DNA of 64,000 nucleotides from positions 1 through 64,000 of the forward strand of contig NZ_JACHOU010000006.1 of NCBI RefSeq assembly GCF_014206975.1. The letters run 5' to 3'. How positions within the stretch are numbered: the first letter of the stretch is position 1; each line of letters starts with the position of its first letter. Shown piece after piece: positions 1 through 64,000 of the stretch. The notes beneath the pieces were generated by a model, which worked only from the letters and a program-made list of their open reading frames with translations, was not told the DNA's origin and ran no database searches. The DNA is from Aminobacter aganoensis (GTDB lineage: Bacteria; Pseudomonadota; Alphaproteobacteria; Rhizobiales; Rhizobiaceae). The position numbers were made by a program, and so were the translations under genes.

Positions 1-319
1 CGATGGCATCGGCCACCGACAGCACGTATTTGAGGTCGGCCGAGCCGTCCTCGCCCTGCGGCGTGCCGACCGCGATCATCTGGATCTCGCCATGCTTCAC
101 CGCCATCGAGGCGTCGGTGGTGAACACGATGCGGCCCGCCGCATGGTTGTCGCGCACCAAGGCCTCCAGCCCCGGTTCGAAGATCGGGATGAACCCCTGG
201 TTCAGCCGCTCGACCTTGGCCGCATCGACATCGACGCAGACAACGTCATGCCCGACCTCCGCCAGCACCGCAGCCTGCACAAGACCGACATAGCCGATCC
301 CAAATACCGTAAGCTTCAT
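1..319 (-). CDS. ugd: UDP-glucose 6-dehydrogenase, N-terminal part (runs off the window)
   Basis: Only the first ~106 residues are in the window; the gene continues past base 1. It begins [17 protein letters not shown], which carries the GxGxxG dinucleotide fold of UDP-glucose/GDP-mannose dehydrogenases, followed by the family-typical stretches [15 protein letters not shown] and [13 protein letters not shown]. The family oxidises UDP-glucose to UDP-glucuronate in the cytosol with NAD, supplying acidic polysaccharides. The ATG at 317-319 lies 64 bases after the exoK stop, in the same direction, so it is probably the last visible gene of the exoU-galE-exoK transcript. The symbol could equally be rkpK in rhizobial usage. 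Family assignment is firm, but the C-terminal catalytic Cys cannot be seen. Confidence 0.9.
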
Positions 320-383
320 CAGGTCCGTTCCTGTTCGTTGATGATGTTGGGGCGCGGACGTGCCGCGCCAGCCTGTCTGCCGC

Positions 384-1205
384 TCACTGCAGCGTGCAGG
401 CGACCGAGCCTTCGAACTGGCAAGGCTCGCCGAGGGCGGTGAAGGCGACGCGGTCGACGGCCATCGTCACCGGCTTGCCCGGATCCGAGAAGGCCCCCAT
501 CCATTCGCGCAGCGTGTCGGTGCCCCACAGGCTGAAGAAGATCTTCTGCGGGTGGCTGGGCAGTTGCGACGGCTCGGTCACCTCGTGCACGAGCTGGCCG
601 TTGACGTACCAGCGCAGCCGCTCCTTCTCCCACACGAAGGCATAGTCGTTGAAACCCTGGTCGGCGCCACCAGGCACGTCGACGAGCTTCTCGTCGTTGG
701 ACTTGCCGCCGACATAGGCGTTGACCTGCACCTTGGAGGGATCCTTGGTCAGCACCTCGAAATCGATCTCGTCATGCGGCTGTTTGTGCACCGGGCCGAT
801 ATAGGTGAAAAAGGCCGCATTCAGGCCCGAGCCGGTGCCGCTCTTCATCCGCGCCTCGTAGGTGCCGTAGCTGAAGCGTTCCTTGGTCTGCACCTCGCCG
901 CAGGAATAGTCGCGGTTCTTCAACTGCTTCTTCTCGAAGCTCAGCACCAGGTTGCCGTCGGCGACCTGGACCTGTTGTTTTGACCAGGTGCAGTTCTGGT
1001 GCTTGCCGTTGTCCCAGCCGTCGGAGACGAACCAGCGCGAACCGCTCAGCGTGTCGAACGTTTCCACGAAGGACTTGCCCATGGCATCCTGCGCCAGCGC
1101 ACCGCCCGAAGCGGCAAGCAGGCCCGCCAGCGCGACCGACAGGCGCAAGCCCCATGAGCGGCGGCCGATCCGGCCGGCTGCGTGATGTGTGACGTTTGCG
1201 TTCAT
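384..1205 (-). CDS. exoK: Secreted endo-beta-1,3-1,4-glycanase of GH16 (ExoK type)
   Basis: A protein of 273 residues with an N-terminal signal peptide ([17 protein letters not shown], cleavage after AQ) and a GH16 lichenase-type core. The catalytic signature DEIDFE is present, placing the nucleophile at E146, the assisting Asp at D148 and the acid/base at E150. Length and layout match rhizobial ExoK, which trims nascent succinoglycan to lower molecular weight outside the cell. The start is set at ATG 1203-1205, preceded by AAGGA about nine bases upstream. The frame is open 29 codons further, but that stretch has no signal-peptide logic. It sits between a coiled-coil gene and the UDP-glucose dehydrogenase gene, all on the minus strand. 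The exact glycan target is inferred from the exo context. Confidence 0.9.
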
Positions 1206-1322
1206 AGCCAAGTCATCCTTGTGCCTTCGCGCCTCCCGCCCGAGAACCGCATTGCAACTGCCGGCCAGGGGCCTCACCCCGACCGGAAACAACCTCCCAT
1301 CCTCCCGTAAGATTCTGGCCCG

Positions 1323-1724
1323 TCAGGGCCGGCGCCGGACCTCCTCCGGCGCCTCAGCTGCCGACGATCCCTCATCGGCCTTGCGACCTTCGTCGACAAA
1401 CGTGTCCAGCGCATGACGAAGCCCGGCGATGAACTCGGTCTGCCGCCCCAGTGCCTCGATGCGGCGCAGGCAGGTCTTCAGCGATTCCGTCCACCGGTCC
1501 ATGTCGTCGGCCCGCCGCGACGACGCCTCGGAATTGTCCATCGCCTCGACCAGGAAGGCCGCATTGGCCGAGACGGCCTCGTAGCGGTTCCGGATGCCGG
1601 TCCTCTCGGCCTCGATCTCCGAGGTCAGCTGGTCGAGCGAACGTGCCAGCTGTTCGAAGCGGGTCACGTCGGTTTCCCGGTCGCGGTCCGGACTGCGTGT
1701 GCGGAAAGCGAAGATCGATGCCAT
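1323..1724 (-). CDS. Small predicted coiled-coil protein in the exo operon
   Basis: I do not recognise this 133-residue protein. It is charged, has no signal peptide or membrane segment, and is mostly predicted helix. The stretch from about residue 18 to 115 (FEQLARSLDQLTSEIEAE, then SLKTCLRRIEALGRQ) has heptad-like spacing of Leu/Ile/Ala consistent with a coiled coil. The tail is disordered (Glu/Ala/Arg-rich). It starts seven bases after the galE stop and is followed 117 bases later by exoK, so it is almost certainly co-transcribed with exopolysaccharide genes. A structural or regulatory accessory role in polysaccharide production is possible but unproven. Confidence 0.7.
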   Translation of the reverse strand: MASIFAFRTRSPDRDRETDVTRFEQLARSLDQLTSEIEAERTGIRNRYEAVSANAAFLVEAMDNSEASSRRADDMDRWTESLKTCLRRIEALGRQTEFIAGLRHALDTFVDEGRKADEGSSAAEAPEEVRRRP

Positions 1725-1730
1725 GCCCTT

Positions 1731-2723
1731 CTACTCCACGTTTGCCCGAGCGTGCCAGTTCCAGGCGCTCGACACAATCGCGGCGAGGTCGTGGCGTGGG
1801 GTCCAGCCAAGCACGTGGCGTGCCCTCGAATTGTCGGCGACGAGCGACGGTGCGTCGCCTTCGCGCCGCGGCGCCTGCTCCACCGGGAATGTCCGGCCCG
1901 AAACCTGCGCCACCATCGACAGCAATTCCTTGACCGTCGTGCCCTGCCCCGTGCCCAGGTTCAGCGCGACGCTGTCGCCGCCCTCGATCAGGTATTGCAC
2001 GGCGCGGCTATGCGCGTCGGCAAGGTCCAGAACGTGGATGAAATCGCGGACGCAGGAGCCGTCGCGGGTGTCGTAATCGTCGCCGAACACGCTGAAGCCG
2101 GCACGGCGGCCGAGAGCTGCGTCGATCGCCAGCGGGATGGCATGCGTCTCGGGATCGTGGCGTTCGCCGATGCGTCCTTCGGGATCGGCGCCGGCGGCGT
2201 TGAAATAGCGCAGCAGCACCGACCGGAAGCCCTCGTAGCGGTCGAGGTCGCGCAACATGTCCTCGACGATCAGCTTGCTGCGGCCATAGGGATTGATCGG
2301 CTGCTGCCGGTGCGTCTCGCGCATCGGCGTCTCTTCCGGCTCGCCATAGGTGGCGCAGGTCGAGGAAAACACCAGCCGCTTGCATCCCGCGGCATTGGCG
2401 GCGGCAAACAGGTTCAGCGACCCCGCGACGTTGTTCTCGAAGAAGGCGATCGGGTTCCTGACCGATTCCCCGACCTCGATCAGCGCGGCGAAATGGATGA
2501 CGGCCGCCGGCTGGTACCTGGCGAACACCTCGTCCAGCCGCGCGCGATCCCGGATGTCGCCTTCCTCGAGCGGTCCCCATTTGACGAATTCGGGGTGGCC
2601 GTTGCTGAAATTGTCATAGACGACGGGGCGAAAGCCCCTCCGCGCCAGGTCGAGGCAGGTGTGGGAGCCGATATAGCCGCCGCCGCCGACGACCAGAATG
2701 TCCTTGATGTCCGATGCTGTCAC
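1731..2723 (-). CDS. galE: UDP-glucose 4-epimerase
   Basis: An extended short-chain dehydrogenase of 330 residues, the usual length for GalE/ExoB. Visible motifs are the NAD-binding GGGGYIGS near residue 13, the FSSTCATYG serine/threonine segment, and the catalytic pair YGRSK. It interconverts UDP-glucose and UDP-galactose and so supplies the galactose of succinoglycan-type polymers; the rhizobial name is exoB. The start is GTG at 2721-2723, which overlaps the stop of the upstream glycosyltransferase gene (GTGA, bases 2720-2723), so the two are probably translationally coupled. The next gene begins seven bases after its stop. Confidence 0.93.
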   Translation of the reverse strand: MTASDIKDILVVGGGGYIGSHTCLDLARRGFRPVVYDNFSNGHPEFVKWGPLEEGDIRDRARLDEVFARYQPAAVIHFAALIEVGESVRNPIAFFENNVAGSLNLFAAANAAGCKRLVFSSTCATYGEPEETPMRETHRQQPINPYGRSKLIVEDMLRDLDRYEGFRSVLLRYFNAAGADPEGRIGERHDPETHAIPLAIDAALGRRAGFSVFGDDYDTRDGSCVRDFIHVLDLADAHSRAVQYLIEGGDSVALNLGTGQGTTVKELLSMVAQVSGRTFPVEQAPRREGDAPSLVADNSRARHVLGWTPRHDLAAIVSSAWNWHARANVE

Positions 2724-3730
2724 GTCCGGGCACCTGCGTTCTCGGCCGCCATCAGGTAGCGCAGGCGCGGTTCACGAGCCGGAGACACCGAACCAGAGCC
2801 CGTCAACGCATCGAACTTGTCCATGGCCACCCCGCGGACGACCGCCAGGAAGTTGGCGGGCGATGCCATCGCGAACTTCGCTGCCGCTGCCAAGCCGTCG
2901 GCCGCCTTGAGGTCGAGGAAACGCCGCAGGCGATACTTGTCGCGCACATGGCGCTCGTGGCGGCGAAGGACGCGCTGGTGTTGCGTCGCCAGTCCGGGTT
3001 GCGCCAAAAGCCCGAGATCGGCATCGGCCAGGCGCCGCAGATCCTCGGTGCGGTGCTGGCCGCTCAGCGAATTGGGCCGCACCACCGCACAGTAGCCGCA
3101 GGACCTGATGAACTTGAAACGGGCGCCCGCCAGCATGGCCCCGGCGTAGAGCGCATAGTCTTCGCCGAGCCGCAAATTTTCGTCGTAGCCCAGCCCCGTC
3201 CGCTCCAGCATCTCGCGCCGCATCACCGGCTTGAGGAAGCCCAGTTCGCCGCGCTGGACGCCGCGGCTGGAAATGTTGCCCGCGATGAATTGCGCGAAAT
3301 CGAGCTGCGCCGGATCGGCATCGAATTGCGCGATGTCGCCCGCCAGCACGTCGCGCACCGAGGCATGTTCCACGAAGACGATGTTGTCGGCGACAAGGTC
3401 CCAGTCATCGCCGGCGACAAGGTTCGCGAACCGCCCGGGCAGGATGAAATCGTCGGCGTCCAGGATGCTGATCAGTGCCGATCTGGAGTTGCGGATCGCC
3501 ATGTTGCGCGCAAATGAGGGGCCGCGATTGACGTCAAGCCGCAGCACCACAAGGCGGCCGCTGCCATCGTCGGCAGCCCGCGCCACGGCTTCGGTCGCAT
3601 CGGTCGAAGCATCGTCCACGACCACGACCTCGGCCACTTCGGGCTCCAGCAGCGCCGAAGTGATGGCCGTCGTGATCGTTTCCGCCGCGTTGCGCGCAGC
3701 AATGATGACACAGACGTCGGTTCCGCTCAC
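2720..3730 (-). CDS. exoU: Family 2 glycosyltransferase, ExoU-like
   Basis: An inverting GT-A family 2 glycosyltransferase of 336 residues. The N-terminal nucleotide-binding half shows VCVIIAARNAAETI, VVVVDDASTDAT and the DXD-type metal site ILDADDF. ExoU adds a glucose in the succinoglycan side chain in Sinorhizobium, and the length and the neighbouring galE, exoK, exoX and exoY support that assignment. Another Exo transferase such as ExoW cannot be excluded without an alignment. I chose the GTG at 3728-3730, preceded by GGAAAGG, over an upstream start at 3799, because family members begin just before the VIIAARN strand. It acts on the cytoplasmic face of the membrane. Confidence 0.75.
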   Translation of the reverse strand: MSGTDVCVIIAARNAAETITTAITSALLEPEVAEVVVVDDASTDATEAVARAADDGSGRLVVLRLDVNRGPSFARNMAIRNSRSALISILDADDFILPGRFANLVAGDDWDLVADNIVFVEHASVRDVLAGDIAQFDADPAQLDFAQFIAGNISSRGVQRGELGFLKPVMRREMLERTGLGYDENLRLGEDYALYAGAMLAGARFKFIRSCGYCAVVRPNSLSGQHRTEDLRRLADADLGLLAQPGLATQHQRVLRRHERHVRDKYRLRRFLDLKAADGLAAAAKFAMASPANFLAVVRGVAMDKFDALTGSGSVSPAREPRLRYLMAAENAGART

Positions 3731-4042
3731 GTCGTTGCCTTTCCGTCTTAGCCCGCCGACGCAAGAGCTATATTGCACCTGCGAACAAGGGAACCCCAAC
3801 TTTTGTTACGGCGCTTCACCGTTGGGGTCGCAAGGACCCGGTGCCGACCGCCGCGACATGCGGCTTTCCAAGGCTTGTGGGCGTGTCGATTTGATCACGC
3901 CAACTAACGCCGCTATCTGCAGCGGTGACATCGCGGCATCACGCGACGGCGGGCGGAGCTGGGCAAGATGATGCTCGGAAAAGCGTCGGCGATTCCCGAC
4001 AAATCCAGCCGGCGGGCGGCCGTGGATGATGCAGCAACGGCC
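3731..4042. other. Non-coding gap between exoU start and exoX stop
   Basis: This 312-base stretch has no convincing gene. It must hold the promoter of the exoU-galE-exoK transcript (minus strand). A TATAGC hexamer on the minus strand around 3767-3772 could be a -10 element, but no well-spaced -35 partner is clear. No strong terminator hairpin for exoX was seen. Confidence 0.4.
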
Positions 4043-4318
4043 CTAGTGCGCGCTGCCCTTTGGCGTCAGGTCGTCGGCTGGAACTGCCGGAGTTCCGTCG
4101 GCCACTGCCTTGGTGTTCTTGATTTCGGCCGTGTTCGGGCTCGCGCGCAACACCATGGCCAGGATGACAAGGAAGTATCCGACTTGAAGAATCACGGCGC
4201 AGGCCAGCACGCGCAGCAAGATCGTGCCCCAGCTGGCAGCATCGAGATAGGACCATAGTGCCACGATGGCGATCACCATCGCCATGCCGAACACGAATTT
4301 TGGCAGAGTCATGGCCAC
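4043..4318 (-). CDS. exoX: ExoX-like exopolysaccharide production repressor
   Basis: A 91-residue inner-membrane protein with two hydrophobic segments (about residues 8-25 and 33-57: FGMAMVIAIVALWSYL and VLACAVILQVGYFLVILAMV) and a short polar C-terminus. Size, topology and position directly upstream of exoY on the opposite strand match rhizobial ExoX, which post-translationally inhibits ExoY; an excess of ExoX over ExoY blocks succinoglycan production. The frame starts with GTG at 4316-4318. The ATG two codons later (4310-4312) is an equally likely start, and neither has a good Shine-Dalgarno. The identification rests on position and topology more than on sequence motifs. Confidence 0.75.
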   Translation of the reverse strand: MAMTLPKFVFGMAMVIAIVALWSYLDAASWGTILLRVLACAVILQVGYFLVILAMVLRASPNTAEIKNTKAVADGTPAVPADDLTPKGSAH

Positions 4319-4925
4319 TGACCGTCAGGCCCGAGGCATCGGCACTGAATTCGTCACCATGTTGCTTGCAACTCCCCTGGCCCTGAAAGCTCCACCCACA
4401 TCCGTTCCTTCGACATATTCTGATGCCGGCATGCTGGCTGGCGATCGGCCGCAGGAACGTCATTTCATTATATTGAGCCACCCAGCAGTCAGCAAGCGGA
4501 GCCCTGTTTCGCGACGAGTCCTGCCGTCAACCTGGGATGTTGCATTGCACTGTCACAGACAATCGACAGTCTCGCCATTTTTCATTCAAGTCGCCATTAT
4601 TTCCGAATATTTTGCCTTGTACACGTATGTTTTGTAACATGTTTCATAATCTGACACCCATTTTTAGAATGATTACAAACATGGTTGGAATTTAACCTTT
4701 AACATTTCCCACAGATCGACATATTCGATTCTGCTCAAGCATTGAGGCTATGGACATAAAACTGTCGCATTGAAATTTTCTTGTGCACGCCATGCACGGA
4801 TTTTGGTCATCTACTGATAGAAATATTTCACGCGTCAAAAAAACGTGTGTTGCAGCGCAGCATGCCGGCCATATCCTGTCACAGGGCGATTCTGGGGCGA
4901 TTTATCGACCAATTGGAGTTGCAGC
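4319..4925. promoter_or_regulatory. AT-rich divergent control region between exoX and exoY
   Basis: About 600 bases without a gene, strikingly AT-rich from about 4560 to 4800 compared with the GC-rich surroundings. It must carry the promoters of exoX (minus) and exoYFQ (plus). An imperfect inverted repeat (CATGTTTCATAATC near 4638 against GATTACAAACATG near 4667-4680) and a Pho-box-like site at 4552-4569 are visible. In Sinorhizobium this same gap is the target of MucR-type regulation, and MucR prefers AT-rich tracts. Binding here is inference. Confidence 0.6.
4552..4569 (-). promoter_or_regulatory. Possible weak Pho box upstream of exoX
   Basis: Read on the minus strand this is CTGTCGA-TTGT-CTGTGAC, two half-sites spaced exactly as in PhoB boxes (7+4+7) and matching CTGTCAT-N4-CTGTCAT at 10 of 14 positions. 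The score is modest and may be chance. Confidence 0.3.
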
Positions 4926-5600
4926 ATGAGGGATCTGGCCAAGTCTACGAGCTTGGAGTTTCCACACGTCGCCACCGACCTTCCCCCTCTGGGTGGTGTG
5001 GCCAAGCGCGGATTCGACATCATCGGTGCGGGTCTCGGGATTATCGCATTAAGCCCGTTGTTCCTGCTCATTGCCTTGTTGGTGAAGGCGTCGGACGGCG
5101 GCTCCGTGTTCTACGGCCATCGCCGGATCGGCCGTGGCGGGCGTATCTTCCAATGCCTCAAGTTCCGCACGATGGTCCCCAACGGGGATGCGGTCCTTGC
5201 TGCCCATTTTCGCAACGACCCGGAAGCCAGGGCCGAATGGGACGCGACGCGCAAGCTCAAGGACGACCCGCGCGTCACGCGTGTCGGCACCGTGCTGCGC
5301 AAGCTGAGCCTCGACGAGCTGCCGCAGATCCTCAACATCCTTCTCGGCGACATGAGCATCGTCGGCCCACGCCCCGTGGTCCGCGACGAACTCGACTATT
5401 ATGGCAAGGCGGTCGTCTTCTATCTCAAGTCGCGGCCGGGCCTCACCGGACTGTGGCAGGTCAGCGGGCGCAACGACGTTTCTTATGACAGCCGCGTCGC
5501 GTTCGACCGTCACTATGTCGAGAACTGGTCGCTGGCCGAAGACATCCGCATCATCCTCAAGACGGTCCCGGCCGTCTGCCTGTCGCGCGGCAGCTACTGA
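4926..5600 (+). CDS. exoY: ExoY-type galactosyl-1-phosphate transferase
   Basis: A bacterial sugar transferase (undecaprenyl-phosphate galactose phosphotransferase) of 224 residues, the normal ExoY length. It has one N-terminal membrane segment (GFDIIGAGLGIIALSPLFLLI, with the family KRGFD start), then FYGHRRIGRGGRIFQCLKFRTM and, near the end, DELPQILNILLGDMSIVGPRP and RPGLTGLWQVSGRN, all hallmarks of the family. It starts the lipid-linked succinoglycan repeat unit by moving Gal-1-P to undecaprenyl phosphate. The start is ATG 4926 with GGAG nine bases before it; an upstream in-frame ATG at 4845 would add unrelated residues. It is the first gene of exoY-exoF-exoQ. Confidence 0.93.
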   Translation: MRDLAKSTSLEFPHVATDLPPLGGVAKRGFDIIGAGLGIIALSPLFLLIALLVKASDGGSVFYGHRRIGRGGRIFQCLKFRTMVPNGDAVLAAHFRNDPEARAEWDATRKLKDDPRVTRVGTVLRKLSLDELPQILNILLGDMSIVGPRPVVRDELDYYGKAVVFYLKSRPGLTGLWQVSGRNDVSYDSRVAFDRHYVENWSLAEDIRIILKTVPAVCLSRGSY

Positions 5601-5697
5601 GCTTGCCGCAATCGAGGCTGCGCCCACGTGGGGGCGCGCAGCTTCTCCCGCCCGCGGGCTCCAAGAGATCCCCGCGGCCCACGAACGGACGACGACC

Positions 5698-6951
5698 TTG
5701 AACCGAAACCTCGATCCCAATCGCCGCACGCGACGCCTGCTCAGGCTGGGCGGCGCGCTCTGCCTCACGCTGGCCATTTCGGCGTCCACCGCCCTTGCCC
5801 AGGACTACCAGCTCGGAACCCAGGACAAGCTGACCATCCGCGTCGTCGAATGGCAGACGGTCGAAGGCGCCTTCCGCGACTGGTCCTCGGTCAGCGGTGA
5901 ATACACGATCGGGCCGTCGGGCAATCTTTCCTTGCCATTCGTCGGTGAAACGAAGGCCGCGGGCAAGACGACGGCCGAGATCGCCGAGACGATCGGCAAG
6001 ACGCTGCAGGACAAGTTCGGCCTTTCCGACCGCCCCGAGGCGTCGGTCGAGGTGGCCCAGTTCCGCCCGTTCTACATCTCCGGCGACATCCAGACGCCGG
6101 GCCAGTATGCCTATGCCCCCGACCTGACCGTGCTCAAGGCGATCAGCATTGCCGGCGGCATGCGCCGCGGCGCCGACGGCGCCCGTACCGAGCGCGACCT
6201 CATCACCGCCGAAGGCAGCCATGCCGTGCTGTCCGACGAGCAGCTTCGGCTGATGGTGACCCGCGCAAGAATCGATGCCGAGCTCGCCGGCAAGACCGAG
6301 GTCGAAGCGCCGAAGGAGATCGCCGCCCTGCCGGCGGTACCGGGCATGATCGCCAACGAGACCGCCATCATGGCCTCGCGCCAGAAGAAACTCACCTTGA
6401 GGCTGCAGGCGCTCGAGGAGCTCAAGGGCCTGCTCGAACAGGAGATCGTCTCTCTGGGCCAGAAGTCCGAAACCCAGAAGCGCCAGGTGGAGCTCGCCAG
6501 GAAGGAGCTCAGCGGCATCGACACGCTGGCCCAGAAGGGCCTCGTGGTGAACACGCGCGTGCTGTCGACCGAGCGCTCAATCGCCGAGATGGAAGGCAAG
6601 ATCCTCGATCTGGAGACTGCCATGCTGCGGGCCAAGCAGGACATCAGCAAGGCCGAGCAGGAAGCGATCGACCTCAAGAACGACGGCGAGTCCGAACTGG
6701 CGGTCGAGCGGCAGAAGGTCGTCGGCGAACTCAACGCCGTCACGCTCAAGCTCGGAATGCAGAAGGGCCTGATCGCCGAGGCAGGCGGCACGGCCCCCGC
6801 CGCGGCCGGCACCGAACAGGCGATTTCTTATGTCCTCGTCCGCAAGGACGGCAATGGCAAGAGCAAGGACATCACTGCCGCCGAAGACATGCCCGTCCTG
6901 CCCGGCGATGTGCTCAAGGTGAAGCGGATGGGCGACCCGCTCATTCAGTAG
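5698..6951 (+). CDS. exoF: ExoF-type periplasmic polysaccharide export protein
   Basis: A protein of 417 residues, close to the ~421 of Sinorhizobium ExoF. It has a signal peptide (GGALCLTLAISASTALAQ), then a Wza-like polysaccharide export domain (YQLGTQDKLTIRVVEW, later YISGDIQTPGQYAY and LTVLKAISIAGG), followed by a long coiled coil from about residue 210 to 355. It is thought to form part of the succinoglycan export channel. No ATG precedes the signal peptide. TTG at 5698-5700 is the only sensible start, with a weak GGACGACGACC leader. It lies 97 bases after exoY and 12 before exoQ. Confidence 0.9.
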   Translation: MNRNLDPNRRTRRLLRLGGALCLTLAISASTALAQDYQLGTQDKLTIRVVEWQTVEGAFRDWSSVSGEYTIGPSGNLSLPFVGETKAAGKTTAEIAETIGKTLQDKFGLSDRPEASVEVAQFRPFYISGDIQTPGQYAYAPDLTVLKAISIAGGMRRGADGARTERDLITAEGSHAVLSDEQLRLMVTRARIDAELAGKTEVEAPKEIAALPAVPGMIANETAIMASRQKKLTLRLQALEELKGLLEQEIVSLGQKSETQKRQVELARKELSGIDTLAQKGLVVNTRVLSTERSIAEMEGKILDLETAMLRAKQDISKAEQEAIDLKNDGESELAVERQKVVGELNAVTLKLGMQKGLIAEAGGTAPAAAGTEQAISYVLVRKDGNGKSKDITAAEDMPVLPGDVLKVKRMGDPLIQ

Positions 6952-6963
6952 CGGCCAGGCGCC

Positions 6964-8250
6964 ATGCGGATCAGGAAATCCACTCTGGTCGAACCCGGCC
7001 ACAACACGCTCTACGGCGCCTTCGCGGTCGCCGTATCGTTCTTCGTGTTCGCCTATTCGTTCCGCATCGGCCAGATCTCGATCCTGATGTATTATGCGGT
7101 CTGGCTCCCGCTGGTCCTTGTCGACTATCGGTTCACGCTCGGCCGCCTCGCCGCATCGCCGCAACTTCTCGCTTTCGCGCTGCTTGCCTGCCTGTCCTAT
7201 TTCTGGTCCGACGCGCCCGACGTGACCAGCCGGGCAGCGCTCCAGTATCTGTCGCACGTCGTCTGCGCCGTGATCGCGGCCCGGGTGATCGATGCGCGCA
7301 CCCTGTCCATCGGCGCCATCGCCGGCGTCGCCGTCATCCTCACCTATTCGATGCTCGTCGGCGGCTATGTCTATGACGCGCTCGACGGCACCTACAGCTT
7401 CGTCGGCGCATTCGGCTCGAAGAACCAGCTTGGCTTCTACGCCTCGCTGGGTGTGCTCTTCGGCTGCTACTTCGCGCTGTTTCAGACGCGCGGCCGCATC
7501 GCCCGCCTGCTTGCGCTGGGCGTCGTCGCACTTTCGGCGGCCTCGCTGGTCCTGTCGCAATCGGCAACCTCGATGCTCGCCACCCCCGCAGCGGTAGCCA
7601 TGGTCGTCGTCATTGCCGGACTGGAGGCGTTCTCGCCGACCCACCGCCGGATCTTCTTCGCCGCCGGCCTCGTTTTTGCCGGAACGGCGGTGCTGGCGGC
7701 GCTCAATGCCGGCGCGATCGACATGGTGCTTGGCGCCTTCGGCAAGGATTCGACGCTGACCGGCCGCACCTATCTCTGGCAGCAGGGCTTCGACGCCGCG
7801 GCAAACACGCCGCTGCTCGGCATCGGTTATGCCGCCTATTGGGTCCAGGGCTTCTCCGAGGCGGAGCGGCTGTGGAACGAGTTCTACATCACCTCCCGCA
7901 CCGGCTTCCATTTCCACAACACCTATATCGAGGCGCTGGTGGAACTCGGCTATGTCGGCGCGGCGATGATCGTGCTGCCGCTGCTCGCCATCCTTAGGCT
8001 GTGCATCTCGCGGCTACTCGGCGAAGGCGACTGGATCGAGCCGCTGCTGCAGACGGGCCTGCTTGCCCTGCTGGTCATCCGCTCCTTCTTCGAGGTCGAC
8101 ATCCTCCAGCCCTATGTCATCGGCTCGTTTCTGCTCTACTACTGCTGGGCACGGGCCAAGGAACCGGCAACACGACCGGCCGTGCCGGCTTCACCGGCCC
8201 GGCAGGTGGAGTTCGGGCCCGGCGGCGTCGCCGCCCATTACAATCACTGA
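6964..8250 (+). CDS. exoQ: ExoQ-type polysaccharide polymerase (O-antigen ligase family)
   Basis: A polytopic inner-membrane protein of 428 residues with about ten or more hydrophobic segments from residue 15 to 405. The large periplasmic loop holds GRTYLWQQGFDAAANTPLLGIGYAAYW and the conserved HFHNTYIEALVELGYVG of the Wzy/O-antigen ligase superfamily. In succinoglycan synthesis ExoQ polymerises octasaccharide units into high-molecular-weight chains. It follows exoF by 12 bases, completing exoY-exoF-exoQ. Its last seven bases overlap the end of the convergent phnF gene, and no terminator hairpin separates them. Confidence 0.9.
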   Translation: MRIRKSTLVEPGHNTLYGAFAVAVSFFVFAYSFRIGQISILMYYAVWLPLVLVDYRFTLGRLAASPQLLAFALLACLSYFWSDAPDVTSRAALQYLSHVVCAVIAARVIDARTLSIGAIAGVAVILTYSMLVGGYVYDALDGTYSFVGAFGSKNQLGFYASLGVLFGCYFALFQTRGRIARLLALGVVALSAASLVLSQSATSMLATPAAVAMVVVIAGLEAFSPTHRRIFFAAGLVFAGTAVLAALNAGAIDMVLGAFGKDSTLTGRTYLWQQGFDAAANTPLLGIGYAAYWVQGFSEAERLWNEFYITSRTGFHFHNTYIEALVELGYVGAAMIVLPLLAILRLCISRLLGEGDWIEPLLQTGLLALLVIRSFFEVDILQPYVIGSFLLYYCWARAKEPATRPAVPASPARQVEFGPGGVAAHYNH

Positions 8251-9032
8251 AGCTCGGTCGAGACGCTGAGCTCCACCCTGTCGGCAACGAAGCGCGTCTC
8301 GGCATACTGGATCGGCACGCCCTCGGCATCGACATTGACCGCAACCGCGACCAGCACGATGGCTCCCGCCGACAGCTTGAGGTCGGCAAGATCGGCCGCA
8401 TCGGCATGGCGGGCGGATACCAGCGTCGACTTGCGGAAATAGTCCTCGATGCCATAGCGCTGGAAAGCGAGCGTGATCGAGCCCGTCTCGGCATAGGCCT
8501 CGGCGTAGCCGGGAAACCGCTCCGCATCGAACCAGCTTGTGGCGCGCGACACCGGCCGTTCGTCGGCCTCGCTCAGCGTTTCCAGCCTGACAACGGCCGC
8601 GCCTTCCGCAAGGCCGAGCCCTTCCGCCACGCGCCGCGGCGCCGGCTCCACGGCATGGGCGAGCAGGCTGCTGCGCCGATCGCGCGCCTGGCTGCGCAGG
8701 CCGGTGGAAAAGCGCGTCCGCGCCGAGATCGGAAAGGAGAGTTTCTGCCGGCTCTCGACGAAGGTCCCCCTGCCTTGCTCGGCCCGGAGCACGCCTTCCT
8801 GCACAAGTGCGGCAATCGCGCTGCGCAGCGTGTGGCGGTTAACGCCGAAGCGCTCGGACAGGACCATCTCAGGCGGCAGCTTGCCGTCGCCGCCCAGCGT
8901 TCCCGCCGAAATCGCCTGCCGGATCTGGTCGGCGATCTGGCGCCACAGCGCCACCCCGCTCTTGCGCGTCACCGCCTGTTTCTGTCCCTGCCCGCTCAAA
9001 TCCACCGCCCCTGTTTGCGACCTGTCATGCAC
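8244..9032 (-). CDS. phnF: GntR/HutC-family phosphonate regulator PhnF
   Basis: A transcription factor with an N-terminal winged helix (LWRQIADQIRQAISAG, then LPPEMVLSERFGVNRHTLRSAIAALVQEGVLRAEQGRGTFV) and a C-terminal UTRA ligand-binding domain of about 140 residues. It is divergent from phnGHIJKL, the typical PhnF position. The longest frame opens with GTG at 9030-9032, but that start lies inside a Pho box, so GTG 9003-9005 or 8970-8972 (just before SGVALWRQ, where most family members begin) is more likely. PhnF proteins repress phn operons. The likely operator is the inverted repeat at 9075-9094. Confidence 0.88.
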   Translation of the reverse strand: MHDRSQTGAVDLSGQGQKQAVTRKSGVALWRQIADQIRQAISAGTLGGDGKLPPEMVLSERFGVNRHTLRSAIAALVQEGVLRAEQGRGTFVESRQKLSFPISARTRFSTGLRSQARDRRSSLLAHAVEPAPRRVAEGLGLAEGAAVVRLETLSEADERPVSRATSWFDAERFPGYAEAYAETGSITLAFQRYGIEDYFRKSTLVSARHADAADLADLKLSAGAIVLVAVAVNVDAEGVPIQYAETRFVADRVELSVSTELQ

Positions 9033-9039
9033 CCGTCAT
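9022..9039 (+). promoter_or_regulatory. Pho box upstream of phnG
   Basis: The sequence reads CTGTCAT-GCAC-CCGTCAT, matching the PhoB consensus CTGTCAT-N4-CTGTCAT at 13 of 14 half-site bases with exact 11-base periodicity. It sits 80 bases before the phnG start and overlaps the longest possible phnF reading frame, suggesting that phosphate starvation activates the C-P lyase operon. Confidence 0.75.
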
Positions 9040-9074
9040 GCAGCCTCGCTACAAGCCCGTCGTATGTTGTTCGA

Positions 9075-9094
9075 TTGTATAGAACAATAGACAA
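9075..9094. promoter_or_regulatory. Candidate PhnF operator
   Basis: TTGTATAGAACAATAGACAA is an imperfect inverted repeat (TTGTnTA...TAnACAA). It contains GTATAGAA, one base from the HutC-subfamily GntR half-site consensus GTMTAKAC. It lies between the Pho box and phnG, where a repressor would block transcription. Assignment to PhnF is inference from position. Confidence 0.45.
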
Positions 9095-9118
9095 ATACGA
9101 AGTGGAGTGGCGATCGAG

Positions 9119-9583
9119 ATGGACCGACGGCAGGAAAGAGAACTGGAAGCGGAGCGCAAGGCGGCGATGGCGGCCCTCGCCCAAGCGCCGGCCGACGAGC
9201 TGAAGCGGCTGTGCGCGGCTGCCGGCATGACGCACGAAGCCGAGATGCTGCGCGGCCCCGAGACCGGCCTGGTGTCGGTGCGCGGTCGCATCGGCGGTGG
9301 CGGCGCGCCCTTCAACTTCGGCGAAGCGACGGTGACCCGCGCCACGGCGCGCCTGCCCGGCGGCGAGATCGGCCATTCCTATGCACTCGGCCGCGACAAG
9401 GAGAAGGCCAGGCTTTCGGCCATCGCCGACGCGCTCTGGCAGAACCCGACCCGCCGCGCCGAGATCGAGGACAGGATCCTTGCGCCCCTGCGCGCCGCAC
9501 AAGCCGAAGCCGATGCGATCGGCCGCGCCGAGACGGCGGCCACCAAGGTCGACTTCTTCACCATGGTTCGCGGAGAAGACTGA
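9119..9583 (+). CDS. phnG: C-P lyase core subunit PhnG
   Basis: A 154-residue protein of the PhnG family. The central segment GPETGLVSVRGRIGGGGAPFNFGEATVTRATARL and the later GHSYALGRDKEKARLSAIADAL are typical. PhnG joins PhnH, PhnI and PhnJ in the carbon-phosphorus lyase core complex and supports PhnI in attaching methylphosphonate to ribose of ATP. The start is ATG 9119-9121, with GGAG 12 bases upstream; a GTG at 9107 is in frame but sits on that ribosome site. The stop overlaps the phnH start by one base (TGATG), so phnG and phnH are translationally coupled. Confidence 0.93.
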   Translation: MDRRQERELEAERKAAMAALAQAPADELKRLCAAAGMTHEAEMLRGPETGLVSVRGRIGGGGAPFNFGEATVTRATARLPGGEIGHSYALGRDKEKARLSAIADALWQNPTRRAEIEDRILAPLRAAQAEADAIGRAETAATKVDFFTMVRGED

Positions 9584-10188
9584 TGGAACAGATGGATGTC
9601 ATCGACGGCGGTTTCGCCGCACCCGTGTTCGACGCCCAGACCGTCTTCCGTGCGGTCATGGACGCCATGGCCCGACCGGGCACCATCCAGCCGGTCGTCG
9701 GGCTCACCCAGCCGCCCGCCCCGCTGTCGGCAACGGCGGGAGCCGTCGCCCTCACGCTGTGCGACCACGACACCCCGCTCTGGCTCGATGCCGGGCTTCA
9801 GGTTTCGACGGCCAGGTCCTGGATCGCGTTCCACGCCGGCGCGCCGCTGGCCGCCACACCGGCCGATGCGCATTTCGCCCTCGTCGCCAGTCCGGCCAAC
9901 ATGATCTCGGTCGAGAACTTCGCGCAAGGGACGCAGGAATATCCCGATCGCTCGACCACGCTGGTCCTGCAGGTCGAAAGCCTGACCGAAGGCACACCGC
10001 TGCATCTCGAAGGCCCCGGCATCGAGACCTCGGCGACCATCGCGCCCACCCCGCTGCCGCGCCATTTCGTCGAGCAGTGGAAGCAGAACGGCGCGCGGTT
10101 CCCGCGCGGTGTCGACGTCATCCTGGCAGCACCCGATGCGGTCGCCTGCCTGCCCCGCACCACCCGCATCAAGACGATGGAGGCCTGA
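9583..10188 (+). CDS. phnH: C-P lyase core subunit PhnH
   Basis: A 201-residue PhnH protein. Conserved features are FDAQTVFRAVMDAMARPG near the start, LTLCDHDTPLWLD, and the C-terminal LPRHFVEQWKQNGARFPRGVDVIL, after which comes ALPRTTRIK-like CLPRTTRIKTMEA. PhnH is structurally related to PLP-dependent transferases but lacks the cofactor, and it assembles in the PhnG2H2I2J2 complex. It begins on the phnG stop (ATG 9583) and ends one base before the phnI ATG. No unusual feature was seen. Confidence 0.94.
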   Translation: MEQMDVIDGGFAAPVFDAQTVFRAVMDAMARPGTIQPVVGLTQPPAPLSATAGAVALTLCDHDTPLWLDAGLQVSTARSWIAFHAGAPLAATPADAHFALVASPANMISVENFAQGTQEYPDRSTTLVLQVESLTEGTPLHLEGPGIETSATIAPTPLPRHFVEQWKQNGARFPRGVDVILAAPDAVACLPRTTRIKTMEA

Positions 10189-10189
10189 C

Positions 10190-11299
10190 ATGTATGTGGC
10201 TGTCAAAGGCGGCGAAGCCGCCATCGCCAATGCCCATCGCCTGCTTGCCGACCGTCGCCGTGGCGACCGCTCGGTGCCGGCGCTGCGCATCGACCAGATC
10301 GTCGAACAGTTGGCGCTCGGCGTCGACCGCGTCATGTCGGAGGGCTCGCTCTACGACCGCGAGCTGGCGGCGCTCGCCATCATGCAGTCGCGCGGCGACC
10401 TGATCGAGGCGATCTTCCTCGTCCGCGCCTACCGCACCACCTTGCCGCGCTTCGGCTACACCAGGCCGATCGACACCGCCGCCATGCAGGTCGAGCGCCG
10501 CGTCTCCGCCACCTACAAGGACCTGCCCGGCGGCCAGTTGCTCGGCCCAACCTTCGACTACACCCACCGCCTGCTCGACCCAGAACTGGCAAACGACCCT
10601 GCCATCGCGGAACCCGAGCAGCGCGAGGGCGACGGCCAGCGCATGGCGCGCGTGTCCGAAATCCTGGCCCATGAAGGCTTGATCGAAGCCGACGGCGAAC
10701 TGCCCGAGGACCACCTCACCGGCGACATCACCCGCGAGCCGCTGGAATTCCCGATGGAGCGCGACATCCGCCTCCAGGCGCTGTCGCGCGGCGACGAGGG
10801 TTTTCTGCTGGCGCTCGGCTACTCGACCCAGCGAGGTTACGGCCGCAGCCATCCCTTCGTCGGCGAGGTCCGCATCGGCGAGGTCGAGCTCGAGCTCGAC
10901 GTGCCGGAACTGCCCTTCCCCGTAACCCTCGGCCGCATCCGCGTCACCGAGTGCCAGATGGTCAACCAGTTCAAGGGCTCGGCCAAGGCGCCGCCGCAGT
11001 TCACCCGCGGCTACGGGCTGGTCTTCGGCCAGTCCGAGCGCAAGGCCATGGCGATGTCGCTGTGCGACCGTGCGCTGCGCGCCGGCGAACTGGGCGAGGA
11101 CATCACCGCGCCTGCCCAGGACGAGGAGTTCGTCATCTCGCACTCCGACAACGTTCAGGCGACCGGCTTCGTCGAGCACCTGAAGCTGCCGCACTATGTC
11201 GACTTCCAGGCCGAACTCGACCTCGTCCGCCGCATGCGCTCGGAGCACGACAAGCGCAACCAGAGCAACGAAACCGAACAGCGGGAGGCGGCGGAATGA
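10190..11299 (+). CDS. phnI: C-P lyase core subunit PhnI
   Basis: A 369-residue PhnI protein beginning MYVAVKGGEAAIANAHRLL, the normal start for the family. PhnI with G, H and L displaces adenine from ATP by the phosphonate, giving 5-triphosphoribosyl-1-phosphonate. The central stretch LSRGDEGFLLALGYSTQRGYGRSHPFVGE and the later VTECQMVNQFKGSAKAPPQFTRGYGLVFGQSERKAMAMSL are strongly family-specific. The start ATG 10190 lies one base after the phnH stop; the frame is open upstream but overlaps phnH. The stop overlaps the phnJ ATG by four bases (ATGA). Residues near the C-terminus are rich in Glu and Gln. Confidence 0.94.
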   Translation: MYVAVKGGEAAIANAHRLLADRRRGDRSVPALRIDQIVEQLALGVDRVMSEGSLYDRELAALAIMQSRGDLIEAIFLVRAYRTTLPRFGYTRPIDTAAMQVERRVSATYKDLPGGQLLGPTFDYTHRLLDPELANDPAIAEPEQREGDGQRMARVSEILAHEGLIEADGELPEDHLTGDITREPLEFPMERDIRLQALSRGDEGFLLALGYSTQRGYGRSHPFVGEVRIGEVELELDVPELPFPVTLGRIRVTECQMVNQFKGSAKAPPQFTRGYGLVFGQSERKAMAMSLCDRALRAGELGEDITAPAQDEEFVISHSDNVQATGFVEHLKLPHYVDFQAELDLVRRMRSEHDKRNQSNETEQREAAE

Positions 11300-12189
11300 G
11301 CACGCCTGCAACAGACATCGCAACCTACAACTTCGCCTATCTCGACGAGCAGACCAAAAGGATGATCCGGCGGGCGATCCTCAAGGGCATCGCCATTCCC
11401 GGTTACCAGGTGCCGTTCGCTTCCCGCGAAATGCCGATGCCCTATGGCTGGGGCACGGGCGGCGTCCAGGTGACGGCTGCGATCATCGGCCCCGACGATG
11501 TGCTGAAAGTCATCGACCAGGGCGCCGACGACACCACCAACGCTGTCTCGATCCGCGCCTTCTTCCAGAAAGTCGCAGACGTCGCCGTGACCACCGAGAC
11601 GGCCAAGGCGACGATCATCCAGACCCGCCACCGTATCCCCGAGCATCCGCTGACCGGGGGCCAGACCCTGGTCTACCAGGTGCCGATCCCCGAGCCGCTG
11701 CGCTTCCTCGAACCGCGCGAGACCGAAACACGGAAAATGCACGCGCTCGAGGAATACGGCCTCATGCACGTCAAGCTTTACGAGGACATCGCCAGGCACG
11801 GCCGCATCGCCACGACCTACGCCTATCCGGTCAAGGTCGAGGGGCGCTACGTGATGGACCCCTCGCCGACGCCGAAATTCGACAATCCGAAGATGCACAT
11901 GTCGCCGGCGCTCCAGCTGTTTGGCGCCGGCCGCGAAAAGCGCATCTATGCGGTGCCCCCCTTCACCAAGGTCGTCAGCCTCGATTTCGAGGACCATCCT
12001 TTCGAGATCCAGACCTTCGACCAGCCCTGCGCGCTGTGCGGGGCCGAGCAGGTCTATCTCGACGAGGTCATCCTCGACGACAAGGGCGGACACATGTTCG
12101 TCTGTTCCGACACCGACCATTGCGAGACGCGCCAGGCCTGCGGCCATCGCGGCCACCTCTCGCCCGACATCCTGGAGACTGCCCGATGA
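11296..12189 (+). CDS. phnJ: C-P lyase PhnJ (radical SAM enzyme)
   Basis: The 297-residue enzyme that breaks the carbon-phosphorus bond. The cluster-binding cysteines C245, C248 and C270 have the CX2CX21C spacing seen in PhnJ, and C276 occupies the position of the second essential cysteine (six residues on), so all catalytic residues are intact. It acts on 5-phosphoribosyl-1-phosphonate using a [4Fe-4S] cluster and S-adenosylmethionine, releasing an alkane (methane from methylphosphonate). The start overlaps the phnI stop and the stop overlaps the phnK start (ATGA at 12186-12189), which fits tight stoichiometric translation. Confidence 0.96.
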   Translation: MSTPATDIATYNFAYLDEQTKRMIRRAILKGIAIPGYQVPFASREMPMPYGWGTGGVQVTAAIIGPDDVLKVIDQGADDTTNAVSIRAFFQKVADVAVTTETAKATIIQTRHRIPEHPLTGGQTLVYQVPIPEPLRFLEPRETETRKMHALEEYGLMHVKLYEDIARHGRIATTYAYPVKVEGRYVMDPSPTPKFDNPKMHMSPALQLFGAGREKRIYAVPPFTKVVSLDFEDHPFEIQTFDQPCALCGAEQVYLDEVILDDKGGHMFVCSDTDHCETRQACGHRGHLSPDILETAR

Positions 12190-12962
12190 CCGACGAACCG
12201 CTTCTGCGCGTTACGGCGCTGTCCAAATATTACGGTTCGCGCATCGGCTGCGAGGACATCTCCTTCGACCTGTGGCCCGGTGAAGTGCTGGCCATCGTCG
12301 GTGAATCAGGCTCGGGCAAGACCACCCTGCTCAACTGCCTGGCAACCCGCCTGCTGCCAACGTCGGGCACTGCCAGCTACCGCATGCGCGACGGCCAATG
12401 GCGCGACCTCTACCGCATGAGCGAGGCCGAGCGCCGCTTCCTGATGCGCACCGACTGGGGTTTTGTCCACCAGAACCCGGCCGACGGCCTGCGCATGACG
12501 GTGTCGGCCGGCGCCAATGTCGGCGAGCGGCTGATGGCCGTCGGCGACCGCCACTATGGCAACATCCGCTCGACCGCCGTCGACTGGCTCTCCCGCGTCG
12601 AGATCGGCGAGGAGCGCATCGACGACGAGCCCCGCGCCTTCTCGGGCGGCATGCGCCAGCGCCTGCAGATCGCCCGCAACCTCGTCACCGGCCCACGCCT
12701 GGTCTTCATGGACGAGCCGACCGGCGGCCTCGACGTGTCGGTGCAGGCGCGCCTGCTCGATCTTCTGCGCGGACTGGTGACCGATCTCGGCCTCGCGGCC
12801 ATCGTTGTCACCCATGACCTCGCCGTCGCCCGGCTGTTGTCGCAGCGCATGATGGTGATGAAGAACGGCCACGTCGTCGAGGCCGGCCTCACTGACCGCG
12901 TGCTCGACGACCCGCGCGCGCCCTACACCCAGCTCCTCGTCTCCTCGATCCTTCAGGTGTAA
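12186..12962 (+). CDS. phnK: C-P lyase ATP-binding protein PhnK
   Basis: An ABC-type ATPase of 258 residues with a complete nucleotide site: Walker A GESGSGKTT near residue 39, signature FSGGMRQRLQ, Walker B LVFMDEP followed by TGGLDVSVQARLL, and the H-loop VTHD. PhnK is not a transporter subunit; it docks on the PhnJ face of the C-P lyase core and is needed for phosphonate growth. Its gene overlaps phnJ by four bases and phnL follows after three bases. It resembles dipeptide-transport ATPases (the C-terminal PYTQLLVSSIL is shared), but its location settles the identity. Confidence 0.94.
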   Translation: MTDEPLLRVTALSKYYGSRIGCEDISFDLWPGEVLAIVGESGSGKTTLLNCLATRLLPTSGTASYRMRDGQWRDLYRMSEAERRFLMRTDWGFVHQNPADGLRMTVSAGANVGERLMAVGDRHYGNIRSTAVDWLSRVEIGEERIDDEPRAFSGGMRQRLQIARNLVTGPRLVFMDEPTGGLDVSVQARLLDLLRGLVTDLGLAAIVVTHDLAVARLLSQRMMVMKNGHVVEAGLTDRVLDDPRAPYTQLLVSSILQV

Positions 12963-12965
12963 GCC

Positions 12966-13673
12966 ATGGCAACGCCACTCATCGTCTCCGAGGTCGCCAA
13001 GGCCTTCACCATGCACCTTCGCGACGGCATCCGTCTGCCTGTCGTCTCCAATGTCTCGTTCTCGGTCCGGGCTGGCGAATGCGCCGTGCTCGGCGGCCCC
13101 TCGGGCGCCGGCAAGAGCTCCATCCTGAAGATGGTCTACGGCAATTACGGCGTCGACCAGGGCCAGATCATCGTCGACCACCACGGCCAGCTCGTCGATC
13201 TCGCCACCGCCAATCCGCGTACCGTGCTGGCCGTGCGCCGCGACACGATCGGCTATGTCAGCCAGTTCCTGCGTACCGTGCCGCGTGTCTCGGCGCTCGA
13301 CGTCGTCGCCGAGCCGCTGGTCGCCCGCGGTGTCGCCCGTGACGAGGCGCATGCCCGCGCTGCCGAATTGCTCGGCCGGCTCAACCTGCCGGAGCGCCTG
13401 TGGAGCCTGCCGCCGGCCACCTTCTCCGGCGGCGAGCAGCAGCGCGTCAACATCGCCCGCGGCTTCATCACCGACCATCCGGTGTTGCTGCTCGACGAGC
13501 CGACGGCCTCGCTCGACGCCACCAACCGCGAGGTGGTGATTTCCCTGATCGAGGAAAAGAAGCTGAAGGGTGTGGCCCTGCTCGGCATCTTCCACGATGC
13601 CGACGTGCGCGAGGCCGTCGCTGACCGCATCGTCGACGTCACCGAATTCGCCGCCGGAAAGATTGCAGCATGA
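12966..13673 (+). CDS. phnL: C-P lyase ATP-binding protein PhnL
   Basis: An ABC-type ATPase of 235 residues with Walker A GPSGAGKSS, a Q-loop within IGYVSQFLR, signature FSGGEQQRVNIARG, Walker B VLLLDEPTASLD and an H-loop in GIFHD. PhnL is required with PhnG, H and I for phosphonate coupling to ATP-derived ribose and can dimerise with PhnK on the core complex. It starts three bases after phnK and its stop overlaps the next ATG by four bases (13670-13673). There is no membrane partner nearby, consistent with a non-transport role. Confidence 0.94.
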   Translation: MATPLIVSEVAKAFTMHLRDGIRLPVVSNVSFSVRAGECAVLGGPSGAGKSSILKMVYGNYGVDQGQIIVDHHGQLVDLATANPRTVLAVRRDTIGYVSQFLRTVPRVSALDVVAEPLVARGVARDEAHARAAELLGRLNLPERLWSLPPATFSGGEQQRVNIARGFITDHPVLLLDEPTASLDATNREVVISLIEEKKLKGVALLGIFHDADVREAVADRIVDVTEFAAGKIAA

Positions 13674-14287
13674 GCCGCAAGCTGTCCGAACAGCCCTGGA
13701 TCCACCCAAGCGCCGAAGTGATGCAGTCGACGCTTGGCCGCTGGACCGAAGTCTCCGAGCGCACCCGCATCAGCGAAAGCTCGCTCGGCGACTATTCCTA
13801 CGTCATGCAGGATTGCAGCCTGTGGTGCACGACGGTCGGCAAGTTTTCGAACATCGCAGCCAGCGTCCGCTGCAACGCCACCAACCACCCCACCTGGCGG
13901 CCGACGCTGCACCACTTCACCTACCGCGCCTCCGATTACTGGGAGGACGCCAGCCACGAGAGCGAGTTCTTCGAATGGCGCCGCTCCAACGCAGTGACCA
14001 TCGGCCACGACACCTGGCTCGGCCACGGCTCGACGGTGCTGCCCGGCGTCGCGATCGGCGATGGTGCTGCGGTCGGCTCGGGCGCCGTCGTCACCAGGGA
14101 CGTCGCGCCCTACACCATCGTCGCCGGCGTCCCGGCCAGGCCGCTGCGCGAGCGCTTCGACCGCAGGACGGCCGAGCGTTTCCAGGCGCTCGCCTGGTGG
14201 GACTGGGACCACGCCAGGCTGCGCACCGCCCTCGACGACTTCCGCAAACTTTCAGCGGAAGAGTTCCTTGAGAAGAACGGCGGCTAA
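13670..14287 (+). CDS. Hexapeptide-repeat acyltransferase of phosphonate operons
   Basis: A 205-residue left-handed beta-helix transferase of the type often labelled phosphonate metabolism protein, transferase hexapeptide family. The hexapeptide repeats run through IHPSAEVMQSTLGRWTEVSE and IGHDTWLGHGSTVLPGVAIGDGAAVGSGAVVTRDV, ending in the acetyl-CoA-binding turn IVAGVPARPLRERF. It resembles chloramphenicol/virginiamycin acetyltransferases. In C-P lyase operons it may acetylate aminophosphonates, the job of PhnO elsewhere, but no activity is proven. The ATG overlaps the phnL stop. It is the last gene before a clear terminator. Confidence 0.85.
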   Translation: MSRKLSEQPWIHPSAEVMQSTLGRWTEVSERTRISESSLGDYSYVMQDCSLWCTTVGKFSNIAASVRCNATNHPTWRPTLHHFTYRASDYWEDASHESEFFEWRRSNAVTIGHDTWLGHGSTVLPGVAIGDGAAVGSGAVVTRDVAPYTIVAGVPARPLRERFDRRTAERFQALAWWDWDHARLRTALDDFRKLSAEEFLEKNGG

Positions 14288-14308
14288 ACGACTCTGCCGC
14301 AACAAAAA

Positions 14309-14337
14309 AGGCCGCGCGGTGCGCGGCCTCTTTCTTT
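14309..14337 (+). terminator. Intrinsic terminator of the phnG-L operon
   Basis: A nine-base perfect stem (AGGCCGCGC with GCGCGGCCT), a three-base loop, and a following CTTTCTTTG tract form a strong rho-independent terminator 22 bases after the acyltransferase stop. The preceding AACAAAAA means it can also end the convergent Tim44-like transcript on the minus strand. Confidence 0.85.
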
Positions 14338-14354
14338 GTCTGGATGAAGCCCGC

Positions 14355-15395
14355 TCAGGCTTCCTGGATCGCCGAGAGCTGCCAGTCACCGCCGTTCTGG
14401 CGCACGAAGGTCCAGAGTTCGGTGGTCTCGGTCGGCTCGTTTTCGTCGCCGTCCACCACTTCGCCCGTGGCCCGGTTGCGGGTGACGTCGATCGACGAAT
14501 AGTTCAGCGCGGCGGTCGCGTAGTCGCGGTCGCCCTCGCTCCAGCTTTCGGCGATGTCGGCCTGCAACAGCTGGACGTCGGTTACGTCGTTGCGGACGCC
14601 GTTCTGCGCGTTGTCGGCCAGCTCTTCCGAGAGATACGAAACCATCTCCGGCGTCACCAGGCGACGCAGCGCCTTGTGGTCCTCGCGGCCGAAGGCTTCC
14701 TGCACTTCGGTCAGCAGGCGCTGGAACGTGTCGAGGTCTTCACCGGATACGGTGATGTCCTTGCCGACCGGCTGCTGCTGTGCTGCGTTGGCGCGGCTGC
14801 CGCCGATGCTCGGAATGCTGAACGAGCGGCTGCCGCCATTGGCCTTGCCACCTTCGTCGGACGGGGCGGCATCGCGATAGTTGAAGTTGCCGCCGCCCGA
14901 ATTGAAGTTGCCGCCGCCGGCACCCGCACCGGCCATCGCCGGACCGGACGCCTGCCGCGAGCGGAAGAAGCGCAAGGCGAGCCAGATGGCGCCGCCGATC
15001 AGCAGAACCTGCATCAGCATGCCGAACATGCCGGCGAGACCGCCAAAACCCTGGCCCATCAGCATGCCGAACAGGCCGCCCATCAGCAGGCCGCCGATCA
15101 TCGCGCCGCCGAAGCCGCCCATGAAGCCGGGACGCTGCTGGGCAGCGGCACCCGGACGCGCGGCGTTGGTGGCGGGGTTCGCCGCCTGGCCGGTGTTCGG
15201 GGTCATCGACCGCTCCACCGGTGCCGATGGCTGCGGCGCGGTGCGTGTCGGCGGCGCCGACTGGAAGGTGCGCGCTCCCCGGCTGCCGAAGCTGCCGCCG
15301 CGTCGCGCGTCGGCCTGGTCGACGGCGACCATGGAGAAGGCAAGGAACAGGCCCGCGAAAAGCGTGGCAAAGCGGGTCGTTCGGGACAATTTCAT
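14355..15395 (-). CDS. Tim44-like domain membrane protein
   Basis: A 346-residue protein with an N-terminal signal or anchor segment (TLFAGLFLAFSMVAVDQADA), a low-complexity linker rich in Ala, Pro, Gly and Arg, a hydrophobic Gly/Met-rich region with one or two membrane spans (residues about 95-145), a Gly/Asn-rich linker, and a C-terminal Tim44-like/NTF2-fold domain (residues about 220-346, ending LWTFVRQNGGDWQLSAIQEA). Such proteins are common in alphaproteobacteria and their role is unclear; membrane protein assembly has been suggested from the mitochondrial homologue. It separates the two phn operons and is transcribed against the first. Confidence 0.85.
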   Translation of the reverse strand: MKLSRTTRFATLFAGLFLAFSMVAVDQADARRGGSFGSRGARTFQSAPPTRTAPQPSAPVERSMTPNTGQAANPATNAARPGAAAQQRPGFMGGFGGAMIGGLLMGGLFGMLMGQGFGGLAGMFGMLMQVLLIGGAIWLALRFFRSRQASGPAMAGAGAGGGNFNSGGGNFNYRDAAPSDEGGKANGGSRSFSIPSIGGSRANAAQQQPVGKDITVSGEDLDTFQRLLTEVQEAFGREDHKALRRLVTPEMVSYLSEELADNAQNGVRNDVTDVQLLQADIAESWSEGDRDYATAALNYSSIDVTRNRATGEVVDGDENEPTETTELWTFVRQNGGDWQLSAIQEA

Positions 15396-15597
15396 CGGCG
15401 GTTCCTCAATGTGACGTCCGCCCTCATATAATGACTAACAAGTGTAGTGTCAGGGCCGGCGATCAAGTTTTTGCAAAATCTTGGCTAGGACGCACAAACC
15501 CCTGATCCGACTCTTTTTCTTTCCGTCGCGCGAACTCGGCCGGCGACGGCGCTCGAGCACGCGTTTTTCGCGCTCCGGACTGTGCATCGTAACAAAA

Positions 15598-15615
15598 CTG
15601 ACATGGTCCCGACAT
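15598..15615 (+). promoter_or_regulatory. Pho box upstream of phnC
   Basis: The sequence CTGACAT-GGTC-CCGACAT matches the PhoB consensus CTGTCAT-N4-CTGTCAT at 11 of 14 half-site bases (6 and 5 of 7) with exact spacing. It lies 75 bases before phnC, about the same distance as the Pho box before phnG, inside a 294-base gene-free gap (15396-15689) that otherwise shows nothing clear. Confidence 0.6.
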
Positions 15616-15689
15616 TGCAGCTTCATGTCCCGGGTCTAGGCCCAAGCCAGAAAGAGGGCGGAAAGCCCTGAAGGGACAGGGAAGCCACG

Positions 15690-16532
15690 ATGCTCGAAAT
15701 CCGCAACGTCAGCCGCCGCTTCGGCAAGAACGTCGCCGTCAACGGCGTCAATCTCCAGATCCAGCCGGGCCAGATGGTCGGCATCATCGGCCGCTCCGGC
15801 GCCGGCAAGTCGACCCTGCTCAAGACCATCAACCGCCTCATCGACCCGAGCCAGGGTTCGATCGTCTTCGACAAGACCGAGGTGTCGTCGTTGCGCGGCC
15901 CGGCGCTTCGCCGCTGGCAGCGCGACTGCGCCATGATCTTCCAGCAGTTCAACCTGGTGCCGCGCCTCGACGTCTTGACCAACGTCCTGCTCGGCCGCCT
16001 CAACCATCGTTCGACCGGCCTCAACCTGCTCGGCATCTTCTCCCGCGAGGAGCGCATCCGCGCCATCGCCGCACTCGAGCGCCTCGACATCGCCCGCACC
16101 GCGCTCCAGCCCGCCGGCACCCTGTCGGGCGGCCAGCAGCAGCGCGTCGCCATTGCCCGTGCGCTGATGCAGGAGCCGAAGCTCATCCTTGCCGACGAGC
16201 CGATCGCCTCGCTCGACCCGCTCAACGCCAAGGTGGTGATGGACGCGCTGCGCGACATCAACCTGCGCGAGGGCATCACCGTCATCACCAACCTGCACAC
16301 GCTCGACACCGCCCGCACCTACTGCAACCGCATCATCGGCATGCAGGGCGGCACCGTCGTCTTCGACGGCGCGCCTGAAGAGCTGACCCGCGAGGCCGTG
16401 CGCAAGGTCTATGGCGCCGACAGCGAAGGCGCCGAAATCTCCGAAGCCATCACCTCGACCAGCATCCGCCCGGCCAAGGTCGTGGTTCCCGCATCCGCCG
16501 CACCTCTCGAACCGGCCTACGCCCCGGCCTGA
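15690..16532 (+). CDS. phnC: Phosphonate ABC transporter ATPase PhnC
   Basis: A 280-residue ABC ATPase with Walker [11 protein letters not shown]-loop FQQFN, signature [15 protein letters not shown], Walker [13 protein letters not shown] and an H-loop in TNLHTLDTA. It energises uptake of phosphonates through PhnE with the binding protein PhnD. It opens the phnC-phnD-phnE1-phnE2 transcript, 75 bases after a Pho box. The final ~25 residues (Pro/Ala-rich) exceed the family core and look disordered. Function is inferred from family and from the next three genes. Confidence 0.94.
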
Positions 16533-16623
16533 GGTCGTTCGCGGTCGCCTCGCCCGCGTCAAGGGCCCGCAATCAGCAACGGAAATGACCTGGCAGGACG
16601 CCAGGCCAAACTGGAGACATGCC

Positions 16624-17535
16624 ATGTTCAAGAAAGCACTTCTGGGTGCCGTTTCGCTCGCCGTCCTGGCGATCGGCCAGGCCCATGCCGCCGACGTCAA
16701 GGAATTCCGCATCGGCGTGATCGGCGGCGAAAACGAAGCCGACCGCCTGCGCAACTTCCAGTGCGTCGTCGACCAGTTGCCTGCCGTTCTCGGCGTCGAG
16801 AAGGTGTCGCTGTTCCCGGCCGCCGATTATGACGGCACCATACAGGGCCTGCTCGGCGGCACGCTCGACTACGCCGAACTCGGCGCGTCCGGCTACGCCA
16901 AGATCTACCTGGAAAACAAGGACGCGGTCGAGCCGATCCTGACCACCGTCCAGACCGACGGCGCCACCGGCTACTACACCATCATGGTCGCCAAGAAGGA
17001 TTCCGGCATCACCAAGCTCGAAGACCTCAAGGGCAAGAAGCTCGGCTTTGCCGATCCGGACTCGACCTCGGGTTACCTGATCCCCGTCACCGCCCTGCCG
17101 AAGGACCTCGGCGGCGTTTCCGTCAAGGACTTCGTCGCCGAGACCGGCTTCGGCGGCGGCCATGAAAACCTCGTCCTCGAAGTGCTCAAGGGCACCTTCG
17201 ACGCCGGCACCACCTTCGGCTCGGGCGTCGGCGAGTTCAAGGACGGCTACACCTCGGGCAATCTCAAGAAGATGGTCGACAAGGGCATCCTCGACATGGA
17301 CGACCTGGTCGAGGTCTGGAAGTCGCCGCTGATCCCGAACGGCCCGATCGTCGTTCGCACCTCGCTCGACGCCGACATCAAGGCCAAGTTCAAGGACTAC
17401 ATGGTCAAGCTGCCGGAAACCGACCCGGCCTGCTTCTCGGCCATCCAGGGCGGCGACTTCAAGGGCTTCACCGAAGTGACCCCGGAATTCTACCAGCCGG
17501 TGATCGACGCCCGCAAGGCGCAGATCGGCAGCTAA
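16624..17535 (+). CDS. phnD: Phosphonate-binding periplasmic protein PhnD
   Basis: A 303-residue solute-binding protein with a clear signal peptide (MFKKALLGAVSLAVLAIG, cleavage after AHA). The mature part begins VKEFRIGVIGGENEADR and contains the family block TLDYAELGASGYAKIYL and the SYxG-like region ADPDSTSGYLIPV that shapes the phosphonate pocket. It binds phosphonates in the periplasm and delivers them to PhnE. It starts 91 bases after phnC, preceded by a purine-rich GGAGACAT leader. The gap may hold an mRNA processing site that raises binding-protein yield, as is common, though I see no clear hairpin. Confidence 0.93.
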   Translation: MFKKALLGAVSLAVLAIGQAHAADVKEFRIGVIGGENEADRLRNFQCVVDQLPAVLGVEKVSLFPAADYDGTIQGLLGGTLDYAELGASGYAKIYLENKDAVEPILTTVQTDGATGYYTIMVAKKDSGITKLEDLKGKKLGFADPDSTSGYLIPVTALPKDLGGVSVKDFVAETGFGGGHENLVLEVLKGTFDAGTTFGSGVGEFKDGYTSGNLKKMVDKGILDMDDLVEVWKSPLIPNGPIVVRTSLDADIKAKFKDYMVKLPETDPACFSAIQGGDFKGFTEVTPEFYQPVIDARKAQIGS

Positions 17536-17613
17536 GCCCTACGGCCGACATCGACGCGTCGCGGCCAACCCGCGGCGCGTCCCTCTTTGATCCGGGATCG
17601 GACGGAACTTTTC

Positions 17614-18564
17614 ATGACTATGCCACTCTCGGAAGCCGGCCTCGCGGTCGAGCGCCACTGGCGCGAACTCGCCGGCCGCCGCCGCCTCTACACTGCCGGC
17701 GGGCTGATCTTCCTGCTCGTCGCCCTGTCCGGCTCGCTCTGGTTCGCCAATGAAAGCAACGCCGGCAAGTTCTTCGACCGGCTGCCGCATTTCTTCGACT
17801 TCGTCGACCAGATGATCCCGCGCGACGGCTTAGAGGTCTGGCGCGCCTTGTTCGACCTGCCCTCGCCCTACGACGACGGCAGCCTGAAGTTCGACTATCC
17901 CGACGGCCGGATGTACCTGTTCGACAGCTCGTTCTACCTGCCCGAATACGTCTACAAGATGCTTGAGACGATCAACGTCGCGCTGGTCTCGACACTGATC
18001 GGTTTCGCCTTCGGTTTCCTGCTCTGCTTCCTCGCCGCGTCCAATCTGGTGACCCAGCGCTGGCTCCGCTTCTTCGTCCGCCGCTTCCTCGAGATCCTGC
18101 GCGCCTTCCCCGAGATCGTCATTGCCGGCTTCTTCCTCGCCATCCTGTCGATGGGAGCGATCCCCGCGATCATCGCGGTGTCGCTGCACACCATCGGCGC
18201 GCTCGGCAAGCTGTTCTTCGAGGTGGTCGAGAACGCCGACATGAAGGCCGACGAAGGCCTGCGCGCCGTCGGCGGCAACTGGCCCGAGCGCGTCTGGTTC
18301 GGCATCGTGCCGCAGGTCATGCCCAACTTCCTGAGCTACGCCCTGCTGCGGCTCGAGATCAACGTGCGCGCCTCGACCATCATCGGCGCGGTCGGCGGCG
18401 GCGGCATCGGCGAGGCGCTGCGCCTGTCGATCAGCCGCACCCACGAAGCCAAGACCATCGCCATCATCCTCCTCCTGTTCTGCACCATCGTCGCCGTCGA
18501 CCAGCTTTCCGCCTGGCTGCGCAAGAAGCTCGTCGGCGAGCAGGCCTTCGGCCGCGGGGAATAA
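17614..18564 (+). CDS. phnE: Phosphonate ABC transporter permease PhnE (first copy)
   Basis: A 316-residue inner-membrane permease. One membrane segment near residues 27-47 precedes a ~75-residue periplasmic loop, then a five-span BPD_transp_1 core with the cytoplasmic EAA loop (DEGLRAVGGNWPERVWFGIVPQVMP). This loop contacts PhnC. The start is ATG 17614, with GGACGGAA upstream, in preference to TTG 17587. It is followed four bases later by a second phnE. Two PhnE paralogs probably form a heterodimeric channel, as in other rhizobia. Confidence 0.92.
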   Translation: MTMPLSEAGLAVERHWRELAGRRRLYTAGGLIFLLVALSGSLWFANESNAGKFFDRLPHFFDFVDQMIPRDGLEVWRALFDLPSPYDDGSLKFDYPDGRMYLFDSSFYLPEYVYKMLETINVALVSTLIGFAFGFLLCFLAASNLVTQRWLRFFVRRFLEILRAFPEIVIAGFFLAILSMGAIPAIIAVSLHTIGALGKLFFEVVENADMKADEGLRAVGGNWPERVWFGIVPQVMPNFLSYALLRLEINVRASTIIGAVGGGGIGEALRLSISRTHEAKTIAIILLLFCTIVAVDQLSAWLRKKLVGEQAFGRGE

Positions 18565-18568
18565 CATC

Positions 18569-19960
18569 ATGACCAGCCTTTCCACGGCCGACATGCAGTC
18601 GATCGCCGACCGTCACCCCGACGTCTTCACCGGCTCCTGGCGCAAGAGCCTGAAGGGCTGGGCGATCGGCGCCGGCCTCGTCGCCTACCTCGTCTTTGCC
18701 TGGTGGTTCTTCGCCGTCGGCGCGGTGCTTGCCGGCGGCAACTGGGGCATCGCCGGCACCTATCTCGCCGACTGGGTGTCCTATGAAATCCGGCCGCAGA
18801 TCGACTTCAAGGACGACCGCCTCGACATCGGCTATCCGCGCTTCGCCTCCTACCGCGCCGACCGCCATCCCGAATGGCTGAGCTTCGACCAGCCCGCGGC
18901 GACGGCGGCCGCACCTGCGGCCAACAAGGCTGCCGCCAGCCGCGTCACGGTCGAAATCGACGGCCGCGGCCGCATCGAGATCACGCCGTCCAGCGTGCGG
19001 GTGTCGCGTGGCGACGAGACGCTCGACATCGCCGTCGCGCCGGAAAAGAGCATCACCATTGCCGGCGAACTGCCGGCCTGGGCGACGCAAAGGGCCCCCG
19101 GCGAAAAGATCACGGTCGATTTCGGCTTTGCCGGCAGCGCCCAGATCGACGCCGACGACGTCAAGATCCGCCACCGTTTCCTCGGATGGGAGAACTTCGT
19201 CTTCGACGCCAACTCGCCCTTCTGGGGCAAGTCGACGGGCGAGGTCTTCGCGCTGGTCGTCTCCGGCGACCGCCTCGATCCCAGGAGGTCGAATGCCGCC
19301 CTTGCCTGGGACAACATCGTCAACAACTCCGAATGGCAGCATGGCGACGTCTGGACCAAGCTCCTGCAGACCATCGTCATGGCCTTCGTCGGCACATTGT
19401 TCGCCAGCCTGCTCGCCTTCCCGCTGGCTTTCCTGGCGGCGCGCAACATCACCCGCAACCGCCTCGTCAACCAGGTCGCCAAGCGCTTCTTCGATTTCCT
19501 GCGCTCGGTCGACATGCTGATCTGGGCGCTGTTTTTCACCCGCGCCTTCGGCCCCGGCCCCATCGCCGGCATCTCGGCGATCTTCGTCACCGACACCGGC
19601 ACCTTCGGCAAACTCTACTCCGAGGCACTGGAAAACATCGACGACAAGCAGCGCGAGGGCATGCGCTCGGTCGGCGCCTCGCCGGCATCGGTCCAGCGCT
19701 ACGGCGTCGTCCCGCAGGTGCTGCCGGTGCTGATCAGCCAGTCGCTCTACTTCTGGGAATCGAACACCCGCTCGGCCACCATCATCGGCGCCGTCGGCGC
19801 CGGCGGCATCGGCCTCAAGTTGTGGGAAGCGATGCGCACCAATTCCGACTGGGAGAACGTCGCCTACATGGTGCTGCTCATCCTTGCCGTGGTCTTCATC
19901 TTCGACAATATCTCGACCGCGTTGCGCCACCGCCTGATCGGAGGCAAGTCCAGTCACTGA
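18569..19960 (+). CDS. phnE: Phosphonate ABC transporter permease PhnE (second copy, with extra periplasmic domain)
   Basis: A 463-residue permease, much longer than the ~260-300 of typical PhnE. After one membrane span (residues about 33-52, VAYLVFAWWFFAVGAVL) there is an insert of roughly 200 residues, predicted periplasmic and beta-rich (VTVEIDGRGRIEITPSSVRVSRGDETLDI region). The normal permease core follows, with its EAA loop (REGMRSVGASPASVQRYGVVPQVLP). The core pairs naturally with the first PhnE. The insert might dock PhnD or another periplasmic partner; that is inference. It ends 100 bases before the DUF1045 gene. Confidence 0.9.
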   Translation: MTSLSTADMQSIADRHPDVFTGSWRKSLKGWAIGAGLVAYLVFAWWFFAVGAVLAGGNWGIAGTYLADWVSYEIRPQIDFKDDRLDIGYPRFASYRADRHPEWLSFDQPAATAAAPAANKAAASRVTVEIDGRGRIEITPSSVRVSRGDETLDIAVAPEKSITIAGELPAWATQRAPGEKITVDFGFAGSAQIDADDVKIRHRFLGWENFVFDANSPFWGKSTGEVFALVVSGDRLDPRRSNAALAWDNIVNNSEWQHGDVWTKLLQTIVMAFVGTLFASLLAFPLAFLAARNITRNRLVNQVAKRFFDFLRSVDMLIWALFFTRAFGPGPIAGISAIFVTDTGTFGKLYSEALENIDDKQREGMRSVGASPASVQRYGVVPQVLPVLISQSLYFWESNTRSATIIGAVGAGGIGLKLWEAMRTNSDWENVAYMVLLILAVVFIFDNISTALRHRLIGGKSSH

Positions 19961-20003
19961 ACTTTTCAGGTCGGCCCTTGCAAAGCCAAGAAACTCGGCC
20001 ACT

Positions 20004-20021
20004 ACTTCGTCAAACTGTCAT
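20004..20021 (+). promoter_or_regulatory. Weak Pho-box-like site before the DUF1045 gene
   Basis: ACTTCGT-CAAA-CTGTCAT has one perfect CTGTCAT half-site and one poor half at the right spacing (10 of 14). It lies 40 bases before the DUF1045-phnM pair in the 100-base gap after phnE and could be an internal promoter element or chance. Confidence 0.3.
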
Positions 20022-20060
20022 GCAAATCATCTATCGGGCGAAAGCCTAGGGAACCGCGCC

Positions 20061-20768
20061 ATGCGCTACGCCGTCTATTTCACGCCAGAGCATGATGATC
20101 CGCTGTGCCGCATCGCGGCCGGCTGGCTCGGACGCGATGCGTTCGGCGGCCACGTGACGCCGGCCAGGGCCTTTGGCGACCTGTCGGCTGCCGAGGTCGC
20201 GTTCCACACGGCGGCTGCGCGCCGCTACGGTTTTCACGCCACGCTCAAGGCACCATTCCGCCTCGCCGACGATGCCTCCGAGACGTCGCTGGTCGATGCG
20301 GTCGCCGCCTTCGCCAGCGACGTTGCTCCCTTCGCCATCCCGCGCCTGATGCTCGCCCGGATCGACAGCTTCTTCGCCCTGGTCCCGGCTGAGCCGCTGC
20401 CTGAACTGCAGGGCTTTGCCGGCGATGTCGTCAAGGCGTTCGAGCCGTTCCGCGCACCGCTCACCGACGCCGAGATCGCCCGTCGCAACCCCGAAGCGCT
20501 GTCGCCGCAGGAATGCCGCAACCTCAGCCAGTGGGGCTACCCATACGTCTTCGACACCTTCCGTTTCCACATGACCCTGACCGGCCGCGTCGCCGCCGAG
20601 GAAGCGGCGCGCGTGCGCAGCGCCATCGAACAATGCCTGGGCAGCGTGCTCGACAGGCCGGTCCCCGTCGACGGGCTGGCGCTGTTCGTCGAGCCGACCG
20701 CCGGAGCGCCTTTCGAGGTGCTGAGCTATCATGCCCTGGGCAAGCAAGCCGAGAGAAAGACCGCCTGA
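20061..20768 (+). CDS. DUF1045 phosphonate-operon protein, 2H phosphoesterase fold
   Basis: A 235-residue protein of the family called putative phosphonate metabolism protein. It carries the two H-x-T signatures of 2H phosphoesterases: H59-A-T in FHATLKAPF and H170-M-T in FHMTLTG, about 110 residues apart. That fold cleaves cyclic phosphates and 2',5'-type bonds. The C-P lyase route generates 5-phosphoribosyl-1,2-cyclic phosphate, normally opened by PhnP, and no phnP is in this window. The natural inference is that this protein supplies that step. It lies directly upstream of phnM, one base apart. Confidence 0.85.
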   Translation: MRYAVYFTPEHDDPLCRIAAGWLGRDAFGGHVTPARAFGDLSAAEVAFHTAAARRYGFHATLKAPFRLADDASETSLVDAVAAFASDVAPFAIPRLMLARIDSFFALVPAEPLPELQGFAGDVVKAFEPFRAPLTDAEIARRNPEALSPQECRNLSQWGYPYVFDTFRFHMTLTGRVAAEEAARVRSAIEQCLGSVLDRPVPVDGLALFVEPTAGAPFEVLSYHALGKQAERKTA

Positions 20769-20769
20769 G

Positions 20770-21906
20770 ATGACCGACCTAGTCCTGAAAAACGCCCGCA
20801 TCGTCCTTGCCGACGAGGTGATCGACGGCTCCATCGTCGTCCGCAACGGCAACATCGCCGAAATCTCCACCGGCCCCAGCGCCATCGGCGAGGACATGGC
20901 AGGCGACTTCGTCATCCCCGGCCTTGTCGAGCTCCACACCGACCATCTCGAAGGCCACTACGCCCCGCGCCCGCGCGTCCGCTGGAACCCGATCGCCGCC
21001 GTGCTCGCCCATGACGCGCAGGTGGCGTCAGCCGGCATCACCACCGTCTTCGACGCTTTGCGGGTGGGCATGGACGAGGATGCCGACATGACCTCGGCCG
21101 ACATGCGGCTGCTCGCCAACGCCATCGAGGACAGCGTGCGCGCCGACCGCGTCCGTGCCGACCACTTCATCCACCTGCGCTGCGAAGTTTCGGCTGGCGA
21201 CTGCCAGGAGAGCTTTGCCGTCTTCGACGGCGACGACCGCGTCAAGCTGGCCTCGCTGATGGACCATGCCCCGGGCCAGCGCCAGTTCGTCGATATCGAG
21301 ACCTATGCCTATTATTACCAGCGCAAGCTCAAGCTGAACGACGTCGAGTTCAAGGCTTTCTGCGACAAGCGCATGGGCGAGTCCGCCCGCAACTCCAGGC
21401 CCAACCGCGACGTCATCTCGGCTTCCTGCCATGAGCGCGGCATCGTGCTGGCCAGCCACGACGACGCGACTGTCGCCCATGTCGACGAGGCGATCGCCCA
21501 GGGCATCCGAGTCGCCGAGTTCCCGACCACGCTTGAAGCCGCCAATGCCTCCAAGGGCGCCGGCCTCGGCGTGCTGATGGGCGCGCCCAACGTCATGCGC
21601 GGCGCCTCGCATTCCGGCAACGTCTCGGCCCGCGCCCTTGCCGAACACGGCCTGCTCGACATCCTGTCGTCCGACTACATCCCGTTCAGCCTGATCCAGT
21701 CGGCGTTCTTCCTCGGCGAAGTCGTCGACGGCATCTCGCTTCCCCAGGCAATGGCGATGGTCTCGAAGAACCCGGCGGACGCCGTCGGCCTGACCGACCG
21801 CGGCGTCATCGAAGCCGGCCGCCGGGGCGACCTCGTGCGCGTCCGCGTCGACGAGCACGTGCCCGTCGTCCGCACCGTCTGGCGCGAAGGCCGCCGGGTC
21901 GCCTGA
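20770..21906 (+). CDS. phnM: Alkylphosphonate triphosphate diphosphatase PhnM
   Basis: A 378-residue amidohydrolase-superfamily enzyme. Metal-binding features include ELHTDHLEGHYAPRPRV near residue 55 and the later LASHDDATVAHVDEA. PhnM removes pyrophosphate from 5-triphosphoribosyl-1-phosphonate, giving the PhnJ substrate. The ATG at 20770 immediately follows the DUF1045 stop, so the two are co-translated. The last motif (VGLTDRGVIEAGRRGDLVRV) is the usual amidohydrolase C-terminal sheet. A terminator follows. Confidence 0.94.
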   Translation: MTDLVLKNARIVLADEVIDGSIVVRNGNIAEISTGPSAIGEDMAGDFVIPGLVELHTDHLEGHYAPRPRVRWNPIAAVLAHDAQVASAGITTVFDALRVGMDEDADMTSADMRLLANAIEDSVRADRVRADHFIHLRCEVSAGDCQESFAVFDGDDRVKLASLMDHAPGQRQFVDIETYAYYYQRKLKLNDVEFKAFCDKRMGESARNSRPNRDVISASCHERGIVLASHDDATVAHVDEAIAQGIRVAEFPTTLEAANASKGAGLGVLMGAPNVMRGASHSGNVSARALAEHGLLDILSSDYIPFSLIQSAFFLGEVVDGISLPQAMAMVSKNPADAVGLTDRGVIEAGRRGDLVRVRVDEHVPVVRTVWREGRRVA

Positions 21907-21930
21907 CGTTGCAAGAGTCAAGTTACGGAG

Positions 21931-21958
21931 AAGCGTAGCACCAGTGCTGCGCTTTTTT
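21931..21958 (+). terminator. Terminator after phnM
   Basis: AAGCGTAGCA and TGCTGCGCTT pair through a short CCAG-type loop (one G-T wobble) and run into TTTTTT, a normal rho-independent terminator about 25 bases after phnM and just before the convergent regulator's stop. Confidence 0.8.
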
Positions 21959-21961
21959 GCC

Positions 21962-22597
21962 TTACGAGCCCAGCGCCTCGTTGTCGTTGAGGCTGAACAG
22001 CGTCTTTTCCATATCGGGCTCCTCGCCGGAGCAGACGCACAGCATCTCGGCATCGCCCTCGCCGATCGAGAGATAGGCGTGGCCCATGGTCGAATCGATA
22101 TAGACGCTTTCGCCCGCCTTCAGCCGCACCGGCGCATACTGGTCGGTGTGGAGTTCGATCTCGCCTTTCAGCACGATCAGGAACTCTTCGCCGGCGTGCC
22201 GGGTCAAGGGGCCGAACTCCTCCAGCGTCCGTGCCCGGGCATGGGCCAGGATCGGCACCATGCGCTTCTTCACCAGGTCGGTGGCGAGGTAATGATAATC
22301 GTAGTTGCGCGTCAGCTGGCGCAGCGTGTTCACGGGTGACGCAACCGACCGGCGCGTCCGCGCCGAAGGCTGCCTGCTGTCGCCGCTGAGCAGCTCGGTG
22401 ACGTGGATGCCAAGCCCGGCGCAGACCTGCAGCAGCTTGTCATAGGTCAGCGACATCTGGTCGTTCTCGACCTTCGACAGCGTCGACACCGCCACGCCGG
22501 TCAGGTGGCTGACATCCTGCAGCGTCCAGCCATGCTGCTTCCTGAGGCTGCGCAGGCAGTCGCCGAGATTGGGCTGTTCCGACATGGCCATCTCCAT
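21962..22597 (-). CDS. XRE-family regulator with C-terminal cupin
   Basis: A 211-residue transcription factor. The N-terminal helix-turn-helix (residues about 10-65) includes LRSLRKQHGWTLQDVSHLTGVAVSTLSKVEND. The C-terminal cupin (residues about 115-190) includes GEEFLIVLKGEIELHTD and RLKAGESVYIDSTMGHAYLS and probably senses a small metabolite. It is divergent from an FAD oxidoreductase, dipeptide-type binding protein and serine hydrolase, which it likely controls through the 107-base gap between the genes. ATG 22595-22597 with GAGG six bases upstream was chosen; several nearby ATG codons are possible. Confidence 0.85.
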   Translation of the reverse strand: MEMAMSEQPNLGDCLRSLRKQHGWTLQDVSHLTGVAVSTLSKVENDQMSLTYDKLLQVCAGLGIHVTELLSGDSRQPSARTRRSVASPVNTLRQLTRNYDYHYLATDLVKKRMVPILAHARARTLEEFGPLTRHAGEEFLIVLKGEIELHTDQYAPVRLKAGESVYIDSTMGHAYLSIGEGDAEMLCVCSGEEPDMEKTLFSLNDNEALGS

Positions 22598-22704
22598 CAC
22601 CGACCTCAGTAGCTAATCGAACTCCCCCAGCACCGCAAGATTCGCCAAAATTTTTCCTATACGCTAAATATTGACCGTATCAGAAAATGATTTTACGGAT
22701 AGCC

Positions 22705-23850
22705 ATGCACGAAAGTTCCCAACCCAAGAAAGTGATCATCATCGGCGGAGGCATTGCCGGCCTCTCGCTCGCCGCCAGTGTCCAGCAATGGGCGGAGGTG
22801 ACCGTGATCGAACGCGAAAGCCAGCTCGGCTATCACGCCAGCGGGCGCTCGGCGGCGCTGTTTTCGGAGACCTACGGCAACGCCCTGGTGCGCGCGCTGT
22901 CAGTGGCGAGCCGGCAGGCGATCCTCGACGGCGGCTTTGTCGAGCATACCCGCGGCGCCCTGCATTTCGGCGGTCCCGACGATGGCCAGGCCATCGACCG
23001 CATGGCCGGGGAGCAGAAGGCGCTGGTGCCGGGCGTGCAGAGGCTGAGTGCCGCCGAAGTGACTGCGCTGGTCCCCTCCATTGCCCCGGAACGCACCTGC
23101 GGCGGCGTCTACGAGCCGGACGCCAAGGACATCGACACCGGCAAGATGGTCCAGGCCCAGGCCGCAGCCCTCAAGGCCGCCGGCGGCGCCATCTTGGTGT
23201 CATCGGACGTTTTCGAAATCGCGCGCGGTGCCGACGGCTTCCGCGTCACCACCACAACGGGCACCCACGACGCCGACATCGTCGTCAACGCCGCCGGCGC
23301 CTGGGTGGACGTCGTCGCTGGACGCGCCGGGCTTTCCGGCCTCGGCTTCAGGCCCAAGCGGCGCACCGCCTTCCTGTTCGACGCGCCGGAGGGCATCGAC
23401 GCGCGAAAATGGCCGCTTGTCGTCGACCTGCACGAGCGCTTCTACTTCAAGCCCGATGCCGGGCGCCTGATCGGCTCGCTCGCCGACGAGACCGACAGCG
23501 AGCCCTGCGATGCCTATCCCGAGGACATCGACGTCGCCACCGCCGCCTACAACATCGAGGAAGCGACCGGCCTGGTGGTCGGCCGCCCGCAGACGCCCTG
23601 GGCCGGCCTGCGCACCTTTTCGCCCGACCGCAGCCCGGTTGCCGGCTTCGATCCGCGCCTGCCCGGCTTCTTCTGGCTCGGCGGCCAGGGCGGCTACGGC
23701 TTCCAGGTGTCGCTGACGCTGGCCAGGCTGTCGTCCGCCCTGATGCGCGGCGACCCCATTCCAGCCGATCTGGCCGATCTCGGCGTCAGCTACGACGCGC
23801 TGTCGCCGCAACGATTTTTAGACCCCTCGCGCGCCGCGGAAACGCGCTGA
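22705..23850 (+). CDS. FAD-dependent oxidoreductase of the D-amino-acid oxidase family
   Basis: A 381-residue DAO-fold flavoprotein. The FAD-binding VIIIGGGIAGLSLAAS sits at the N-terminus, with the sugar-phosphate/ribose acidic residue in VIERES, then GYHASGRSAALFSETYGN. The substrate domain ends with the second FAD contact WAGLRTFSPDRSPVAGFDPR and FFWLGGQGGYGFQVS. Members oxidise glycine, sarcosine, D-amino acids or related amines. Neighbouring genes for peptide-type uptake and a penicillin-binding-protein-like hydrolase suggest an amino-acid or peptide substrate, not provable here. ATG 22705 is preferred over 22687 because ACGGAT lies just before it. Confidence 0.82.
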   Translation: MHESSQPKKVIIIGGGIAGLSLAASVQQWAEVTVIERESQLGYHASGRSAALFSETYGNALVRALSVASRQAILDGGFVEHTRGALHFGGPDDGQAIDRMAGEQKALVPGVQRLSAAEVTALVPSIAPERTCGGVYEPDAKDIDTGKMVQAQAAALKAAGGAILVSSDVFEIARGADGFRVTTTTGTHDADIVVNAAGAWVDVVAGRAGLSGLGFRPKRRTAFLFDAPEGIDARKWPLVVDLHERFYFKPDAGRLIGSLADETDSEPCDAYPEDIDVATAAYNIEEATGLVVGRPQTPWAGLRTFSPDRSPVAGFDPRLPGFFWLGGQGGYGFQVSLTLARLSSALMRGDPIPADLADLGVSYDALSPQRFLDPSRAAETR

Positions 23851-23938
23851 GGCTCGACACCACCATTCCGCACATCGGTTGGCGCGGGGAGGAGACCCGC
23901 CGCGCGGTTACGTCAACAGGAAAGCAGGAAGCTTTGCG

Positions 23939-25534
23939 ATGAAATCCTTGGGTATTCTGCGTACGGCGCTCGTCGCCTCGACTATGCTCTTTGCCGGCCA
24001 GTCCTATGCCAAGACGCTGGTCTACTGCTCGGAGGCCAGCCCCGAGACCTTCAACCCGATGATCGGCACCGCCGACTCGACCATGGACGCTGCGGCCAAG
24101 ACGATCTTCAACCGCCTGGTCGAGTTCAAGCCGGGCACCACCGAGGTCGGGCCGGCTCTCGCCGAGAAGTGGGACGTTTCCGAGGACGGCAAGGTCTACA
24201 CCTTCCATCTGCGCAAGGGCGTCAAGTTCCACGCCAACGAGAAGTTCACGCCGACGCGCGAGTTCAACGCCGACGACGTGCTCTACACCTTCGATCGCCA
24301 GCGCAATGCCGACAATCCCTACCACAAGCTTGCCAACGCGGCTTACGAGTACTTCAACGCGCTCGGAATGGGCGCGATGATCGACAAGATCGAGAAAGTC
24401 GACGACTACACCGTGCGCTTCACGCTGAACGCGCCGAACGTCACCTTCCTGCCCGGCATAGCGCTCGACTACCTGTCCATCCTGTCGGCGGAGCAGACCG
24501 AAAAGATGGTCGCCGCCGGCACGCCCGAACTGATCGACCAGATGCCGGTCGGCACCGGTCCCTTCATGCTCCAGGCCTACCAGCAGGATGCTCAGATCCG
24601 CTACGCCGCCAACAAGGACTACTGGAACGGCGCACCAAAGATCGACACGCTGGTCTTCGCCATCACGCCCGAACCGACGATCCGCGTCGAGCGCATCAAG
24701 GCCGATGAATGCCAGGTCGCGGCCCCTCCGCCGGCGGCTGCCGCGGCAGAACTCAAGGGCGATCCCAACATCACCGTCCACAATCTTGAGGGCCAGAACA
24801 TCGGCGTTCTCGGCTTCAATGTCGAACATCAGCCGCTCGGTGACGTGCGCGTGCGCACCGCGCTCGCCAAGGCCGTCAACCGCGACGCGATCATCGAGTC
24901 GGTCTACCAGGGCGCCGGCGCCGTCGCCGGCAGCGTGGTTCCGCCCGCACAGATCGGCGCCGTCAAGGATGCCGGCATCGACTACGACCCCGAGGGTGCC
25001 AAGGCGCTACTCAAGGAAGCGGGCCACGAGGCTGACCTGTCGGTCAAGCTCTGGGCCATGCCGGTGTCGCGCCCCTACAATCCCAATGCACGCCGCATGG
25101 CCGAGATGATCCAGGCCGACTGGGCGGCAGTCGGCGTGAAATCCGAGATCGTCACCTTCGAATGGGGCGAATATCTTGCCCGCACCGCCAAGGGCGAGCA
25201 CGACGCCTTCCTGCTCGGCGGCAGCAGCGACAACGGCGACCCCGACAACATGCTGAGCTACCTGCTCTCGTGCGACGGCGTCGCCGGCGGCTCCAACCGT
25301 GCGCGCTGGTGCAACCAGGACTTCGAGAAGCTGCTCACGGATGGCCGCGTCAGCGCCGATCCGGCCAGGCGCGCGGAGATCTACAAGCAGGCGCAGGCGA
25401 TCCTGAAGGCCGAGGTGCCGCTTGCCCCGATCGCCCATTCGGTCGTTTCGATCCCGGTGCGCAACAGCGTCGTCAACTACGTGCTCGATCCGTTCGGCCG
25501 GCAGAATTTCGCCGGCGTCGACATCACCGAGTAA
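23939..25534 (+). CDS. Dipeptide-type ABC transporter substrate-binding protein
   Basis: A 531-residue family 5 solute-binding protein (DppA/OppA type) with signal peptide MKSLGILRTALVASTMLFAGQSYA. The mature start KTLVYCSEASPETFNPMIGTADSTMDA and later YTFHLRKGVKFHANEKFTPTREFNADDV are very close to DppA proteins, so dipeptide binding is likely. It follows the oxidoreductase gene by 88 bases and precedes the serine hydrolase by 31. No permease or ATPase genes accompany it, so it must share a transporter encoded elsewhere. The RBS is AGGAAGC before ATG 23939. Confidence 0.88.
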   Translation: MKSLGILRTALVASTMLFAGQSYAKTLVYCSEASPETFNPMIGTADSTMDAAAKTIFNRLVEFKPGTTEVGPALAEKWDVSEDGKVYTFHLRKGVKFHANEKFTPTREFNADDVLYTFDRQRNADNPYHKLANAAYEYFNALGMGAMIDKIEKVDDYTVRFTLNAPNVTFLPGIALDYLSILSAEQTEKMVAAGTPELIDQMPVGTGPFMLQAYQQDAQIRYAANKDYWNGAPKIDTLVFAITPEPTIRVERIKADECQVAAPPPAAAAAELKGDPNITVHNLEGQNIGVLGFNVEHQPLGDVRVRTALAKAVNRDAIIESVYQGAGAVAGSVVPPAQIGAVKDAGIDYDPEGAKALLKEAGHEADLSVKLWAMPVSRPYNPNARRMAEMIQADWAAVGVKSEIVTFEWGEYLARTAKGEHDAFLLGGSSDNGDPDNMLSYLLSCDGVAGGSNRARWCNQDFEKLLTDGRVSADPARRAEIYKQAQAILKAEVPLAPIAHSVVSIPVRNSVVNYVLDPFGRQNFAGVDITE

Positions 25535-25565
25535 GCCGTCCAACAGCCGAGGAGAGCAGATCGTC

Positions 25566-26672
25566 ATGCTCGAAAAACTGAACCGTCTGCTCGAAACCTA
25601 CCGCGCCGATGGCGCGGTGGGGGCCTCCCTCGCCTTCTCGCTGGGAGATGGCGAAACCCTCGCCGTGACCGCCGGTCTTGCCGACCGGCCCGGCAACGTG
25701 CCGGTCACGCCCGACCGGCTGTTCAAGATCGGCAGCTGCACCAAGACCTTCGTGGCCGCGGCGCTGATGAAGCTGGTCGAGGAAGGCAAGGCCGAGCTCG
25801 ACGCCCCCATCGCCGGATGGTTCCCCGACCTGCCGCGCTCCGGTGAGGTGACGGTGCTCCAGCTCGTCAACCATCGCGGCGGCCTGCCGGAATTCGAATA
25901 CGACATCCCGATGGACCCGAGCCGGGTGTGGACCCCGGCCCAGCTCGTCGATCTCGCCTTCAAGGTCGGCGGCCAGACCCCACCCGGCGGTGCCGCCGTC
26001 TACAACAACACCGGCTATGTGCTGGCCGGCATGCTGATCGAGGCGGCGTCGGGCCTTTCGCTCGGCGAATATGTCCGCCGCAAGGTGCTCGTCCCGCTCG
26101 GCCTTGGGGATACCTGGTCGCCGGCAACCGAAGCCTTCCCCGGGGCGCGCATGGTGCGCGGCTACTACCACCGCCCGAAGCCTGCCGCCGACGCCAGCTC
26201 GGCACTGGCAAAAGGCGGCGAGATGTGGCGCATGGACGGCGTCCTGCCCTACTCCGACGAGTTGCAGGATTCCTCGGATTCGTTCCCGTTCTCCGGTGCC
26301 TATGGCTGCGGCGACATGGTTTCGACGCCGGCCGACCTCATCGGCTTCATGAACGGCTTGCTCGGGGGCAGGCTGTTGCCGGCGCCGCTGCTCGCCGCCA
26401 TGAAGGACGGCCGCTCCACGGTCAGCTACCCCGGCACCCGTCTGCGCGAGACCGGGGCCGGCCTGATCGCCAGCGAATATGCCGGGCGCCTGGTGCTCGG
26501 CCACCAGGGCAGCATCCCGGGATATGTCACTGTGATGGAGCACGATCCGGCATCGCGCCTGACCATCGCCATGACCAGCAATGTCGGCTCCGGCAACCGC
26601 CTGTCGTTCTATGCCAGCGGCCTGCACCCCGTGGTCGACAAGGCGGTCGGCATCATCCTGCGGGAGATCTGA
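25566..26672 (+). CDS. Serine hydrolase of the beta-lactamase / DD-peptidase family
   Basis: A 368-residue class C beta-lactamase-like hydrolase. All three active-site motifs are visible: S57-C-T-K60, Y146-N-N148 and H313-Q-G315. No signal peptide is evident, so it is probably cytosolic, which fits D-aminopeptidases or esterases better than true beta-lactamases. Together with the dipeptide-type binding protein and an FAD amino-acid oxidase it suggests breakdown of imported peptides containing D-residues. That substrate idea is inference. Its stop abuts the stop of a convergent gene with no spacer. Confidence 0.85.
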   Translation: MLEKLNRLLETYRADGAVGASLAFSLGDGETLAVTAGLADRPGNVPVTPDRLFKIGSCTKTFVAAALMKLVEEGKAELDAPIAGWFPDLPRSGEVTVLQLVNHRGGLPEFEYDIPMDPSRVWTPAQLVDLAFKVGGQTPPGGAAVYNNTGYVLAGMLIEAASGLSLGEYVRRKVLVPLGLGDTWSPATEAFPGARMVRGYYHRPKPAADASSALAKGGEMWRMDGVLPYSDELQDSSDSFPFSGAYGCGDMVSTPADLIGFMNGLLGGRLLPAPLLAAMKDGRSTVSYPGTRLRETGAGLIASEYAGRLVLGHQGSIPGYVTVMEHDPASRLTIAMTSNVGSGNRLSFYASGLHPVVDKAVGIILREI

Positions 26673-27281
26673 TCAGACGCCGAGCCCGGCGGCCGTCTGG
26701 CGAAGGTCGACGCCAAGCTCGGACGTCACCTCCAGCGCGCGGTCGTCGCGCGCTGGAGTGCCATTATCGGGCCGGTGCCCGGCCAGCACCTTGTCGCGCT
26801 CGCGGATCAATGCCGCGATCTCGTCGGCATAGAGCGCGAGCACCGCGGCCAGCCAGCGATTGACCAGATAGGACGGCCTAGCGAAATGCAGGTCGAAGCG
26901 CGGCAGCAGCGCCACCGTGCCTTCGGCCTCCAGCCAGTCGTCGCCGACGACCCACTGGTTGACGGTGAACAGCCTGACCAGCCTGCCATAGGCATCGACG
27001 CCGACAGCGACGAGATGGTGGATCGGCCCTTTCGCGCCTTCCGGCCGGACGAAGCAATGGAAATGGCCGTGCTCGGCCTGGCCCTCCTGCGGCGGATGGC
27101 TGTGATAATACCACTGCGCGCCCGTCTCCGGATCGAACACGTCGCCCTGCGGAAAGTGCTCCCAGGCCGCGACCGATTTCGCCTCGCGCAGCGTCTCGAG
27201 CAACACGTTGCTGCCCGACTTGGCCAATACCTGTTCGCAGAACAGCGCCTGCCGCGCCGCCTCTGATCTTGTCTCGTCCAT
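26673..27281 (-). CDS. Conserved hypothetical protein (DUF6969-like)
   Basis: A 202-residue cytosolic-looking protein. The centre AAWEHFPQGDVFDPETGAQWYYHSHPPQ and EHGHFHCFVRPEG is rich in His, Trp and Tyr and looks like a conserved family block. I recall it as DUF6969 but cannot confirm that from memory alone. The His-rich strand (HSHPP, EHGHFHCF) could bind a metal. It is the last gene of the thiosulfate operon, 26 bases after the Pro-Cys repeat gene, and starts at ATG 27279-27281. Its function is unknown; linkage to sulfur handling is by position only. Confidence 0.75.
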   Translation of the reverse strand: MDETRSEAARQALFCEQVLAKSGSNVLLETLREAKSVAAWEHFPQGDVFDPETGAQWYYHSHPPQEGQAEHGHFHCFVRPEGAKGPIHHLVAVGVDAYGRLVRLFTVNQWVVGDDWLEAEGTVALLPRFDLHFARPSYLVNRWLAAVLALYADEIAALIRERDKVLAGHRPDNGTPARDDRALEVTSELGVDLRQTAAGLGV

Positions 27282-27307
27282 CGTCGGCCTCCAGGCCGCA
27301 GCTTGGC

Positions 27308-27757
27308 CTATTGCGGCTGGGCCGCGCAAGGCGAGGCTGCAGGTGCGGCAGCACAAGGCGATGCAGCCGGTGCTGCGGCGCAGGGCGAGGCCGCCGCCGG
27401 AGCAGGAGCCGCCGAGCATGGCGAAGCGGCGGAACACGGCGCGGCTGCGGAGCACGGGGATACTGCCGCACATGGGGACGCGGCAGCGCAAGGGGCAGCA
27501 GCTGCACATGGAGAAGCCGCCGCACAGGGAGCCGCCGCGCAGGGCGAAGCGGCCGAACACGGCGAGGCCGCAGCGCATGGTGACCCCGCCGCACAAGGAT
27601 TGCCTGCAGCGCACGGGCTGCCGGCTGCACAGGGCGTCGCCGGAGCGCTCGCCGCAGGTGCCGGCTTCGGCGTGGCAAAACGGTAATGGTCGACCGCGAC
27701 CGCCGAGGTGGCGGCGAGGAAGGCGGTGCCGAACAGGAGGGTGTTGCGCGCGCTCAT
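27308..27757 (-). CDS. Exported protein with 16 Pro-Cys pentapeptide repeats
   Basis: A 149-residue protein with a hydrophobic N-terminus (LLFGTAFLAATSAVAV), then from residue ~43 onward a run of [S/A/N/T]-P-C-[A/S]-A units, mostly every five or six residues, 16 in all with 16 cysteines and almost no charged residues. It has no domain I can name. Regularly spaced thiols in the periplasm would suit metal, persulfide or redox chemistry. Its ATG overlaps the YeeE-family transporter stop by four bases (27754-27757), so it is co-translated with a thiosulfate transporter. The opposite strand is also open, but the RBS, signal peptide and coupling favour this strand. Confidence 0.75.
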   Translation of the reverse strand: MSARNTLLFGTAFLAATSAVAVDHYRFATPKPAPAASAPATPCAAGSPCAAGNPCAAGSPCAAASPCSAASPCAAAPCAAASPCAAAAPCAAASPCAAVSPCSAAAPCSAASPCSAAPAPAAASPCAAAPAASPCAAAPAASPCAAQPQ

Positions 27758-28965
27758 TTCTTGAACCCATCGAGACCGAAGAGCGGACGCAGCGCGACCC
27801 CGCCGAGACTGCCGACGAAGGCCGAGGCGAACCACAGCCAGCCATGCACGCTGCCAGAGGCGATGCCGGAGAACAGCGCGCCGACATTGCAGCCGAAGGA
27901 CAGCCGCGCGCCATAGCCCATCAGCACGCCGCCGACGGCCGCCGCCAGGAACGAGGCGAACGGCACATGGACCTTGGGCGCAAACTTGCCGGCGAGGCCG
28001 GCGGCGAGTGCTGCCCCCAGGATGATGCCGAAATTCATCACCGAAGTGATGTCGGCAAGCACGCTCGAGCCCAGCGCCTTGGCCGGCCCGGGCCAGTTCC
28101 AGAACGCCCAGGTCTCGACCGGCACGCCGACCGCCTGCGCCGCCTTGGCGCCCCACAGGCCGAAGCCGAAGGTCACCGACCACGGATGGCCCGCCGTCAC
28201 CAGCGTCGCGATGTTGAGGCCGGCAAGCCCGAGCCCGGCGGCAACCAGCGGCCACGGGCCGTGCAGCAGCCGCGCCACGCCGCGGCGAGGTGCAGGCTTG
28301 GTCTTTTCGAGCCCGCCATGGGCGCGGCGTTCCACGAGCACGGTCAGCGCGGCAACGGCCCCGAGGCCGAGCAGCGTGACGGTCACGCCGCCGGGCACGC
28401 CGAGCGTCCTGCCGAGGCTGATCTCCGGCAGCGCCGGCAGTTCCAGCCACCACGGCAGGTGCGCCGTGCCGATCAGCGCCCCGACGATGAAGAACATCAG
28501 CGTCACCAGCATGCGCGAGCTGCCGCCGCCGACCGTGAACAGCGTGCCCGAGCCGCAACCGCCGCCGAGCTGCATGCCGAGGCCGAACATCGCCGCTCCC
28601 ACCAGCACCGACACGCCGACAGGCGCGAACGCCCCGACCAGTGCCTGGCCATTGGCACTGCCCAGGGCCAGCAGCGGGATGAACGCGACCGATGCCGCCG
28701 CGATCATCAGCATCTGCGCCCGGATGGCGTTCCCGCGCCGCTCGACGACGAACCGCCGCCAGCCGCCGGTGAAGCCGAACGAGGCGTGGTAGAGCGTCAG
28801 CCCGAGCAGGCCGCCGATGAGGAACAGGACTGCCTGGCGCAGGCTGATCGCCTCGCCGATGGCCAGCGCGCCAAGCACGAAGGCCAGCCCGACGAAGATG
28901 ACCGGTCCCTTGTCGAGATTGACGGGCGCCGCCGGCGCCGGGGTCGCGAGATTGATCTGTGTCAT
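27754..28965 (-). CDS. YeeE/YedE (TsuA-type) thiosulfate transporter
   Basis: A 403-residue inner-membrane protein with about nine to eleven spans. The two conserved cysteines of the YeeE family are present: C137 in LGGGCGSGT and C359 in SFGCNVGA, each in a Gly-rich re-entrant loop. In characterised members they relay thiosulfate through the membrane. It lies 105 bases downstream of the periplasmic rhodanese gene and overlaps the Pro-Cys repeat gene. The long form with two YeeE halves is complete here. Substrate assignment (thiosulfate or another sulfur species) is from the family. Confidence 0.9.
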   Translation of the reverse strand: MTQINLATPAPAAPVNLDKGPVIFVGLAFVLGALAIGEAISLRQAVLFLIGGLLGLTLYHASFGFTGGWRRFVVERRGNAIRAQMLMIAAASVAFIPLLALGSANGQALVGAFAPVGVSVLVGAAMFGLGMQLGGGCGSGTLFTVGGGSSRMLVTLMFFIVGALIGTAHLPWWLELPALPEISLGRTLGVPGGVTVTLLGLGAVAALTVLVERRAHGGLEKTKPAPRRGVARLLHGPWPLVAAGLGLAGLNIATLVTAGHPWSVTFGFGLWGAKAAQAVGVPVETWAFWNWPGPAKALGSSVLADITSVMNFGIILGAALAAGLAGKFAPKVHVPFASFLAAAVGGVLMGYGARLSFGCNVGALFSGIASGSVHGWLWFASAFVGSLGGVALRPLFGLDGFKK

Positions 28966-29070
28966 GTCAATTCTGTCGTGAACTTCAATTGATCTGGGAT
29001 GACCCGTTCAACGAAAGATGTCCAGGATCGCTCCTGGACACCTTTCATCTCGGATCTGCCTTGCGAGAGA

Positions 29071-29991
29071 TCAGGAACCGGGCTGCACCGGGCGGGCCGG
29101 ATCGGCGGCCCATTCGGCCATCGAGCCGTCATACATCTTGGTGTTCTTGTTGCCTTCGATCTCGCTCAGGCCGAACCACACGACGGACGCCCAGTGGCCG
29201 GTGTTGCAGAAGGCGATGTTCTGCTCGTCCTTGCCGAGGCCGACGGACTGGGAAAGGTTGCCGACGGTCTCCTTCGAGGCGAACGAAGCCTTGTCGGCGT
29301 CGTAGAGCTTGCTGTTTTCGAGGTTCTTCGAACCGGGAATGGTGCCGGCAGCACGGACGACCGGGCTCTTGGCCTCGCCCCTGAACTGCGCGGCCGGGCG
29401 GCCGTCGATCAGCTTGGTGCCGTCGGCGCGGGCCTTCTCGACATCGGCGGTGGTGGCGAGAAGCTCCTGCTTCAGCTCGCCCTTGAAGGTGGCTGCCGTG
29501 GGCTTGGCCGCTTCGGCCGAAAGTTCGCCGCCGGCGGCTTCCCAGGCGCGTGCGCCGCCATCCAGGATCGACACGGCGTCGTGGCCAAGCACCTTGAAGG
29601 TCCAGTAGACGCGCGTTGCAGCGCCGAATTCGGAAGAGTCGGTGCCGTTCGGCACGATGACGACATGGCTGTCATTGCTGACGCCGAGGTCGCCGATGGT
29701 CTTGGTGATCGTCTCCAGCGGCGGCAGCATGCCGGGGACGCCGTTCACCTCGGCGCGCCAGCCGGCGGTCGCGTAGGGAGCGTTGATGGCACCCGGCACA
29801 TGGCCCTTGTCATAGGGATTGCCATCCTTGGCCGCGTCGCGCACGTCGAGGACGACGAGGCTCTTGTTGCCGAGATTGGACTTCAGCCAGGCTGCATCGA
29901 CCAGCGGCTGGTCGGTCAGGCGCTCGGCCTGCGCGCCGGTGGCGAAGGCCAGGCCAGCAGTAATGACTGCGGCGATCAGAGAAAAACGCAT
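29071..29991 (-). CDS. Periplasmic thiosulfate sulfurtransferase (tandem rhodanese)
   Basis: A 306-residue protein with signal peptide (SLIAAVITAGLAFATGAQA) and two rhodanese domains. The first (residues about 30-150) has LDVRDAAKDGNPYDKGHVPGAIN and lacks a catalytic Cys. The second has LIDGRPAAQFRGE and the active loop C262-N-T-G-H-W. Such enzymes move sulfane sulfur from thiosulfate to cyanide or thiol acceptors. It is the first gene of a four-gene minus-strand set with a thiosulfate-type transporter and a Cys-rich exported protein. Its promoter lies in the 285-base gap shared with the divergent binding-protein gene. Confidence 0.9.
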   Translation of the reverse strand: MRFSLIAAVITAGLAFATGAQAERLTDQPLVDAAWLKSNLGNKSLVVLDVRDAAKDGNPYDKGHVPGAINAPYATAGWRAEVNGVPGMLPPLETITKTIGDLGVSNDSHVVIVPNGTDSSEFGAATRVYWTFKVLGHDAVSILDGGARAWEAAGGELSAEAAKPTAATFKGELKQELLATTADVEKARADGTKLIDGRPAAQFRGEAKSPVVRAAGTIPGSKNLENSKLYDADKASFASKETVGNLSQSVGLGKDEQNIAFCNTGHWASVVWFGLSEIEGNKNTKMYDGSMAEWAADPARPVQPGS

Positions 29992-30276
29992 CGGACTACT
30001 CCCCGGAAAAACGTTCTAAAAACAGGCGTCGGCCACATTTATAGTCTACCGGAAGGCCACGCACACGGCAATTACGCCCGAAATTTCCGGGAATTCCGGA
30101 ATGAGATACGACCATATGCCATTGAATTAGAAATTCATTCCGGCGACCGAATTCGATGTTCACATGCAGAATAAAGAATATAACCAATTCACAAATCGGC
30201 CCATTGCGACGATTTTCTCATCGACGTCGCCGGGCCGATAGTTGGGGCCGCAGCAAAGGCCCATGAGGGGACAGGT
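29992..30276. promoter_or_regulatory. Divergent promoter region with a long inverted repeat
   Basis: AT-richer than its surroundings. It separates the rhodanese gene (minus) from a binding-protein gene (plus). CCGGAATGA at 30096-30104 and TCATTCCGG at 30135-30143 form a perfect nine-base inverted repeat, and both arms are flanked by GAATTC. This could be a regulator site or cruciform; no known consensus was recognised. Confidence 0.4.
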
Positions 30277-31863
30277 ATGCGTTTTCTGAAGGCCATGGCC
30301 GGAGCGATCTTCGGCGCGGTTCTTGCCGCGTCGATGGCTTTTGCCGAAACGCCCGCGAATACGCTCATCGTCGCCGACGCCATCGACGACGTCATGACGC
30401 TCGACCCCAACGAGGTGGGCGAGGTCGGCGGCGTGCTTGCCAGCACCCAGATCTACCAGTCGCTGGTCAGCTTCGACGTCAACGACCCGACCAGGATCAT
30501 CGGCGTGCTCGCCGAGAGCTGGACGATTTCACCCGATGGCCGAACCTTCACCTTCAAGATGAACCCCAGGGCGCGCTTTGCCTCAGGCAATCCCGTTACC
30601 GCGTGGGACGCCGAATATTCTCTGCGCCGGGTCGTCCACCTGAAGTCGCGCTCGGCCTTCATCATCGGCCAGTTCGGCTTCTCGCCGGAAAACGTCGACG
30701 ACCGCATCAAGGCCCTCGACGACCAGACCCTGGTCATCGAGATCGCCGACACCTATGCGCCGAGCTTCCTGTTCTACTGCCTGTCGTCCTATATCGGCGG
30801 CATCGTCGACAGCAAGATCGTCAAGACGCATGAAGTCGATGGCGACTATGGCAATGCCTGGCTGAAGGCCGACAACTCCGCCGGCTCCGGCCCGTTCGCG
30901 CTCAGCAAGTGGCAGCCGAGGCAGTCGATCCTGCTGACGCGCAATGACAACTACTGGGGCGCCGCGCCGAAGGTCGACAGCATCCTGATCCGTCATGTCG
31001 CCGAGAGCGCCGTCCAGCGCCAATTGCTCGAGGCCGGCGACATCGACATCGCCAACCGGCTCGGGCCCGACGATTTCGACACCATCGCCAACAACCCGAA
31101 ACTTGCCGTCGTCAGCGGCCGATCCGGCAACATCTACTACATGGGCCTGAACGTCAGGAACCAGTATCTCGCCAACCCCAAGGTGGTCGAGGCGATGAAA
31201 TACATGATCGACTATCAGGGCATGGTCGACACCGTCTCGCGCGGCATGATGGAGGTCCATCAGACCATGATACCGAAGGGTTTTCTCGGCGCGATCGACT
31301 ACACCCCCTTCAGCTTCGATGTCGCCAGGGCCAGGGAATTGCTCGCCGAGGGCGGCGTCAGCGGTGAATTTTCGCTCGACATGGTGGTCTGGGACACCCT
31401 GCCCTACACCGAATTCGCCAAGGCCATCCAGGCCAGCATGGCCAAGGCCGGCGTGAAGCTCAACCTGCAGATCGTCGGCGGCCGCGAATGGCTCGACCGC
31501 TACCGCAATCACGACCTCGACATCTGGCTTGGCCTGTGGGGGCCGGATTATCCCGACCCGCATTCCAACGCCAAGGCCTTTTCGGTCAACAAGCAGGATG
31601 CGCCAGATGGTTCGGAAGGCATCACCGATCGTTTCGGCTGGAACGCGGGGCCGCTTTCACCCGAGGCCATGGCGGCCGTGCGCGAACTGGACACGTCGAC
31701 GCGCAAGGGCATGTATGAGGCGATCCAGAAGGTGCACAGCCGCGTTTCGCCCTTCATCTTCATGTTCCAGGAAGTGCGAAAGGTGGCGGTGAACGCCAGG
31801 GTCAAGGGTCTCGTGATGGGCATGACCCTGTCCGACGACCGCTATTCGGCGGTTTCCAAATAG
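30277..31863 (+). CDS. Family 5 ABC transporter substrate-binding protein
   Basis: A 528-residue peptide/nickel/opine-type binding protein with signal peptide (AMAGAIFGAVLAASMAFA). Typical family 5 stretches are YQSLVSFDVNDPTRIIGVLAESWTISPDGRTFTFKMNPRARF and, later, WLGLWGPDYPDPHSNAKAFSV. The ligand is unknown. Unlike most such genes it stands alone, without permease or ATPase genes, and is followed by the poly-glycine gene on the opposite strand. RBS AGGGGACAGGT precedes ATG 30277. Confidence 0.85.
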   Translation: MRFLKAMAGAIFGAVLAASMAFAETPANTLIVADAIDDVMTLDPNEVGEVGGVLASTQIYQSLVSFDVNDPTRIIGVLAESWTISPDGRTFTFKMNPRARFASGNPVTAWDAEYSLRRVVHLKSRSAFIIGQFGFSPENVDDRIKALDDQTLVIEIADTYAPSFLFYCLSSYIGGIVDSKIVKTHEVDGDYGNAWLKADNSAGSGPFALSKWQPRQSILLTRNDNYWGAAPKVDSILIRHVAESAVQRQLLEAGDIDIANRLGPDDFDTIANNPKLAVVSGRSGNIYYMGLNVRNQYLANPKVVEAMKYMIDYQGMVDTVSRGMMEVHQTMIPKGFLGAIDYTPFSFDVARARELLAEGGVSGEFSLDMVVWDTLPYTEFAKAIQASMAKAGVKLNLQIVGGREWLDRYRNHDLDIWLGLWGPDYPDPHSNAKAFSVNKQDAPDGSEGITDRFGWNAGPLSPEAMAAVRELDTSTRKGMYEAIQKVHSRVSPFIFMFQEVRKVAVNARVKGLVMGMTLSDDRYSAVSK

Positions 31864-31913
31864 CCCGAATGCCGAAGCGGCAACAACGCCGCCTCTAGAC
31901 CGGACAATGAAAA

Positions 31914-31938
31914 AGCCGGGCGGCAATGCCGCCCGGCT
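31914..31938 (-). terminator. Strong intrinsic terminator for the poly-glycine gene
   Basis: An 11-base perfect stem (AGCCGGGCGGC with GCCGCCCGGCT) and a three-base loop. On the minus strand it runs into TTTTCATTG, a good terminator for the gene at 31974-32603. On the plus strand no T tract follows, so it stops the upstream binding-protein transcript only weakly. Confidence 0.8.
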
Positions 31939-31973
31939 CACTGCGTTCAACACGTGATCAGGCGAGTGATCGA

Positions 31974-32603
31974 TCAGTCGGCGCCGCCACCGCCGCCACC
32001 GCCACCGCCGCCGCCGCCACCGCCGCCACCGCCACCGCCGCCACCGCCACCGCCGCCACCGCCACCGCCGCCACCGCCGCCGCCACCGCCACCGCCGCCG
32101 CCACCGCCGCCGCCACCGCCGCCGCCACCGCCGCCGCCACCGCCGCCACCGCCGCCACCGCCGCCGCCGCCACCGCCGCCGCCGTTATCGTCGCCGTCAT
32201 CGCCGTCGTCACCGTCATCGCCATCGTCGCCATCGTCGCCATCGTCACCGTCGTCGCCGTCGTCACCATCATCGCCGTCGTCGCCGTCATTTTCACTGCC
32301 GGTGCCACCCGCGCCGCCGGTCCCGCCATTGTTCTCGCTGCCGGCCAGGACGGCCGAGACCAGCGATGTCGTCAGCGGCGGGCATTGCGCCAGCTGGTCG
32401 TCCGACATGATGCTGCCGCGGTTGAGCGCGATGCAGCACATCTCATAGTTGCCTTGGGTAAGGGGTTGGCACTGCGCAGCCGACATGACCGGCCGAATAT
32501 TGCTTTGCGCCGATGCGGGGGTGGTGAAGCTGACGGCCACGAGAGCCGAGGAGGCCAGCAGAATCGAGTAGATCCCGCGAACGCAGGTTGGGTACGTCGT
32601 CAT
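31974..32603 (-). CDS. Exported protein with Asp-Asp-Gly repeats and a 67-residue poly-glycine tail
   Basis: A 209-residue protein that fits no family I know. It starts at ATG 32601-32603 with a textbook AGGAGG eight bases upstream. A signal peptide (SILLASSALVAVSFTTPASA) precedes ~75 residues with five cysteines (AAQCQP, MCCIALN and AQCPP among them), then a Gly/Thr/Glu linker. Next comes a D-D-G tandem repeat of about ten units, followed by 67 consecutive glycines (GGC/GGT codons, 31983-32183) and a final Ala-Asp. The acidic repeat could bind calcium and the poly-glycine tail may form extended or fibrous structure. RBS, signal peptide and a matching terminator argue that it is real; the opposite-strand poly-Pro/Ala frames have none of these. 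Confidence 0.8.
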   Translation of the reverse strand: MTTYPTCVRGIYSILLASSALVAVSFTTPASAQSNIRPVMSAAQCQPLTQGNYEMCCIALNRGSIMSDDQLAQCPPLTTSLVSAVLAGSENNGGTGGAGGTGSENDGDDGDDGDDGDDGDDGDDGDDGDDGDDGDDGDDNGGGGGGGGGGGGGGGGGGGGGGGGGGGGGGGGGGGGGGGGGGGGGGGGGGGGGGGGGGGGGGGGGGGAD

Positions 32604-32790
32604 TTCTTCCTCCTGAGGGAAAAAATGCGCCCGTCCCCAAACTGGCGCTATGATCAAATGTTCCGACCATCGGAAACACTTTTTTAATCATACATCCTTT
32701 TGAAAACGGTGCAAAGTCCTCCCGTCGGGGTTGATTTATCTAGCTCTAATATGCTGTTTGCTGGTCACCCATTGAGAGAGGGGACAGCAC
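32604..32790. promoter_or_regulatory. Divergent promoter gap between poly-glycine and BTLCP genes
   Basis: A 187-base gap, AT-rich near 32670-32710 (TTTTTAATCATACATCC), serving both the poly-glycine gene and the protease gene. No repeat or operator was identified. Confidence 0.4.
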
Positions 32791-33348
32791 GTGGACAAAT
32801 TCGTGGCGCTCTTTGCGATCGCCTTGATCGCTGCTGGCTGCAGCCAGTCAACCACTCCCGGACCAAGCATGACGACCGTCGGCTACGCATTCGCGCCGCC
32901 GGCGGCAAACACCTTCTGCGCCCGCCAGCCCGGGCTATGCAGCACCGCCGGCAAGACCGCGGTCATGGCTCTTACCGACGAACGCATGAACGACCTCAAG
33001 CAGGTCAACGCCTCGGTCAACCGGCGCATCACCCAGCGCAACGACGCGGTAACCGCCAGCGGCTCGGACAACTGGCGGCTGCCGACGACGGTCGGCGACT
33101 GCGAGGACATCGCCATTCTCAAGAAGAGCGAGCTGCGCAAGCGCGGCTGGCCGGCATCGACCCTGCTGCTGACCGTTGCCCATTATCGCGGCGCCGGACA
33201 CACGGTTCTGACCGTGCGCACCGACAAGGGCGACCTCATTTTGGATAATCTCACGGGCTCGGTCAGAAACTGGAAGAGCACGCCCTATCGCTATTTTGCG
33301 CGCCAGTCGCAGTTCGAAACCGGCAGGTGGTCCCGCATCGGCGCGTGA
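32791..33348 (+). CDS. BTLCP transglutaminase-like cysteine protease lipoprotein (LapG-like)
   Basis: A 185-residue protein with a lipoprotein signal (ALIAAGCSQ lipobox, Cys17) and a bacterial transglutaminase-like cysteine proteinase domain. The catalytic triad is visible as C104 (VGDCEDIA), H137 (AGHTVLTV) and D152 (LILDNLTG). The same fold includes LapG, the periplasmic protease that releases type I-secreted adhesins from the cell surface. Start is GTG 32791 with GAGAGGGG upstream. A type I secretion operon lies 2 kb downstream, making a surface-protein processing role plausible. No LapD-like receptor was seen here. Confidence 0.82.
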   Translation: MDKFVALFAIALIAAGCSQSTTPGPSMTTVGYAFAPPAANTFCARQPGLCSTAGKTAVMALTDERMNDLKQVNASVNRRITQRNDAVTASGSDNWRLPTTVGDCEDIAILKKSELRKRGWPASTLLLTVAHYRGAGHTVLTVRTDKGDLILDNLTGSVRNWKSTPYRYFARQSQFETGRWSRIGA

Positions 33349-33393
33349 TGCGCCAGCTTGCAGCGCCGCGCCAGGCAATCCATGGCGCGGCGT

Positions 33394-33876
33394 TCAATGC
33401 GGAAACGCATTGTCCTCGACGATCTTCCATATCTGCCGGTTGATGTCCCGGATCGCTTCGATCGAGGCGGAGATGCGGTGCATCTCGTTGTCGTCCAGTT
33501 CTTCGTTCTTGCCGTAGCGGACGGCATCCTTGCTGTCGAAAATGCGCATCAACTGGGTGCTGGCGCGCGTTCCGGTCTCGTCGAACGAATAGATGCAATG
33601 GCTGTATTTGTTGCGCAACTTGCCCTGGTGCGTCAGTTGCTCGGCCACGGCGAGCACCGCCTCCCGGCACGAAAGCGGCGTCTTGGACATCTTGGCCAGC
33701 CGCTCGACGAGGTCGAGCCGCGCCCGCGTCGTGTTCAGCGTCAGGAAGATGATGATCGCCGTTTCCTTGTCGACCTTGGCAAGGCCCGCGATCAGATAGA
33801 TGAGCAGGCTCTCGGTATTGGTCCAGGTATAGTTGAGCTGGCCAACGGTAAGCAGAACGTCCTGGAATCGCGGCAT
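33394..33876 (-). CDS. Hypothetical protein, helical, cytosolic
   Basis: A 160-residue protein I do not recognise. It has no signal peptide. The first half has a hydrophobic helical stretch (NTESLLIYLIAGLAKVDKETAIIIFLTLN) followed by charged helices (ARLDLVERLAKMS, RNKYSHCIYSFDETG). The overall pattern resembles small HEPN-like or AbiV-like helical proteins: the RNKYSH segment recalls the R-x4-6-H signature of HEPN RNases, but this is only a visual similarity. It begins nine bases after the LuxR-type regulator stop in the same direction, so the two are probably co-transcribed. Confidence 0.65.
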   Translation of the reverse strand: MPRFQDVLLTVGQLNYTWTNTESLLIYLIAGLAKVDKETAIIIFLTLNTTRARLDLVERLAKMSKTPLSCREAVLAVAEQLTHQGKLRNKYSHCIYSFDETGTRASTQLMRIFDSKDAVRYGKNEELDDNEMHRISASIEAIRDINRQIWKIVEDNAFPH

Positions 33877-33885
33877 TTTGCGCGC

Positions 33886-34689
33886 TCACACCCCCAGGGG
33901 CAGTTGCGCCTGGATCGCACCTGCACCGATGTCGCGTTCGCCAGCCGCCTCGCCCCTGCGCCCGTGAAAGATCGCGGCCGCTTCGGTGCGGTTGTGTGCG
34001 CCGAGCTTGGTGATGATGTTGTGCAGGTGGATCTTGACGGTGTGCTCGGATAGGCCGAGCGCCGCCGCGATGAGCTTGTTCTGCAGGCCGCGCGCGACCA
34101 TGCCCAGGATCTGCAGTTCGCGATCTGTCAGTTCGTCGAAGTCGTCGGTGTCGCTGTCGGCCTGAGCCTGGGGCTTGGCCGTCGCTTCGGTGAAGGTGGT
34201 CGCGACCGTCGTGCGCCGCTCGATGATCGGCTCGAACAGCGACAGCGGAAAGTATTCGCCGCCCCGCAGCACCAGGCGCACCACCGAAAGCCAGACGTCG
34301 AGCTTCAGGTTCATCGGCAGCACGCCGCGCACGTTGCGCGCGGTCACCACGTCGCGGATCGAAACCTCATGCCGCCCATCCTCCTGGATCAGCATGATCT
34401 GCGCTCCAGGATGCAGGTGCGAGATGCGTTCGGAATGGCCCGCCACGTCAGGCAATTGCCCGGCATCGAGCAATATCAGCGACACCGGGCACTCGAAGGC
34501 CTCGCAGGCCTCCGCCAGGGTCGCCACCTGCTCGACGGCGATCGACGGAAATTCGCGTTCAATTGCAAAGACCAGGCACTCCGACACGAAGTCCGCCGGA
34601 GCGACAATCAGCAAAGTCTTGCAGGTTTTCTGCACGGAGCCACCAGCTCCGTTAGCGCGGCGCGCGCTGGGAATTGCCACCCGATACAT
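33886..34689 (-). CDS. LuxR/NarL-type transcriptional regulator with degenerate receiver
   Basis: A 267-residue regulator. The N-terminal half (residues about 20-140) has a receiver-like fold (TLLIVAPADFVSECLVFAIE, LILLDAGQLPD) that keeps one Asp in the phosphoacceptor position but lacks the usual paired acidic residues and the conserved Lys, so it may not be phosphorylated. The C-terminal LuxR helix-turn-helix is intact (LTDRELQILGMVARGLQNK, LSEHTVKIHLHNIITKLGA). Start ATG 34687-34689 has GGGAGA six bases before. It points away from the type I secretion operon but shares the 725-base gap with it and may control it. Confidence 0.85.
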   Translation of the reverse strand: MYRVAIPSARRANGAGGSVQKTCKTLLIVAPADFVSECLVFAIEREFPSIAVEQVATLAEACEAFECPVSLILLDAGQLPDVAGHSERISHLHPGAQIMLIQEDGRHEVSIRDVVTARNVRGVLPMNLKLDVWLSVVRLVLRGGEYFPLSLFEPIIERRTTVATTFTEATAKPQAQADSDTDDFDELTDRELQILGMVARGLQNKLIAAALGLSEHTVKIHLHNIITKLGAHNRTEAAAIFHGRRGEAAGERDIGAGAIQAQLPLGV

Positions 34690-35414
34690 GAGATCTCCCG
34701 CCCAATGTTCGCAACTATGCGCGATTTTCCCCACTTGCCGCCTGATGAGGAACATTATTGGTTGATCATACACCTCCTGTTAACGGTTCGGTATAAGCAA
34801 GATGAGCTATCGGAGGCGTTTTGGTAGTCCGTCCGAATAGTCGGGCAACCGCGTGATCTAGCCTCCGGCCCAGCCGGATTTTCTCACAAAGCATTCGAAG
34901 CGGCAGATTTTTCGCAGGCACAAGCAGCCGGAACCACGGCGCTCTACCTGCGAATGACTGGCAATTGTACATATCCGGCAAGCATCTAGTAATTCGCGCC
35001 GAAATGCCGGCGGCAGTATCTAGATCAACGCCGAAAGTTCTTGGCCCGCTTAGCCGAACAGCCTAGCGCGAACTGTCAGCTACCAATTTCACGGCCCTGG
35101 TCGCACCCTTTGCCGGTTCAGCCAACACAGGCGTGGCGCTTCCGGGACTCCGATTGCATGTGACCAGGGCCTTCAGAATACGCCCGAAGATCACGAAATT
35201 GTGAGAATTCCCGGCCGCCACCCGAACCAGAAAAGGGAGGTTTCAGCCATCCAGACAGCTTCGGGGCTTCCGGCTGCTTAGTCCCCTTCAGCCTCCAGCC
35301 CCCAATTCCTGACTTTCAGTGCATTCGTAAATCAACCCGTAGTCCGCGTGACCCCAAGACCGTGTGAGAGATGAAAACGGTCCGGCAATCGCGGTCCCAA
35401 CCGAGGACAAGACG
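34690..35414. promoter_or_regulatory. 725-base gap before the type I secretion operon
   Basis: No convincing gene: the only small frame (34766-34981, minus) starts with TTG, lacks a ribosome site and has no recognisable content. The gap must contain promoters for the LuxR-type regulator (minus) and the large repeat-protein operon (plus). The first 150 bases are AT-rich. A long untranslated leader or small RNA is possible, but no clear hairpin-plus-T tract was seen. Confidence 0.45.
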
Positions 35415-37232
35415 ATGTCTGATCGTAACAGCAACAATCTCAACGCGTTCGGCCTGCAGTTCGTCGGCAACGAAATCGAACTGGGCGGCGACAGCGAGAA
35501 CGAAAACAAGAACGAAAACGAGAACGAGAATAAGAACGAGAGCGAAAACAAGAACGAGAACGAGTCCAAGAACGAAAACGAAAACAAGAACGAATCCGAG
35601 AACAAGAACGAGAACGAGTCCGAGAATAAGAACGAGAACGAATCCAAGAACGAAAACGAAAACGAGAACAAGAACGAGTCCAAGAACGAGAACACCAACG
35701 AGAACAAGACCGAGACCAAGGTCGACGTCGACGTCGACGTTGATGTCGATCTCGAAGGCCGCCTCGGCGACTACAAGGAAGACAACGACTTCGCCGACAT
35801 CGACACCGGCGGCGGCGACATCAAGGGCGATGTGCTGTTCAGCAAGGACGGCGACGTCACCTACGATCCAGGCGACGACATCAACTTCAAGGACATCCTG
35901 AACGGCTCGATGGGCGCCAACAGCAACGCCTTCCTCATCAACCAGACTGCCGACATGGTCGACAACGACAAGCTTGAAGAAGCCACCGTCAAGAACGACG
36001 GCGACTTCAAGCAGGAGTTCGACAACAAGGGCGGCAAGGCTGATGCGGGCGACGGCATCAACGCAGGCGGCGGCGGCGCAAGCGGCGGCAACGCCAAGGG
36101 CGGCGAAGCTGACGGCGGCGACGGCGGCAACGCCAAGGGCGGCGAAGCCGACGGCGGCAAGGGCGAAGGTGGCCTAGCGCTGAGCGCAGCATTGGGTGGC
36201 GACTCCAAGGGCGACACCAAGGCTGAAGGCGGCGACAGCAAGGGCGGAAACGCCGACACCGACGCTGACGGCGGCAAGGGCGACGGCGGCAGGGGTGGTG
36301 ACGGCGGCGCAGGCGTAGGCCTCGGCCTCGGCCTCGGCCTCGGTGCCGGACTTGGCCTCGGCGCCGGTGGAGCTGAATCGGGCGATGCCAAGGGCGATGG
36401 CGGCAACGCCAAGGCCGACAGCGGCGACGCCGATGCCGACAGCGGCAAGGCTGACGCCGGCAACGGCGGCGACATCGACGACACCGAAGGCGGCGACGCC
36501 AAGGGCGACGGCGGCGACGGCATCGATGCATTCGTTCCCGTGATCCCGGTGCTGAACTTCGGTGAAGGCGGCGACGCCAAGGGCGACGGCGGCAACGCCA
36601 ACTCCGACACTGGCCGCGGCGGCGACGCCGATTCCGGCAATGCGGATGCCGACAGCGGCGACGCCAAGGCCAATGCCGGCGATGCCAATGGCGATACTGG
36701 TGACGCTCTCGGCTTCGGCCTCGGCGCAGGCGTCGGCTACGGCGACGGCGACGGCTCGGGCGAAGGCAACGGCGGCGGCGCAGGCGGCGGCGGCTCGGGA
36801 ACCGGTGGTTCCGCGACGGCCGGCGCAGCGACCGGCGGTGCCAGCACGAGCGGCGGCACCTGGGCCTATGGCGACGGCGACGGCGGCAGCGCGCTGAGCG
36901 GCGCCTGGGCTGACGGCACCGGCGGCAACGCAACTGGCGGCGCAGCCTGGGCTGGCGGCGGCGGCGGCGGCGGAACTGCTGGCGATGCATGGGCAGGAGC
37001 TGGCGGCGCCGGTGGCGCAGGCGGCACCTGGGGATCGAGCAATGGCGACGACGGCTACGTCACTGGTTCCAGCGAAGCCAGCGCCGATGCCATCATCGAC
37101 ACCAGCGCCTTCAATCAGCAGATCGTGATGGGTGCCAACCTGCAAGGCAATACGGTCGACATGACCGTTGTGGGCGGCAACTTCCACGAGACGCTGACCG
37201 GCGAAGACTCCAACGACCACAGCACGCTCTAG
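35415..37232 (+). CDS. Large low-complexity acidic protein, candidate type I secretion cargo
   Basis: A 605-residue protein of extreme composition, unlike any family I know. Residues 1-25 are ordinary. Residues ~27-100 are built almost only from Asn, Glu, Lys and Ser (NENKNES units). A five-fold Val-Asp run follows. Residues ~115-215 are mixed (DINFKDILNGSMGANSNAFLINQTADM). Residues ~215-560 are Gly/Asp/Ala-rich with GGxAKGDGGNA-type repeats and a GLGLGLGLGAGLGLGAG run. The last ~50 residues (IIDTSAFNQQIVMG to NDHSTL) look folded. There is no Sec signal, and no canonical RTX nonapeptide. It is the first gene before the secretion genes, so C-terminal type I export is the natural inference. RBS GAGGA precedes ATG 35415. 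Confidence 0.8.
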   Translation: MSDRNSNNLNAFGLQFVGNEIELGGDSENENKNENENENKNESENKNENESKNENENKNESENKNENESENKNENESKNENENENKNESKNENTNENKTETKVDVDVDVDVDLEGRLGDYKEDNDFADIDTGGGDIKGDVLFSKDGDVTYDPGDDINFKDILNGSMGANSNAFLINQTADMVDNDKLEEATVKNDGDFKQEFDNKGGKADAGDGINAGGGGASGGNAKGGEADGGDGGNAKGGEADGGKGEGGLALSAALGGDSKGDTKAEGGDSKGGNADTDADGGKGDGGRGGDGGAGVGLGLGLGLGAGLGLGAGGAESGDAKGDGGNAKADSGDADADSGKADAGNGGDIDDTEGGDAKGDGGDGIDAFVPVIPVLNFGEGGDAKGDGGNANSDTGRGGDADSGNADADSGDAKANAGDANGDTGDALGFGLGAGVGYGDGDGSGEGNGGGAGGGGSGTGGSATAGAATGGASTSGGTWAYGDGDGGSALSGAWADGTGGNATGGAAWAGGGGGGGTAGDAWAGAGGAGGAGGTWGSSNGDDGYVTGSSEASADAIIDTSAFNQQIVMGANLQGNTVDMTVVGGNFHETLTGEDSNDHSTL

Positions 37233-37244
37233 CCATCGGCATGA

Positions 37245-37301
37245 GGCTCCGCGCTTGCGGAGCCAGTGAGCCGGACTGCGCGGGTAACCCCCGCGCAGTC
37301 C
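37245..37301 (+). other. Two consecutive hairpins between the repeat-protein genes
   Basis: GGCTCCGC-GCTT-GCGGAGCC (37245-37264) and a 12-base perfect stem GGACTGCGCGGG...CCCGCGCAGTCC (37273-37301) follow the first cargo gene. Neither has a downstream T run. They may stabilise the upstream mRNA or attenuate the downstream genes, giving more of the first protein than of the exporter. Confidence 0.6.
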
Positions 37302-37363
37302 ATCTTGGCCGGTGGAGCACATCTGCGCCTCACCGTGCCTGAATTTCGGGCGGAGGCACGACA

Positions 37364-39400
37364 ATGTATGCCGCGTATTTCGACAGGATCAGCGAGACGA
37401 TCGCTCACTTCATCGGCCTCTTCGACACCGCGAGCGAGGAGGCTCGCCTCAAGCAGGCCTACGACGAATTCAGGGCCAAGCAGCAGGCCGACGAGCATCT
37501 GCCGGAACACCAGACTGCCGCCCTCAAGGTCGACACCTCCCACACCCTGGAAGATTTTGACCCGAGCTTGAAGTATGTCGGCGTCAGGCCTGAGATCGAA
37601 CAGATCACGGTTTGGTCCAAGGTCGCCTTCACGCCTCCCGACGTAGCCGTCCCCGACGGACCGTTCCTCCAGAATTATGCTCATCTGCCGCAAGGCACTG
37701 TTGGTTCTGGCGGCATCGTCCTGCCGCAGATCCTGCCGCCGGGCGACCTGGCTGTCATCGTCAACCAGGAGATCCGTCTGTCCGACGACGACTATGTCGG
37801 CTTTGGCGGCAGCGGCCTGAAGTTCAATGCGCCGCCCGTCGACGATAGCCCGCTGGTCGAGATGCAGCAGGCTGCGGCCGACCTGTCACCGATCGACGAC
37901 CTGACGCTGCCGGGCTCGACCGAAGAAATGGCGACGTTCGTCACCACGGCGCAAGCCCGCTTCAACGACTTCGATGCCGACGACCACGGCAACGCCAACG
38001 TCTTCTGCGTCAAGGCCGAAACGATCGAGGGCACCTATTTCAACGGCCAGCTGATCGACGAAGCCGACGCTCCCAAGATGGAAGACTACATCAACTTCCT
38101 GAAGGAGCAGGACGACGACGCCAAGGGGCCTGACGCTCCGCTCGATGTCGACACGCCTCCGGACTCCAGCGATTTCATGGATGGTTGGGGAGACGGAACG
38201 GCCAATCCGAGCGTCGAGATCAGCACCGGCGGCAACACCGTCATCAACAACGCCGTCGTGGTCAACGACTGGGCATCGGCCGAGGTCATGGCCGTCATGG
38301 GCGACCATATCTCGCTCAACGCGATCATCCAGATCAACGGCACCTGTGACGCCGACAGCGTCGGCGCGGCGGTCGGCGGCTGGCCCTTCGATCCCGGCGG
38401 CGGCGACAACAACCTCAGCTTCAACATCGCGATGTTCAAGCACATCGACACCTCGGGCGGCGATCAAGCGCCTGCCGAGGCTCCCACCGGCTTCCCCGCC
38501 TACTACGTGGTCACCGAGATCTCGGGCGACCTCATCATGATGAACTGGATCGAGCAATATGCGTTCGTGACCGACAACGACGTGGTCATCGCCTCGTCGT
38601 CGGGTGTGCAGTCGGTCGTCTCGACCGGCGACAACACCGCCTTCAACGGGCTCAGCCTGAACGAGATCGGCAACTACTACGACCTTATCATCATCGGCGG
38701 CAACGTCTACGACGCCAGCATCATCCACCAGATCAACCTGTTGCTCGACAACGACGTCATCGGCGCGGTCTCCGGTTTTGAGACGACCGGCGAAGGCTCC
38801 GTCTCGACCGGCGACAATCTGCTCTGGAACCAGGCGAGCATCGTCAACGTCGGCAACGCGACCGCCGAAGCTCTGCCCGACGGTTACAACAAGGCAGCGG
38901 GCGACCTCGCGGCCGGCAACAAGGAACTGCCCGACTCCATCCTCCAGGACGCCGCATTCGCCGGCATCGGCGTGCTGCGCGTGCTCTACATCTCGGGCGA
39001 CATCTACAACCTCAACTACATCAAGCAGACCACGGTGGTCGGCGACAGCGACCAGGTGGCGCTTGCCATGAACAACCTGGTCGCCAACCCCGACGCCGAA
39101 TGGACGATCACGACGGGCGGCAACCAGCTGGTCAACGACGCGACCATCGTCGACGTCGACGGCACGTCCAAGATCTATGTCGGCGGCGACAGCTACTCCG
39201 ACGAGATCCTGATCCAGGCAAACCTGGTGTCGAGCGAGCCGGATCTCGGCGCGCAGAACCCGGACATACTCGTCACCGAAGCCGTCGTATTTCTCGATGA
39301 CGGTGGCGACGACACCGGCGACGCGTCGAACACCAACCCGATCGCACCGCAGCCAGCCGATTCCGGATCGGCCGACGTCATGCAGCACATGCTGGGCTGA
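37364..39400 (+). CDS. Large repeat protein, second candidate type I secretion cargo
   Basis: A 678-residue acidic protein without Sec signal or known domain. The N-terminal third contains a charged helix (residues 1-50) and a Pro/Asp-rich stretch. From residue ~285 to 640 there are about five imperfect repeats starting near 285, 345, 419, 480 and 582. Each pairs a [S/T]-G-[G/D]-N-x-x-x-N-x-A strand with a later V-x-I-x-G-[D/N]-x-Y-x-x-x-x-I-x-Q strand, suggesting a beta-helix or beta-solenoid. The last repeat resembles the C-terminus of the preceding protein (VVGGNFHETLTGED). The RBS GGAGG before ATG 37364 is excellent. The exporter gene follows after 21 bases. Confidence 0.82.
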   Translation: MYAAYFDRISETIAHFIGLFDTASEEARLKQAYDEFRAKQQADEHLPEHQTAALKVDTSHTLEDFDPSLKYVGVRPEIEQITVWSKVAFTPPDVAVPDGPFLQNYAHLPQGTVGSGGIVLPQILPPGDLAVIVNQEIRLSDDDYVGFGGSGLKFNAPPVDDSPLVEMQQAAADLSPIDDLTLPGSTEEMATFVTTAQARFNDFDADDHGNANVFCVKAETIEGTYFNGQLIDEADAPKMEDYINFLKEQDDDAKGPDAPLDVDTPPDSSDFMDGWGDGTANPSVEISTGGNTVINNAVVVNDWASAEVMAVMGDHISLNAIIQINGTCDADSVGAAVGGWPFDPGGGDNNLSFNIAMFKHIDTSGGDQAPAEAPTGFPAYYVVTEISGDLIMMNWIEQYAFVTDNDVVIASSSGVQSVVSTGDNTAFNGLSLNEIGNYYDLIIIGGNVYDASIIHQINLLLDNDVIGAVSGFETTGEGSVSTGDNLLWNQASIVNVGNATAEALPDGYNKAAGDLAAGNKELPDSILQDAAFAGIGVLRVLYISGDIYNLNYIKQTTVVGDSDQVALAMNNLVANPDAEWTITTGGNQLVNDATIVDVDGTSKIYVGGDSYSDEILIQANLVSSEPDLGAQNPDILVTEAVVFLDDGGDDTGDASNTNPIAPQPADSGSADVMQHMLG

Positions 39401-39421
39401 TCCGTTTCAGAGGGGCGCAAG

Positions 39422-41956
39422 ATGAACGACGACCGTGAAGGCTGGAGTGGTTTTCAGAATGCGCCGGATGACGGCGACAGCCAGGACAGCCAGCAGGCGC
39501 TCCCGAGGCATTCGGAGGCAAGGCCCGCACAGGCAGCGAGCAAGCCGGCATCGGACGTAGGCAAGCCTGCGCCGGAAGCCAGGCTGTCCACCGCCGTGGC
39601 GTCGCAGGAACGCGCGCTCGACCATCTCGAAAGCTACATCGACAAGGTCGTCGGGCGGCTGCATGAAGAAGCAGGCGACAAGCCGGCTGCTCCGGCAATC
39701 CCTGCCTCGGCAAGCGTCGCCGCCCCTTCGCCCGCGCCTGCAACATCTGCGCAGGCAAGGCCGGCAAGCACCCAGCAGCCATCAGGAAGGCCGCCGATGG
39801 CCGAGCCTTCGATCATACCTCCGGAGCGGAGCGCTACGGCTCAACGCCCCCCAGCGTCTGCGCCCGCCGCAGCAGCGCCGAGCATGCGGTCCCAACCAGC
39901 CCCGCAGGCAACTCCGGAGGAACCCATCGCAGCCGCAAAACGCGAGGATGCGCCCCAGGCCCGGGCCACGCCCGCCGAGGCGCCTTCGCCGACGCCTGCT
40001 GCTGCAGCTGCCTCGCCTCGTCCCGAGATGCGGGTCAGCGAACCGCAAGGGCCGGCAAAGACTGAAATGAAAGATACCTCGACGCCGGTCGGCAAGGTGA
40101 TCGACGCCGACAACGGACCGATCAAGGCAAAGGAAAAGTTGCCCGAGGCCAAGGGCCCGAATGGCGGCGACATCGACAGCGGTGGCGGCGGCGGTGGTGG
40201 CGGCGGAGGCGGGGGCGGCGTCTTCCACAAGCGTCTCGGGCCAATCGATTTCTCGGCCTCGCTCAAGACCGGACTGAAGGTCGTCAAGCGCAACCTGCTG
40301 ATTGTCATGCTGTTCACGCTGGCCAGCAACATACTTGTGCTGGCGATACCGCTCTATTTGTTCCAGATTTCCGATCGCGTGCTGACCAGCCGTTCGGTCG
40401 ACACGCTGGTCATGCTGACGATCGTGATCATCGGCGCGGTCATCCTGCAGACCATCTTCGACGCCATTCGCCGCCTCATCCTGATGCGCACAGCCGTGGA
40501 AGTCGCAGCCCAGCTGGGCGCCCCTATCCTGAGCGCGGCAGCGCGTGCGGCGCTGAACAGCAACGGCCGCGAATACCAGACGCTCGGCGATCTTCAGCAG
40601 CTCCGGTCGTTCCTCGTCTCCGGCACCCTGCTCACCCTGCTCGACGCGCCGCTGGCCCCGCTGTTCGTCCTGGCCGTGTTCCTCGTCCATCCCCATCTCG
40701 GCTTCATCGTCATCACCACGTCGCTGATCCTGCTGGTCATCACCATCATCAACCAGCGGTCGACGGCAGCCCCCTTCAGCGAAGCCAACACGCACCAGAG
40801 CAAGGCCAATCTGCACCTCGACTCGATGTCGCGGAACTCGCAGATCATCAACGCGCTGGCCATGATCCCGGAAGCCGTGCGCATCTGGGGCAAGGACACG
40901 GCAAGCTCGCTGCGTGCGCAGGTCATCGCGCAGGACCGCAACATCGCCTTTGCCGCGACGTCGAAGGCCACACGCTTGCTGACCCAGGTTGCCATGCTCG
41001 GCTGGGGCGCGCATCTGGCGCTTGACGGCCATCTCAGCGGCGGCATGGTCATCGCCGCCTCGATCATCGCCAGCCGCGCGCTCGGCCCGATCGAAGGCGC
41101 CATCGAAGGCTGGAACCAGGTCGTGCAGTCGCGGGCCGCCTATGGCCGCATCGCCAGCCTGCTGCAGTCCTCGCCGCTCAATTTCGAACGGCTCAACCTG
41201 CCGCGTCCGGAAGGCCGGCTCGATGTCGAACGGCTGCTGTTCGTGCCGCAGGGCACCAAGCGCGTCGTCCTCAACGGCATCACCTTTGCCCTGGCCCCCG
41301 GCGACTCGCTCGCGGTCATCGGCAATTCCGGCGCCGGCAAGACCACGCTCGGCAAGATGCTGGTCGGCTCGATCCTGCCGACCTCGGGCAACGTGCGCCT
41401 CGACCTGATGGACCTGCGCAACTGGGATCAGCGCCAGTTCGGCGAGAACATCGGCTACCTGCCCCAGGACGTGCAGCTCTTCCCCGCCACCATCAAGGCC
41501 AACATCGCCCGCATGCGCGACGATGCGACCGACGCCGAAATCTACCAGGCGGCACAGCTCGCCGACGTCCATGAAATGATCGCCACCTTGCCGCATGGCT
41601 ACGAGACCTTCGTCGCCGCCGATGGCGCACCGCTCTCCGGCGGCCAGAAGCAGCGCATCGCCCTCGCCCGTGCCTTTTTCGGCAATCCGCGCATGGTCGT
41701 GCTGGACGAGCCGAACTCCAACCTCGACGCCGCCGGCGACGCAGCCCTTGCCCGCGCGCTCCAGCACGCCAAGGAAAACAAGATCACCGTCATCACCATC
41801 ACGCAGCGGCCGGCACTGCTCCAGAGCGTCGACAAGATATTGCTGCTGGTCAATGGAACGGTCGCGCTGTTCGGCCAGCGGCAAGACGTGCTCCAGGCAC
41901 TTGCCCAACGTGGCCTCAGCATCGAGGGCGGCTCGTTCGGCCACCAGATTCCGTAA
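39422..41956 (+). CDS. Type I secretion ABC transporter (permease-ATPase) with long N-terminal extension
   Basis: An 844-residue inner-membrane exporter of the PrtD/HlyB type. The first ~250 residues are an unusual Ala/Pro-rich disordered extension ending in 13 glycines (residues 254-266). Six membrane spans follow (about 285-560). The ATPase has Walker A GNSGAGKTT at 634-642, signature LSGGQKQRIALARAF and Walker B MVVLDEPNSNLD. The H-loop His is replaced by Gln (VITITQRP), which may slow or alter hydrolysis. It lacks the C39-like domain of peptide exporters. It is flanked by two candidate cargo genes and the HlyD-type adaptor, so it exports one or both. Confidence 0.9.
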   Translation: MNDDREGWSGFQNAPDDGDSQDSQQALPRHSEARPAQAASKPASDVGKPAPEARLSTAVASQERALDHLESYIDKVVGRLHEEAGDKPAAPAIPASASVAAPSPAPATSAQARPASTQQPSGRPPMAEPSIIPPERSATAQRPPASAPAAAAPSMRSQPAPQATPEEPIAAAKREDAPQARATPAEAPSPTPAAAAASPRPEMRVSEPQGPAKTEMKDTSTPVGKVIDADNGPIKAKEKLPEAKGPNGGDIDSGGGGGGGGGGGGGVFHKRLGPIDFSASLKTGLKVVKRNLLIVMLFTLASNILVLAIPLYLFQISDRVLTSRSVDTLVMLTIVIIGAVILQTIFDAIRRLILMRTAVEVAAQLGAPILSAAARAALNSNGREYQTLGDLQQLRSFLVSGTLLTLLDAPLAPLFVLAVFLVHPHLGFIVITTSLILLVITIINQRSTAAPFSEANTHQSKANLHLDSMSRNSQIINALAMIPEAVRIWGKDTASSLRAQVIAQDRNIAFAATSKATRLLTQVAMLGWGAHLALDGHLSGGMVIAASIIASRALGPIEGAIEGWNQVVQSRAAYGRIASLLQSSPLNFERLNLPRPEGRLDVERLLFVPQGTKRVVLNGITFALAPGDSLAVIGNSGAGKTTLGKMLVGSILPTSGNVRLDLMDLRNWDQRQFGENIGYLPQDVQLFPATIKANIARMRDDATDAEIYQAAQLADVHEMIATLPHGYETFVAADGAPLSGGQKQRIALARAFFGNPRMVVLDEPNSNLDAAGDAALARALQHAKENKITVITITQRPALLQSVDKILLLVNGTVALFGQRQDVLQALAQRGLSIEGGSFGHQIP

Positions 41957-41968
41957 GGGGACAGCGTC

Positions 41969-43312
41969 ATGAGCGACTCGGCAATCGTCAAGGTCCACGA
42001 TCTCGAATGGTACTCCGAAGTGCCGCGCTCGATCGGCAAGCAGACCAAGGTCGGCCTGCTCCTCATTGCGCTGACCTTCGGCGGCTTCGGCACCTGGGCC
42101 TTCACCGCCCCGCTGGCGGCGGCCATCATCGCCCAGGGCTCGTTCGTGGCGGCCGGCCAGAACAAGATCGTCCAGCATCTGGAAGGCGGCATCATCAAGG
42201 AACTGCTGGTCAGCGAGGGCGACCGTGTCCGCTTCGACCAGCCACTGGTGCGTCTCGACGAAACCGCGGCCCAGGCCAACGAGCGCCAGCTGTTCCTGCG
42301 CCAGGTCCGGTTGGACGCCATCTCCGCGCGGCTGAACGCCGAGATCAACGGCGCCCCGGAAATCGCCTATCCGAAGAACGTCCTCGACAACATCAACGAT
42401 CCCGAGATCAAGCCGATCGTCGACGGCCAGCAACTGACCTTCGATGCCGCGCGCGGCAAGCTGCAGAGCGAAATCGGCCTGCTGAAGCAGAACATCGCCG
42501 CCTATCGCTATCGCTCCGATGGCTACCAGCAGCAGCACGACGCGGTGCAGCGGCAGTTGGCCCTGATGAAGGAAGAATATGCCGGCAAGAAGTCGCTGCT
42601 CGACAAGGGCCTGCTGCGCGCGACCGAAATCAAGGCGATCCAGCGCGCCATGGCCGATGCCGAAGGCCAGATCGGCCGTCTCGGCGCCGAGGTCTCCGAG
42701 ATCGGGTCGGAGATCATCAAGCTCGACCAGCAGATCACGCAGGCCCAGGAAGCCTACAAGCAAACCGCGCTCGAGCAGCTGCAGAACCTCGAGGGCGACC
42801 TCGACACCATTCGCGAACAGCTGCGCCAGGCCAAGAGCGTGCTCAACCGCGTGACCATCAACGCGCCCGTCGCAGGCACCATCGTGCGCATGTACTACCA
42901 CACCGCCGGTGGCGTCATCGAAAGCGGCAAGCCGATCGTCGAGATCCTGCCGTCCAACGTGCCGCTGGTCATCGAGACGCTGATCTCGCGCACCGACATC
43001 GACAACGTGCGTGTCGGGCAACTTGCCACGGTGCGGTTGACCGCGCTCAACCGGCGCACCACGCCGGTGCTCGACGGCGAGGTGATCTACGTCTCCGCCG
43101 ACGCCCTTCCCGACACGTCGGGTCCGGTGGCGCGCGAGGTCTATGTCGCCCGGGTCAGCCTGCCGCCGGAACAGATTTCACGTGTTCACAGCTTCTCGCC
43201 GACACCCGGCATGCCGGCGGAGGTACTGGTCCAGACCGAGGAACGGACCTTCTTCAGATACCTCACCAAGCCGATCGCCGACAGCATGTCGCGCGCATTC
43301 ATGGAGCGGTGA
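41969..43312 (+). CDS. HlyD-family periplasmic adaptor of type I secretion
   Basis: A 447-residue membrane fusion protein with one membrane span (about residues 30-55, TKVGLLLIALTFGGFGTWAFTAPL), a lipoyl-like half (GSFVAAGQNKIVQHLEGGIIKELLVSEGDRV), a long coiled-coil hairpin (about residues 85-285) and a beta-barrel domain at the end. The order matches PrtE/HlyD, which connects the ATPase to an outer-membrane TolC channel. It begins 12 bases after the exporter. No TolC-like gene is in the window, so the channel must be encoded elsewhere. Confidence 0.92.
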   Translation: MSDSAIVKVHDLEWYSEVPRSIGKQTKVGLLLIALTFGGFGTWAFTAPLAAAIIAQGSFVAAGQNKIVQHLEGGIIKELLVSEGDRVRFDQPLVRLDETAAQANERQLFLRQVRLDAISARLNAEINGAPEIAYPKNVLDNINDPEIKPIVDGQQLTFDAARGKLQSEIGLLKQNIAAYRYRSDGYQQQHDAVQRQLALMKEEYAGKKSLLDKGLLRATEIKAIQRAMADAEGQIGRLGAEVSEIGSEIIKLDQQITQAQEAYKQTALEQLQNLEGDLDTIREQLRQAKSVLNRVTINAPVAGTIVRMYYHTAGGVIESGKPIVEILPSNVPLVIETLISRTDIDNVRVGQLATVRLTALNRRTTPVLDGEVIYVSADALPDTSGPVAREVYVARVSLPPEQISRVHSFSPTPGMPAEVLVQTEERTFFRYLTKPIADSMSRAFMER

Positions 43313-43325
43313 ACCAGGAAAAGCC

Positions 43326-44969
43326 ATGACTTTGAGGGGGATGCAGATGCAGGTCGATGTCATTACCGATCTTGAGACGCTGGCAAATGTGCAGAAGGAC
43401 TGGGAGCGGCTCTACGCGGCCGATCCGGAGGCACAGTTCTTTGTCTCGTGGAACTGGCTGGTGCCGTACATGCGCTACTACAAGGGCGCCTGGTTCGTGC
43501 TCGCCGCCCGTCTCGGCAGTCCAGGCTCGCCTTATGTCGCGCTCATGCCGTTGCGCATGCGCACCCGCATGAGCGGCAAGACCGGGCTGTTCTTCAACGA
43601 GATCAGCATGGCCGGCAACAATGCCGCCGACTACACCGGTGCGATCTGCGATCCGCTGCATGCCGAAGAGGCGCTGCTGGCCTTTGGCCGGCATGTCGCC
43701 CAGATGGGCTGGGCGCGGCTCAATCTCGAGAACCTGCGCATGTCGCGCGAACGCATCTTCGCCTTCATCGGCCAGTTCTCGCGTGACATCTTTGCGATGC
43801 GCGAATTCAGCCGCGTCAATGCCGCCGACAACGTCGACAATTGCCGCTGCTTCTCGGCCGCCCTGCCCGACACGTTCGACGGCTATCTCGACAACGTGCT
43901 CAGCACCAACACCCGCCAGAAGCTGCGCCGCTTCCTCCGCAAGGTCGACGCCGGCGAATTGCGCATCACCCGGGCCGACGCCACCACCTACGAACGCGAC
44001 ATCGACAACCTGCTGGAACTGTGGCGGGTGAAATGGGGTGCGCGCAAGGGCGACCGCCTGGCCGGCATCCTGCACAACAACCGGCGCGTGCTGAGGGAAA
44101 GCTTCAAGGCCGGCACGCTGTTCCTGCCCATCCTGTGGCAAGGCGACCGGCCGCTGGGCGCGCTCGCCATCTTTGTCGACCCGGTCAAGAAGACCTTGCT
44201 GTTCTTCATGGCCGGCCGTGACGAGGCGGTGCCTTCCATCCCGACCGGGCTGATCCTGCACGGCCATTGCATCAAGCTGGCGATCGAGAACGGCCTTACG
44301 ACCTACGACTTCCTGCGCGGCGACGAGCCGTACAAGTTCGCGTTTGGCGTGACCGAGAGCAAGGTCGACTGCGCCATGGTCTACACCAAGAGCGGGCGCA
44401 ATGCCGGCGACCGGCTCGACCCCCGCTCGCTCGGCAGCATCTTCACCGAAGTGACGCGCTTCCACCAGGAAGGGCAGCTGACAAGGGCGGAAAATGGCTA
44501 CCGTCAGATCCTTGCCAGCGACCCCGCCCATTCCCGCGCGCTCTATGGCATTGGCCAGTTGCTGTCGGCCAAGGGCGACCACCGCGAGGCTTTGGCGCAT
44601 TTCCAGACGCTCGCAACCTCCGTGCCGACTTCGTCGAAGGCATGGCTCAGGCTGGGAATGGAGTTGCAGGCTTTGTCCCGGCACATCGAGGCAGTGGATG
44701 CGTTCCGCACGGTGCTGTCGCTCGCGCCTGATTTCGCAGCCGCGGAATTCGCGCTGGCCAAGAGCCTCGCCGCGCTCGAACGCAGCGAGGAAGCCATCGC
44801 AACGCTGGAAGGATTGCAGCCCAAGCTTGAGGCCGCGTCGCGCGACGACTCGCTGCTGGCCAAGACAAGGGCCATGCTCAAGCGGCTGAAGTTTGAAAAC
44901 CGGCCGAGCTACATCATGCTCAATCCGGATCGGAAGGCAGTGACGCGAGTTCTGAGTACCGCGCTTTAG
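43326..44969 (+). CDS. GNAT acyltransferase (CelD/BcsL-like) fused to TPR repeats
   Basis: A 547-residue protein. Residues ~5-375 form a CelD/FemAB-type GNAT acyltransferase, seen in DNVLSTNTRQKLRRFLRKVD, WRVKWGARKGDRLAGIL and the C-terminal LAIENGLTTYDFLRGDEPYKFAFG. Residues ~385-520 are three to four tetratricopeptide repeats (ALYGIGQLLSAKGDHREALAHFQTLA). It is the last gene of the type I secretion operon, 13 bases after the adaptor gene, which suggests that it modifies the exported proteins or a surface polymer that carries them. The start could also be ATG 43347, which has GAGGGGG seven bases upstream. Function is inferred. Confidence 0.82.
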   Translation: MTLRGMQMQVDVITDLETLANVQKDWERLYAADPEAQFFVSWNWLVPYMRYYKGAWFVLAARLGSPGSPYVALMPLRMRTRMSGKTGLFFNEISMAGNNAADYTGAICDPLHAEEALLAFGRHVAQMGWARLNLENLRMSRERIFAFIGQFSRDIFAMREFSRVNAADNVDNCRCFSAALPDTFDGYLDNVLSTNTRQKLRRFLRKVDAGELRITRADATTYERDIDNLLELWRVKWGARKGDRLAGILHNNRRVLRESFKAGTLFLPILWQGDRPLGALAIFVDPVKKTLLFFMAGRDEAVPSIPTGLILHGHCIKLAIENGLTTYDFLRGDEPYKFAFGVTESKVDCAMVYTKSGRNAGDRLDPRSLGSIFTEVTRFHQEGQLTRAENGYRQILASDPAHSRALYGIGQLLSAKGDHREALAHFQTLATSVPTSSKAWLRLGMELQALSRHIEAVDAFRTVLSLAPDFAAAEFALAKSLAALERSEEAIATLEGLQPKLEAASRDDSLLAKTRAMLKRLKFENRPSYIMLNPDRKAVTRVLSTAL

Positions 44970-44995
44970 GGCGTCGGAGTGCGAACCGCCTTTCG

Positions 44996-45023
44996 GAGCG
45001 GGCAGGCCTAGGTCTGCCCGCTC
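44996..45023. terminator. Palindrome between convergent operons
   Basis: GAGCGGGCAG and CTGCCCGCTC form a ten-base perfect stem at 44996-45005 and 45014-45023, spanning the end of the PanB-like gene and just after the acyltransferase gene. No T tract follows on either strand, but the location between two stops fits bidirectional termination. Confidence 0.45.
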
Positions 45024-45814
45024 AGAAAATCCTCGAACCTGCGCAGCTCCCCCGCGTCGATGCCGAGCATATGGCCGGCACCAGGATAGGTGCCACTGGC
45101 GATGTCGGCGGCATATTCGCTGAACGCGGCGATCCGCTCCTGCTGGATCCGGTCGAACTCGGCGGCAAGATTGCGGTAAACCTTGGCGTGGCGCGGATAG
45201 TGGCCGCGGTTGAGGCCCAGCACATCTTCGGCGAACAGGTACTGCGCGTCGCAGCCAGCGCCGGCGCCCATCGAGATCATGACAAGCGGTGTCCGCTTCG
45301 AGATCGCCGCGGCCACCGCCCCCGGCACCACCTCGATCTCGGCAGCAAAGGCACCCGCCTCCTCCAGTTCCTTGACCTGGCGCCAGACGAACTCGGCCGT
45401 CTCGGCGGTCTTGCCCACTGCGCGGAAGCCGCCCGTCCAGGTCGAATGCGTGGGGATCAGGCCGACATGGCCACAGACGGGAATGCGCTCGTCGGCCAGC
45501 CGGCGGATGGTCTGCGCGCTCGCCGAACAGTAGACGGCGTCCGCCCCCGCAGCCTTCAGCTTCACCGCAGTTCGCAGGATCTCGTCGGTCGTCGCCCCCA
45601 TCATGCCGTACTCGTCGCCGGGCACGGCAAAGCAGGTCGGCGCCGCGTCACGGAAACGCGGATCGAGCATCAGCCCGTAGGTCACCGACAGCAGATCGAT
45701 GCCGGCGCGCTCGGCGGCCTCCGCCTCCTCCAGCGTCGTCACCCTCAGCTTCGACAGTTGCCTCTTGCCCTTCAATGCGCGCAGATCCGCGACCGTTGGC
45801 CTGTTGCGTGCCAT
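45008..45814 (-). CDS. panB: PanB-like ketopantoate hydroxymethyltransferase in the iol operon
   Basis: A 268-residue TIM-barrel protein of the PanB family. GHVGLIPT and EIEVVPGAVAAAIS followed by MISMGAGAGCDAQYLF match the PanB metal and folate-proximal regions, but are clearly divergent from biosynthetic PanB (usually GHLGLTPQ and IGIGAG). It lies 39 bases downstream of iolB in the same direction, so it probably belongs to inositol metabolism, possibly acting as an aldolase or isomerase on a related keto acid. A housekeeping PanB elsewhere would support specialisation. The symbol is by family only. Confidence 0.75.
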   Translation of the reverse strand: MARNRPTVADLRALKGKRQLSKLRVTTLEEAEAAERAGIDLLSVTYGLMLDPRFRDAAPTCFAVPGDEYGMMGATTDEILRTAVKLKAAGADAVYCSASAQTIRRLADERIPVCGHVGLIPTHSTWTGGFRAVGKTAETAEFVWRQVKELEEAGAFAAEIEVVPGAVAAAISKRTPLVMISMGAGAGCDAQYLFAEDVLGLNRGHYPRHAKVYRNLAAEFDRIQQERIAAFSEYAADIASGTYPGAGHMLGIDAGELRRFEDFLSGQT

Positions 45815-45853
45815 CGTCTTGTCCTCACTTCGGAAAATAGGGGCCTTGGGCGC

Positions 45854-46666
45854 TCAGGCTTTCAGCAGCCACTCATGCTCTTTGGCGTTGTGGAATTTCC
45901 ACGTCCGCTTCGGCCCCGCCATGACGTTGAGATAATAGAGATCGTAGCCGTGGCAGGCGGCGCAGGGGTGGTAGCCCTTGGGCACAAGCGTCACGTCGCC
46001 ATCCTCGACCGCCATCGCCTCGTCGATGTCGCGGTGGCCGGCATCGTTGAACTCGGTGTAGACGCGCTGGAAGGCAAAGCCCTGCGGCGGGTTGAGCCGG
46101 TGGTAGTAGGTCTCCTCCAGCAGCGATTCAGCCGGCAGATTGTCTTCGTCATGCTTGTGCGGCGGATAGCTCGACGTGTGGCCGCCCGGCGTGATGACCT
46201 CGACCACCAGCAGCGAGTCCGCCGGCTCGCCTTCCGGCAGGATGTTGGTCACGTAGCGCGTGTTGGTGCCCTTGCCGCGCACCTCCTGCTGGACGTCGTC
46301 GGGCCCGATCACCCTGGTCTCGTGCCCACCGTCGAGCCCCGGCGCCGTACAGACGGCCAGTTCGACGTTCGTCTCGGCGCGCACCGACCACTCGACGCCC
46401 GCCGGCATGTAGACCGACCACGGCTTGCCCTCGAACGGCGACATGCGTTCGCCCAGCGTGCCGAGGTCCTGGTCGTCGGCGCGCACATGCGCCTTGCCCG
46501 AAACCAGCACCAGGCAGGTCTCGCGGTCGGCGCACCAGTCGCCGAACGTGTCGCCCGGCTCCAGCCTGTGCAGGTCGAAGCCGACATAGGTCCAGCCCGC
46601 CGTCTCCGGCGTCACATGGGTGACGCGGCCCGTCCCGTGCTTCGGCTTGATCAGAAGTTTCGACAT
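45854..46666 (-). CDS. iolB: 5-deoxy-glucuronate isomerase
   Basis: A 270-residue double-cupin enzyme. Motifs include HTSSYPPHKHDED with metal-binding histidines, and EETYYHRLNPPQGFAFQRVYTE, both specific for IolB. IolB converts 5-deoxy-D-glucuronate to 2-deoxy-5-keto-D-gluconate in inositol catabolism. It begins six bases after a small membrane-protein gene and is followed by the PanB-like gene. The family match is strong and the length is as usual. Confidence 0.95.
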   Translation of the reverse strand: MSKLLIKPKHGTGRVTHVTPETAGWTYVGFDLHRLEPGDTFGDWCADRETCLVLVSGKAHVRADDQDLGTLGERMSPFEGKPWSVYMPAGVEWSVRAETNVELAVCTAPGLDGGHETRVIGPDDVQQEVRGKGTNTRYVTNILPEGEPADSLLVVEVITPGGHTSSYPPHKHDEDNLPAESLLEETYYHRLNPPQGFAFQRVYTEFNDAGHRDIDEAMAVEDGDVTLVPKGYHPCAACHGYDLYYLNVMAGPKRTWKFHNAKEHEWLLKA

Positions 46667-46672
46667 GGCCTC

Positions 46673-46876
46673 TCACTCCTTGTCGGTGGCGGCGTCGTCG
46701 CCGGGCTTGTAGGCGATCAGGAACTGGTAGGCGCCGAGCGCCGCCATGCCGCCTGCCAGCGTGCCCCAGAAGGCCGATCCGGTGGCGAACTCGAAGATCG
46801 ACCAGGCGGCGCAGAAGGCGACGAGCGCGATGCGCCGCCACAGCGGCCTGAAGAACGGATGCTTCTGGTCGTTCAT
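46673..46876 (-). CDS. Small two-span membrane protein in the iol operon
   Basis: A 67-residue protein with two hydrophobic segments (about residues 15-30 and 32-52: RIALVAFCAAWSIFEFATGS and GTLAGGMAALGAYQFLI) and a charged tail. I do not recognise a family, though many Rhizobiales inositol operons contain a similar small protein. ATG 46874-46876 is used; a longer frame to 46933 has no ribosome site or likely content. It is just upstream of iolB. Its role is unknown, perhaps in transporter or enzyme anchoring. Confidence 0.7.
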   Translation of the reverse strand: MNDQKHPFFRPLWRRIALVAFCAAWSIFEFATGSAFWGTLAGGMAALGAYQFLIAYKPGDDAATDKE

Positions 46877-47009
46877 CAATTGCGTACTGCCTGGCCGGTC
46901 AACATGTCCGGATCGTAACCGGCCACGGCGCAACGCTCAAGCACTACGGCACCGCGCGTCGCAGACGCGCAAGGGACGCCGTGGCACCTTGAACCGCCGC
47001 ATGACGCGG

Positions 47010-47927
47010 TCATGCGGCGGGAAAACCTTGTGTCTCCACCGTGTAGCCAGCAGCCGTCATCACCCGCATCAGCTCGGCATGGCCGACCTCAGCCATCTTC
47101 AGCGGCGGGTTCTTCCTCGGGTCCTGCTCGGCCTCGACGACGAACCAGCCTTCGTAGTCATGATCGGCAAACTTCTGCACGATCGCACCGAAGTCGAGCG
47201 AGCCGTCGCCGGGCACGGTAAACGCCCCGAGCGCCACCGCATCGAGAAACGACTGCTTCGTCCAGTCAAGCGCCGCAATGACGTCCATGCGCACGTCCTT
47301 CACATGCACATGGCTGATGCGCTTGTGGTGGTTGTCGATGGCGCGCAGTACATCGCCGCCGGCAAAGGCGAGATGGCCGGCGTCGAGCAGCAGCGGAATG
47401 CCCTCGCCCGAATGCGTCATGAAGGCGTCGAGCTCGTGCTCGAACTGCACCACCGCCGCCATGTGGTGGTGATAGGACAACGGCATGCCTTGTTCGGCAC
47501 ACCATTCGCCGAACGCGGTCAGCTTGCGCGCATAGGCCTTCATCTCGTCGTCCGACAGGACGGCCTTGCCGGCAAGCGGCTTCGAGCGATCGCCCTGGAT
47601 CGACCGGCCAACCTCGCCATAGACGATGCAAGGTGCGGCGACCGCCTTGAACAGGTCGATCATCGGCTGGATGCGGTCCTTGTTCGCCGCCATGTCCTCG
47701 TTGACCAGCGTGCCGGAGAACCAGCCGCCGCACAAAGTCACGTCCGCCTTCTTCAGGATCGGCAGCATCGCCTCCGGCGTGCTCGGGAAGCGGCGGCCCT
47801 GCTCCATGCCGGTGAACCCGGCCGAGCGCGACTGGCGCAGGCACTCCTCCAGCGACACGTCATCGCTCAGTTCGGCAAGGTCGTCGTTCCACCACGCGAT
47901 GGGGGACATGCCCAATTTGGCTTTCAC
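47010..47927 (-). CDS. iolE: Inosose dehydratase
   Basis: A 305-residue TIM-barrel enzyme of the IolE/MocC class. Features are the start MKAKLGMSPIAWWNDDLAEL, the metal-binding histidines in MPLSYHHHMAAVVQ, IPLLLDAGHLAFAGGD, HVHVKDVR and the Glu in FVVEAEQDP. It dehydrates 2-keto-myo-inositol to 3D-trihydroxycyclohexane-1,2-dione. MocC-type rhizopine enzymes are close relatives, and an additional rhizopine role cannot be excluded here. It is separated from iolD by a repeat-filled 380-base gap and lies 133 bases before the small membrane-protein gene. Confidence 0.92.
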   Translation of the reverse strand: MKAKLGMSPIAWWNDDLAELSDDVSLEECLRQSRSAGFTGMEQGRRFPSTPEAMLPILKKADVTLCGGWFSGTLVNEDMAANKDRIQPMIDLFKAVAAPCIVYGEVGRSIQGDRSKPLAGKAVLSDDEMKAYARKLTAFGEWCAEQGMPLSYHHHMAAVVQFEHELDAFMTHSGEGIPLLLDAGHLAFAGGDVLRAIDNHHKRISHVHVKDVRMDVIAALDWTKQSFLDAVALGAFTVPGDGSLDFGAIVQKFADHDYEGWFVVEAEQDPRKNPPLKMAEVGHAELMRVMTAAGYTVETQGFPAA

Positions 47928-47942
47928 ATCAGTTCTCCATTC

Positions 47943-48064
47943 TTACCTCCCCTTGTGGGGAGAACGCGCCGTAGGCGCGGGTGGGGGGTAATTCGACGAG
48001 CGCGACGCCGGGTACCCCCTCCCCATCGCTTCGCGCCGACCCTCCCCACAAGGGGGAGGGTTAA
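47943..48064. repeat. Palindromic intergenic repeat (RIME-like), element A
   Basis: TTACCTCCCCTTGTGGGGAG at the left and CCCTCCCCACAAGGGGGAGGGTT at the right form long inverted arms with smaller palindromes in between (ACGCGCC...GGCGCG; GGTGGGGG...CCCCCTCC). This is the style of the Rhizobium-specific intergenic mosaic elements. It lies between iolD and iolE. Confidence 0.7.
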
Positions 48065-48069
48065 CCTCA

Positions 48070-48244
48070 GCGCCGCCCCTCACTGTCCTGCCGGACATCT
48101 CTCCCCGCAAGCGGGGAGAGAAACGCCGCCCGCGCTGATTTCGCCAATCGCCAACGCCGAAGATGATGGCGGGAGCGGTGGTGACAGCCACTCTCTCCCC
48201 GTTTACGGGGAGAGATGTCCGGCAGGACAGTGAGGGGCAGCGCC
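48070..48244. repeat. Large inverted repeat (RIME-like), element B
   Basis: A ~37-base arm at 48070-48106 (contains CACTGTCCTGCCGGACATCT) is matched almost exactly, reversed and complemented, at 48207-48244. The repeat encloses the smaller palindrome CTCTCCCCGCAAGCGGGGAGAG, and a second one (CTCTCCCCGTTTACGGGGAGAG) lies at the right arm. It could fold into a strong cruciform or RNA hairpin inside the iol transcript. Confidence 0.8.
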
Positions 48245-48303
48245 AACACTTCAAGCCGGGGCAGCGCCAACGCTCCAAGCGGCAGCGCCAACCTCACAGC
48301 CCC
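48234..48303. repeat. Short tandem repeat, three copies
   Basis: GGCAGCGCCAAC recurs three times (near 48236, 48259 and 48282) with a ~23-base period, next to the end of the large inverted repeat. It looks like decay or slippage at the element edge and runs up to the end of iolD. Confidence 0.7.
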
Positions 48304-48307
48304 AAAC

Positions 48308-50158
48308 TCAATCCCCCACCCGCTGCAGCTTGAGCTTCTCCTCGTAACCCTTGCGCGCGGCATTCACCTCCGCCCGCGCGCTCACCTCGGGCACGGCAAC
48401 GTCCCACCAGTGGCCGCCCTCGCCGGTCGAGACCAGCGGGTCGGTGTCGATCAGCACCACCGTCGTCCGGTCGCTCTTGCGCGCTCGATCAAGCGCCGCC
48501 TCAAGATCAGCGATCGACGCTGTCTTCTCGGCATTGGCGCCCAGGCTTTTCGCATGCGCGACGAAGTCGATATCAGGCAGCACTTCATGCCTGGAGTCGC
48601 GCAGCAGGTTGTTGAAATTCGCGCCGCCGGTGGCCATCTGCAGCCGGTTGATGCAGCCATAGCCCCTGTTGTCGAGCAGCACGATGGTCAGCTTGAGCCC
48701 GAGCATCACCGATGTCGCGATCTCCGAGTTCAGCATCAGATAGGAGCCGTCGCCGATCATGACGACGACCTCCTTGTCCGGCCGAGCCATCTTGGCGCCC
48801 AAGCCCCCGGCGATCTCGTAGCCCATGCAGGAAAAGCCGTATTCGGAGTGGTAGGAACCGGGTCCGCCCGCCTGCCACAGCTTGTGCATCTCGCCCGGCA
48901 GGCCGCCGGCCGCGTGCAGCACGATGACGTCCGACCCCAGCGTCCGCTGCACGGCGCCGATCACCTGCGCGTCCGACGGCAGTGCAGCGTTGGTCGCCGC
49001 CGTCACCTTGGCCGCCGCCTTGCGCCACTCGGCCTTGCCGACCTTGGCGTTTTCGGTCCAGGCAACAGGCGCCTTGTAGCCGGCGACCGCAGCACCCAGT
49101 TCGGCGAGCCCTTCCCTGGCATCCGCCACCAGCGGCAGCGCCATGTGCTTGCCGGCGTCGAAAGGCTGGACATTGAGGCCGATGATGGTCTTGCCGACGT
49201 TCTTGAACAGCGCCCACGACCCCGTGGTGAAGTCCTGCAGCCGCGTGCCGACCGCCAGCACCACGTCGGCTTCCTCGGCCAGCCGGTTGGCCGCCTCGGT
49301 GCCGGTGACGCCCACCGCCGCCATGTTGAGCCCGTGCTCATCGGTCAGCGCCGACTTGCCGCCCTGCGTCTCGCAGACGGGAATGCCGGTGGCCTGGACG
49401 AAGCGGTCGAGTTCCTCCGATGCGCCGGAATAGAGCACGCCGCCACCCGCCACGATCAGCGGCTTCTTCGCCGCCTTCAGCACCTCTGCCGCGGTCGCGA
49501 GTTCGTCTCGGTCGGGCCGTAGCCGACGCTGCGTCCACACGCGCTCGGCAAAGAAGCTCTCGGGATAGTCATAGGCCTCGGCCTGCACGTCCTGGCACAG
49601 CGACAGCGTCACCGGCCCGCATTCGGACGGATCGGTCAACACCTGCATGGCGCGCGCCAGTGCCGGGATGATCTGCTCGGGCCGGGTGATGCGGTCGAAA
49701 TAGCGCGACACCGGTCGGAAGCAGTCATTGACCGAGACCGTGCCGTCGCCGAAATCCTCGGCCTGCTGCAACACCGGGTCGGGTACGCGATTGGCAAACA
49801 CGTCGCCGGGCAGAAGCAGAACCGGCAGGCGGTTGACGTGCGCGAGCGCCGCCGCCGTCACCATGTTGACGGCGCCGGGTCCGATGGAGCTCGTCGCCGC
49901 CATCATGCGCTGGCGGAAATTGGTCTTGGCGTAGGCGATCGCGGCATGCGCCATCGCCTGCTCGTTATGGGCGCGATAGGTCGGCAGTTCCTCCCGCACC
50001 TGGTACAGCGCCTCGCCCAGACCGGCAACGTTGCCGTGGCCGAAGATCGCCCACACGCCGCCGAACAGCGTCACCATCTTGCCGTCGATCACGGTCATCT
50101 GCCGCGTCAGGTAGCGCGTCAGCGCCTGCGCCATGGTCAGGCGAACGGTCTTGGTCAT
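48308..50158 (-). CDS. iolD: 3D-trihydroxycyclohexane-1,2-dione acylhydrolase
   Basis: A 616-residue thiamine-diphosphate enzyme. Three domains are visible: N-terminal PYR (MTKTVRLTMAQALTRYLTRQM to MAHAAIAYAKTNFR), a central domain, and C-terminal PP with the TPP-binding GDGSYLMLNSEIATSVMLGL and LLDNRGYGCI. IolD opens the six-membered ring to 5-deoxy-D-glucuronate. ATG 50156-50158 is preceded by GGAGGAG. It lies 63 bases after iolC and ahead of the repeat gap. Family and length (~616) agree with IolD. Confidence 0.95.
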   Translation of the reverse strand: MTKTVRLTMAQALTRYLTRQMTVIDGKMVTLFGGVWAIFGHGNVAGLGEALYQVREELPTYRAHNEQAMAHAAIAYAKTNFRQRMMAATSSIGPGAVNMVTAAALAHVNRLPVLLLPGDVFANRVPDPVLQQAEDFGDGTVSVNDCFRPVSRYFDRITRPEQIIPALARAMQVLTDPSECGPVTLSLCQDVQAEAYDYPESFFAERVWTQRRLRPDRDELATAAEVLKAAKKPLIVAGGGVLYSGASEELDRFVQATGIPVCETQGGKSALTDEHGLNMAAVGVTGTEAANRLAEEADVVLAVGTRLQDFTTGSWALFKNVGKTIIGLNVQPFDAGKHMALPLVADAREGLAELGAAVAGYKAPVAWTENAKVGKAEWRKAAAKVTAATNAALPSDAQVIGAVQRTLGSDVIVLHAAGGLPGEMHKLWQAGGPGSYHSEYGFSCMGYEIAGGLGAKMARPDKEVVVMIGDGSYLMLNSEIATSVMLGLKLTIVLLDNRGYGCINRLQMATGGANFNNLLRDSRHEVLPDIDFVAHAKSLGANAEKTASIADLEAALDRARKSDRTTVVLIDTDPLVSTGEGGHWWDVAVPEVSARAEVNAARKGYEEKLKLQRVGD

Positions 50159-50221
50159 CGTCTTCTCCTCCCGCTGCGGCTGGCGCATCCATGGGACGCA
50201 GCCTCGCATCAGCCATTGTCT

Positions 50222-52150
50222 TTATGCCGCCCGGCGATCCCGCGCGGCAAGCCATGCCTTGGTCAGCTGTTCAAAACGCTGGGCCATGTCGTCGACCGCC
50301 GCCTGGTCGTTCATGCGGCCGGCCATCCACTCTTCCGCCGCATGGGCGAAGATGCTGCGGCCGACGGCAAAACCCTTGACCACCGGCGCATCGGCGGTCG
50401 CCGCGAAGGCCACTTCGAGGTCGGCCAGCGGCGCCTCGAGCCCGAGCAGCACGACGCCGCGGCAATAGGGATCGTTGCCGGTGATGATCGCCTCGATCTT
50501 CTTCCACGCGGCGGCCGACGCCTGTGGCTCGAGCTTCCACCAGTCCGGCTTGATGCCGAGCGCATAAAGCTCCTCCAGCGCGCGCGGAATGGTGTTTTCG
50601 TCGAGTTTGCCGTGCTTGCCGGCAATGATCTCGATCAAGAGCTCGCGCCCGACTTTCCGCGCCGCCTCGAACAGCGTGCGCAGCTTCTGCTGCTGCTCGG
50701 CCTTCAGTTCCGCCGGGTCGTCGGGATGGTAGAAGCACAGGCACTTGATGGTGTGGTCGAGCGGCCATTCGACCAGCTGCGAGCCGATGTCCTGCGAGAA
50801 TTCGAAACGCAGCGGCCGCGAGCCCGGCAGCTCCACCGGCCGGCCCATCCAGCCAAAGGGATGGCGGGCGAATTCGAACATCGCATCGCGGCCGTACTTC
50901 TCGTCGATCAGCATGCCATAGCCGTCACGGCCATCGGCCACCTTGGCCGCGGCCTTCACCGCCAGCACCTTGAAATCGCGGATGCGCGCCGGGTCGGCGC
51001 CGACACGGGTGGCGATGTCTTCCAGTTGGATGCGGTGGTCGCAGGCCAGGGCCATCATCGAGGGGATCTCGCGCCGGCGCGTCGTCGCCCAGTGCACGTG
51101 GTTGATCGCCTCGTCCTTGCGCAGCGCGTGTTCCTTGCTGCCGTTCCTGAGGAAGAACTGCAGTTCCTCGAAGGTCGGGATTTCGGGCGAGCAGAGCAGC
51201 CGCGACACGGCAAATGCGCCGCAGGCATTGGCCCAGGTCGCCGCTGTGGCCAGGCTCTCGCCGCCCAGCCAGCCGCGCAAAAAGCCCGACATGAAGGCAT
51301 CGCCCGCACCCAGCACGTTGTAGACCTCGATCGGAAAACCCTTGCCGACAATGCCGGCCTCGAGGTCGTCGGTGATCGGCCCGTCATAGACGATGCAACC
51401 CATCGGCCCGCGCTTGAGCACGATGGTCGCCTTGGACAGCGACCGGATCGTCTTCAGCGCCGCGAGCAACTCGCTCTCTCCCGAGGCGATCATCACCTCT
51501 TCCTCGGTGCCCACGATCAGGTCGCAGTCACCAAGCACGCCCTTGATGTGGTTCGACACCTTGTCGGAGGCGATGTAGCGGCTTTCGCCGGCGGCATGGC
51601 CGGCCAGGCCCCACAGGTTCGGCCGATAGTCGATGTCGAACACCACCTTGCCGCCGCTCTCCTTGATCAGCCTCATCGCCTTGCGCTGGGCGGCATCGGT
51701 GTTCGGCCGCGAGAAATGCGTGCCGGTGACGACGATCGCCCGCGCCGACCTGATGAAGCCGGGATCGATGTCGGCTTCCGACAGCGCCATGTCGGCGCAG
51801 TTCTCGCGGTAGAAGATCAGCGGAAACGTCTTGTCGTTCTCGACCGACAGCAGCACCAGCGCCGTCAGCCGCTCCTTGTCGGTGACAAGCCCCTTGTCGG
51901 ACACGCCTTCGCGCAGCATCTGCTCGCGGATGTAGCGGCCCATATGCTCGTCGCCGACACGGGTCAGAAGCGCCGAGCGCAGGCCGAGCCGCGCCGTGCC
52001 GATGGCGATGTTGGCCGGGCAGCCACCGACCGACTTGGCAAACGACGCCACGTCCTCCAGCCGCGATCCGGTCTGCTGGCCGTAGAGATCGACCGACGCG
52101 CGCCCGATGGTGATGACGTCGAGTGTAGGCTGGTTCTTGGGGTCGGTCAT
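50222..52150 (-). CDS. iolC: Bifunctional 5-dehydro-2-deoxygluconokinase with C-terminal DUF2090
   Basis: A 642-residue fusion. Residues ~8-325 are a PfkB sugar kinase (TIGRASVDLYGQQ, VGGCPANIAIG, and the catalytic NVLGAGDAFMSGFLRGW). Residues ~340-640 form DUF2090, an aldolase-like TIM barrel (MALACDHRIQLEDIA, LLIEIIAGKHG, and VKGFAVGRSIF). The kinase phosphorylates 2-deoxy-5-keto-D-gluconate; the C-terminal half is thought to provide the aldolase step (IolJ-like), a known alphaproteobacterial arrangement. It starts at ATG 52148-52150 with GGAGGAC upstream, ~60-90 bases downstream of two operator-like palindromes. Confidence 0.94.
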   Translation of the reverse strand: MTDPKNQPTLDVITIGRASVDLYGQQTGSRLEDVASFAKSVGGCPANIAIGTARLGLRSALLTRVGDEHMGRYIREQMLREGVSDKGLVTDKERLTALVLLSVENDKTFPLIFYRENCADMALSEADIDPGFIRSARAIVVTGTHFSRPNTDAAQRKAMRLIKESGGKVVFDIDYRPNLWGLAGHAAGESRYIASDKVSNHIKGVLGDCDLIVGTEEEVMIASGESELLAALKTIRSLSKATIVLKRGPMGCIVYDGPITDDLEAGIVGKGFPIEVYNVLGAGDAFMSGFLRGWLGGESLATAATWANACGAFAVSRLLCSPEIPTFEELQFFLRNGSKEHALRKDEAINHVHWATTRRREIPSMMALACDHRIQLEDIATRVGADPARIRDFKVLAVKAAAKVADGRDGYGMLIDEKYGRDAMFEFARHPFGWMGRPVELPGSRPLRFEFSQDIGSQLVEWPLDHTIKCLCFYHPDDPAELKAEQQQKLRTLFEAARKVGRELLIEIIAGKHGKLDENTIPRALEELYALGIKPDWWKLEPQASAAAWKKIEAIITGNDPYCRGVVLLGLEAPLADLEVAFAATADAPVVKGFAVGRSIFAHAAEEWMAGRMNDQAAVDDMAQRFEQLTKAWLAARDRRAA

Positions 52151-52212
52151 TTTGTCCTCCCGGTCGCTCCGCCGCGCCGGCCTGCCCGCAAAATCAGATA
52201 ACAGGCCACACA

Positions 52213-52259
52213 ATGCAATTTCAATTCCAATTATCGGTCATCAGGAATTTTTATTCCAT
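52213..52259. promoter_or_regulatory. Two operator-like palindromes before iolC
   Basis: CAGGAA-N6-TTCCAT at 52242-52259 and the weaker ATGCAA-N6-TTCCAA at 52213-52230 (29 bases apart) resemble the ATGGAA-N6-TTCCAT sites at two other iol-region promoters in this window. They probably bind a common inositol regulator. I recall GGAA-N6-TTCC as the motif of RpiR-type IolR in rhizobia, to be confirmed. Confidence 0.65.
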
Positions 52260-52321
52260 CGACAGGTTGTGGCTGTGCGCCCCGTGGCCAATTGCCCCGA
52301 GGCGCTGTCCGTGCCGCTGGC

Positions 52322-53311
52322 TCAAAGCCGGACGGTCTTGCCTTCCTTGGCCGATTTCAACGCCGCATCCGCCAGTTTCAGCGCCATCAGGCCATCCTTG
52401 CCGTCGGGCGAAATCTTGGCGCCCCTGGTCACCGAGGCGATGAAGGCCGCGATCTCGTTGGCATATGCTTCGGTGTAGCGCGTCATGAAGAAGTCGTGCA
52501 GCGGCGGGCGGGTGTAGCCCAGCGCGCCCGCAACCTCGATCGACACCGCGCGCTGGTTCTCGGCCGAGACCATGCCGTCCGAGCCATGCACCTCGATGCG
52601 CTGGTCGTAACCATAGGTGGCGCGGCGCGAATTGCTGATCACGCACTGCCGCCCGCTTGCCGTCACCAGGATCACCGAGACGCTGTCGAAGTCGCCGAGC
52701 TCGCCGATCTTCTTGTCGACCAGCACCGAAGCCGTCGCCGTCACCGCCACCGGCTCCTCGCCGAGCAGGAAGCGCGCCATGTCGAAATCGTGGATGGTCA
52801 TGTCGCGGAAGATGCCGCCCGAACGTGTGATGTAGTCCGCCGGCGGCGGGCCGGGATCGCGCGAGGTGATCACCACCTGCTCGACCTTGCCGATGGCGCC
52901 GTCGTCGATCGCCTTGCGCACGGCGGCGAAATGCGGGTCGAAGCGCCGGTTGAACCCGACCATCAGCGTGCCGCCGGCCTTCTCGACCACGGCCAGGCAT
53001 TTTTCGACGCGGGCCGCGTCCAGATCGATCGGCTTCTCGCAGAACACCGCCTTGCCGGCGAGCACGAAGCGCTCGATCAGGTCTGCGTGCGTGTCGGTCG
53101 GCGTGCAGATCACCACGGCGTCGATGTCCGACGCCTTCTCGATCTGGTCGATGGAACGAACCTCGCAGCCATAGGTTTCGGCGAGATCGTTCGCCGCCTT
53201 CTCGAAGGCGTCCGCCACCGCCACCAGCTTCGCCTGCGGATTGGAGGCCACGGCCTTGGCGTGGACCTTGCCGATGCGGCCTGCGCCCAGGACACCGAAC
53301 CGAACTGTCAT
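52322..53311 (-). CDS. iolG: Inositol 2-dehydrogenase
   Basis: A 329-residue Gfo/Idh/MocA-family oxidoreductase. The NAD-binding GVLGAGRIGKVHAKAV is at the N-terminus, then the sugar-binding CEKPIDLD with the catalytic Lys, the D-H pair in MTIHDFDMARFLLGEEP, and a C-terminal beta-sheet domain. It oxidises myo-inositol to 2-keto-myo-inositol with NAD; idhA is a synonym in rhizobia. MocA of rhizopine catabolism is related, so activity on scyllo-inosamine derivatives cannot be ruled out. It lies 126 bases after the transporter permease gene and 62 before the iolC control region. Confidence 0.92.
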   Translation of the reverse strand: MTVRFGVLGAGRIGKVHAKAVASNPQAKLVAVADAFEKAANDLAETYGCEVRSIDQIEKASDIDAVVICTPTDTHADLIERFVLAGKAVFCEKPIDLDAARVEKCLAVVEKAGGTLMVGFNRRFDPHFAAVRKAIDDGAIGKVEQVVITSRDPGPPPADYITRSGGIFRDMTIHDFDMARFLLGEEPVAVTATASVLVDKKIGELGDFDSVSVILVTASGRQCVISNSRRATYGYDQRIEVHGSDGMVSAENQRAVSIEVAGALGYTRPPLHDFFMTRYTEAYANEIAAFIASVTRGAKISPDGKDGLMALKLADAALKSAKEGKTVRL

Positions 53312-53437
53312 GACAACCTCATTTCCCTGGCCCGCGCCGTCCGGGCCTGCAATCTTGATCTCTGGGATGGGCCGCCCCGCTGACGGGATGCCGGGCGGCC
53401 TGTTTCTATTCGGACAGGATCATGTCCAAGGAACTCA

Positions 53438-54481
53438 CTACGCCTTCTTGCGCTTGTTCTGGCGGTGCTGGTCGATGATCACAGCCGCCACGATGATCAT
53501 GCCCTTGATGATTTCCTGATAGTAGGCGCCGACCTTCAGGAAGGTGAAGCCCGAAGTCAGCACGCCGAGGATGATGGTGCCGATCACCGTGCCGGTGATG
53601 CGCCCGACGCCGCCCGACAGCGAGGTGCCGCCGATGACGGCAGCGGCGATCGCGTCGAGTTCATAGGCGACGCCCATGCCCGGCTGGCCGGAGGCGGCGC
53701 GCGCCGCCGTCATCACCCCCGCCAGGCCCGACAGCAGGCCGGCGATGGCATACACCTTGACCAGGTGGCTGCCGATATTGATGCCCGACACGCGCGCCGC
53801 CTGCGGGTTGGCGCCGATGGCATAGGTGAACTTGCCGTAGCGGGTATAGGTCAGCGCGATGTGGAAGATGACCGCCACCAGCAGGAACACGATGACCGGC
53901 AGCGGCAGCGGAAAGCCGAGGATGTTGAAGCTCTTGCCGAACCAGGTGAAGCTGTCGTCGAGCAGCGCCACCGGCTGGCCGAGCGTGTACCATTTGGCGA
54001 GACCCCGTGCCGACACCATCATGCCCAGCGTCGCGATGAAGGGCGGTATCTTGGTCCTGGCGATCAGCGAGCCGTTGACCATACCGGCCAGCAGGCCGAC
54101 GCCGAGGCCGGCCAGGATCGCCCAGATCGGCGACATGTCGGTGAGCGCGGGATAGACGGCACGTGGATTGGCCGATGTCTGCGCGAGGCTTGCCGCCACC
54201 ATGGCGGCGAGGCCGACGACCGAGCCCGAGGACAGGTCGACGCCGGCGGTGATGATGACCTGGGTGACGCCGACCGCAATGATGCCGATCACCGACACCT
54301 GCAGGATGATGATCGACAGGCGCTGCTTGTTGGCGAGGAAGCTGTCGCCGACGAAGATCCAGCCGAGAATTTCGAAGACGATGGCGATGCCGATCAGCAC
54401 GCCCAGGATCGACACCTCGGGCGGCAGGCGCTTCTTGCTTCCGATGACGTTTGCGGTACCCGCAATCTCGTTCGTCGACAT
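53438..54481 (-). CDS. Sugar ABC transporter permease (inositol cluster)
   Basis: A 347-residue permease of the ribose/xylose type with about eight to ten membrane spans. The cytoplasmic block [17 protein letters not shown] and the domain [29 protein letters not shown] and [19 protein letters not shown] are characteristic. With the ATPase and binding protein upstream it probably imports myo-inositol or a relative. ATG 54479-54481 is used. An apparent much longer frame reaching into the ATPase gene (to 56098) is an overlap of alternative frames, not a fusion. Confidence 0.92.
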
Positions 54482-54513
54482 GGTTCTTCCACCCTTGAGC
54501 TGATTGGCGCCGG

Positions 54514-56052
<1,539 letters not shown>

Positions 56053-56153
56053 GGCGATCGGTCCTCCCAGACCCGGCCCGGCGACATGCGCGGGGCACAG
56101 TCTTTCAGGGGAAATGCGCCGCCGTCGAGCGACGGCGCATTCCGTGGATCATA

Positions 56154-57089
56154 TCAGTTCTTGGAGGTGAACTGATCCATATTCGCGGGCGTCACCAGCT
56201 GGAACGGGATCCAGACCTTGGCTTCCACCTTTTCGCCCTTGGCGAGCTTCATCGCCGCATCGATGGCGCCGCCGCCCTGGCCGGCGGCATCCTGGAACAC
56301 GGTGACGTCGAGGTCGCCGGCCTTCATGTAGGCAAGCGCTTCCTGCGTGGCGTCGACACCGCCGACGACGACGTCCTTCATGTCCCAACCGGCGGCCTTC
56401 ATCGCGTTGATCGCGCCGATCGCCATGTTGTCGTTGTTGGAGATCACGGCATCGGGCTTGTGGCCGGCGGCGATCCAGTTGGTCATCAGGTCCTGCGCCT
56501 TGACCGGATCCCAACCTGCGGTCTGCTCGTCGATGATCTTCATGAACGCGCAGTCCGGCGTCGCGATCACGTCGTGGACGTCCTTGGTGCGCATCTGCGC
56601 AGCCTGGTTGGCGAGATCGCCCTGCATCACCAGGATGCCGGCTTCGGTCTTGCCGGCTTCCTTGAGGATGCGGCAGACTTCCTTGGTCTCGAGCGTGCCG
56701 GAATCGGCCTCGTTCGAGGCGACGAAGGCGCCCTTCTCGCCCAGCGCATCGACGTCGATCGGCTGGCGGTTGACATAGACGATCGGGATGCCGGCGTCGT
56801 TGGCGAGCTTGGTCATCGGCGCGGTCGCCGAGGTGTCGACGGCGTTGACGATGATGGCGTCGACCTTGGCGGCAATGAAGTTCTGGACCTGGCTGAGCTG
56901 CTTGTTGACGTCGTCGTCGGCGATCTCGATGACGACGGGCTGGCTCGCATCGGCCGCGGCCTTTTCGATGCCCTTGCGCAGGACCGTCAGGAAGGTGTCC
57001 GAATTGGCCATGCTGACACCGATGTCGCCGGCAAACGCGGAACCCGACATCAGCGCGATCATGGCAGCGCCGAGCAGATACTTCTTCAT
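56154..57089 (-). CDS. Periplasmic sugar-binding protein (inositol-type)
   Basis: A 311-residue type I periplasmic binding protein with signal peptide MKKYLLGAAMIALMSGSAFA. It has the D-ribose/inositol-binding pattern: IGVSMANSDTFLTVLRKGIEKAA, YVNRQPIDVDALG, NNDNMAIGAINAMKAAG and GGVDATQEAL. It belongs with the ATPase and permease as a complete import system; IbpA-like inositol binding proteins are the closest idea. ATG 57087-57089 is preceded by GGAGGAG. Upstream lies an operator-like palindrome at 57263-57280. Confidence 0.92.
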   Translation of the reverse strand: MKKYLLGAAMIALMSGSAFAGDIGVSMANSDTFLTVLRKGIEKAAADASQPVVIEIADDDVNKQLSQVQNFIAAKVDAIIVNAVDTSATAPMTKLANDAGIPIVYVNRQPIDVDALGEKGAFVASNEADSGTLETKEVCRILKEAGKTEAGILVMQGDLANQAAQMRTKDVHDVIATPDCAFMKIIDEQTAGWDPVKAQDLMTNWIAAGHKPDAVISNNDNMAIGAINAMKAAGWDMKDVVVGGVDATQEALAYMKAGDLDVTVFQDAAGQGGGAIDAAMKLAKGEKVEAKVWIPFQLVTPANMDQFTSKN

Positions 57090-57386
57090 GATTACTCTCC
57101 TCCACGAATGGTGCCCGGCTGCACCCCGTTGTGCCGGAAGCCCGCGGCTTCGCCGCAGGCTCGTCTCTACGGGCGCCACCATCGCTCCTCGGCGATGCAA
57201 GATGTGCCACCCGTTTCCCGATGTCGGCCCAATTCAGAATGTTCGGGCCGTACTTTTTATTTATGAAATGTTTATTCCATATTCCGGACGAACGTCAAGA
57301 GGCATTCCATCGCCGACGATCAATCTTTGCGTGAAAGAAATGCCTCGGCGACGCTGGCTCGCCGGACAAAGCCCGCCCGGCCGCCC
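57090..57386. promoter_or_regulatory. Promoter gap of the inositol transporter operon
   Basis: A 297-base gap that ends at the stop of the minus-strand TIM-barrel gene. It is AT-rich at 57250-57290 and holds one operator-like palindrome at 57263-57280. There is no gene in it. Confidence 0.5.
57263..57280. promoter_or_regulatory. Operator-like palindrome before the inositol transporter genes
   Basis: ATGAAA-N6-TTCCAT differs at one position from the perfect palindrome ATGGAA-N6-TTCCAT seen before the TIM-barrel gene at 58222. It lies 174 bases before the binding-protein start and probably binds the same regulator. Confidence 0.6.
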
Positions 57387-58199
57387 TCAGACGCTGGCGC
57401 GGATGAACGCGATGCTCTCGGCCAATGCGCTGCGCGGGTCAGCAAGCTTGTGCACGACGGGCGAAAACGGCTCGAAGGACAACAGGCCCTTGTAGCCGCC
57501 GGCGATCAGGGCGCGGATCTGGCCAACATTGTCCAGCCGGTCGCCGGCATCGACCAGCACGCGGTGCGGATCGCGCATGTCGGGCACGGTAACGCCGGGA
57601 TCGTCGACGCCCGAGATATGCACCAGCCCGGTCATGCCAGGGAAAAGATCCGGCTCGCCGGCCAGATGGTGATGGAACGTGTCGTGCACCATGCGGAACG
57701 CACCGGTGCCACCGACATCCTCGATGGCTTCGGCCGCCTCGCGCTTGGAGCGCAGCGAGCAGATCTCGAAGCCGAGCGGCTCGACAAGGCCGCGCACGCC
57801 GCGATCGCCGAGGATGGTCTTCAGCGCCGACAGCGCCGTCCTCAGGTTGCGCTGGCGTTCGCCGTCCGCCTGCCCGGTACCGTCATTGACCGGCACCAGC
57901 ACCAGGGCTTGCGCGCCCGCGTCGCGGGCATAGTCGGCAAGCTCGATCGCTTCCGCCTCGCGCGTTGCATTCCACTCGTTGAAGCGCTGCAGCGCGTTGA
58001 TGCTGGTTATGGACATTCCATTTTCCGCAGCCATGGCGCGGACAGCGCTGGCTAGCGTGCCGTCGATGATGGCGTTGCCGGCGAGATCGTTGCGGATCTC
58101 GACGGAAGCGATCCCGAGCGTTTTGGCGAGCGCGAAGAACGGCTCGATCGACAGACCCGGCGCGGCCATGTGGTTGAGGGCGAACGAAACGGCAGGCAT
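57387..58199 (-). CDS. TIM-barrel sugar isomerase/epimerase family protein
   Basis: A 270-residue AP-endonuclease-2-type TIM barrel. It resembles IolI/IolE/hydroxypyruvate isomerase: SFALNHMAAPGLSIEPFFALAKTLGIASVEIRNDL, GLVEPLGFE with the metal Glu, MVHDTFHHHLAG, HISGVDDPG and LLSFEPFSP. It probably isomerises an inosose or another inositol derivative (IolI/MocC type). ATG 58197-58199 with GGAGG ten bases upstream is chosen. It has its own operator-like palindrome at 58222-58239 and lies ahead of the transporter operon. Confidence 0.85.
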   Translation of the reverse strand: MPAVSFALNHMAAPGLSIEPFFALAKTLGIASVEIRNDLAGNAIIDGTLASAVRAMAAENGMSITSINALQRFNEWNATREAEAIELADYARDAGAQALVLVPVNDGTGQADGERQRNLRTALSALKTILGDRGVRGLVEPLGFEICSLRSKREAAEAIEDVGGTGAFRMVHDTFHHHLAGEPDLFPGMTGLVHISGVDDPGVTVPDMRDPHRVLVDAGDRLDNVGQIRALIAGGYKGLLSFEPFSPVVHKLADPRSALAESIAFIRASV

Positions 58200-58221
58200 C
58201 GGCGATATTCCTCCAGCTATA

Positions 58222-58239
58222 ATGGAACATTCATTCCAT
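58222..58239. promoter_or_regulatory. Perfect operator-like palindrome before the TIM-barrel gene
   Basis: ATGGAA-N6-TTCCAT, a perfect inverted repeat, sits 22 bases before the TIM-barrel gene start on the minus strand. Close relatives occur at 57263-57280 and 52242-52259, so it marks a shared inositol regulon. The rest of the gap to 58447 shows nothing clear. Confidence 0.65.
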
Positions 58240-58447
58240 ATCATCTTCCGGCGATATACGTCATTCTCCGTCGGGCAGTCAAAGCCGCTTCAGCCTTGCA
58301 AGCTATCATTTCTGATAGATTCAACATCGCAGACAGATGCGAGCGCTGCACAAGGCCACTGCAAAACACGACAAATCCACTGCGACGGCTGTAGTGTTTC
58401 GGCGCCATACGTGGCAAACCCCGGCCACAGCATGGAGGAGCTTGAAC

Positions 58448-59014
58448 GTGAGCGCTGGTCCCGACAACCGCCCGAATATCCTGGAGAAAACCCTTGCCGC
58501 GGCCGTGCAGGACCAGCGGACCGTCGATGAACAGCGCCGCAGCACAGTCCCTTTGCTCGACGGCATGTCGTTTTACGACAGCATCCGCCACGACGACGAC
58601 CGCGGCAGCGTCACCGAATTGTTCGACCCGCGCTGGGGCTGGCATGCCGACCCCTTGGTCTTCTCCTACATCTTCACGATCCGGCCAGGCATGGCGAAGG
58701 GTTGGGGCCTGCACAAACTGCACGAGGACCGCTATTTCGTGATCGGCGGCGAACTGGAACTGGTCCTCTACGATCCGCGCCCCGAATCCAGCACTTGCGG
58801 CAAGGTTTGCAAGGTCTACCTCTCGGCAAGTCGCCCGCGACTGGTCAACGTGCCCAAATTCGTCTGGCATGCAGACCGCAACATCGGCACGACGGACGCT
58901 GTCGTGGTCAATTTCCCAACCATCCAGTACGACCATTCGAGCCCCGACAAATATCGCCTTCCGCTCGACACCGACCTCATTCCCTACAGCTTCGGGAACA
59001 CCACCGGGTGGTGA
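58448..59014 (+). CDS. RmlC-like cupin (dTDP-4-dehydrorhamnose 3,5-epimerase-like)
   Basis: A 188-residue protein resembling dTDP-4-dehydrorhamnose 3,5-epimerase or a related sugar-processing cupin. WGWHADPLVFSYIFTIRPGMAKGWGLHKLHEDRYFVIGGELELVLYD matches the RmlC core, with H-x-x-x-D in HKLHEDRYF. RPRLVNVPKFVWHAD is also typical. It makes or modifies a deoxysugar nucleotide. The start is GTG 58448 with GGAGGAG seven bases upstream. The next gene begins on its stop (GTGA at 59011), so it is coupled to a glycosyltransferase. Confidence 0.8.
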   Translation: MSAGPDNRPNILEKTLAAAVQDQRTVDEQRRSTVPLLDGMSFYDSIRHDDDRGSVTELFDPRWGWHADPLVFSYIFTIRPGMAKGWGLHKLHEDRYFVIGGELELVLYDPRPESSTCGKVCKVYLSASRPRLVNVPKFVWHADRNIGTTDAVVVNFPTIQYDHSSPDKYRLPLDTDLIPYSFGNTTGW

Positions 59015-59982
59015 GCCGTCCACGCATTTCCATTCTGATGCCGACGCACTGCCGGCCGGATGTTGTCGGGCTGGCTGTTGAATCCGTCCTCAACCAGACA
59101 TTCGGCGATTTCGAGCTTCTGGTTGTCGGAGACGGGGCACTCCCCGGCACAGCGCAAGCGGTCCAGCGGTTCGACGACCCGCGGATCCGCTATTTCGACC
59201 TGCCCAAGGCCCCGCATTTCGGCTACGCCAATCGCAACGTCGCCCTGAGGCAATCCCGCGGCGAGTTGATCGGCTTCGCGGCCGACGACGACCTTCTGTT
59301 CCCCGACCATTTCGAAACCCTGCTGCGCGGCCTCCAGGACGGCGCGGCGATCGCCTACAGCCAGGCGCTGTGGGTCTCCACCGATGGCATCGTCGCGCCG
59401 TTCCTGACCAATCTGGAGTTTCCGGACGAGTTCGAGGCATTTCGACGGGGCAACACCATCGCGGCAAGCTGCTTCCTGTACAGGGCCGACGCCCTCCCCG
59501 CTCGCGATGCATGGCCCGAGGATGTGCCTTCCGCGGCAGACTGGCGCCTGTGGCACCGCATCCTGGATGCCAATCCGCAATCGCCCATTGCCTATTGCCG
59601 GACGCCGACCGTCCTGCATTTCAGCGCCCGCAGGAAGGCATCCCGGCATTCGGGCATGCCTCAGTTGGCGGCGTTCATCTCGATCGCCGACAGCGCGGCC
59701 TGGTGGCCAAAAGCGCTGCGCGTGCCGATTGCTCCCGACCGGACCGAACAGGAAACATTTGCCGATCTGATGCGCAGCACGCCCGGATGGTGCAGCCACA
59801 TTCGGCAGGCATCCGCCGACCTTGCCGCCCGCCTTGCGTGGGACGAGATCCAGCACAACCGGGCCGCGACGGCGGCGAAGGATGCCCGGCCGGCAGCGCG
59901 GCCGGTCAAATCGCCGGTCCAGCGGATTGCCGCGGAGATCAGGCGAATCCCGCGGAACATTGGTCGTATCCTCAAGGAATGA
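59011..59982 (+). CDS. Family 2 glycosyltransferase
   Basis: A 323-residue GT-A glycosyltransferase. Motifs are ISILMPTHCRPDVVGLAVESVL, ELLVVGDGALPG and the DxD-like LIGFAADDDLLFPDHFE. The C-terminal ~100 residues are Ala/Arg-rich and probably bind membrane or a partner. Start GTG 59011 overlaps the stop of the RmlC-like gene, so the pair likely adds a sugar to a cell-surface glycan. No transport gene is linked. Acceptor and donor are unknown. Confidence 0.82.
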   Translation: MSRPRISILMPTHCRPDVVGLAVESVLNQTFGDFELLVVGDGALPGTAQAVQRFDDPRIRYFDLPKAPHFGYANRNVALRQSRGELIGFAADDDLLFPDHFETLLRGLQDGAAIAYSQALWVSTDGIVAPFLTNLEFPDEFEAFRRGNTIAASCFLYRADALPARDAWPEDVPSAADWRLWHRILDANPQSPIAYCRTPTVLHFSARRKASRHSGMPQLAAFISIADSAAWWPKALRVPIAPDRTEQETFADLMRSTPGWCSHIRQASADLAARLAWDEIQHNRAATAAKDARPAARPVKSPVQRIAAEIRRIPRNIGRILKE

Positions 59983-59985
59983 GGC

Positions 59986-61017
59986 TCAGATGTTTTCGGG
60001 CAGGTAGACGTCGAAGGGCAGGAACGTCTGCCCCGGCGCGTTGGCAGCACCCTCCTCGATCGAATGCGCCATCAGTCCGACCAGTTCGCGGCACAGCGGC
60101 GCCAGCGGCGTCGCGATCGCCATCACGGCAAGATTGTCGGCGAGCGCCGCGCGCGTATCGACGGTGATCTCATTGCAAATCAGCACCGGCAGCGGATCGG
60201 GCTTCACCTCCCGCAAGGCCGAGATCGCGCCTTCGATGCCGCCTCCGGCCACATAGCAGCCGACGAGGTCGCCATGCTGCCCGAGCAACCCTGCGACGGC
60301 CTCATGCGTGATCGCGTAGGACTCGTTGTTGACGACCGTCTCCAGCACGGTGAATTCGGGCGCGTGCTCACGGAAGAAGGCGCGGAAGCCGATCTCACGC
60401 AGCTCATGGCCATGGAAGCGGTGGCTGCCGACGAACAGCGCCACCTTGCCCGGCTGGCGCGCGCATTTGGAGATCATCCAGGCAGCGGTGCGCCCGACCT
60501 TCAGGTTGTCGATGCCGACATAACCCTCGCGGATGCCGGTGGCGAAGTCGGAAAGCAGCGAAAAGACTGGAACACCCCGCCCCTTCACCTCCGCCACCGC
60601 CGCCGTCACCGTCGGATGGTCGGGGCTGACCAGGGCCACCGCGTCGCAGTTCGCCGCCAGGCGGCGCAGCTTTTCGACGATCTCTTCCGGCGCCAGCGAC
60701 TCCGCGAAGTCGATGGCCGCAGTCCCGCGGAAACCCGGCGCCTGTGCGATCGCCTTCTCCAACTCGCTGGCGAAGGCGCGGTAGAACACGTCCCTGGGGC
60801 GCAGCAGCAGGAAGCCGAGCCGGTATTCGGGCAGCTCCTTGCGCATCCGCTGCGCGATCAGCCCGGCGGCATGATAGCCGATGCCGGTCGCGGCCTCGTA
60901 GACACGGCGCTGCGTCTCCTCGCGCACCGGCAGCCGCCCGTTCAGCACCCGGTCGACGGTGGCGACGCTGACGCCCGATGCGCGGGCGAGATCGGTGATG
61001 GTGGGCCGCTTGCTCAT
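59986..61017 (-). CDS. LacI-family transcriptional regulator
   Basis: A 343-residue LacI regulator. The N-terminal helix-turn-helix is clear (TITDLARASGVSVATVDRVLNGR with the hinge EETQRRVYEAA), followed by a periplasmic-binding-protein-like sensor. It is divergent from the mocDEF-like genes, which it probably controls through the palindromes at 61054-61080. The start is ATG 61015-61017, since a further 21 upstream codons have no matching domain. The effector is unknown, but an inositol derivative or rhizopine would fit the neighbourhood. Confidence 0.9.
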   Translation of the reverse strand: MSKRPTITDLARASGVSVATVDRVLNGRLPVREETQRRVYEAATGIGYHAAGLIAQRMRKELPEYRLGFLLLRPRDVFYRAFASELEKAIAQAPGFRGTAAIDFAESLAPEEIVEKLRRLAANCDAVALVSPDHPTVTAAVAEVKGRGVPVFSLLSDFATGIREGYVGIDNLKVGRTAAWMISKCARQPGKVALFVGSHRFHGHELREIGFRAFFREHAPEFTVLETVVNNESYAITHEAVAGLLGQHGDLVGCYVAGGGIEGAISALREVKPDPLPVLICNEITVDTRAALADNLAVMAIATPLAPLCRELVGLMAHSIEEGAANAPGQTFLPFDVYLPENI

Positions 61018-61053
61018 GTCCGCTCCCGCGATTTCCACCCACGTTACCGCATC

Positions 61054-61080
61054 ATGATAGAAAATGATAGAAACTATCAT
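61054..61080. promoter_or_regulatory. Candidate LacI operator with direct and inverted repeats
   Basis: ATGATAGAAA is repeated directly at 61054-61063 and 61064-61073, and ATGATAG-AAA-CTATCAT (61064-61080) is a perfect seven-base inverted repeat. It is 37 bases upstream of the LacI-gene start and 99 before the desaturase gene, so it can serve both divergent promoters. Confidence 0.6.
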
Positions 61081-61178
61081 ACCATGATTGAAAATATCGC
61101 ATCATGCGGTACCATTCTCTCAGTGAACGATGTCCGGCGCCATCAGCGGAAGCGTTTCCGACTTCCAGGGAGAAAGCC

Positions 61179-62267
61179 ATGACCGTGACGCCTTCGGCGC
61201 GCGACTACAGTCTTGTGGGAGAGAGTGCGCGCCGCGCCGTCGAGAGCGGCCTCGCCGCCGCCGAGTGGTATCACACAGACATTCCGCGCAAGCAGATGAA
61301 GGAGCTGATGCAGCGCTCCGATGCGCCCGCCATTCGCGACACCGCGATCTGGCTCGGCCTGCTCGTTGCCTTCGGCGCTGCCGGCGCCGCCCTGTGGGGC
61401 AGCTGGTGGTGCGTACCCTTCTTCCTCTGCTACGGCGTCCTCTATGGCTCGGCCACCGATGCCCGCTGGCACGAATGCGGCCACGGCACCGCTTTCAAGA
61501 CGCAGTGGATGAACGACGCGGTCTACCAGATCGCCTGCTTCATGATCATGCGCAACCCGGTGACCTGGCGCTGGAGCCACACCCGCCACCACACCGACAC
61601 CGTCATCGTCGGCCGCGATCCGGAGATCGCCGTCATGCGCCCGCCGGACCTCCTGCGCGTCGTGCTCAATTTCTTCGGCCTGCTCGATGCCTGGCACGCC
61701 ATGGTCGACATGGTCCGCAACGCCGCCGGCGTCATCGGCAAGGAGGAAGCGACCTTCATCCCCGAGAGCGAGCAGCCCCGCGCCATCCGCATCGCCCGCA
61801 TCTGGCTCGCCATCTATCTGGCCACCATCGCACTTGCGCTCTATCTCGGCTCATGGCTGCCGCTGATGCTGGTCGGCCTGCCCCGCCTTTACGGCGCCTG
61901 GCATCACGTGCTCACCGGCCTGCTGCAGCATGGCGGCCTCGCCGACAATGTCGTCGACCATCGCCTCAACAGCCGCACCGTGCTGATGAACCCCGTCAGC
62001 CGCTTCATCTACTGGAACATGAACTACCACGTCGAGCACCACATGTTCCCGATGGTGCCCTATCACGCGCTGCCCAGGCTGCACGAGATGATCAAGCACG
62101 ACCTGCCGGCGCCATCTCAGTCCATGTGGGCCGGCTACCGCGAGATGCTGCCGGCCTTTCTCCGCCAGCTCAGGAACGAGGACTACTTCATCAAGCGCGA
62201 GCTGCCGCCGACGGCGCGGCCCTACCGCGAGGAATTCCACAGCGAGGCAGCACTCGCCGCCCAATAG
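61179..62267 (+). CDS. mocD: Membrane fatty-acid desaturase-like hydroxylase (MocD type)
   Basis: A 362-residue membrane di-iron enzyme. All three histidine boxes are visible: H98-E-C-G-H, H134-T-R-H-H and H284-V-E-H-H. About four membrane spans surround them. It is followed by a Rieske ferredoxin and a ferredoxin reductase, the trio known as MocD-MocE-MocF in rhizopine catabolism, where it demethylates 3-O-methyl-scyllo-inosamine. The trio could instead serve another methoxy or alkyl substrate. ATG 61179 has AGGGAG eight bases before it. The neighbouring inositol cluster supports the rhizopine idea. Confidence 0.8.
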   Translation: MTVTPSARDYSLVGESARRAVESGLAAAEWYHTDIPRKQMKELMQRSDAPAIRDTAIWLGLLVAFGAAGAALWGSWWCVPFFLCYGVLYGSATDARWHECGHGTAFKTQWMNDAVYQIACFMIMRNPVTWRWSHTRHHTDTVIVGRDPEIAVMRPPDLLRVVLNFFGLLDAWHAMVDMVRNAAGVIGKEEATFIPESEQPRAIRIARIWLAIYLATIALALYLGSWLPLMLVGLPRLYGAWHHVLTGLLQHGGLADNVVDHRLNSRTVLMNPVSRFIYWNMNYHVEHHMFPMVPYHALPRLHEMIKHDLPAPSQSMWAGYREMLPAFLRQLRNEDYFIKRELPPTARPYREEFHSEAALAAQ

Positions 62268-62337
62268 CCTCCCAAGGCGCCCCACGGGGCGGCGGCCCCC
62301 AGCCGCTCCGAATTCCTGAAATCCCAAAGAGAGAGAC

Positions 62338-62655
62338 ATGAGCGACTGGATCGAGGCCTGCGCGGCCGACGACATCGACGAGGAAGACGTGCTCCGCTTC
62401 GACCATGCGGGCCGCACCTTCGCCATCTACCGCAGCCCCGAGGACGAGTTCTTCGCCACCGACGGCTTGTGCACCCACGAACAGATCCACCTGTCGCAGG
62501 GGCTGGTCATGGGCGACATCATCGAGTGCCCCAAGCACAACGGCCGTTTCAACTACAAGACCGGCGCCGCCCGCGGCGCGCCGGTCTGCGTCAACCTCCG
62601 CACCTATCCGGTCAAGGTCGACGACGGCAAGGTCTTCATCCGGATGGCTGACTGA
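62338..62655 (+). CDS. mocE: Rieske [2Fe-2S] ferredoxin (MocE type)
   Basis: A 105-residue Rieske protein. The cluster ligands are in C45-T-H47 (LCTHEQIHL) and C64-P-K-H67 (ECPKHNGRF). It passes electrons from a reductase to an oxygenase. It lies 70 bases after the desaturase gene and one base before the reductase gene. MocE of rhizopine catabolism has the same size and position. Its role here is inferred from that order. Confidence 0.88.
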   Translation: MSDWIEACAADDIDEEDVLRFDHAGRTFAIYRSPEDEFFATDGLCTHEQIHLSQGLVMGDIIECPKHNGRFNYKTGAARGAPVCVNLRTYPVKVDDGKVFIRMAD

Positions 62656-62656
62656 C

Positions 62657-63901
62657 ATGACGGCAGGAATGGTCGCAGGAATGGTCATTGTCGGCGCCGG
62701 CGAGTGCGGCACGCGCGCGGCCTTCGCCCTGCGCGAGGCAGGCTACGACGGCACCATCGCGCTGGTCGGCTCGGAAGCCCACCCGCCCTATGAGCGCCCG
62801 CCGCTCTCCAAGGAGGCGATGACGGGCGAACAGGCGCCGTCGATCAAGACCATCGCCGATGCCGCGCGCCTGGCCGAACACCGCATCGACCTCAGGAATT
62901 CGACCACGGTCCTTTCCATCGACCGGGCCAACCGCTCGGTGCGCCTCGCCGATGGCTCCGACCTCGCCTACGACAAGCTGCTGCTCGCCACCGGCGCCTT
63001 GCCACGCAAGCTGCCGCTCCAGGGAATGGGGGGTCGCTCGGTCTGTCTCCGCACGTTCGACGACGCGCTCCTGATCCGCCGGCACCTGCGCCAAGGCGTC
63101 CGCATCGCCATCGTCGGCGGCGGCTTCATCGGCCTAGAACTCGCCGCCTCGGCGCGCAAGCTCGGCGCCGATGTCACCGTCATCGAGGCCCAGCCCCGCA
63201 TCCTCATGCGCGGCGTGCCCGAGGAGATCGCCGCCGTCGTGCATCAGGCGCATGTCGCCGAGGGCGTCGAGATCGTCTGCGGCGACGGCATCGCTTCGAT
63301 GGAAGACGACGGCGAGACCGTGCGCATCGTCCTGTCGAGCGGCCGGACTGTCGTGGCCGACCTCGCCATCGTCGGCATCGGCGCCGTCCCCGTGACCGCG
63401 CTTGCCGAAACCGCCGGCCTTGCGCTCAACAACGGCATCTCCGTCGACGCCCGCCTGCGCACCAGCGACCCCCACGTCTTTGCCGCCGGCGACTGCTGCT
63501 CCTTCCCGCTCGCCGTCTATGGCGACCGCCGCGTCCGGCTGGAGGCCTGGCGCAGCGCCCAGGAACATGGCGCGCTCGCCGCCCGCAACATGCTCGGCGC
63601 CGAGGAAGCCCACGCCACCGTTCCCTGGTTCTGGTCCGACCAGTATGGCCTCACCCTGCAGATCGCCGGCCTGCCCGACGAAGGCGACCGCACCATCCGC
63701 CGCGATCTCGGCGACGGCGCCTTCATCCTGTTCCATCTCAAGGACGACGGCCGCCTCGTCGCCGCCAGCGGCATCGGCCCGGACAATGCCGTTGCCCGCG
63801 ACGTCAGGTTGGCCGAAATGTTGATCGCCAGGTCGGCCCGCCCCGATCTCGCCGCTCTGGCCTCGACCGCCGTCAAGCTGAAGAGCCTGCTTGCCGCCTG
63901 A
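62657..63901 (+). CDS. mocF: Rieske-type ferredoxin reductase (MocF type)
   Basis: A 414-residue FAD/NAD oxidoreductase. The FAD fold is at MVIVGAGECGTRAAFALREAG, the second dinucleotide fold at IAIVGGGFIGLELAASARKLGA and the C-terminal FAD contact at HVFAAGDCCSFPL. It reduces the Rieske partner with NADH. The start is ATG 62657, one base after the mocE stop; the frame is open 84 codons upstream, but that overlaps mocE. With MocD and MocE it forms a complete three-component oxygenase. The symbol rests on gene order and family. Confidence 0.87.
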   Translation: MTAGMVAGMVIVGAGECGTRAAFALREAGYDGTIALVGSEAHPPYERPPLSKEAMTGEQAPSIKTIADAARLAEHRIDLRNSTTVLSIDRANRSVRLADGSDLAYDKLLLATGALPRKLPLQGMGGRSVCLRTFDDALLIRRHLRQGVRIAIVGGGFIGLELAASARKLGADVTVIEAQPRILMRGVPEEIAAVVHQAHVAEGVEIVCGDGIASMEDDGETVRIVLSSGRTVVADLAIVGIGAVPVTALAETAGLALNNGISVDARLRTSDPHVFAAGDCCSFPLAVYGDRRVRLEAWRSAQEHGALAARNMLGAEEAHATVPWFWSDQYGLTLQIAGLPDEGDRTIRRDLGDGAFILFHLKDDGRLVAASGIGPDNAVARDVRLAEMLIARSARPDLAALASTAVKLKSLLAA

Positions 63902-63955
63902 TTTTTCGGGGCAGGCCGCTTGAGAATCGGTCCCGTTTCCTGGACTCTGGACCGC

Positions 63956-64000
63956 GTCGGGGTACCTGCCCCGACTGCGGAGGTGCCAGGAAATGCCGGT
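63956..64000 (+). other. Hairpin and possible start of the next gene
   Basis: After mocF a GTCGGGG...CCCCGAC hairpin (63956-63975) is followed by GGAGG at 63979-63983 and ATG at 63993-63995, nine bases on. It could open a plus-strand gene that leaves the window; only two codons are visible, so nothing can be said about its product. Confidence 0.3.

Follow-up and report, generated by a model that had tools for sequence, protein, structure and literature searches.

The locus examined here, from a window of 64,000 nucleotides of Aminobacter aganoensis DNA, carries two large low-complexity or repeat proteins, P0001 and P0002, directly in front of a type I exporter, and it raises the question of whether the two are the cargo of that exporter, what they would form outside the cell, and how their production is controlled. 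An earlier note on this DNA had proposed that they are non-RTX cargo that forms or coats an outer layer, modified by an acyltransferase and possibly trimmed by a protease, and every gene that it named was found where it had been placed.

Conservation and distribution of the gene module

The core of the locus consists of six genes in the order P0009/P0008/P0001/P0002/P0003/P0004. Relatives of P0002 are encoded on 161 stretches of a species-level genome collection; the locus counts were made on the best 80 of these 161 P0002 loci and are therefore biased to close relatives. In this set P0002 is followed in 80 of 80 loci by an exporter of the P0003 type, and an HlyD adaptor of the P0004 type is present in all 76 loci judged; of 81 loci, 80 have a P0001-type open reading frame ahead of P0002. 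The synteny that the earlier note had suggested looking for held for cargo, exporter and adaptor, but did not extend to the GNAT-TPR fusion gene P0005, which is present in just 22 of 71 loci (best 80 of 161). The six-gene order recurs in Rhodobacterales (two Sulfitobacter records, Cereibacter, Rhodobacter and Qingshengfaniella), and in Sinorhizobium meliloti AK57 it deviates, the P0009 relative being located behind the adaptor. One relative genome (G001) contains all nine genes in two copies, with the P0009 of one copy matched from residue 28 onward only. Relatives of P0002 were found in 32 plasmid records from at least two orders, and in a class-wide sample P0002 was present in 2 of 385 genomes, host included, so that the distribution of the module is patchy.

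The module is common to soil and marine alphaproteobacteria. Public labels can mislead, as the Sulfitobacter P0002 homologs are annotated as 'type I secretion protein ATPase'. In Rhodobacter CZR27 (L118), P0001 and P0002 seemed to be fused into one protein of 1517 aa, a reading that was discarded because the Arg-rich stretch between the two parts shows an apparent frameshift. A link to exopolysaccharide genes, suggested by the Sulfitobacter annotation and, by eye, by the Neorhizobium and Pseudorhizobium neighborhoods, was unsupported by a control count: 98 flanking proteins of 19 loci included two GT2, two GT1, two Polysacc_synt and two epimerase proteins, and 88 proteins of 13 control stretches included three epimerase, two Polysacc_synt and two Polysacc_synt_2 proteins, each among the 25 commonest families listed. 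The flank sample is small, comprising 98 of 111 proteins after exclusion of six of the window, one regulator and six open reading frames of L116-L118. Since polysaccharide genes are not enriched beside the module, a tie to one matrix polymer is weakened.

Predicted cargo proteins P0001 and P0002

P0001 (35415..37232, + strand) is a low-complexity protein of 605 aa with N/E/K repeats and a Gly/Asp-rich middle, containing 25% Gly, 13% Asp and zero Cys overall. Its conserved parts are an N-module (INQTADMVDND) and a C-module (FNQQIVMGANLQGNTVDMTVVGG), both of which are kept in the 183-aa relative from S. meliloti AK57, where the low-complexity middle is absent. P0002 (37364..39400, + strand) is a repeat protein of 678 aa with two Cys and conserved ends, an N-terminal helix-like stretch SETIAHFIGLF and a C-terminal DVMQHMLG. 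The C-termini of this family are mostly like DGLQHVLG or DPMQSVLA (best 80 of 161 loci), and tails of this type may act as type I secretion signals. Coding of both large open reading frames is supported by third-position substitution bias against three relatives. The pI of both proteins was returned as 4.05, presumably the lowest value that the program can give, and is therefore stated as 4.05 or less. An acidic composition with few Cys (medians of 1 and 0, best 80 of 161 loci) characterizes both families, and neither window protein has a Sec-like hydrophobic start.

Neither protein matched a Pfam or NCBIfam family, and profile searches with P0002 found no Pfam family in 43 members and no PDB match below E 0.3. 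The tandem GGxGxDxUx nonapeptides of RTX proteins are missing, with one loose match in P0001 and none in P0002, and no RTX family was among the Pfam matches at E 0.1 for the window proteins. The five repeats previously read in P0002 were borne out by profile comparison, in which 8 of 10 R1-R5 pairs matched at E 0.001 or better; the failing pairs were R1-R2 (E 0.02) and R2-R5 (E 0.44), and repeat 2 is the weakest. Seven of the eight matching pairs, picked after the profile comparison and leaving out R4-R5, were column-shuffled, and each beat all 60 shuffles, as did a half-repeat N0 (within residues 118-160) against R2 and R3. The motif I-x-Q-x5-D-x-D occurs in P0002 and again in P0001, at the point where the low-complexity Gly-rich region begins. 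Similarity between the two proteins is short, at 13-18 columns: the P0001 N-module scored 29.7 against N0 (top of 60 shuffles 15.5) and 20.1 against R3 (17.0), the C-module weakly resembled R3 (19.0, top of 60 shuffles 15.4), and neither module matched R1, R2, R4 or R5 (E 0.008 or worse).

Synteny in two orders, the unbroken association with the exporter among the best 80 of 161 loci, the lack of a Sec-like start and the acidic, Cys-poor character of both families support the assignment of P0001 and P0002 as cargo. The opposite pattern, cargo genes mostly without exporter genes, which the earlier note had named as fatal to its proposal, was not seen in these loci. The prediction that the neighboring exporter secretes both as non-RTX cargo is well supported, and a surface or outer-layer role appears plausible.

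Exporter and adaptor

P0003 (39422..41956, + strand) is a PrtD-type ABC exporter of type I secretion, scoring 702.7 bits against TIGR01842 (cut-off 510.15). The match begins at residue 286; ahead of it, some 270-285 aa form an N-terminal extension rich in Pro and Ala. Extensions of 105-680 aa are present in 59 of the 77 exporters with a recognizable anchor (best 80 of 161 loci), and this type of extension contains a short stretch that looks helical and a GP motif that is only loosely defined. The two other PrtD-type exporters of the host genome have open frames of 579 and 596 aa. P0004 (41969..43312, + strand) is an HlyD-type adaptor (TIGR01843, 389.2 bits, cut-off 208.65). No outer-membrane channel gene was found within the locus, and three OEP proteins over cut-off are encoded elsewhere in the host genome. 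The exporter extension, P0009 and the RNA hairpin had not been part of the earlier note.

Divergent operon and putative leader RNA

Divergent to the cargo operon, P0008 (33886..34773, - strand) encodes a LuxR-type regulator (GerE, PF00196) with a receiver-like N-terminal domain. It was found in 55 of 68 loci (best 80 of 161) and scored 53.6 bits against the CsgD equivalog, which calls for 250. Nine nucleotides downstream lies P0009 (33394..33876, - strand), a protein of 160 aa present in 68 of 68 loci (best 80 of 161) and in 0 of 48 relatives without the system; an alignment of the family shows it in the Rhodobacterales loci as well. It occurs in 12 of 61 relative genomes, all 12 being among the 13 with P0002, and by genus the two proteins share the same 4 of 52, a coincidence with a chance of 3.7e-6 if genera are independent. 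P0009 has an invariant R-N-x3-H motif, of which R88 and H93 are kept in 78 of 78 aligned proteins; R-x4-H is the HEPN motif. Profile searches with 30 members gave 11 weak Pfam matches, none to a HEPN family, and no PDB match below E 0.2, so that P0009 is described here as HEPN-like by motif.

A putative RNA hairpin of 59 nt (35341..35399, + strand) terminates 15 nt ahead of the ATG of P0001; it has stacked stems, and its GA-rich loop is conserved. Its structure was drawn from single-sequence folds and then tested by counting pairs and by searching with models. In the seed alignment 0 of 500 shuffles attained the observed covariation score, and the same outcome, again 0 of 500, was obtained with two later alignments, both of which were fitted to the model. 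Searches with the hairpin model gave 12 matches for the 12 loci of the host genus, and in the rhizobial order (Hyphomicrobiales) the hairpin occurs almost exclusively upstream of module genes. A structured model (R1) recovered 25 loci and a sequence-only model (R2) 29, a mixed comparison of no proof value. The region 34700-35500 gave no Rfam match at E up to 1, and a coding origin of the 3' half of the hairpin was rejected, a stop being present in that frame in L056. The hairpin was not found in seven Rhodobacterales loci that carry P0009, so P0009 cannot work through the hairpin alone.

Further upstream, 352 nt before the P0001 start, lies a 25-bp element (35063..35087, + strand), a candidate promoter or operator that in relatives is located mostly 270-350 nt upstream of this start. 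At least 17 of 23 positions were matched in 41 of 71 loci, compared with one on the reverse strand and none with one shuffle per locus, the Aminobacter and Mesorhizobium loci used to derive the pattern being part of the 71.

Accessory genes

P0005 (43326..44969, + strand), a fusion of a GNAT domain (PF13480) with TPR repeats, closes the operon as a lineage-specific accessory gene. PF13480 and TPR-like families account for all 18 Pfam matches that it gave at E up to 0.1, with no HlyC domain among them, and given its low frequency the proposal that this acyltransferase modifies the cargo found no support. P0007 (32791..33348, + strand) is a BTLCP protein (Peptidase_C93, 164.4 bits) and putative lipoprotein whose strongly hydrophobic N-terminus presumably carries a lipobox. 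It is present in 21 of 63 loci (best 80 of 161), is one of eight Peptidase_C93 proteins of the host genome, and scores 35.6 bits against the LapG equivalog cut-off of 320, and the suggestions that it is LapG-like and trims the cargo found no support. Elsewhere in the genome, on contig C3 (119-127 kb), two of the C93 proteins are clustered with an exporter and an OEP channel. LapD (PF16448) gave no match in the host genome, and control genomes were equally silent. P0006 (31974..32603, - strand), a putatively exported poly-Gly protein with a hydrophobic, signal-like N-terminus, is likewise accessory and lineage-bound (20 of 63 loci, best 80 of 161).

Comparison with known systems

The module shares a PrtD ATPase and an HlyD adaptor, both above curated cut-offs, with PrsDE of Rhizobium, PrtDEF and RsaDE, but adds the Pro/Ala-rich exporter extension, P0009 and the RNA leader, and its cargo is one non-RTX pair. 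The channel gene of PrsDE is unlinked, and none was found in the present locus. In the control of the adhesin LapA by LapG and LapD, too, a protease of the BTLCP family is found close to a type I exporter, whereas the protease of the module is optional and below the LapG cut-off and its cargo has no known adhesin domain. BapA of Paracoccus denitrificans, a precedent that is needed for biofilm, is likewise acidic and of low complexity, and its gene adjoins those of a type I secretion system (BapBCD); as described in passages of the source, and compared here by description rather than by sequence, it differs in consisting mostly of 891 Asp-Ala dipeptides and in having an outer-membrane gene in its locus (Pden_2411-2413), and these passages mention no P0002-like partner (PMC5588039). 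Rap, Ply and RapD, exported by PrsDE in R. leguminosarum, are non-RTX type I cargo with a function in the biofilm matrix, and RapA2 as well as RapD are Ca2+-dependent beta proteins; these substrates have cadherin-like domains, scattered genes and a shared exporter according to excerpts of the report, whereas P0002 has no Pfam domain (PMC9298526). RTX proteins resemble the cargo in being acidic, Gly/Asp-rich and encoded next to a type I exporter gene, as parts of a published account describe (PMC3034196), and differ in their tandem nonapeptides. A description of this gene set was not found in literature titles and abstract openings among the matches listed; subscription papers lie mostly outside these, and unpublished status is unproven.

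Alternative explanations

P0001 and P0002 might be released rather than surface-bound, acting as diffusible effectors or as metal- or polysaccharide-binding scavengers comparable to the glycanases and Rap proteins that Rhizobium secretes through PrsDE, a reading that we regard as unlikely but worth weighing. RapD, a PrsDE substrate, is wholly released into the medium in the part of the report that treats it (PMC9298526), Pfam searches showed no known adhesin domain in P0002, and the acidic D-x-D motifs are compatible with ion binding. However, the Gly-rich low-complexity partner of variable length looks structural, and the exporter is dedicated to one cargo pair, unlike the multi-substrate PrsDE. 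A LapG-style adhesin that stays in the outer membrane until cleavage by P0007 releases it could be imagined from the nearby Peptidase_C93 protein with its hydrophobic N-terminus, but with P0007 missing from most loci judged, its low LapG score, seven further C93 proteins in the genome and the exporter/OEP/C93 set elsewhere, we consider this arrangement extremely improbable.

A contact-dependent or bacteriocin-like function, with P0002 or P0001 as the antibacterial protein and P0009 as immunity protein or toxin partner, draws on RTX bacteriocins known from rhizobia, as reported in part of one source (PMC3034196). The close association of P0009 with the system and its R-N-x3-H motif would fit such a pair; yet P0009 is well conserved, with 26 of 160 columns invariant in 30 proteins, while immunity proteins tend to diversify. 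Moreover, P0009 sits behind the regulator rather than the cargo, and P0002 aligns end to end by eye with no variable domain, which makes this function very unlikely. As for the hairpin, a DNA palindrome has much the same appearance as a hairpin, the locus itself encodes a DNA-binding regulator in P0008, and RNAalifold predicted zero pairs on the MAFFT alignment (A7), all of which would suit an inverted-repeat operator bound by P0008. Against this stand 19 stacked pairs with internal loops, a conserved asymmetric loop and G-U at 14 of the 19 pairs, and the hairpin is also present in seven loci without a P0008 match (L059, L101, L109, L085, L087 and the seed members L052 and L081); a DNA operator in place of an RNA therefore seems distinctly unlikely.

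Proposed model and significance

Gene order, conservation, repeats, the shared motif, co-occurrence and RNA covariation were observed here, and we consider it probable, on balance, that they reflect a self-contained type I module in which P0001 and P0002 co-assemble as surface coat or matrix material under divergent regulation. P0003 and P0004, with a TolC-type channel encoded elsewhere, would export both proteins directly from the cytosol. P0002 probably folds outside the cell into a beta-rich repeat protein whose I-x-Q-x5-D-x-D motifs may bind Ca2+, and P0001 would co-assemble with it as a variable, flexible filler. The divergent operon of P0008 and P0009 would control production, and in Hyphomicrobiales the hairpin just before the ribosome-binding site may add control at the mRNA level, possibly through contact with P0009. 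Whether the module represents an undescribed class of type I secretion system, with a two-component matrix, a prion-like or silk-like partner, a disordered exporter arm and, in Hyphomicrobiales, a hairpin read by P0009, is a more speculative proposition that we hold to be possible but doubtful.

Judged from its sequence, we read the module as a type I secretion variant that would deliver a surface or matrix material made of two proteins. P0009 and the two cargo families are absent from Pfam and NCBIfam and the RNA leader from Rfam, and are in this sense new. The module offers a test case for the transport of low-complexity non-RTX proteins by type I exporters, for the role of an N-terminal extension on a PrtD ATPase, and for whether an RNA leader, together with a dedicated partner protein, can control type I cargo. 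Because the hairpin is almost exclusive to these genes, the gene set should be a good test for both the export of such cargo and its control.

Composition and distribution of the module

The genes named in the earlier note were all present: the operon encoding the putative cargo proteins P0001 and P0002, the PrtD-type exporter P0003, the HlyD adaptor P0004 and the GNAT-TPR protein P0005 (35415-44969, forward strand), flanked by genes for the poly-Gly protein P0006, the BTLCP/Peptidase_C93 protein P0007 and the LuxR-type regulator P0008. An additional gene, absent from that note, encodes the 160-residue protein P0009 (33394-33876, reverse strand) and is located between P0007 and P0008, 9 nt downstream of the latter. 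The host genome is Aminobacter-like, the closest relatives that bear a name being Aminobacter. The right-hand neighbours in the window (45854-46666 and 47010-47927, reverse strand) resemble, by eye, IolB-like and IolE-like genes of inositol catabolism.

A profile (A1) built from nine homologues of P0002 and searched against a species-level genome collection matched 161 encoding stretches, of which the best 80 were retained and, together with the window, gave 81 loci. Within this set (best 80 of 161 plus the window), a P0001-type ORF precedes P0002 in 80 of 81 loci, the sole exception (L054) being a sequence that starts about 300 nt upstream of P0002; 71 of these 80 ORFs exceed 450 residues, and several of the others lie on contigs starting inside the gene. 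In the same set, P0003 is found behind P0002 in all 80 loci with enough sequence, which supports the proposal that P0001 and P0002 are exporter cargo, and P0004 in all 76 with enough sequence, while P0009 is encoded upstream in 68/68 loci and P0008 in 55/68. P0005 (22/71 loci, a count that excludes the shorter matches to GNAT alone seen in some Ensifer/Sinorhizobium loci), P0007 (21/63) and P0006 (20/63, possibly too low a count for a low-complexity protein) are accessory; the acyl modification and protease trimming proposed earlier thus fall outside the conserved system.

The P0002 profile also matched 32 plasmid records. The predicted synteny of six genes in order was seen in annotated neighbourhoods of several Rhodobacterales and Shinella (two Sulfitobacter records, Cereibacter, Rhodobacter, Qingshengfaniella and Shinella), with P0009 confirmed; of two further records, one has its exporter cut off by the record start and the other carries no annotated features. 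Gene order differs in S. meliloti AK57, where a P0009 relative lies behind the adaptor, and all nine genes occur in two copies in one relative (G001). In the Rhodobacter record (L118, 7538-12091) the two cargo genes are annotated as a single 1517-aa ORF; this candidate P0001-P0002 fusion was rejected because the reading frame appears to shift late in P0001. On a plasmid of Rhizobium sp. RCAM05350 (L099/L120) the cargo and exporter frames are fragmented (P0002 502 aa, P0003 237 aa), through either decay or sequencing error.

P0002 was present in 10/10 genomes of the host genus and in 13 of 61 relatives; P0009 was found in 12 of the 61, every one within those 13, and the only P0002 genome without it (G008) is 81% complete. 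Counted per genus, both occur in the same 4 of 52, with a chance probability of 3.7e-6 if genera are assumed independent. A class-wide sample contained P0002 in only 2 of 385 genomes, the host among them, and the module is therefore patchy across the class.

R88 and H93 are invariant in 78/78 aligned P0009 proteins and form an R-x4-H motif, the signature of HEPN proteins; searches of Pfam and PDB gave no family profile or structure match backing a HEPN identity. That P0009 co-occurs strictly with P0002 and is encoded behind the regulator suggests a role either in regulation or in aiding export.

Cargo proteins and exporter

Neither P0001 nor P0002 matched Pfam at E 0.1, and NCBIfam returned just low-complexity matches far below cut-off for P0001 and none for P0002. 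Since 43 members of the P0002 family, each scanned alone, likewise had no Pfam match, the label 'type I secretion protein ATPase' carried by P0002 homologues in L112 (8998-11106), L116 (9998-12106) and L121 (9998-12106) is probably a public naming error.

P0002 comprises five repeats (R1-R5) and a half-repeat (N0), with the motif [IV]-x-Q-x5-D-x-D or a variant recognized by eye in the repeat halves. Pairwise comparison gave no convincing similarity for R1-R2, R2-R5 and N0-R5, while seven of the remaining eight pairs among the repeats, and two N0 pairs tested, each outscored every one of 60 column shuffles. Short alignments also linked the conserved modules of P0001 to these repeats: the N-module matched N0 (29.7, best shuffle 15.5) and R3 (20.1, best shuffle 17.0), the C-module matched R3 (19.0, best shuffle 15.4), and all other module-repeat pairs gave no match. 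The middle of P0001 is glycine-rich (median 29%, 71 members) and differs by genus, being Asn/Glu/Lys, Gln/Asp-rich or composed of Asn/Gly repeats. Because the 183-aa relative in S. meliloti AK57 has no low-complexity middle and keeps both modules, the family seems to be defined by its modules, not its repeats. In G006, two loci are seemingly split over four contigs (C8, C9, C15 and C19) with breaks in or near P0001, a low-complexity gene that probably defeats short-read assembly.

Both cargo families are acidic, with a median printed pI of 4.05, presumably the lower limit of the program, and maxima of 4.47 (P0001) and 4.08 (P0002); cysteine is scarce (median 1 and 0, respectively). The majority of P0002 tails resemble DGLQHVLG or DPMQSVLA, and the P0001 and P0002 proteins of the window contain no RTX nonapeptide array and no Sec-like start.

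The PrtD core of P0003 starts at residue 286. A recognizable anchor in 59 of 77 exporters is preceded by 105-680 residues (median 232). Within the last 90 residues of that N-terminal stretch, 54 of the 59 match a loose GP motif; the remaining 18 exporters are 716-736 aa long. In the host genome, the open frames of the other two PrtD-type exporters measure 579 and 596 aa. The extension of P0003, judged by eye to be disordered, may act as a substrate- or partner-docking arm. Another region of the host genome (G000, C3:119521-126643) has the make-up of a Lap-type set: encoded together on one strand are two Peptidase_C93 proteins, an OEP channel and an exporter that is type I-like but scores below the PrtD cut-off.

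A leader RNA hairpin upstream of P0001

Comparison of upstream regions revealed two conserved features. The first, a 25-bp element, sits 352 nt ahead of P0001 in the window (in relatives, mostly 270-350 nt) and was recovered at 17 or more of 23 positions in 41/71 loci (reverse strand 1, shuffled 0); the second is a leader hairpin (35341-35399, forward strand). Forty-five leaders were picked by position, representing 43 of 71 loci after near-duplicates and four unclear starts were dropped, plus L114 and L115. Folded singly, they had a mean z of -2.11, with 41/45 below -1; a GA-motif occupies the hairpin loop in 39/45, and the stem there runs unbroken for 4 bp or more in 20/45 versus 102/900 with shuffled flanks. 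RNAalifold on a MAFFT alignment of the leaders predicted nothing. The structure on 13 seed sequences showed two-sided changes at 7/19 pairs, and four of five measures, including the covariation score, were reached by 0/500 shuffles; for the fifth, further pair types, 119 did so.

Of 55 other sources, 25 matched a covariance model of the seed (RNA model R1) at the expected position with E<=1 (L099 and L120 being one record), with 12 matches at E<=0.01; L051 and L055 gave two extra matches and 30 sources none. A sequence-only model (RNA model R2) found 29/55. Ten of the eleven best RNA model R1 matches gained about 8-17 bits over R2 and the other (L057) 0.6, an advantage that did not extend to weaker matches, among them L050, L056 and L063. 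In many cases R2 had the lower E-value, and the models differ in weighting, so that the comparison is only suggestive. RNA model R3, built from 42 matches, detected the hairpin in 25/40 sources outside training (20 at E<=0.01), including S. meliloti AK57, near relatives of these 40 having been in the training set; L066, L071, L072, L075, L078, L107, L028, L029 and the seven Rhodobacterales loci gave no match.

In alignments fitted to the model, and so leaning towards it, the 27 RNA model R1 matches had two-sided changes at 16/19 pairs (69 cells versus 29.7 shuffled and at most 10 slid), all five measures being reached by 0/500 shuffles; the RNA model R3 set from sources outside training, fitted likewise, had them at 14/19 pairs (46 cells versus 19.1 and at most 12), four measures being reached by 0/500 shuffles and one by 2/500. 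The shuffles in all these tests ignore relatedness.

Among the 61 relatives, searched with filters that lose weak matches, the 10 genomes of the genus yielded 12 RNA model R1 matches, as many as they have P0002 matches. The other genomes, including G031, G034 and G041, which possess P0002, had none at E 0.01. The matches in G006 are on different contigs from P0002. RNA model R3 added one weak match in 41 genomes (G022, P0002-less, E 0.03). Weak second copies in Sinorhizobium/Ensifer lie beside the P0009 gene, at its 3' end (L048 5960-6013, L051 5853-5905 and L055 5822-5874, forward strand; E 0.018 and 0.074 in one search, 0.78 in another), and the hairpin is tandemly duplicated in a Mesorhizobium leader (L043, 3034-3092 and 3109-3167).

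Possible roles of the module

Since the hairpin leaves the SD uncovered, simple occlusion is unlikely, and it more likely acts by protein binding or RNA processing. Gene conservation is most simply explained if P0003/P0004 export P0001 and P0002. Their pairing of a low-complexity partner with a repeat protein would, with P. denitrificans BapA as precedent (PMC5588039), point to a structural surface role; the two proteins may instead be released into the medium, as described for RapD (PMC9298526). Polysaccharide genes were not enriched beside the module, in a small count against control stretches.

The module is real and conserved, is undescribed as far as these searches reach, and is a variant of type I secretion, not a separate kind of system. 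Its most unusual parts are the new RNA element and the dedicated partner protein P0009.
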